Under the pieces are notes generated by a model. The model saw only the letters and a program-made list of their open reading frames with translations. It did no database searches and had not been told where the DNA came from. DNA of 25,102 bases, from the NCBI GenBank assembly GCA_026392815.1, contig JAPLBI010000058.1:1-25102 (forward strand), written 5' to 3'. The stretch's first letter is position 1, and the number at the start of each line of letters is the position of its first letter. This document shows positions 1 to 25,102 of the stretch, piece by piece. A program made the translations under genes and the position numbers. Source of the stretch: Actinomycetota bacterium (GTDB lineage Bacteria; Actinomycetota; Actinomycetes; Nanopelagicales; Nanopelagicaceae).

Positions 1-123
1 GGCAACTGGGGCAAGTGACATCGCGGTACCGGGATGTCCATGGCCAGCCTTTTGAACTGAATCCATAGCGAGTGCACGGGCAATGACCACAGCGCGATCA
101 TCTAATTCAGTCCAGTTCTTCAT
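1..123 (-). CDS. tkt: Transketolase, N-terminal 41 residues (runs off the window edge)
   Basis: Transketolase moves two-carbon units between sugar phosphates in the pentose phosphate pathway, using thiamine diphosphate. Reading the minus strand from 123 gives MKNWTELDDRAVVIARALAM and continues with DSVQKAGHGHPGTAMSLAPV. The segment with GHGHPGTAMSLAP matches the conserved start of the first thiamine diphosphate domain of transketolases. Two in-frame ATGs exist (129 and 123). The purine-rich AAGGA overlaps the first and sits 5 nt before the second, so I choose 123. The gene follows ctaA on the same strand after 38 nt. Actinobacteria often have ctaB or ctaA beside tkt, which supports the call. 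Only the N-terminus is visible, so activity cannot be judged. Confidence 0.88.
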   Translation of the reverse strand, partial: MKNWTELDDRAVVIARALAMDSVQKAGHGHPGTAMSLAPVA

Positions 124-161
124 AGCCATCCTTTATTCGTATTTTTCATCTACTGATTTAA

Positions 162-1022
162 CTATTGAATTACCAAAGTCTTTGTAACGGTAATGCGGAT
201 TCGCCACGCTGCGATCCAAACTAGGGTTGCTCCAAGAAGATGAGCAGCCACAAGTATTTCAGGTATCCCAGTGAAGTATTGGATATAACCAATCGCGCCC
301 TGGGCGAGGGCGATCGCTGTGAAAACGGCAATTCTCCGAACTAGCTCTTTATCGCTTCGAACCAGAATGAAGAAGGCTGCAGTTAGACCCAGCAGCGCAA
401 TGACCGCATCGGCATGCAGCCATGCAACAACGCGAATATCGAATCCAAAGCGCTGTGCCTTCTCATCTCCTGCATGTGGACCAGATCCGGTCACGATTGT
501 TCCGAGAATAATCACCACGAAAGTTAATCCGATATGTAAGAGTGAGATTCGCTTTGTTAATTTATCCAGATCTGTGCGCGGGCGAGCTGAATACTCTCGT
601 CTCGAGTAAAGCGATGCCGCGCCAGCGATCAGAATTATCGATAGCAAAAGATGGCCAGCCACTGGTAGCGGATGTAAATCGGTGAGAACAGTTATTCCCC
701 CAAGAACGCCTTGACCAAGAATTCCAAGAAGTTGTCCGATAGCTAGCGAGCGCAGATCGCGGCGACGTTTATAGAGAACATGAATCAGAACTGCTAGTGA
801 CACTGCAACGAGTGCAAAGGTTAATAAACGATTTCCAAACTCGATCCAAGCATGTAACTGACCTTCTGCTTGATGAGGAACCGGCGTATATGAACCAGGT
901 GTGCATTCTGGCCAAGTTGGGCAGCCCAGGCCTGATCCCGTAATTCGCACTGCGCCACCGGTCAAGACCAATCCAGCTTGCAAAGTTAGTAGCGCGCCGT
1001 AGAGGAATCTGCGCAGCTTCAT
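162..1022 (-). CDS. ctaA: Heme A synthase (CtaA/COX15 family)
   Basis: CtaA is a membrane enzyme that oxidises the C8 methyl of heme O to the formyl group of heme A, the cofactor of aa3-type cytochrome c oxidase. The 286-residue protein is largely hydrophobic, with about eight membrane segments in two similar halves. Family marks are visible: the Cys pair in GCPTWPEC (C34, C40), the helix with H57 in HAWIEFGNRL, H124, H203 in WLHAD, and H261 in AAHLLGA, i.e. the heme-liganding histidine pairs. GGITVLTDLHPLP and IQYFTGIP are typical of actinobacterial members. No heme O synthase (ctaB) is in the window. A SURF1 gene at 9284-10030 fits the same pathway. No clear Shine-Dalgarno precedes the ATG; a TAGGCT hexamer at 1029-1034 suggests a leaderless mRNA. 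Confident. Confidence 0.93.
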   Translation of the reverse strand: MKLRRFLYGALLTLQAGLVLTGGAVRITGSGLGCPTWPECTPGSYTPVPHQAEGQLHAWIEFGNRLLTFALVAVSLAVLIHVLYKRRRDLRSLAIGQLLGILGQGVLGGITVLTDLHPLPVAGHLLLSIILIAGAASLYSRREYSARPRTDLDKLTKRISLLHIGLTFVVIILGTIVTGSGPHAGDEKAQRFGFDIRVVAWLHADAVIALLGLTAAFFILVRSDKELVRRIAVFTAIALAQGAIGYIQYFTGIPEILVAAHLLGATLVWIAAWRIRITVTKTLVIQ

Positions 1023-1028
1023 AGCCTT

Positions 1029-1059
1029 AGCCTAAGACCGCGCGAGGAAAGAGGCGGTC
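1029..1059 (-). promoter_or_regulatory. ctaA promoter region: TAGGCT -10 and a GACCGC/GCGGTC inverted repeat
   Basis: On the minus strand TAGGCT (1034 to 1029) is followed by six bases and then the ctaA ATG, which is the spacing expected of a leaderless transcript. A perfect 6-bp inverted repeat, GACCGC at 1036-1041 and GCGGTC at 1054-1059 with 12 nt between, covers the spacer and -35 region of this promoter. It could be an operator between divergent ctaA and sufR. No known regulator is recognised; chance cannot be excluded for a 6-bp repeat. Confidence 0.4.
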
Positions 1060-1100
1060 AAAGTCACGCCGTAGAAGTGGCGAGATGGCATGAATTAAGA

Positions 1101-1115
1101 CACAATAGTGTTGTG
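1101..1115. promoter_or_regulatory. Candidate SufR operator / sufR promoter (CACAA-N5-TTGTG)
   Basis: CACAA at 1101-1105 and TTGTG at 1111-1115 form a perfect 5-5-5 inverted repeat, with a nested ACAC/GTGT palindrome (1100-1103, 1108-1111). It overlaps both a possible -10 element (CACAAT, 1101-1106, ending 6 nt before the GTG at 1113) and the start codon itself. SufR proteins bind short inverted repeats in front of suf operons and repress them when loaded with an Fe-S cluster, so an autoregulatory operator here is reasonable. The assignment to SufR is inference. Confidence 0.5.
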
Positions 1116-1835
1116 AAAATCAAGGAACGTCCGAGCGCCATCGTGGGAGATGATCCGCGTACCCGCGATGCCGTCGCCCGCTCAATCCTTGAAAATGGAC
1201 CATCTACCGCTGTTGCCTTGGGCGAGCGCTTAGGTCTTACGCCAGCTGGAATTCGCCGCCACTTAGACCTGCTTGTCGCGGATGGAATTCTCGAAGCGCG
1301 CGATCCACGAGTTGCACCATCGCGCGGGCGTGGTCGACCATCCAAAGTTTTCGTGATGACCGATAACGGGCGCGAGAAGTTCGAACATTCTTACGACGAT
1401 CTAGCCGTTGCTGCTCTCAAGTTTATGTCTGCACAATCTGGAGAACATCTCGTTAGCGCATTTGCGCAATCACGCGCCGATGACATGGTTCGTAAAGCGA
1501 GTTCTTCTATTTCAAAGAGCGATGACAAAGTCGCATCACTTGCTGAGTTCCTAACCGAACAAGGTTATGCCGCAAGCGTCGGTCCACGTGGGACAGGTGA
1601 AGAACTTTGTCAGCACCATTGCCCGATTGCACACGTCGCCGCTGAGTTTCCCCAGCTATGTGAAGCCGAGACAGAGGCGCTTTCAAATCTGCTCGGAACT
1701 CACGTACAGCGTTTAGCTACCATCGCACACGGCGATGGTGTTTGCACGACATATATTCCTCAAATTACCAAGCAAGTTATAAAGCAAGTTCCAAAGATAA
1801 ACACTCAAGCAAAAGCCGGAAAGGCGCAAAAATGA
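1113..1835 (+). CDS. sufR: SufR-type iron-sulfur transcriptional repressor of the suf operon
   Basis: This is a winged-helix regulator that is expected to sense Fe-S status and control the operon it heads. The N-terminal third carries a helix-turn-helix of DeoR/ArsR kind ([20 protein letters not shown]) and a wing with [12 protein letters not shown]. The C-terminal half has four cysteines spaced C-x3-C-x12-C-x27-C (C166, C170, C183, C211 counted from the GTG at 1113). This is the spacing I recall for the cluster ligands of mycobacterial SufR. I choose GTG 1113 because the family motif starts shortly after it and a -10-like hexamer lies at leaderless distance; an in-frame GTG at 1077 would give 12 more residues with no better ribosome site. 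The stop overlaps the sufB start (ATGA), so regulator and operon are co-transcribed. The tail is Lys/Gln-rich and unconserved. Confidence 0.9.
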
Positions 1836-3241
1836 CAACAGCACATCCAGAGCTCGAAGGTCTTGGAAACTACGAATACGGTTGGTCAGATGGCAACGAT
1901 GCTGGCGCAAACTCGAAACGTGGCATTAACGAAGATGTCGTTCGCGATATCTCTTCCAAGAAGGACGAACCACAGTGGATGCTAGACCTGCGCCTTAAAG
2001 GCTTGTCACTGTTTGAGAAGAAGCCGATGCCATCATGGGGATCAGACCTTTCTGGAATTTTCTTTGACACCATCAAATACTTCGTTCGCTCTACCGAGAA
2101 GCAGGCCGCGACTTGGGATGATCTACCTGAAGAAATCAAAAACACTTACGATCGTCTAGGTATCCCAGAAGCAGAAAAGCAACGCTTGGTCTCTGGCGTT
2201 GCAGCGCAGTACGAATCAGAAGTTGTTTATCACTCAATCCGCGAAGATCTCGCGGCCCAGGGCGTTATCTTCCTTGATACAGATAGCGGCCTCAAGCAAC
2301 ACCCAGAACTATTTAAAGAGTACTTCGGTTCAGTTATTCCAGTTGGAGATAACAAGTTTGCAGCTCTCAACACTTCCGTGTGGTCTGGTGGTTCATTCAT
2401 CTACGTACCAAAGGGCGTACACGTCGAAATTCCATTGCAGGCATATTTCCGAATCAACACCGAAAACATGGGTCAGTTCGAGCGCACCTTGATCATTGCC
2501 GATGAAGATTCATATATCCACTATGTAGAAGGCTGCACAGCGCCAATCTACAAATCAGATTCACTTCACTCAGCAGTCGTAGAAATCATCGTAAAGAAGG
2601 GTGCACGCGTTCGTTACACCACGATTCAAAACTGGTCTAACAACGTTTACAACCTCGTAACCAAGCGCGCTACTTGCGCTGAGGGTGCAACGATGGAATG
2701 GGTCGATGGAAATATCGGTTCCAAGGTAACCATGAAGTACCCAGCAGTTATGTTGATGGGTCCACATGCAAAGGGCGAAACGCTCTCACTAGCATTCGCT
2801 GGTCCCGGACAACATCAAGATTCAGGTGCAAAGATGGTTCACGCAGCGCCTTACACATCTTCTTCAGTTATCTCTAAATCAGTTGCCCGCGGCGGTGGTC
2901 GTACTTCTTACCGCGGACTCGTACAAGTTCAAGAAGGTGCGCATCACTCAAAGAGCACGGTTAAGTGTGACGCGCTATTGGTTGACACAATTTCACGTTC
3001 TGACACATACCCATATGTCGATATCCGCGAAGACGATGTTTCAATGGGCCACGAAGCAACTGTTTCAAAGATCAGTGATGATCAGCTCTTCTATTTGATG
3101 TCACGTGGCTTAACAGAAGATGAGGCCATGGCGATGATCGTTCGTGGCTTTATCGAACCCATTGCACGCGAACTTCCAATGGAGTATGCACTTGAGTTAA
3201 ACCGACTAATTGAACTTCAGATGGAAGGTGCTGTCGGTTAA
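1832..3241 (+). CDS. sufB: Fe-S cluster assembly scaffold protein SufB
   Basis: SufB is the core scaffold of the SufBCD complex, where sulfur and iron are built into clusters in the cytosol. The 469-residue product has the usual length. The long right-handed beta-helix is recognisable from motifs such as [42 protein letters not shown] and [20 protein letters not shown]. The C-terminus has SRSDTYPY and [21 protein letters not shown], typical of SufB rather than SufD. C-terminal Cys (in [10 protein letters not shown]) and His residues in the cluster-forming region are present. The start at 1832 overlaps the sufR stop as ATGA and has a GGAAAGG upstream; an in-frame ATG at 1742 would lie inside sufR and is rejected. 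The stop overlaps the sufD start by one base. Confidence 0.97.
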
Positions 3242-4332
3242 TGACAACGCTCACCACTAACTACTTAACGCCTACTGGGCGAGAAGAGGCCTGGCGCTTT
3301 ACTCCGTTAAAGCGTTTAGGTGGTCTTCATGATGGCACTGCAGTAATTGCAGATCGCCGATCGCTTTCGCTTAAGGGCGTTGCCGCAGAAGGCGTCAGCT
3401 TCGAAAGAATCTCACGCGAGTTAGCCGCTCCGTTAACTGAAAGCGATGATGCAATTGTTGGCCGTATCCGCGAAAACGCAGCAGATGTCGCCGTTCTAAC
3501 CATCAAGGCAAACACAGAAGTTGCAGCGCCGATCTTCTTAAATCGCAGCTCTGGCGCTACAGATTCCGCTGAACTCTCTCGAGTTCAGATCCGAATCGAA
3601 AACCATGCCAAGGCAACTGTGATCATCGAGAACTCTGGCGATACTCACCTTGCAGAAGATATGGAAATCTCAGTCGCACCGGGAGCGAACTTAACGTTGG
3701 TGACTTTGCAAGAGTGGGATGGAAAGACAATTCACGCCGGCCGCCACCATGCAATCGTCGATCGCGATGCAACTTTTAAGTCAATCGTTGTAACGGTAGG
3801 TGGATCACTTGTTCGTTTACTTCCAACAGTTGATTTCATTGCACCTGGCGCATCCTGTGAGCTATTAGGCGTTTACTTTGCAACTTCTGGACAGTTCTTC
3901 GAACATCGTATGTTTGTTGATCACAAAGTCCCAAATGCAAAGTCACGCGTTAACTACAAGGGCGCACTTGCAGGAGATGGGGCGCATACCGTCTGGATTG
4001 GTGATGTCTTTATCCGCGCTGCAGCTGAAGGCACAGATACTTACGAGCTAAACCGCAATCTCTTGCTCTCCGATGGAGCGCGCGCAGATTCAGTTCCTAA
4101 CTTGGAGATTGAAACTGGCGAGATCGTTGGAGCAGGACATGCCAGTACAACTGGTCGCTTCGACGACGAACAACTCTTCTACTTGATGTCACGTGGCATT
4201 AATGCAGCAGATGCTCGTCGCTTAGTGGTTCGCGGCTTCTTCAATGAAATCGTCTCTGAGATTGGCGTGGAAGAGATTCAAGATCGCCTTATGGATCGTA
4301 TCGATGGCGAGCTTGCAAAGGCTGGTTCGTAA
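3241..4332 (+). CDS. sufD: Fe-S cluster assembly protein SufD
   Basis: SufD pairs with SufB and binds the SufC ATPase to form the scaffold complex. The 363-residue protein starts with the SufD mark GREEAWRFTPLKRL and ends with the shared SufB/SufD beta-helix and helical domain: NYKGALAGDGAHTVWIGDV, EGTDTYELNRNLLLSDGARADSVPNLEIETGEI and [16 protein letters not shown]. The conserved His of GAGHAS is present. It is somewhat shorter than some actinobacterial SufD proteins, by eye mostly in the variable N-terminal half, and I see no break. Start and stop are tightly packed: TAATG with sufB, and the next gene begins directly after the stop. Confidence 0.96.
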   Translation: MTTLTTNYLTPTGREEAWRFTPLKRLGGLHDGTAVIADRRSLSLKGVAAEGVSFERISRELAAPLTESDDAIVGRIRENAADVAVLTIKANTEVAAPIFLNRSSGATDSAELSRVQIRIENHAKATVIIENSGDTHLAEDMEISVAPGANLTLVTLQEWDGKTIHAGRHHAIVDRDATFKSIVVTVGGSLVRLLPTVDFIAPGASCELLGVYFATSGQFFEHRMFVDHKVPNAKSRVNYKGALAGDGAHTVWIGDVFIRAAAEGTDTYELNRNLLLSDGARADSVPNLEIETGEIVGAGHASTTGRFDDEQLFYLMSRGINAADARRLVVRGFFNEIVSEIGVEEIQDRLMDRIDGELAKAGS

Positions 4333-4629
4333 ATGAGCGATCTAAAACTTAGCGAGTTAACTTCGGGTAAGCCGGTCAAGATCGAAAAAGATGGTCAAGC
4401 CATCTGCGTAGCCCGCATCGGCGATGAGGTATTTGCTGTTGATGACACCTGTTCACATTCAGATGCTTCTCTATCAGAAGGTGACATTACAGATTTCAAG
4501 ATCGAGTGCTGGCTTCATGGTGCAGAGTTTGATCTTCGTACAGGCGAAGCGTTAACTCCGCCAGCAGTTGCACCAATTAAGACTTATTCAGTAAGCGTTG
4601 ACGGAGACTCCGTCACGGTAGATGCGTAG
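4333..4629 (+). CDS. Rieske-type [2Fe-2S] ferredoxin inside the suf operon
   Basis: This 98-residue protein is a small soluble Rieske domain of the NirD/dioxygenase-ferredoxin kind. The cluster ligands are complete: C40-x-H42 in DTCSHSDASL and C59-x-x-H62 in ECWLHGAEFDL. The protein ends right after the fold, with no membrane anchor. It sits between sufD and sufC with no space, an arrangement known in other actinobacteria such as streptomycetes. It may supply electrons for cluster assembly or be a client of it; the sequence does not say which. It is often annotated as an aromatic dioxygenase ferredoxin subunit, but no oxygenase gene is nearby, so that name would mislead here. Confidence 0.92.
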   Translation: MSDLKLSELTSGKPVKIEKDGQAICVARIGDEVFAVDDTCSHSDASLSEGDITDFKIECWLHGAEFDLRTGEALTPPAVAPIKTYSVSVDGDSVTVDA

Positions 4630-4641
4630 CGAGGAAAATTG

Positions 4642-5394
4642 ATGAGCACTCTAGAAATCCGCGGACTTAAAGTCTCTGTTGAAACCGAGAACGGTTCAGT
4701 TGAAATTCTTAAAGGCGTCGACCTCACTATCAAATCTGGTGAAACCCACGCCATCATGGGCCCAAATGGTTCAGGAAAATCAACTCTTGCCTACTCAATT
4801 GCGGGACACCCAAAGTACACAATCACCAGCGGCACAGTCACGCTAGATGGTGCAGATGTTCTTGAGATGACTGTCGATGAGCGCGCTAAGGCCGGTCTCT
4901 TCTTGGCGATGCAATATCCAGTAGAAGTTCCTGGCGTATCTGTCTCTAACTTCCTTCGTACTGCAGCAACTGCGCTACGCGGCGAAGCGCCTAAGTTACG
5001 TACTTGGGTCGGCGAAGTTAAAGGCGCGATGGAAGCTTTGAGTATGGATCCATCTTTTGCACAACGCAATGTCAATGAAGGTTTCTCTGGTGGAGAAAAG
5101 AAGCGCCACGAAATCATGCAGCTAGAACTACTCAAGCCAAAGATGGCTATTCTCGATGAGACAGATTCAGGTCTAGATGTTGATGCGCTTCGCATCGTCT
5201 CTGAGGGCGTCAACCGTGCGAAGGCAGCGAATGATCTTGGCGTTCTATTGATCACTCACTACACCCGAATCCTCCGCTACATCAAGCCAGATTTTGTTCA
5301 CGTATTTGCCAACGGCAAGATCGTTGAACAAGGTGGACCAGAACTTGCAGATAAACTCGAAGCAAATGGGTATGCGGAGTACGTAACTGCGTAA
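4642..5394 (+). CDS. sufC: Fe-S cluster assembly ATPase SufC
   Basis: SufC is the ABC-type ATPase that drives conformational change of SufBD during cluster assembly. All nucleotide-binding motifs are there: Walker A GPNGSGKST (residues 40-48), the signature SGGEKKR (149-155) preceded by VNEGF, and Walker B MAILDETDSGLD with the SufC-specific ETDSGLD. The H-loop is in LLITHYTRILRYIKPDFVHV. There are no membrane segments. I start at the ATG 4642 (MSTLEIRGLK), 7 nt after GAGG at 4631-4634; the TTG at 4639 directly before it is an alternative. Length of 250 residues is normal. The gap to the Rieske gene is 12 nt. Confidence 0.97.
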   Translation: MSTLEIRGLKVSVETENGSVEILKGVDLTIKSGETHAIMGPNGSGKSTLAYSIAGHPKYTITSGTVTLDGADVLEMTVDERAKAGLFLAMQYPVEVPGVSVSNFLRTAATALRGEAPKLRTWVGEVKGAMEALSMDPSFAQRNVNEGFSGGEKKRHEIMQLELLKPKMAILDETDSGLDVDALRIVSEGVNRAKAANDLGVLLITHYTRILRYIKPDFVHVFANGKIVEQGGPELADKLEANGYAEYVTA

Positions 5395-5414
5395 CATCGC
5401 AATTACTAAATTTA

Positions 5415-6634
5415 ATGCCATTTGATGCAGTCGCTATCCGCGCGGATTTTCCGATCTTTGATCGCAAGATCCGTGATGGAAAGCGCCTGGTCTATCTAGA
5501 TAGCGGTGCAACAAGCCAGAAGCCGAACGTCGTTATCGATGCGGAGAGTAATTTCTACAGGCTACATAACGCGGCTGCCCATCGCGGAGCGCATCAATTA
5601 GCCGAAGAAGCTACTGAAGGAATCGAATCTGCTCGCCGAATTGTCGCTAATTTCCTAGGTGGAAAAGATGATGAAATCGTCTTCACCAAGAGTTCCACAG
5701 AGGCGCTAAATCTCTTGGCCTATTCGATCGGTTCAGCACCTGTTGGAAATAAGTTCCACCTAAACGCTGGCGATGAAATTGTGGTCTCCGAGATGGAGCA
5801 CCATGCCAATTTGATTCCTTGGCAACAACTAGCAGCGCGCACAGGTGCGGTTCTGAAAGCTTAGATCTCTCAAATATCGATTCTATTATTACGACGAAGA
5901 CCAAGATTGTTGCGCTAACTCACCAATCAAATGTTCTCGGAACTATTGTTCCATTGGAAGATTTGGTAAAGCGCACACACGATGTAGGCGCCGTTTTCAT
6001 CCTTGATGCTTGCCAATCTGTGCCGCATATGCCAGTTAACGTGGCAGATCTAGATATCGATTTCTTAGCCTTCTCTGGCCATAAAGCAGTTGGACCAACT
6101 GGAGTTGGAGTTCTCTGGGGAAGAGCGAATTTACTCGAAGAACTTCCGCCATTCCTATTTGGCGGATCGATGATCGAGTCAGTGACTATGACTGAAGCAA
6201 CTTGGGCACCAGCACCTCGTAAATTTGAACCAGGCGTTCCAAATATGGCGCAGATTGTTGGCTTAGGGGTCGCACTCAAGTACTTAACAAAGATCGGAAT
6301 GGGTGCGATCCATAAACATGAAATCGAACTCACTAAATATGCGCTAGATGCAATGTCCGGTATTGATTCACTTCGTATTCTCGGCCCTCTAAATACGGAT
6401 ATGCGTGGGGGAGCGGTTTCCTTCACACTCGGTGAAATTCATCCGCATGACTTAGGACAATTTTTAGATGATGCGGGAATCGCAGTTCGCACGGGACATC
6501 ACTGCGCCTGGCCACTAACTCGCAAGATGGGCGTTGCCGCTACAACCCGTGCAAGTTTCTATCTCTACAACACCACCGAAGATATCGATCAACTTTGTGA
6601 ATCGATCCTTGCTGCGCAGAAATACTTCGGCTAA
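5415..6634 (+). pseudogene. sufS: Cysteine desulfurase SufS, split by a frame-shifting internal loss at about 5859
   Basis: SufS takes sulfur from cysteine, using pyridoxal phosphate, and passes it to SufU. The first part (5415-5858) gives YLDSGATSQKPNVVIDAE, AAHRGAHQLAEEATEG and EMEHHANLIPWQQLAARTGAVLK, then meets TAG at 5862. The rest continues in another frame from 5861 (LDLSNIDSIITTKTKI) to 6634, with the cofactor lysine in SGHKAVGP (codon 6083-6085), the catalytic cysteine in TGHHCAWPL (6503-6505) and a normal C-terminus. In relatives about nine residues (such as WYGVTDDGR) stand between these parts. Here only two bases remain, so about 25 nt appear lost. Both halves are otherwise well conserved, so a sequence error is likelier than decay. 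No Shine-Dalgarno is seen before the ATG. The stop overlaps the sufU start. Confidence 0.9.
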
Positions 6635-7074
6635 TGCAACTCGATAACCTTTATCAGGAAGTGATCCTTGATCACTATAAGAACCCGCAGAACAAGAAGC
6701 TATCAGCGACTTACGACGCACAGGTTCACCACGTAAACCCTTCTTGTGGCGATGAAATTGATTTAAATGTAACGATCAAGAACGGCGAAGTATCCGCAAT
6801 CACTTGGGATGGCGTTGGTTGTTCGATCTCTCAAGCCAGCGTCTCGGTTCTCACAGACCTGTTAATCGGTAAGAGCATTTCAGATGCTTACCGAGTTTTT
6901 GATGAGTTTGTCGCCCTAATGCAGAGTAAAGGTGCGGTGACTGGAGATGAAGATCTCCTGGAAGATGCAGTCGCCTTTGCTGGCGTTTCTAAATATCCCG
7001 CACGAATCAAATGTGCCCTGTTGGGCTGGATGGCATTTAAAGATGCCAGCGTTCAAGCCCAATCCAAGGGCTAG
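6634..7074 (+). CDS. sufU: SufU, zinc-dependent sulfur acceptor/transferase
   Basis: SufU accepts the persulfide sulfur from SufS and hands it to the SufB scaffold. The 146-residue protein has the SufU/IscU fold with the three cysteines expected to bind zinc and sulfur: C38 in NPSCGDE (with D40), C63 in VGCSISQAS and C127 in RIKCALLGW. The insert between the second and third cysteine (MQSKGAVTGDEDLLEDAVAF) is the mark that separates SufU from IscU, which it matches. The start overlaps the sufS stop by one base. This means the operon carries the SufS-SufU pair used by Gram-positive bacteria rather than SufE. Confidence 0.95.
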   Translation: MQLDNLYQEVILDHYKNPQNKKLSATYDAQVHHVNPSCGDEIDLNVTIKNGEVSAITWDGVGCSISQASVSVLTDLLIGKSISDAYRVFDEFVALMQSKGAVTGDEDLLEDAVAFAGVSKYPARIKCALLGWMAFKDASVQAQSKG

Positions 7075-7113
7075 TAAGATCTAACCAGAGCAATCTACAA
7101 AACGGAGAAAATA

Positions 7114-7425
7114 ATGGCTGCAACAGTTGATGATGTAACAGAGGCGATGAAGGATGTCGTCGATCCCGAGCTCGGAATCAATGTTGTTGATCTTGGCCTT
7201 ATCTACGATGTAATGGTCGACGATAACAATATCGCCGTACTAAATATGACTCTGACATCTGCGGCTTGTCCATTGCAGGATGTAATCGAAGATCAAACTC
7301 GTCAAGCACTCGCACCTCATACTTCGGATGTAAAGATCAACTGGGTATGGATGCCACCTTGGGGTCCAGATAAGATTTCAGATGATGGGCGCGAACAACT
7401 ACGTGCGCTTGGTTTTACCGTCTAA
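7114..7425 (+). CDS. sufT: SufT-like MIP18/DUF59 family protein
   Basis: This 103-residue protein belongs to the MIP18 (DUF59, PaaD-like) family, small proteins that help mature Fe-S enzymes. The family core is clear: VVDPELGINVVDLGLIYDV, then MTLTSAACPLQDVI with the single conserved cysteine, and the WMPPWGPDKISDDGREQLRALGF ending typical of actinobacterial SufT. It is the last gene of the suf operon, 39 nt after sufU, with its own ribosome site CGGAG 8 nt before the ATG. The conserved position at the 3' end of suf operons in mycobacteria and streptomycetes supports the name. The exact biochemical step is not established for this group. Confidence 0.92.
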   Translation: MAATVDDVTEAMKDVVDPELGINVVDLGLIYDVMVDDNNIAVLNMTLTSAACPLQDVIEDQTRQALAPHTSDVKINWVWMPPWGPDKISDDGREQLRALGFTV

Positions 7426-7474
7426 CCTAAATTAGCGTTAGCGATCTAGCAATTTATTTGATCGGAAGCTCTTT

Positions 7475-9343
7475 ATGTCAATGCATGCTGGCTGGATGGC
7501 GCTTCGCACTTTAAGTTCTGATCAATCTGTAAAAAACGCCAAGTTAAAGCCCGGCACGTTAAAGCGAATATTTGCCTATGCGATCCCATATAAATCGGTC
7601 TTTGCGCTCTTTCTAATCTGTTTAATTGCCGACGCAGTTCTAACCGTGGCCACCCCGCTTCTGCTTCGCGAACTTATCGATAACGGAGTAATTCCTAAAG
7701 ATCGCTCAGTCGTCACAACTATGGCGGTAGCGGTTGCGCTCCTTGCTATCGCTAGCGCTCTGGTAAATATCGTTGTACGTTGGATTTCAGCAAAGATTGG
7801 CGAAGGTCTTATCTATGATCTTCGCTCTCAAGTCTTTCGCCATGTTCAAGAGCAGTCGATCGCATTCTTTACGCGCACTCAGACTGGTGCGTTAATTTCC
7901 CGAATTAATTCCGATGTTATTGGAGCCCAACGCGCATTTACATCCACATTCTCCGGAATCATCAGCAATGTTCTGACCCTGGTCTTGGTAGTTGGAACTA
8001 TGTTGGCGCTTAGCTGGCAGATCACCGTAGCCTCGCTTCTCCTGCTGCCAATTTTCTTAGCTCCAACAAAGTGGATCGGTTCACGCCTGCAGGGTTACAC
8101 CCGAGATTCATTTGAAGTAAATGCCCAAATGTCATCGACGATGACCGAACGTTTCAACGTATCTGGGGCGCTCTTGGTAAAGCTTTATGGTGATCTAAAT
8201 CAGGAATCAAAAGAGTTTAAGACCAAAGCACGTAAAGTCGCCGATATCGGTATCTCAATGGCGATGCTCAACACCTTCTTCTTCATTGCGTTGATAAGTA
8301 TTGCTGCTCTTGCCACTGCAATTGCTTATGGCATCGGCGGACATCTAGCGATTGATGGTTCGATAACCGTTGGAAGCTTGATTGCAATAACCACTTTGCT
8401 CGCTCGGCTTTACGGTCCACTGGTCGCTCTGGCCACAGTTCGCGTGGATGTTATGGGCGCGCTGGTCTCTTTTGAGCGAGTCTTCGAAGTCCTTGATCTA
8501 GAACCTATGGTCAAAGAGAAATCAGCACCGAAGAAGTTGGAAAGTAAGACGCCTGCAATTACCTTTAATGAGGTGCGCTTTACCTATCCGAAAGCACAAG
8601 AGATCTCTCTTGCCTCCCTTGAAGCCGCTTCTCTACCTGAGGTAAAGGACTCTGAAGAGATTCTCAAAGGAATCTCATTTGAAGTAAAACCTGGAACGGT
8701 AACAGCGCTCGTTGGTCCGTCGGGTGCAGGAAAGACAACTATCAGCGCGTTACTTCCAAGACTTTACGATGTCACGGGTGGTTCCATTTCGATTGATGGC
8801 GAAGATATTCGCAACTTCACCCTTAACTCACTTCGTGGATCAATTGGTGTTGTTATGCAAGATTCACATCTTTTCCACGCCACAATTACCGAAAATCTAA
8901 GATATGCCAAGAGCGATGCCACACTCGATGAGATGAAGGTAGCTTGTGAGGCAGCGCAGATTTGGGATCTAGTCTCATCTCTTCCAAACGGTTTGGAGAC
9001 AATGGTTGGAGAGCGCGGCCACCGCTTATCTGGCGGCGAAAAACAACGTTTGGCAATTGCAAGATTATTGTTGAAATCTCCAAGCATCGTAATTCTCGAT
9101 GAAGCAACCGCTCATCTTGATTCTGAAAATGAAGAGTTAGTTCAAAAGGCGCTAGCGCAAGCGTTATATGGACGCACCAGTATTGTGATTGCGCATCGCT
9201 TGAGTACCGTCATGGGCGCAGATCAGATAATCGTTCTTGAAAATGGATCCATCGCCGAACGCGGAAAACATGAGGAGCTAGTGCTAACTGGTGGGCTCTA
9301 TTCCGAGCTCTTTGCTCGTCAAGATTTGACCACGCCTAATTAA
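7475..9343 (+). CDS. ABC exporter, fused membrane and ATPase domains (ABCB-like half transporter)
   Basis: This 622-residue protein is a type IV ABC exporter half-molecule that should work as a dimer in the membrane. Residues of roughly 40-330 hold six membrane segments with the exporter-type coupling region (FFTRTQTGALISRINSDV). The ATPase domain has Walker A GPSGAGKTT (414-422), Q-loop MQDSHLFHATI, signature LSGGEKQR (from 518), Walker B IVILDEATAHLD (from 538) and H-loop IAHRLST. A charged insert of about 20 residues (AQEISLASLEAASLPEVKD) lies just before the first ATPase strand loop, as in related actinobacterial exporters. Substrate is unknown; multidrug or lipid export is only a family guess. 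GGAAG lies 6 nt before the ATG, and a second ATG follows 6 nt later. Its 3' end overlaps the convergent SURF1 gene. Confidence 0.93.
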   Translation: MSMHAGWMALRTLSSDQSVKNAKLKPGTLKRIFAYAIPYKSVFALFLICLIADAVLTVATPLLLRELIDNGVIPKDRSVVTTMAVAVALLAIASALVNIVVRWISAKIGEGLIYDLRSQVFRHVQEQSIAFFTRTQTGALISRINSDVIGAQRAFTSTFSGIISNVLTLVLVVGTMLALSWQITVASLLLLPIFLAPTKWIGSRLQGYTRDSFEVNAQMSSTMTERFNVSGALLVKLYGDLNQESKEFKTKARKVADIGISMAMLNTFFFIALISIAALATAIAYGIGGHLAIDGSITVGSLIAITTLLARLYGPLVALATVRVDVMGALVSFERVFEVLDLEPMVKEKSAPKKLESKTPAITFNEVRFTYPKAQEISLASLEAASLPEVKDSEEILKGISFEVKPGTVTALVGPSGAGKTTISALLPRLYDVTGGSISIDGEDIRNFTLNSLRGSIGVVMQDSHLFHATITENLRYAKSDATLDEMKVACEAAQIWDLVSSLPNGLETMVGERGHRLSGGEKQRLAIARLLLKSPSIVILDEATAHLDSENEELVQKALAQALYGRTSIVIAHRLSTVMGADQIIVLENGSIAERGKHEELVLTGGLYSELFARQDLTTPN

Positions 9344-10030
9344 GATTCTGCCGTAGATAATTAGCCCGGCGAAGAAGATCCATTGCAGCGAGTACGCAAT
9401 ATGTGGCCCATCGCTTAGTTCAGGCACTTGCGCAGGCACAGCTGGAGTCAGTGATGGTTGCGAACCGCTCAGTAAATCTAAGTAGAAACCTTCGGATGTC
9501 GAATCTGATTGGGCGTTTAACTTCGAGATCATTCCTGCGCCACTTGCAGGAAGTGCGAAGAAAGCGCCTTGTGGAAGTGATCTATCTAAGCGAAGACGAG
9601 CAGTTAGAGAAACTGCACCGGTCGGGGCAGTAGAGACAACTGGTGCGGTAGCTGCATCCTTGCCAGCTTTTACCCATCCACGATCAACCCAGAAAGATCG
9701 GCCATCGCTTGCGGTAAATCTAGTTAGTACCTCATAGCCATAGACGCCTTCAAAGTATCGATTCTTAAGAAGAATTTGATTGGTTGTATCGAAGGAACCT
9801 TCTACTGTAACCGTGCGCCATTCGTACTTCACAAAATTATCTTTTATCTCTTTCAATTCGACTGGAGTAAGAGTTAACTGCGCCTCAATACCTTGGTTAC
9901 GATCTTGGCGATCTATACCGCGTTGGAACTGCCACTGACTAGCCCAGAGACATCCCAAGATTAGTAATAGCGCGAGAAGATGCTTTAGAAAAGTATTAGA
10001 TTCCTTCTCTGAAGAGCGCTCACTAGACAT
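9284..10030 (-). CDS. SURF1 family cytochrome oxidase assembly protein
   Basis: SURF1 proteins help insert heme a into cytochrome c oxidase. The 248-residue product has the family layout: a membrane helix near the N-terminus (about 16-34, LLALLLILGCLWASQWQFQR), a soluble outer domain, and a second helix near the end (HIAYSLQWIFFAGLIIYG). The typical motifs W-Q..R..R, VEGSFD, NR.F.G..GYEVLT, VDRGWV and HIAYSLQWI are all seen. It fits with ctaA in the same window and implies an aa3-type oxidase. The last 60 nt overlap the 3' end of the ABC exporter on the other strand. TAGACT (10037-10042) ends six bases before the ATG, with no Shine-Dalgarno, suggesting a leaderless mRNA. Confidence 0.92.
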   Translation of the reverse strand: MSSERSSEKESNTFLKHLLALLLILGCLWASQWQFQRGIDRQDRNQGIEAQLTLTPVELKEIKDNFVKYEWRTVTVEGSFDTTNQILLKNRYFEGVYGYEVLTRFTASDGRSFWVDRGWVKAGKDAATAPVVSTAPTGAVSLTARLRLDRSLPQGAFFALPASGAGMISKLNAQSDSTSEGFYLDLLSGSQPSLTPAVPAQVPELSDGPHIAYSLQWIFFAGLIIYGRILIRRGQILTSKELGIEPTS

Positions 10031-10036
10031 GTGTTG

Positions 10037-10042
10037 AGTCTA
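10037..10042 (-). promoter_or_regulatory. SURF1 -10 element (TAGACT) at leaderless spacing
   Basis: On the minus strand TAGACT is followed by CAACAC and then the ATG of the SURF1 gene. The six-base gap would place the transcription start at or next to the A of ATG. No -35 consensus is clear. Confidence 0.45.
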
Positions 10043-10069
10043 GCCAATCGATAATTCTAGAAAGATTAT

Positions 10070-10363
10070 TTACTCTAGGGATTTCGCTTTATCTGAAACC
10101 AAGCCAGAGCCCGGCGCAAAAGACTCACGACCAGCATTTGCGATGACTACTGCAAAATATGGAAGCGTTACTGCGCCTAGGAGTGCAAACCAGCGATAAG
10201 GACTAGGCAGAATCACCGTCAGAATGAAGCAAAAGGTACGGATCATCATTGAATAGAAGTAGCGACGTTGACGCCCTGCTTGATCACGAGTCAGTGATGC
10301 AGGAGCGGCGGTGATGTCATAAACCGCAGGAGCCTTACTTGCTGACTTGCGTCGGATCGCCAT
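10070..10363 (-). CDS. DUF3099 family small membrane protein
   Basis: This 97-residue protein matches the actinobacterial DUF3099 family of unknown function. It has a basic N-terminus (AIRRKSASKAP), the family phrase VYDITAAPASLTRDQAGRQRRY, two membrane segments (about 37-53 and 56-75) and a short polar tail with SFAPGSG. Family members commonly lie close to fabG/fabI or cytochrome oxidase genes in actinobacteria. Here it is divergent from fabG and 39 nt upstream of SURF1 on the same strand, so the two may share a transcript, although SURF1 also has its own -10-like hexamer. TACTCT at 10370-10375 ends six bases before the ATG. Confidence 0.85.
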   Translation of the reverse strand: MAIRRKSASKAPAVYDITAAPASLTRDQAGRQRRYFYSMMIRTFCFILTVILPSPYRWFALLGAVTLPYFAVVIANAGRESFAPGSGLVSDKAKSLE

Positions 10364-10369
10364 AGCCCA

Positions 10370-10375
10370 AGAGTA
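10370..10375 (-). promoter_or_regulatory. DUF3099 gene -10 element (TACTCT) at leaderless spacing
   Basis: Minus strand TACTCT, then six bases (TGGGCT), then the ATG at 10363. There is no Shine-Dalgarno; the spacing repeats that of ctaA, SURF1, pheS and argC. Confidence 0.45.
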
Positions 10376-10398
10376 AGGCGCATCTCCGTGGCGCGCCC

Positions 10399-10438
10399 GC
10401 CGAAAACGGCAAGTTACGCGTAAGTAGCAGGGTAAGTT
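10399..10438 (+). promoter_or_regulatory. fabG promoter region with hairpin and TTACGCGTAA palindrome
   Basis: Upstream of fabG lie GCCG-AAAA-CGGC (10399-10410), a perfect 10-bp palindrome TTACGCGTAA (10414-10423) and TAAGTT (10433-10438), which ends 7 nt before the fabG ATG. The palindrome falls about 22-31 nt before the ATG, near the -35 position of a leaderless promoter. It could be an operator for fatty-acid genes. No regulator is recognised from the sequence. Confidence 0.4.
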
Positions 10439-10445
10439 TTGTCAT

Positions 10446-11162
10446 ATGTCCGAGGAATCAAAAGCAATCGCTCTGGTCACCGGCGGAAATCGCGGTATTG
10501 GATTAGCGATCGCGCAATCACTTCAAGCAGATGGCCATCACGTAGTAGTCACCTATCGCAGTGGCAGCGCACCAGCAGGATTTAGCGCAGTGCAGATGGA
10601 TGTGACTTCCTCTGAAAGCGTTGATGCCGCCTTCGCTGAAATTGAATCGCAATGGGGTTTGCCTGAAATCATCGTGGCTAACGCCGGCATCACCAAAGAT
10701 GGTCTAGTCATGCGAATGTCAGATGAAGATTTTGAGAGCGTTATCAACGCCAATTTAACTGGCGCCTTTCGCGTTGCAAGACGAGCGACCAAGGGTCTGC
10801 TTAAGTTAAAACGCGGACGACTTATATTTATTGGATCTGTTGTCGGGGGAGTCGGAGCTGCTGGCCAGGTTAACTACTCGGCAAGTAAATCTGGTCTACT
10901 CGGAATGGCTCGTTCTTTTGCTCGCGAACTTGGTTCCCGCGGTATTACCGCAAATGTGATCGCTCCAGGATTTGTCGAAACTGATATGACGGCAGCCCTC
11001 GATGAAAAACGCAGATCCGAAATCGCTGCTTCTGTGCCGCTCGGTCGTTTCTGCTCTGCAGATGAGATCGCAAAAGTAGTTAGCTTTGTGGCATCACCTG
11101 CAAGTGGTTACATCACGGGTGCTTTGATTCCAGTAGATGGCGGATTAGGAATGGGACATTAA
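10446..11162 (+). CDS. fabG: 3-oxoacyl-[acyl-carrier-protein] reductase FabG (MabA-like)
   Basis: FabG reduces 3-oxoacyl-ACP with NADPH in the type II fatty acid cycle. The 238-residue short-chain dehydrogenase shows the cofactor loop TGGNRGIG (12-19), the NAG motif at 79-81 (VANAGI), and the catalytic Ser131, Tyr144 and Lys148 (S-x12-Y-x3-K). The end, YITGALIPVDGGLGMGH, is that of the actinobacterial FabG1/MabA group. The stop is followed at once by the fabI start, the mabA-inhA order known from mycobacteria. The 5' side shows no Shine-Dalgarno and a TAAGTT hexamer 7 nt before the ATG. Confidence 0.95.
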   Translation: MSEESKAIALVTGGNRGIGLAIAQSLQADGHHVVVTYRSGSAPAGFSAVQMDVTSSESVDAAFAEIESQWGLPEIIVANAGITKDGLVMRMSDEDFESVINANLTGAFRVARRATKGLLKLKRGRLIFIGSVVGGVGAAGQVNYSASKSGLLGMARSFARELGSRGITANVIAPGFVETDMTAALDEKRRSEIAASVPLGRFCSADEIAKVVSFVASPASGYITGALIPVDGGLGMGH

Positions 11163-11871
11163 ATGGGAATTCTTCAAGGTAAAAATATTCTTGTAACTGG
11201 CGTATTAACAGATGGCTCGATCGCTTTCCATATTGCCAAGATTGCGCAGGAACAAGGCGCCAACGTACTGCTCTCTTCTTACGGTCGCGTAATGAGTTTG
11301 ACTACTCGTATTTCAGGTCGCTTGCCACAACCAGCTCCAGTCATCGAACTCGATGTTACAAATCAAGAACATCTCGATGCTCTTTCCGGTCGAGTTAAAG
11401 AACATCTCCCACACCTTGATGGCGTTGTTCACTCAATTGGTTTTGCCCCCGAAGCAGCGCTCGGTGGAAATTTCCTATTTAACGATGGCAGCGCGCCCAC
11501 TATTTAACGGAGGCGGCTCTGTTGTTGGCCTGGATTTCGATGCCACTGTTGCCTGGCCGAAGTACGACTGGATGGGCGTTGCCAAAGCAGCGCTTGAATC
11601 AACTTCTCGTTACTTAGCGCGCGATTTAGGAGCAGAAAATATTCGCGTTAACTTGGTTGCGGCTGGTCCGATTCGCACTATGGCGGCAAAATCGATTCCT
11701 GGATTCGACGAGTTCGAAAAAGTCTGGAACGAGCGCTCACCTTTGGAGTGGGATGTCACCGATCCAGTGCCTGCTGCCCAGGCCGCGGTAGCCCTTTTAT
11801 CTGACTGGTTTCCAAAAACTACTGCTGAAATCGTGCATGTAGACGGCGGTTTGCACGCGATGGGCGCTTAA
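11163..11871 (+). pseudogene. fabI: Enoyl-[acyl-carrier-protein] reductase FabI (InhA-like), split by an internal loss near 11478
   Basis: FabI reduces the trans-2 enoyl-ACP double bond with NADH, the last step of each elongation cycle. The first part (11163-11477) has TGVLTDGSIAFHIAKIAQEQ, LDVTNQEHL and VVHSIGFAPEAALGGNFL, then runs out of frame to a stop at 11507. The second part is in frame from 11479 to 11871: LTMAARPLFNGGGSVVGLDF, YDWMGVAKAALESTSRYLAR, VNLVAAGPIRT and the normal end IVHVDGGLHAMGA. Compared with streptomycete FabI, about 20 residues (NTPFESVATAMHVSAFSLKS in type) are missing, which is about 59 nt plus the frame change. The lost block contains the region of the catalytic Tyr of InhA. 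Flanks are well conserved, so error is likelier than true decay. Confidence 0.9.
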
Positions 11872-11880
11872 CGGTAAAGT
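11851..11880 (+). promoter_or_regulatory. Candidate promoter for the infC-rpmI-rplT operon (TTGCAC-18-TAAAGT)
   Basis: TTGCAC (11851-11856) and TAAAGT (11875-11880) are separated by 18 nt. The -35 lies within the last codons of fabI and the predicted start at about 11886 is just before the first hairpin of the infC leader. This gives a leader of about 250 nt. Spacing and sequence are reasonable for a main sigma factor; not proven. Confidence 0.45.
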
Positions 11881-11886
11881 TCGCCT

Positions 11887-12135
11887 CAGACCAGTGGCTT
11901 TGGCTACTGCAAGAGGAGCTCACCGCTCCCACCTTCTCGGCCCTAGAACTAGTACTAAATGTAACTAGAGGAGCTGGCTGGTTTGTCGAAAGTTAGCCGC
12001 CCCACGGGCGCGCTTTTCTTTCCTTAGCGGTGCGCGATTTCTGCGGTAAACCCCGGCTACTAAAGTCAAAATCGACAGAACGAAGTTCAAAAGAGAACAG
12101 CGTTCAAGAAGTAGCAAACCAACTAAGGAGCACAA
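11887..12135 (+). promoter_or_regulatory. Structured 5' leader of infC, no gene seen
   Basis: About 260 nt between fabI and infC contain no convincing ORF. Seen are: a 7-bp hairpin with a UUUG loop (11892-11898 with 11903-11909); GGAGC 11915-11919 pairing with GCTCC 11925-11929; a second copy of AGAGGAGCT (11912-11920 and 11967-11975), whose GGAGC could compete for the same GCTCC; and a terminator-like hairpin at 11998-12021. Leaders of IF3/L35/L20 operons in other bacteria are controlled by attenuation or by L20. This one may be too, but I recognise no known family. Confidence 0.45.
11998..12021 (+). terminator. Terminator-like hairpin in the infC leader
   Basis: CGCCC (11998-12002) pairs with GGGCG (12006-12010) over a 3-nt loop, then CGC and the T-rich run TTTTCTTT (12014-12021). 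It could end fabG-fabI transcripts or act as an attenuator inside the infC leader. The 5-bp stem is short, so strength is doubtful. Confidence 0.4.
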
Positions 12136-12138
12136 ATC
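12125..12138 (+). promoter_or_regulatory. infC ribosome binding site and ATC start
   Basis: AAGGAG (12125-12130), spacer CACAA, start codon ATC (12136-12138). The TAA that overlaps the site (12124-12126) closes the infC frame upstream. This is a strong Shine-Dalgarno joined to a non-canonical start, the pattern behind IF-3 self-control in Escherichia coli (AUU there). Confidence 0.85.
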
Positions 12139-12726
12139 ACAACTGAACCGCGCATCAATGACCGTATCCGCACACCTCAAATTCGTCTCATTGGACATAC
12201 CGGAGACCAAGTTGGAGTTGTAGATATCGACACGGCGCTACAGATGGCAGATGAAGTCGGATTAGATCTCGTAGAGATCGCACCTGATGCCACTCCACCT
12301 GTATGCAAAATTATGGACTTCGGCAAATATAAGTATGAAGTAGCCCAGAAAGCCCGTGAAGCCCGTCAGAACCAGACCCACATTGTGGTGAAGGAAGTGC
12401 GATTGACACCAAAGATTGAAAATCACGATTACGAAACTAAACGTAACGCAATTGTGAAATTCCTAAAGGGTGGCGACAAGGTAAAGATCACGATGAAGTT
12501 TCGCGGACGCGAACAAACTCGCCCCGAGCTTGGTTTTAAATTGCTACAACGTCTTGCAGAAGATGTTGCAGAAGTTGCTTTTGTTGAGTTCGCCCCTAAG
12601 CAAGAGGGTCGAAATATGACGATGGTGCTGGGACCGACGAAGAAGAAGACTGAAGCGGTTGCAGAGCAGAAGGCAGCGCGCGCAGCCAAGGAAAAGGCAG
12701 CGCTCGAGGCGGCAGAAGAGAAGTAA
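12136..12726 (+). CDS. infC: Translation initiation factor IF-3, ATC start codon
   Basis: IF-3 binds the 30S subunit and rejects wrong start codons and initiator pairing. Reading from 12136 gives 196 residues: [20 protein letters not shown], then the N-domain ([20 protein letters not shown]), [11 protein letters not shown] linker, and C-domain with [44 protein letters not shown] and RNMTMVLGP. The first ATG in frame is only at 12244 and would cut off the conserved N-terminus. An in-frame TAA at 12124 limits the start to 12127 or later, and the only near-cognate codon placed properly is ATC 12136, 5 nt after AAGGAG (12125-12130). Rare AUU/AUC starts are known for infC and allow IF-3 to limit its own synthesis. 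The C-tail is Ala/Lys/Glu-rich. Confidence 0.95.
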
Positions 12727-12790
12727 AGAGTTTTTCTAGTTTCAAAAGTTTTTCAAGTTTTATAAGACGACGAAGTACAGGAGAAGATAA

Positions 12791-12988
12791 ATGCCAAAGA
12801 TGAAGACCCACAGTGGCGCGAAGAAGACTTTTCGCGTAACCGGTTCAGGAAAGATCATGCACGAGCGTGCAGGCAAGCGCCACCTTTTGGAGCGTAAGTC
12901 ATCTCGCGTAACTCGTCGTTTGAGTACCGAACAAGCAGCAAAGCCAACCGTCGCAATGACAGCCAAGCGCATGCTTGGCCTTAAGTAA
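12791..12988 (+). CDS. rpmI: 50S ribosomal protein L35
   Basis: L35 is a small, very basic protein of the large ribosomal subunit. The 65-residue product has the full family pattern [34 protein letters not shown] and the end AKRMLGL. It has normal length. It lies 64 nt after infC and 14 nt before rplT, the usual infC-rpmI-rplT order, with GGAG 7 nt before the ATG. The 64-nt gap before it is T-rich, with AGTTTTT-like runs at about 12728-12765 and no hairpin I would call a terminator. Confidence 0.97.
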
Positions 12989-13002
12989 GGAGTGTGAATT
13001 AA

Positions 13003-13302
13003 ATGAGAGTAAAACGTGGAGTTCACGCTGCTAAGAAGCGTCGCACAACCCTTGAACGCGCTAGCGGATACCGCGGTCAGCGTTCCCGTCTTTTCACAAA
13101 GGCTGATTTCCGTCAGCTATGGATTCAGCGTATTAACGCTGCAGCCCGCGAAAACGGAATGACTTACAACCGTTTCATCCAAGGCCTAAAGGCTGCTGGC
13201 GTTGAAGTTGATCGTCGCGTTCTATCCGACATCGCTACAAATGATCCAGCAACATTTAAGACCCTTGTTGATCTAGCTCGCAAGAACCTAGTCAGCGCTT
13301 AG
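13003..13302 (+). CDS. rplT: 50S ribosomal protein L20, lacking about 20 internal residues
   Basis: L20 binds 23S rRNA early in assembly of the large subunit. The product reads [27 protein letters not shown], then directly [20 protein letters not shown] and the normal C-terminus. In all L20 proteins I know, a helical stretch of 20 residues stands between those parts (type KEQVTHSLVYAYRDRRARKG). Here it is absent and the frame is kept, which gives 99 residues instead of about 118. This 60-nt loss falls near 13112. Because the missing helix is part of the rRNA-binding extension, either the sequence is wrong or this L20 is abnormal. GGAG lies 10 nt before the ATG. Confidence 0.93.
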
Positions 13303-13345
13303 TTCTTCCAGGCTATTTGTTGCTAATTTAATTAAATATATAAAT

Positions 13346-14125
13346 ATGATTGAAAGCCTTCACTCGCCGCATATCGCGCGGGTGAAGGCTCTTATTTCAT
13401 CCCGCGGCAATAAAGAGCGCGGAGAGCATGGAGAATTTATCGCCGAAGGCCTGCAATGCGCCCGCGAAGCGTTAGCAGCAGCGTCTGGTCCAAAGATTAA
13501 AACTCTCTTTTTAACTGAGAGTGGCCAATCGCGCATCGATACCGCCGGTTTGGATACATCAAGCGTCGAAACAATTTTGGTTAGCGAGCCGGTAATGGCT
13601 GCAATGTCCTCAACGATTACACCGCAAGGAATCCTTAGCGTCTGTGAAATCGGGCGTAATGAATTTTCTGATCTAAAGTTGAGCGGTAGTTCAAGATTTA
13701 TTTATCTACATGAAATTCAAGATCCAGGAAATGCTGGAACAATTCTGCGCAGTGCCGACGCTATGGGTATTGATGCGGTGATCACATCCCCCGGAAGCGT
13801 CGATATGTATTCGCCAAAGGTAGTTCGCGCAACTGCGGGATCGCTCTGGCATATTCCGCTTTATTCGGGAATCACTCTTTCAACACTCTCCGAGAAATTC
13901 CCAACCATTACCAAGTTGGCGCTATCCGCGCAGGGAAAGACTTCGCTTTTAGAACTTGAAAAAGTTGGAGATTGTGTAGCGATATTCGGAAATGAAGCGC
14001 GCGGCATTGATACCTTGATTAGCGGCGATGTTATTGCAGTAAATATTCCAATGAAAGGCAACGCCGAGAGCCTCAATCTTTCCGCGGCAGCCTCAATTGT
14101 TATGTTCCATCTCGCTGCTCTTTAA
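13346..14125 (+). CDS. SpoU/TrmH-family RNA 2'-O-ribose methyltransferase
   Basis: Members of this family methylate a ribose 2'-OH in rRNA or tRNA with S-adenosylmethionine through a knotted SPOUT fold. The 259-residue protein has an N-terminal substrate-binding domain (ALISSRGNKERGEHGEFIAE, EALAA) and the SPOUT domain with motif 1 DPGNAGTILRSADA, motif 2 AIFGNEARGI and motif 3 IPMKGNAESLNLSAAASIVM. The N-domain points to the TsnR/RlmB-like rRNA methyltransferase group found next to rplT and pheS in actinobacteria; the target site cannot be read from the sequence. The start at 13346 follows AT-rich sequence with no Shine-Dalgarno, 43 nt after rplT. Confidence 0.92.
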   Translation: MIESLHSPHIARVKALISSRGNKERGEHGEFIAEGLQCAREALAAASGPKIKTLFLTESGQSRIDTAGLDTSSVETILVSEPVMAAMSSTITPQGILSVCEIGRNEFSDLKLSGSSRFIYLHEIQDPGNAGTILRSADAMGIDAVITSPGSVDMYSPKVVRATAGSLWHIPLYSGITLSTLSEKFPTITKLALSAQGKTSLLELEKVGDCVAIFGNEARGIDTLISGDVIAVNIPMKGNAESLNLSAAASIVMFHLAAL

Positions 14126-14170
14126 TCGGATCTTCGTTCAAATATCCCGCATCTTTGAAAGGTCACAGGT

Positions 14171-14176
14171 TAAGAT
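14171..14176 (+). promoter_or_regulatory. pheS -10 element (TAAGAT) at leaderless spacing
   Basis: TAAGAT ends six bases (TTCGCT) before the pheS ATG at 14183, so transcription would start at the start codon. No Shine-Dalgarno is present. TTGAAA at 14155-14160 is only 10 nt upstream and is too close to act as the matching -35. Confidence 0.5.
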
Positions 14177-14182
14177 TTCGCT

Positions 14183-15152
<970 letters not shown>

Positions 15153-15153
15153 T

Positions 15154-17610
15154 ATGCGCGCACCTCTATCTTGGATCCGTGAATTTGTAGATGTTCCGGC
15201 AAAGATTTCTGCCGAAGAAATCTCTAATGGCCTGATCCGCGTTGGCTTTGAAGTCGAAGAGATCATTGAAGCGGGCGCTGATTTAACGGGTCCACTGACC
15301 TTTGCCAAAGTTTTAACTATTGAAGAGATAACCGAGTTTAAGAAGCCAATTCGTTATGTTGGAATCGATTGCGGAGAGAAGGAAACTCGCTATGTAATCT
15401 GCGGCGCCACTAACTTCGCGGTTGGCGACATAGTCGTCGCCGCTCTCCCTGGCGCAGTCTTGCCGGGAGATTTCAAAATCGGAGCGCGCGAGACTTACGG
15501 AAAAACTTCTAATGGCATGATCTGTTCTTCACGCGAGCTCGGTTTAGGTGATGATCACTCAGGAATCATGGTCTTTGCCGAAGGCGAAGTTGAGATCGGC
15601 GCAGATGCAATCGCAGTTCTCGAAATTAACGACACAATTTTTGATGTTGCCGTTAATCCGGATCGTGGTTACGCGCTAAGTATTCGCGGTATAGCTCGCG
15701 AGGTAGCTGGCTCACTTGGACTTAACTTTAAGGATCCAGTTGAGCCACTTCGTGCTTTGAAGTTTGAAGAGACTGGCAAAGGCGTTGCTGCAAAGATTGA
15801 AGATCCTGCAACAGCATCGGTCTTCTACCTCCGCACGCTCTCAGATTTCGATCCATCTGCAACCACTCCGATTTGGATGCGACGTCGCATCGAGAAGATG
15901 GGAATGCGTTCAATCTCGCTAGTTGTGGATGTAACTAACTATGTAATGCTTGAACTCGGTCAGCCGCTACATGCATTTGATAAAGCGAAGATCTCTGGTG
16001 GCCTAACCATCAAGCGCGCTGGTAAGGCACAACCATTTACAACCCTTGATGGCCAAGTTCGCCAGCTTGATTCAGAAGATTTAATGGTCTGTGACGATAA
16101 GCAACCGTTGGCACTTGCAGGCACGATGGGCGGACAGTCTTCTGAGATATCCGAGAACACAACTGAAATTGCACTTGAAGCAGTTCGCTTTGATCCGGTA
16201 TTAATCGCTAAGAACTCTCGTCGCCATAAACTTTCCTCTGAAGCATCGCGTCGACTTGAGCGCAGCGTGGATCCATCGCTTGCTGAGTTTGCATCAGCGC
16301 GCTTTGTTCAGCTCTTAACTGCGCATAGTTCTGCCAAACATGTCGCAACGGTTGTTGCTGGCGAACCAAAGTATGCGCCTGTTGTGAAACTCGATCCGAC
16401 CTATATTTCAAAGATTCTGGGGCTAGAAGTTGCACCTGCTGAAATCGCGCGCGTTCTGCGAGTAATTGGCTGCGATGTAGATGAAAAGTCATTCACCGTT
16501 GATCCTCCATCTTGGCGCGCAGACTTGTTAACACCTTCAGATTTGGCTGAAGAAGTAGCCCGCATGATTGGTTACGACAAGATTCCATCGATCCTTCCAC
16601 CACGTCCAAATCACGCCAGCCTTACGCCAACGCAGAAACGGCGCCGAGCTATCTCTGCAATGCTCGCTGCACGCGGTTTGGCAGAAGTTCAAACATTCCC
16701 ATTTACCAATCAAGAGACCATCGATCAGATGGGATTCGTTGGAGAACGCGCTTCCACGTATCGCATCGCAAATCCAATGTCTGAAGAGTTCCCGCTCATG
16801 CGTGTTCACTTAGTACCAGGCCTTGTCGAAGTAGCGGCGCGAAACATCAGCCGAGGTGCAAAAGATTTTGCGATCTTTGAAATGGGTTCGATCTTCCGCA
16901 GCGCGCAGAGGCTGGTTCCAGCTGTTTCTCCGGTTATCGGAAGCCGTCCTGATGCCAAAACAATCCAATCGATCTATGCCAGCGTTCCACCACAGGCGTT
17001 TCATGTGGCAGGTGTATTGGTCGGTAAAGTTGAAAGCGAAGATTGGCAAGGCAAAGCTCGCCCCTATAACTGGCAAGATGCAATCGCTTATGCCCAAGAT
17101 ATCTTGCAACTTTGCAACCTTGAATGGACGATTAAACGTTCCGATTTTGCGCCGTGGCATCCTGGCCGCTGCGCCGAATTAATCGTTGATGGCAAGGCAG
17201 TTGCACATGCCGGTGAGATTCACCCACGTATTATTGCCAAGTACGGTTTGCCAGAACGAAGCGTTGCCTTTGCAGTTGGACTAAGTGCTTTGCCAGATTC
17301 TCAAATCGTTCGACCAACCAGAGTTGGCACTATGCCCGCGGCCGTTCAAGATGTCGCACTAATCGTCGATCAATCTGTCACAGCACTCGAAGTAGAAAGC
17401 GCTCTGCGCAGCGGTGCAGGGGATTTACTCGAGTCCATTGCACTCTTTGATCGCTACGACAAGATTGGTGACGGCAAAATCTCGCTGGCCTTCACGCTAA
17501 CTTTCCGCGCACCTGATCGCACTCTTACAGGGGCTGAGGTTTCAGAAATGCGCGAAGCGGCGGTAGTTGCCGCCGAAAAGGCCACTGGCGCCGTTCTTCG
17601 TACTGCATAA
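15154..17610 (+). CDS. pheT: Phenylalanyl-tRNA synthetase beta subunit
   Basis: PheT binds tRNA-Phe and edits mischarged Tyr-tRNA-Phe. The 818-residue protein has the expected order: N-terminal RAPLSWIREFVDVP, the tRNA-binding EMAP-like domain (about 40-150), the B3/B4 editing domain with GMRSISLVVDVTNYVMLELG and SSEASRRLERSVDP, the B5 domain (DPPSWRADLLTPSDLAEEVA), the inactive class II core (EVQTFPFTNQ) and the C-terminal FDX-ACB anticodon-binding domain ending in RTLTGAEVSEMR. Length is normal and unbroken. The gene starts one base after the pheS stop. Its own TAA (17608-17610) lies inside the first ARG box of the following arg operon. Confidence 0.96.
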   Translation: MRAPLSWIREFVDVPAKISAEEISNGLIRVGFEVEEIIEAGADLTGPLTFAKVLTIEEITEFKKPIRYVGIDCGEKETRYVICGATNFAVGDIVVAALPGAVLPGDFKIGARETYGKTSNGMICSSRELGLGDDHSGIMVFAEGEVEIGADAIAVLEINDTIFDVAVNPDRGYALSIRGIAREVAGSLGLNFKDPVEPLRALKFEETGKGVAAKIEDPATASVFYLRTLSDFDPSATTPIWMRRRIEKMGMRSISLVVDVTNYVMLELGQPLHAFDKAKISGGLTIKRAGKAQPFTTLDGQVRQLDSEDLMVCDDKQPLALAGTMGGQSSEISENTTEIALEAVRFDPVLIAKNSRRHKLSSEASRRLERSVDPSLAEFASARFVQLLTAHSSAKHVATVVAGEPKYAPVVKLDPTYISKILGLEVAPAEIARVLRVIGCDVDEKSFTVDPPSWRADLLTPSDLAEEVARMIGYDKIPSILPPRPNHASLTPTQKRRRAISAMLAARGLAEVQTFPFTNQETIDQMGFVGERASTYRIANPMSEEFPLMRVHLVPGLVEVAARNISRGAKDFAIFEMGSIFRSAQRLVPAVSPVIGSRPDAKTIQSIYASVPPQAFHVAGVLVGKVESEDWQGKARPYNWQDAIAYAQDILQLCNLEWTIKRSDFAPWHPGRCAELIVDGKAVAHAGEIHPRIIAKYGLPERSVAFAVGLSALPDSQIVRPTRVGTMPAAVQDVALIVDQSVTALEVESALRSGAGDLLESIALFDRYDKIGDGKISLAFTLTFRAPDRTLTGAEVSEMREAAVVAAEKATGAVLRTA

Positions 17611-17642
17611 ATATGCGCTAAATTGCATATTTATGCTATCCT
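17605..17642 (+). promoter_or_regulatory. argC operator: two ARG boxes and a leaderless -10
   Basis: GCATAAATATGC (17605-17616) and its exact reverse complement GCATATTTATGC (17625-17636) are 20 bp apart, centre to centre. Each is a near-palindrome GCAT-N4-ATGC, the form of ArgR binding boxes, and paired boxes at about two helix turns are how ArgR hexamers bind. TATCCT (17637-17642) follows at once and ends six bases before the argC ATG, so ArgR binding would cover the promoter. An argR gene lies in the operon. Arginine-dependent repression is inferred. Confidence 0.8.
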
Positions 17643-17648
17643 CATTCC

Positions 17649-18683
17649 ATGAAAATCGGAGTTATTGGAGCTAGCGGCTACGCGGGGGGAGAACTCCTGC
17701 GTTTATTGGCTGGGCACACAGAGTTTGAAGTTTGCTGCGTTACGGCCCATAGCAATGCGGGCGAGCAAATCGTTTCGGTACATCCGCAGTTAACTTCTTA
17801 TGCAGGTCAATCTTTTTCATCCTTTAAGGCCAGCGATTTCGAACAATGCGAGCTGATTTTCCTTGCGCTGCCACACGGCGAGAGCGCAGCAGTTATCGCA
17901 TCCCTTAGCCCAAAAGCAAAGTTTGTTGATCTTGGAGCTGACTATCGTTTAGAAGACGGTGCTAAGTGGGAAAAGTATTACGGTGGAACTCACGCTGGTA
18001 CATGGACCTATGGCGCCCCAGAGCTTCCAGGAGCGCGTGCAAATATCGCAAAATCTTCCAAGGTCGCTAATCCTGGTTGTTACGCCACAGCGATTGCTTT
18101 AGGTACCGCACCTGCAGCAAAGATTGCAGATCTGAGCGATGTTGTTGTTGTCGCAGCATCCGGAACGACAGGTGCAGGTCGTAGCGCGAAGATTAATTTG
18201 ATTGCAAGTGAAGTTATGGGAAGCCTAACCTCTTATAAATTCGGGGGAGTCCACCAGCACACTCCTGAAATCGAAGAATCTATAACCCGCGCTACGGGAA
18301 CGGCGACGAAGATCTCCTTCACGCCAATTCTTGCGCCAATGCCGCGGGGAATTCTGGCAACCATCACCATGAAAGTGAACTCTGCGGTGACGACTGAGGC
18401 AGCTCACAAGATTTATACCGAAGCATATAAAAGTGAAGAATTTGTAAAGGTGTTGCCGCTTGGGCAAATGCCACAAACATCTTCAGTTCTTGGAAGTAAC
18501 TATGTTGCGATACAAGTTGCAGTTGATGAACACGCCAATCGTTTAGTCGTTAGCGTGGCAATTGATAATTTGGTTAAGGGTGCGGCTGGTCAAGCCATTC
18601 AGAACGCCAACATCATCTGCGGTCTTTCAGTACCGCTGCTTCTTGTGCCGCAGGACTTAAGAGTTCGGGTGCTTTGGATTTAA
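17649..18683 (+). CDS. argC: N-acetyl-gamma-glutamyl-phosphate reductase, 3' end lost
   Basis: ArgC reduces N-acetylglutamyl phosphate with NADPH, the third step to ornithine. The protein shows the cofactor motif GASGYAGGELLRLL (8-21), LALPHGESAA, DLGADYRLED, YGAPELPGAR and the active cysteine C144 in NPGCYAT. HQHTPEIEE and APMPRGILATI are also typical. True ArgC sequence ends at about residue 327 (KGAAGQAIQNANIICGLS, codon ending 18629). The last 17 residues are argJ sequence read in the wrong frame. Relatives end with about 10-14 more residues and a stop before argJ, so the natural terminus and stop are missing. The ATG has no Shine-Dalgarno and lies six bases after TATCCT. Confidence 0.93.
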   Translation: MKIGVIGASGYAGGELLRLLAGHTEFEVCCVTAHSNAGEQIVSVHPQLTSYAGQSFSSFKASDFEQCELIFLALPHGESAAVIASLSPKAKFVDLGADYRLEDGAKWEKYYGGTHAGTWTYGAPELPGARANIAKSSKVANPGCYATAIALGTAPAAKIADLSDVVVVAASGTTGAGRSAKINLIASEVMGSLTSYKFGGVHQHTPEIEESITRATGTATKISFTPILAPMPRGILATITMKVNSAVTTEAAHKIYTEAYKSEEFVKVLPLGQMPQTSSVLGSNYVAIQVAVDEHANRLVVSVAIDNLVKGAAGQAIQNANIICGLSVPLLLVPQDLRVRVLWI

Positions 18684-19753
18684 CGTTGATTGTAAATAAC
18701 GGCCCTAAATTTGATGCGGCAGCGGTTTACACATCAAATCAAGTTGTGGCAGCTCCAGTTATTTGGAGCAAGCAAGTCACCAAAGAGAAGATAGTGCGCG
18801 CCGCAATTCTAAACTCAGGTGGTGCTAACGCATGCACAGGGCCACAAGGTTTTGCCGACACTCACAGAACGGCAGAGCATGTGGGCGAAGTACTCGGCAT
18901 TTCATCTGGTGAAGTAGTTGTCTGCTCAACGGGTTTAATCGGTGAACTACTCCCGATGGAGAAGATTATTTCTGGCATAGATCAGATTTCCAAAGTCCTA
19001 TCGACTGATGCGTTGCAAGATGTAGCAAGTGCGATCATGACAACCGATAGCGTTTCCAAGATTGCCAACTTTAAGAACGATCACTTCGAAATATCCGGAG
19101 TCGCCAAGGGAGCCGGAATGCTGGCGCCCGCTCTGGCCACAATGCTTTCGGTTGTAATGACAGATGCTCTTTTGCCAGATAACGCGCTAGAGATATTCCA
19201 AAGAGTTTGCGATCGTACCTACAACCGAATCGATTCTGATGGTTGCACATCAACTAACGACACTGTGCTGCTGATGGGTTCTGGCGCCAGCGGATATGGC
19301 CCGAGCGAGCCTGAACTAGAGAGCGCGCTGATGGAGATCTGTGGTTCTTTGTCACAACAACTAATCGAAGATGCCGAAGGATCAACAAAGACTGTGGCGA
19401 TCGAGATCAAGAACGCTGCTTCTGAAAGCGACGCAGTAGAAGTTGCTAGAGCATGTGCCCGAAATAATTTATTGAAATGTGCGATCTTCGGTGGAGATCC
19501 AAATTGGGGTCGAGTGCTGGCTGCAGTCGGTACTGCACGAGCTCAATTGAATCCGCTAGATATAGATGTAACACTCAATGGGGTGCAAGTTGCTAAGTCG
19601 AGCGCACCCTTCGAGGATCGCAATAAAGTTTCATTTGCGGATCGCCTGGTAACAATCGAAGTTGATCTCAAGGTTGGTAACTACAACGCAACTGTCTTTA
19701 CCAATGATCTCTCTCATGACTATGTTCACGAGAACTCGGCCTACGCAACATGA
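18632..19753 (+). pseudogene. argJ: ArgJ bifunctional glutamate N-acetyltransferase, start lost at the argC junction
   Basis: ArgJ moves the acetyl group from N-acetylornithine to glutamate, recycling acetyl in ornithine synthesis. From 18632 the frame reads TAASCAAGLKSSGALDLTLI, which aligns a few residues after the usual N-terminus, but no start codon lies in frame before it; a TTG at 18674 would cut off conserved sequence. The rest is complete: LNSGGANACTGPQG, KGAGMLAPALATML with the Thr where the precursor cleaves itself, DSDGCTSTNDT, NLLKCAIFGGDPNWGRVLAAVG and the normal end YVHENSAYAT. About 60-90 nt covering the argC end and argJ start seem to be lost. The stop overlaps the argB start (ATGA). 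Confidence 0.88.
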
Positions 19754-20535
19754 TCGTCGTTAAATTCGGTGGCCATGCCATGAAGGATGAAAATGGTGGT
19801 TTCGCAAAGGCAATAGCGTCAGCGCAAGAGAGCGGTGTGAAGCTAGTTGTGGTCCACGGTGGTGGCCCACAGATCGATGCGGCGCTCAAGGAAGAAGAGA
19901 TAGCTTCGGAATTTATTGGCGGCTTCCGCGTCACCACCCTTGAAATCTTCGAAGTTGTAGAAAGAGTTTTGGTAAACGAAGTTGGTCCAGAGGTTGTCAA
20001 TTCACTTCGCCGAGCCGGAGTTAACGCAGTCGCGCTATCTGGCCGCACCAGTGAATGCTTGATCGCCGAACCGCTTCGCAAATTAGTTGATGGCTCGCCA
20101 GTCGATCTAGGTTTAGTTGGAGTAATCACTGCAGTCAATCCACAGGCGATCAACAGCGCTCTAAAGGGCGGGCAAGTTCCAGTGATCTCACCGATCGCCA
20201 CCGATGAAAACTTCAAAGGGGGACTTAACGTCAATGCCGATCTCGCAGCCGCTGCGATCGCAGGCGCGCTCAGTGCTGAAAGTTTGATCATCATGACCGA
20301 TGTTGCCGGCATCTATCGCTCATGGCCTGATACTTCATCTCTGATTTCATCTATCACTTACGCTGAATTGGATGCAATGAAATCAGCATTTGCTGAAGGT
20401 ATGGCGCCGAAAGTTAAGGCATGCCTTGATGCGATAGATGGCGGAGCAAGTGCAGTAAGGATTATCGATGGAACCGATCCATCGGCCTTCGCAATGGCGT
20501 TGGCTAACTCTGGTGGAACATTGGTGACGAAATGA
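19750..20535 (+). CDS. argB: Acetylglutamate kinase
   Basis: ArgB phosphorylates N-acetylglutamate, the second step to ornithine and usually the step inhibited by arginine. The 261-residue amino acid kinase has KFGGHAM (5-11), the substrate loop VVHGGGPQI, GGFRVTT, the NVNADLAAAAIA motif and the ATP-site region IIMTDVAGIY and GMAPKVKACLDAI. It begins directly at the first beta strand. It therefore lacks the N-terminal helix of about 30 residues that many arginine-inhibited actinobacterial enzymes carry, so it may be less sensitive to arginine; that is inference. The gene overlaps argJ and argD by 4 nt each. Confidence 0.95.
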   Translation: MIVVKFGGHAMKDENGGFAKAIASAQESGVKLVVVHGGGPQIDAALKEEEIASEFIGGFRVTTLEIFEVVERVLVNEVGPEVVNSLRRAGVNAVALSGRTSECLIAEPLRKLVDGSPVDLGLVGVITAVNPQAINSALKGGQVPVISPIATDENFKGGLNVNADLAAAAIAGALSAESLIIMTDVAGIYRSWPDTSSLISSITYAELDAMKSAFAEGMAPKVKACLDAIDGGASAVRIIDGTDPSAFAMALANSGGTLVTK

Positions 20536-21713
20536 GCCCAGTTAAGAAGGCGGCAGTGACAACTTGGAACGATGTAATGCAGTTGAATTACGGAGTTCCA
20601 GAAATCAATTTACTCTCAGGAAAAGGCCTAGTAGTAACTGATTCAGATAAGAAGAAGTACCTAGATTTCCTCGGTGGCATCGCCACAAATATTCTCGGTC
20701 ACGCCCATCCTGCAATAGTTAAAGCGGTTTCCACGCAAGTTGCAAAGCTGGGCCATGTCAGCAATTTCTATAGCCATCCATCAGGCCTAGCGCTTGCAAA
20801 GAAGTTGCAGGAGATGACCGGAGATAACACAGCAAGAGTCTTCTTCTGTAATTCAGGAGCAGAGGCGAATGAAGCTGCACTCAAACTTTCGCGGAAAACT
20901 GGAAAGACGCGAATTGTTGCAACAACTGGGGCATTCCACGGTCGCACCATGGGAGCCCTTTCATTAACTGGCCAAGAGAGTAAGCGCGCACCGTTTCGAC
21001 CTTTGCTCAAAGATATTAAGCACGTGCCATTCGGTGATATCTCAGCGATGTACAAAGCAGTCTCTAAGAAAACGGCGATGGTCATTGTTGAGCCAATTCT
21101 CGGTGAGGTAGGGGTTGTAACTCCACCAGACGGATATTTAAAGCAGTTGCGGTCACTTTGTGATCAGCACGGTGCGCTTCTAGTTTTCGATTGCGTACAG
21201 ACCGGCATGGGGCGAACTGGTAATTGGTTTGGATATGAGCACGAGAACGTTCGCCCTGATGTCATCACTCTCGCAAAAGGTATTGGTGGCGGTCTTCCGC
21301 TCGGTGCGATGATCACTCTCGGCAGCAAGACTCCACAATTTGCTCCAGGTGAACATGGAACAACCTTCGGCGGAAACCCAATTGCTGCCGCCGCTGGCTT
21401 AGCTGCTATCTCTGTAATCGAGAAGAACCGATTAATGGCGCAAGCCAAGAGTTTTGAGAAACGCTTGAAAATAAAGATCTCAGCGATACGTGGCGTGCGC
21501 GAAGTTCGCGGTAGAGGTTTACTTATTGGAATCGCTCTAGATGGGGAGTATGCAAAAGAGTTAGCCGCTCAGTTAGCAAAGAACGGATTCCTGGTAAATG
21601 CTCCAAATCTAGAAACTATACGAATTGCTCCGGCGTTAATTGTCACCAAGGCTCAGATCGATAAATTTATTGTGGCTTTCGCAAAGGCGATGAAAGAGGT
21701 AACTAATGGCTAA
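20532..21713 (+). CDS. argD: Acetylornithine aminotransferase
   Basis: ArgD converts N-acetylglutamate semialdehyde to N-acetylornithine with pyridoxal phosphate. The 393-residue class III aminotransferase shows MQLNYGVPEINLLSGKG, FCNSGAEANEAALKLSRKTG, AFHGRTMGALSLTGQ and the cofactor lysine K249 in TLAKGIGGGLPLGAM, with HGTTFGGNP near the end. One oddity is FDCVQTGMGRTG: the aspartate that holds the cofactor ring (D220) is kept, but the next residue is Cys221 where most relatives have Glu (DEVQ). Start overlaps argB as ATGA; the last 8 nt overlap argR. Confidence 0.95.
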   Translation: MSPVKKAAVTTWNDVMQLNYGVPEINLLSGKGLVVTDSDKKKYLDFLGGIATNILGHAHPAIVKAVSTQVAKLGHVSNFYSHPSGLALAKKLQEMTGDNTARVFFCNSGAEANEAALKLSRKTGKTRIVATTGAFHGRTMGALSLTGQESKRAPFRPLLKDIKHVPFGDISAMYKAVSKKTAMVIVEPILGEVGVVTPPDGYLKQLRSLCDQHGALLVFDCVQTGMGRTGNWFGYEHENVRPDVITLAKGIGGGLPLGAMITLGSKTPQFAPGEHGTTFGGNPIAAAAGLAAISVIEKNRLMAQAKSFEKRLKIKISAIRGVREVRGRGLLIGIALDGEYAKELAAQLAKNGFLVNAPNLETIRIAPALIVTKAQIDKFIVAFAKAMKEVTNG

Positions 21714-22215
21714 GGTGTTGAACTCGAGCTCAGTTTCTGCACGTCGCGCAAAGGCGATCGCTTTGATCAAGGCAGGTGTTGTTCATTCGCAATCTGATCT
21801 AGTTAAGTTGCTGAAGAAGGCCGGCTTCGATGTCACACAGGCAACTGCTAGTCGCGATCTAGAAGAACTTGGGGCGGTTCGTTCGCGTAGTGATTCTGGC
21901 GAATTGATCTATCAACTTGGAACAACCGCTGATGGCTCGATCGCGCGATCTATGCCACTTCCTTCCGACCTGATTCTCTCGGTCGAATCATCTGGCAATC
22001 TTGCCGTAGTTCGCACACCACCTGGTGGAGCCCAATTTTTAGCAAGTTCACTCGATAACTCAGGCCTTGAAAACATCATTGGCACTATCGCCGGTGACGA
22101 CACGGTCTTAGTTGTATCGAAGAAGGCCACCGGTGGAGCCGATCTTGCGAAAGAATTGCTCAGCTTCGGCGCAGGCGCAAAACGCGGATCTGCAAAACGA
22201 AAGGCGAAGAAATAA
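21706..22215 (+). CDS. argR: Arginine repressor
   Basis: ArgR is a hexameric repressor that uses arginine as co-repressor. The 169-residue protein has an N-terminal winged helix (SARRAKAIALIKAGVVHSQSDL, then FDVTQATASRDLEELGAVR) and a C-terminal arginine-binding and hexamer domain with the hallmark GTIAGDDTVLVV. The C-terminal tail is rich in Lys and Arg (KRGSAKRKAKK). Its targets are probably the palindromes at 17605-17636 before argC. It lies inside the operon it should regulate, so it limits its own expression. The start overlaps the argD end by 8 nt and the stop overlaps the argH start by one base. Confidence 0.95.
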   Translation: MAKVLNSSSVSARRAKAIALIKAGVVHSQSDLVKLLKKAGFDVTQATASRDLEELGAVRSRSDSGELIYQLGTTADGSIARSMPLPSDLILSVESSGNLAVVRTPPGGAQFLASSLDNSGLENIIGTIAGDDTVLVVSKKATGGADLAKELLSFGAGAKRGSAKRKAKK

Positions 22216-23642
22216 TGGCTCTCTGGGGTGGACGCTTCTCTGACGCACCAGCTGATGCGGTCTTTGCGCTTTCACGTAGCGTTGACTTCGATTGGCGGCT
22301 AGCGCCTTACGATCTGCGTTCATCGCTAGCGCATCTGCGAGTGCTTAAATCTTCAGGGCTCCTGAAAGAGGATGTTGCGAGCCAGATTGAAAGCGCTATT
22401 CGTGAATTAATCGATGAAGTTGCTATCGGTAAATTCGTAGCCATCGAAGACGATGAAGATGTTCATAGCGCACTAGAACGTGGCCTAACCGAGAAGATCG
22501 GTGATGTCGGGGGAGCGCTGCGCGCAGGTAGATCACGCAATGATCAAGTAGCGACAGATCTAAAACTTTTCGCAATCGATCATATGATGGAAATTTCTCA
22601 GATGATCTTGGATCTTCAAAAGTCGCTTGCAGCGAAGGCCGCAGAATACGGCGATGCGCCTGCGCCTGGGTTTACTCACATGCAGCACGCGCAACCAATT
22701 CTCTTTGGTCATGAGTTAGCAAAACATATCCACGCTTTTGCTCGCGACGTCGATCGAATTCAAGATTGGTTAAAGCGCACATCGGTAAGCCCACTTGGTT
22801 CAGGAGCACTTGCTGGATCAGGTGTTGGCTTAAAGCCAGAAGTAACGGCGAAGGATCTAGGTTTTGCTTTATCTTCTGCGAATAGCATCGATGGCGTATC
22901 CGATCGCGACTTCGTTGCCGAAGCGCTTTTTATTATTTCGCTAGTTGGTGTGCACCTTTCTCGTATCGGAGAAGAGTGGTGCATCTGGGCTACATCTGAA
23001 TTTGGATGGGCGAAAGTTGCCGATGCTTACTCAACTGGTTCCTCGATCATGCCGCAGAAGAAGAATCCCGATATGGCAGAACTGGCATGTGGCAAAGCTG
23101 GTCGCTTAATTGGGAACTTAACTGGAGTCCTGGCGATGCTTAAGGGACTTCCATTTGCTTACAACCGCGATCTTCAAGAAGATAAAGAACCACTATTTGA
23201 TTCGATTGATACTTTGATCCTCGTTCTTCCTGCAGTTACAGGCATGGTTGCGACAACAACTTTTGATCGAACAAAGATGTTGGCTGCTGCACCACAAGGT
23301 TTCTCACTTGCAACTGAGATTGCTGATTTCTTAGTACGTGCAAATGTTCCATTCGCATCAGCCCATGAAGCAGCGGGCAAGTGCGTCGCACTTTGTGAGG
23401 CGAAGAAAGTTGAACTCCACGAGTTAAGCGATCAGGATTTTGTGGGGGTCCATCCGCAACTAACTCCTGAGATCCGCAAGGTTCTTACCGTTGAAGGCGC
23501 GATCGCATCGCGCACAACTGTCGGCGCAACGGGCGGCACTGCTTTGGCGGCGCAATTAGCATCAGCGAATTCCGACATAAAGGCTGCAGAAAAGAAATTA
23601 TCCGACCAAATGAGTTCATTCTCAGCGATGATGGGGGAGTGA
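22215..23642 (+). CDS. argH: Argininosuccinate lyase
   Basis: ArgH splits argininosuccinate into arginine and fumarate, the last step of the pathway. The 475-residue member of the fumarase/aspartase superfamily begins ALWGGRFSDAPADAVFALS and carries HSALERGLTEKIGDVGGALR, AGRSRNDQVATDL, THMQHAQPILFGH with the catalytic His, and the flexible signature loop GSSIMPQKKNPDMAEL (from residue 275) with the catalytic serine. Length is normal and no break is seen. In mycobacteria argG would come before it; here argR does. The ATG overlaps the argR stop (TAATG). Confidence 0.96.
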   Translation: MALWGGRFSDAPADAVFALSRSVDFDWRLAPYDLRSSLAHLRVLKSSGLLKEDVASQIESAIRELIDEVAIGKFVAIEDDEDVHSALERGLTEKIGDVGGALRAGRSRNDQVATDLKLFAIDHMMEISQMILDLQKSLAAKAAEYGDAPAPGFTHMQHAQPILFGHELAKHIHAFARDVDRIQDWLKRTSVSPLGSGALAGSGVGLKPEVTAKDLGFALSSANSIDGVSDRDFVAEALFIISLVGVHLSRIGEEWCIWATSEFGWAKVADAYSTGSSIMPQKKNPDMAELACGKAGRLIGNLTGVLAMLKGLPFAYNRDLQEDKEPLFDSIDTLILVLPAVTGMVATTTFDRTKMLAAAPQGFSLATEIADFLVRANVPFASAHEAAGKCVALCEAKKVELHELSDQDFVGVHPQLTPEIRKVLTVEGAIASRTTVGATGGTALAAQLASANSDIKAAEKKLSDQMSSFSAMMGE

Positions 23643-23650
23643 ACCCGAAA

Positions 23651-24931
23651 ATGGCAACGCAATCAAAGGCGCTAATCGACGATCTAAAGTGGCGCGGTCT
23701 CTTCTCGCAATCAACCGATGAAGGAGCGCTTATTCAAGCGCTATCAAAGCCGACCACTCTCTACATCGGCTTCGATCCCACCGCCCCAAGTTTGCACGTA
23801 GGAAACCTCGTTGTTCTGCTGGCCCTGCGCCGCTTTCAACTAGCGGGCCATATTCCAATCGCACTTGTCGGGGGAGCGACCGGTTTAATTGGTGACCCCA
23901 GCGGAAAGAGCGAAGAACGCAGCCTCAACACAACTGATGTGGTTGTAGCTTGGGTAGAACGTATCCGAGTACAGGTCTCAAAGTACTTAGATTTCAACGC
24001 CAAAGATAACGCCGCAATTGTTGCCAATAACCTTGATTGGACATCACCACTTTCTGCTATCGAATTCCTGCGCGATGTCGGAAAGCACTTCAGCGTCAAC
24101 CAAATGCTTGCTAAGGACTCAGTTTCATCACGCCTTGAGGCAGGTGGTATTTCATACACTGAATTTTCCTATCAAGTTCTTCAATCATTCGATTTCCTTG
24201 AACTTTTCCGCCGCCACAACTGCACGCTCCAATTAGGTGGCTCTGATCAATGGGGAAATATCACTGCAGGTCTAGATCTAATTCGCCGCGTTGAATCTGG
24301 TAGCGCACATGCTTTAACAATCCCGCTGCTTGCTAAGGCTGATGGTTCTAAGTTTGGAAAAACTGCAGGGGGTGCAATCTGGCTAGATCCAGAGATGACT
24401 TCTCCTTATGCGTTCTTCCAATACTGGTTGAACACTGACGATAAAGATGTCATCAACTTCTTAAAGGTTTTCTCTTTCAAATCTCGCGAAGAGATAGAAG
24501 CGCTTGAAAAATCACACTCTGAAAACCCTGGCGCACGTGAGGCGCATCGCGCACTTGCTCGCGAACTAACGTCACTCGTTCATAGCGCTCAAATTTGCGA
24601 TCGCGTAGAAGCAGCAGCGCGTGCGCTCTTTGGACAAGGCGAACTTTCAGAGTTAGATGAGGCAACTTTGACGGCCGCACTTGCAGAACTTCCTCGCACA
24701 ACTGTTAAGAGCGGCGAACCAATACCAACTTGGGTAGATCTCCTTGCAGCAACTGGTGTCGTCGATTCAAAGTCTGCCGCCCGCCGAATCGTTAAAGAGG
24801 GTGGGGCGTATTTGAATAACGCCAAGATCTCTGGCGAAGACTTTGCCCCCTCAAAAAGCGACTTTTTATGCGGTAAATATGCAGTTTTGCGTAAAGGAAA
24901 GCGCGATCTTGCAGCGGTAGAGCTGGTCTAA
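23651..24931 (+). CDS. tyrS: Tyrosyl-tRNA synthetase
   Basis: TyrS charges tRNA-Tyr. The 426-residue class I enzyme has the HIGH-type motif HVGN (49-52) after YIGFDPTAPSL, GGATGLIGDPSGKSEER, YQVLQSFDF, GGSDQWGNITAGLDLIRR and the KMSKS-type motif KFGKT (234-238). A C-terminal S4 RNA-binding domain is visible in SKSAARRIVKEGGAYLNNAKIS. I choose ATG 23651, with GGGGGAG 11 nt before it; a GTG at 23639 overlapping the argH stop would add four residues. It is probably co-transcribed with argH (8 nt gap). A strong promoter follows the gene. Confidence 0.96.
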   Translation: MATQSKALIDDLKWRGLFSQSTDEGALIQALSKPTTLYIGFDPTAPSLHVGNLVVLLALRRFQLAGHIPIALVGGATGLIGDPSGKSEERSLNTTDVVVAWVERIRVQVSKYLDFNAKDNAAIVANNLDWTSPLSAIEFLRDVGKHFSVNQMLAKDSVSSRLEAGGISYTEFSYQVLQSFDFLELFRRHNCTLQLGGSDQWGNITAGLDLIRRVESGSAHALTIPLLAKADGSKFGKTAGGAIWLDPEMTSPYAFFQYWLNTDDKDVINFLKVFSFKSREEIEALEKSHSENPGAREAHRALARELTSLVHSAQICDRVEAAARALFGQGELSELDEATLTAALAELPRTTVKSGEPIPTWVDLLAATGVVDSKSAARRIVKEGGAYLNNAKISGEDFAPSKSDFLCGKYAVLRKGKRDLAAVELV

Positions 24932-24932
24932 A

Positions 24933-24964
24933 AGCCACGCGGGCTAGCGTTTTCGCACGTTTTT
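24933..24964 (+). terminator. Weak terminator-like structure after tyrS
   Basis: Just after the tyrS stop AGCC (24933-24936) can pair with GGCT (24942-24945), then GCG-TTTT-CGC (24947-24956) and a run of five T (24960-24964). The stems are only 4 and 3 bp, so it may end the arg-tyrS transcript only in part. Confidence 0.35.
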
Positions 24965-24966
24965 AC

Positions 24967-24978
24967 GCATAAATATGC
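24967..24978. promoter_or_regulatory. ARG-box-like palindrome between tyrS and the downstream promoter
   Basis: GCATAAATATGC here is identical over all 12 bases to the first argC box at 17605-17616. A second half-site TTGCA follows at 24985-24989 but its partner half is poor, so this is a single box with a half box. It lies about 58 nt before the -35 of the strong promoter at 25036, and 36 nt after tyrS. Confidence 0.55.
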
Positions 24979-25035
24979 AAATTTTTGCAATTTAGAGGCT
25001 ATGACCAATGCCACTGGTAATCGGGCTAGGCCGAT

Positions 25036-25064
25036 TTGACCCTCACGCTGCACACGCCTATAGT
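25036..25064 (+). promoter_or_regulatory. Strong housekeeping promoter, probably for a ribosomal RNA operon
   Basis: TTGACC (25036-25041) and TATAGT (25059-25064) stand 17 nt apart, close to the ideal main sigma promoter and by far the best in the window. Start of transcription would be near 25071. The first 30 nt of the transcript hold no start codon with a ribosome site and the window ends at 25102. In several actinobacteria an rrn operon follows tyrS, so a 16S rRNA gene is the likely target; this is inference because no rRNA sequence is visible. Confidence 0.65.
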
Positions 25065-25102
25065 TACGCTCCTTGCTGTGTGAACGGACGATTAGGCCGT
25101 AC

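Follow-up and report, generated by a model that had tools for sequence, protein, structure and literature searches.

Errors at scaffold joins and local assembly errors occur in metagenome-assembled genomes and lead to incorrect protein-coding sequences, and in assemblies produced with IDBA-UD and CLC, Ns were inserted despite overlapping flanks, as described in the passages of Chen et al. drawn on here (2020, PMC7111523). Gap estimates between adjacent contigs can be negative in the course of scaffolding, according to parts of the description of Meraculous (PMC3158087), and a partial source for ALLPATHS-LG likewise refers to negative gaps between adjacent contigs in its output (PMC5368935). 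The locus presented here resembles the errors in the passages of Chen et al. in that joins give wrong coding sequences and Ns stand where there is no real gap (2 of 21 N-runs), whereas blunt joins that drop 20–160 nt are found here and not in these passages (PMC7111523). The likeness to the passages on Meraculous and ALLPATHS-LG would lie in adjacent contigs for which the estimated gap is zero or negative, a case that the program must resolve by joining; there, negative gaps represent real overlaps that are closed with reads, whereas here the true distance is positive and sequence is lost (PMC3158087, PMC5368935). Literature searches gave no direct match to this very error and yielded general papers only. 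Programmed bypassing, inteins and introns all involve extra DNA inside a gene; as in these systems, the DNA of the genes described below is not read straight through, but here DNA is missing.

The window, i.e., the whole stretch of 25,102 nt that was analysed, belongs to the draft genome of a lake bacterium (1.23 Mb, 207 contigs, 82% complete), in which it forms contig C116. The closest finished genome, identified by a search of genome contigs with the PheT protein of the window (99% identity), is the chromosome of ‘Candidatus Planktophila lacus’ MMS-21-148 (NZ_CP016769.1, locus L047). Over the 19,762 columns aligned, positions 5280–25102 of the window are 95.9% identical to this chromosome in a global alignment, which revealed six losses of 20 nt or more, five of them in core genes and one at the stop codon of pheT. 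The identity of ribosomal protein L20 is based on PF00453 and that of FabI on the source names of its homologues; sufS, pheS, argC, argJ and pheT are names assigned from the sequence. The five affected genes are regarded as essential or core.

All six junctions were placed on the forward strand. In three genes, the missing block breaks the frame: 25 nt of the P. lacus sequence are absent from sufS (5858..5859), 59 nt from fabI (11477..11478) and 38 nt from pheS (14844..14845). The 60 nt missing from rplT (13103..13104) leave the frame intact and L20 with 99 residues instead of 119, and the 54 nt missing from the argC/argJ overlap (18630..18631) remove both the stop of argC and the start of argJ. 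The sixth difference, 22 nt at the pheT stop (17603..17604), adjoins the near-repeat AGCATAA/TGCATAA; the PheT frame stays readable, and this difference may be natural. No N was found at any of these junctions and the contig is continuous there, and none of the six has a single base shared between the two sides, by which natural deletion between short repeats was ruled out for the five coding sites. Gaps on the opposite side of the alignment also occur in intergenic DNA of the window (e.g., 24 nt after 13298) and were set aside.

The sequence-only reading from which this analysis started had reported five genes with a short missing block, and the global alignment places all of them at the positions it gave. 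The sizes it had estimated were exact for sufS, fabI, rplT and pheS, and too large for argC/argJ (60–90 nt); the sixth site, after 17603, had been omitted. Its tally of frame changes (two −1, two +1 and one zero) was slightly off, as the lengths of the losses in sufS, fabI, rplT, pheS and argC/argJ are 1, 2, 0, 2 and 0 modulo 3.

A scan of the genome for further losses of this type, which had been proposed as a check, proved productive. Sixty-seven of the other 206 contigs were taken, of which 22 read N throughout and three were limited to 20,000 bases; together with the window, the readable set comprised 46 contigs and 409,430 bases, and 45 of these contigs could be aligned to P. lacus (93.7% identity over 396,261 columns). 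A gap was considered clean if at least 24 of 30 positions matched on each side and no N lay within 40 nt. Altogether, we have identified 32 clean losses of 20–200 nt (median 55.5 nt), spread over 22 of the 45 aligned contigs, versus only seven clean insertions of the same size range, while clean gaps of 10–19 nt were evenly distributed (12 losses and 10 insertions), as expected from natural change. The clean count does not include 56 losses and 39 insertions of at least 10 nt with messy flanks, nor 18 losses and 15 insertions close to Ns; a clean loss of 270 nt, which lies in a tandem repeat, was likewise set aside. Twenty-five of the 32 losses lie inside called genes and 17 of these 25 are not multiples of three; since the simple ORF caller picked an antisense ORF over rplT, the rplT and argC/argJ junctions were tallied as lying outside genes. 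Among in-gene gaps of 1–19 nt of any class, only 47 of 107 are multiples of three, which makes the modulo-3 argument soft. No shared base was found at 20 of the 32 junctions, and no rule is visible in sizes, frames or junctions. The density of losses is higher in the window (6 in 25 kb) than elsewhere (26 in 371 kb, p 0.009), which may reflect how the window was chosen.

Features of the lost blocks themselves gave no sign of a cause. Hairpins (mean fold z 0.006 over the 32 blocks), odd base composition (G+C content 0.471 versus 0.475) and repeats (an 18-mer shared with the fetched contigs in one of the 32 blocks) were all rejected.

The places where the draft does mark gaps are faulty as well. 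The 46 readable contigs contain 21 N-runs with lengths from 1 to 106. Compared with the corresponding distance in P. lacus, 14 of them are wrong by over 10 nt; two of the 21 stand where this distance is negative (−15) and there is no gap to fill. Such wrong lengths argue against Ns as length-preserving masks. Additionally, a called gene in contig C41 (L227, 2068–2256) carries a 94-nt stretch twice, one base apart, the two copies being 73% alike; P. lacus is close to the second copy and more distant from the first, a pattern expected if contigs of two strains had been joined without being merged. Two further tandem copies, exact or near-exact, are located in genes of C23 (L136, around 6180; 26 nt, with a shift of the frame) and C24 (L137, around 396; 51 nt); both stretches are single in P. 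lacus, and the copies are possibly unmerged contig overlaps. Near-tandem repeats as a class show no clear excess: about 409 kb of the draft contain 4, and the 1.46 Mb of the P. lacus chromosome contain 10.

A separate observation concerns C28 (L141, around 4308–4613) and C55 (L241, around 11343–11613): the draft has once what P. lacus has twice in succession, with copies of about 306 nt in the first case and about 270 nt in the second. These were discarded as candidate duplications of the draft, the second copy belonging to the reference; the single copies represent either a real difference or a collapse of the repeat.

Identity of the window to P. lacus ranges from 0.81 to 1.00 in 250-nt steps, and its sharp changes along positions 5280–25102, with stretches at 1.00 alongside others near 0.81–0.87, would be due to recombination between strains or to a mosaic assembly. 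In flanks of 300 nt, clear switches were observed at three joins: 5858 (0.83 left, 0.98 right), 11477 (1.00 and 0.87) and 17603 (1.00 and 0.89). The change is slight at 14844 (0.91 and 0.94) and 18630 (0.87 and 0.93), and at 13103 the right flank scores 0.86 if inserted bases are counted and 0.98 without them. The mean contrast between left and right at the six joins is 0.083, versus 0.031 at random positions of the window (p 0.001). Outside the window, it amounts to 0.035 versus 0.028 with 300-nt flanks (26 joins, p 0.06) and to 0.034 versus 0.025 with 500-nt flanks (25 joins, p 0.016); over all 32 joins, the contrast at 100 nt is not significant (p 0.18). Around N-runs, significance is reached with 100-nt flanks (p 0.02) but not with flanks of 200–500 nt. 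Joins thus probably coincide with switches between strains in the window, and elsewhere they may do so.

We estimate at about 95% the probability, as judged from sequence comparison, that the five losses in core genes are assembly artefacts; the cell's own genes are almost certainly intact. The sequence-only reading had preferred an artefact too, and this preference is supported by the presence of the blocks in P. lacus and in the relatives that run across the sites (see below), by the losses throughout the readable part of the draft, the wrong N-gaps, the apparently unmerged overlap in C41 and the switches at some of the joins in the window. The cause can be narrowed further with less certainty: most likely, these are blunt joins without the intervening 25–60 nt, which arose from the scaffolding of a mixture of strains. 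The record would be a scaffolded draft, probably built from short reads of mixed, closely related Planktophila strains, the contigs of which would stop where the strains branch in the assembly graph. The scaffolder would then put these contigs in order, probably by means of read pairs. A positive gap estimate would lead to Ns of roughly guessed length; with an estimate of zero or less, the ends would be joined directly, and a real 20–160 nt would be dropped or an overlap left unmerged. Of this scheme, we infer the mixture of strains, the scaffolder as the agent and the step of gap estimation.

The artefact could also have arisen before scaffolding, in the graph or consensus step of the assembler, through false overlaps, popping of bubbles or dropping of uncovered bases, an explanation we consider rather unlikely. 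Removal of uncovered bases would equally suit losses that carry no Ns and, in 20 of the 32 cases, no shared base, and unsupported local sequence figures as a separate type of error in the passages of Chen et al. (PMC7111523). Against it, the N-runs of wrong length and the duplicated overlap in C41 point to scaffolding, and false overlaps should leave shared bases, which are lacking at all six junctions of the window. The biological conclusion would be the same if this explanation were true.

For the comparison with relatives, we used 100 loci, 20 from one search and 80 from named genomes, P. lacus included, and counted as spanning those in which the gene runs across the site; in the others, the gene is not part of the locus, is less than 50% identical or is cut by the end of a contig. 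By the criterion of the script used, the missing block is present in one frame in every spanning related locus: in 54 of 54 for sufS, 45 of 45 for fabI, 64 of 64 for rplT and 74 of 74 for pheS. The term ‘conserved block’ of the sequence-only reading fits only in part: within L20, the rplT block falls in one of the less conserved regions. The argJ start was found in 49 loci, and in 12 more, flagged for this reason alone, the alignment starts with residue 3; the test of argC was uninformative because the window itself passed it. The argC/argJ site was read in L065, L085 and L100; L065 and L100 continue through it, and the alignment of L085 ends near the end of its contig. For the 19 genes probed, a script counting frame breaks and gaps of at least seven residues registered four events in the window versus two in 916 gene copies of 79 related loci, which is beyond chance; the script does not catch the argC/argJ loss, and a twentieth probe, an ORF antisense to rpmI/rplT with 17 further events in related loci, was left out of the count.

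Both events in the related loci are located in L044 (BGON01000002.1, Actinomycetota bacterium BS11). Its frame breaks affect two neighbouring genes (around 17087–19771), the pieces of which overlap with no visible loss; a long-read assembly with errors at single bases may be the reason.

At the protein level, among the best 120 listed of 8000 scored homologues, an L20 of 99 residues occurs in this window only and the remaining 119 have 114–161 residues; P0002, P0010 and P0011 match the L20 of the window closely outside the missing block. FabI was searched with a 130-residue query piece, and the search was used for P0121, P0122 and P0125 only. P0122, a FabI of 226 residues encoded on a JGI contig of 15,000 bases and 98% identical over the 130-residue query, carries the block that is missing in the window and, in comparison with the 255-residue FabI of P. 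lacus, is short of a net 29 residues close to the start. P0122 thus comes from an assembly made elsewhere, in which fabI is nearly the same and a loss of this kind affects a different place. A phage origin of the window found no support, with zero matches in the phage collection (‘near’ mode).

These comparisons bear on the possibility that the strain really carries the deletions, its genes being in decay or tolerant of the damage, which we regard as highly improbable. The uninterrupted contig at the junctions, free of Ns, speaks for true deletions. Nevertheless, they would have struck five core genes within 13 kb, three of them with a frameshift, while the relatives are intact; the short L20 is unique among the best 120 listed homologues, and similar losses occur throughout the readable draft. 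Nor was a second intact copy of rplT, sufS, fabI, pheS or argC/argJ found in the own genome, which is 82% complete and in which the search may not have reached contigs reading N.

We also searched the own genome for the missing blocks. Those of rplT and fabI were not found elsewhere in it by a DNA search without positive control, nor were those of sufS and pheS by patterns with up to three mismatches, all in a genome that is 82% complete; argC/argJ was searched by its flanks only. That the losses are real and the products restored by an unknown step at the RNA or protein level (trans-splicing of scattered pieces, bypass or recoding) is the least probable explanation of all, with nothing in its favour beyond the broken frames and with the blocks not found elsewhere in the genome within the reach of these uncontrolled searches, a shared 18-mer in just one lost block, no rule in sizes, frames and junctions and a different loss in P0122 all standing against it. 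The data call for no such repair mechanism, and it is very improbable that even some of the short losses are present in the cells of the strain and are tolerated there or repaired by an unknown route.

The losses are almost certainly no feature of the cell, and new biology is not indicated. As 22 of the 45 aligned contigs of the draft contain at least one clean loss of 20–200 nt that is not marked, a frameshift, a short protein or a ‘missing’ gene in this draft should not be taken, without reads, as a sign of gene decay, recoding or absence, and other drafts scaffolded the same way may be affected too.
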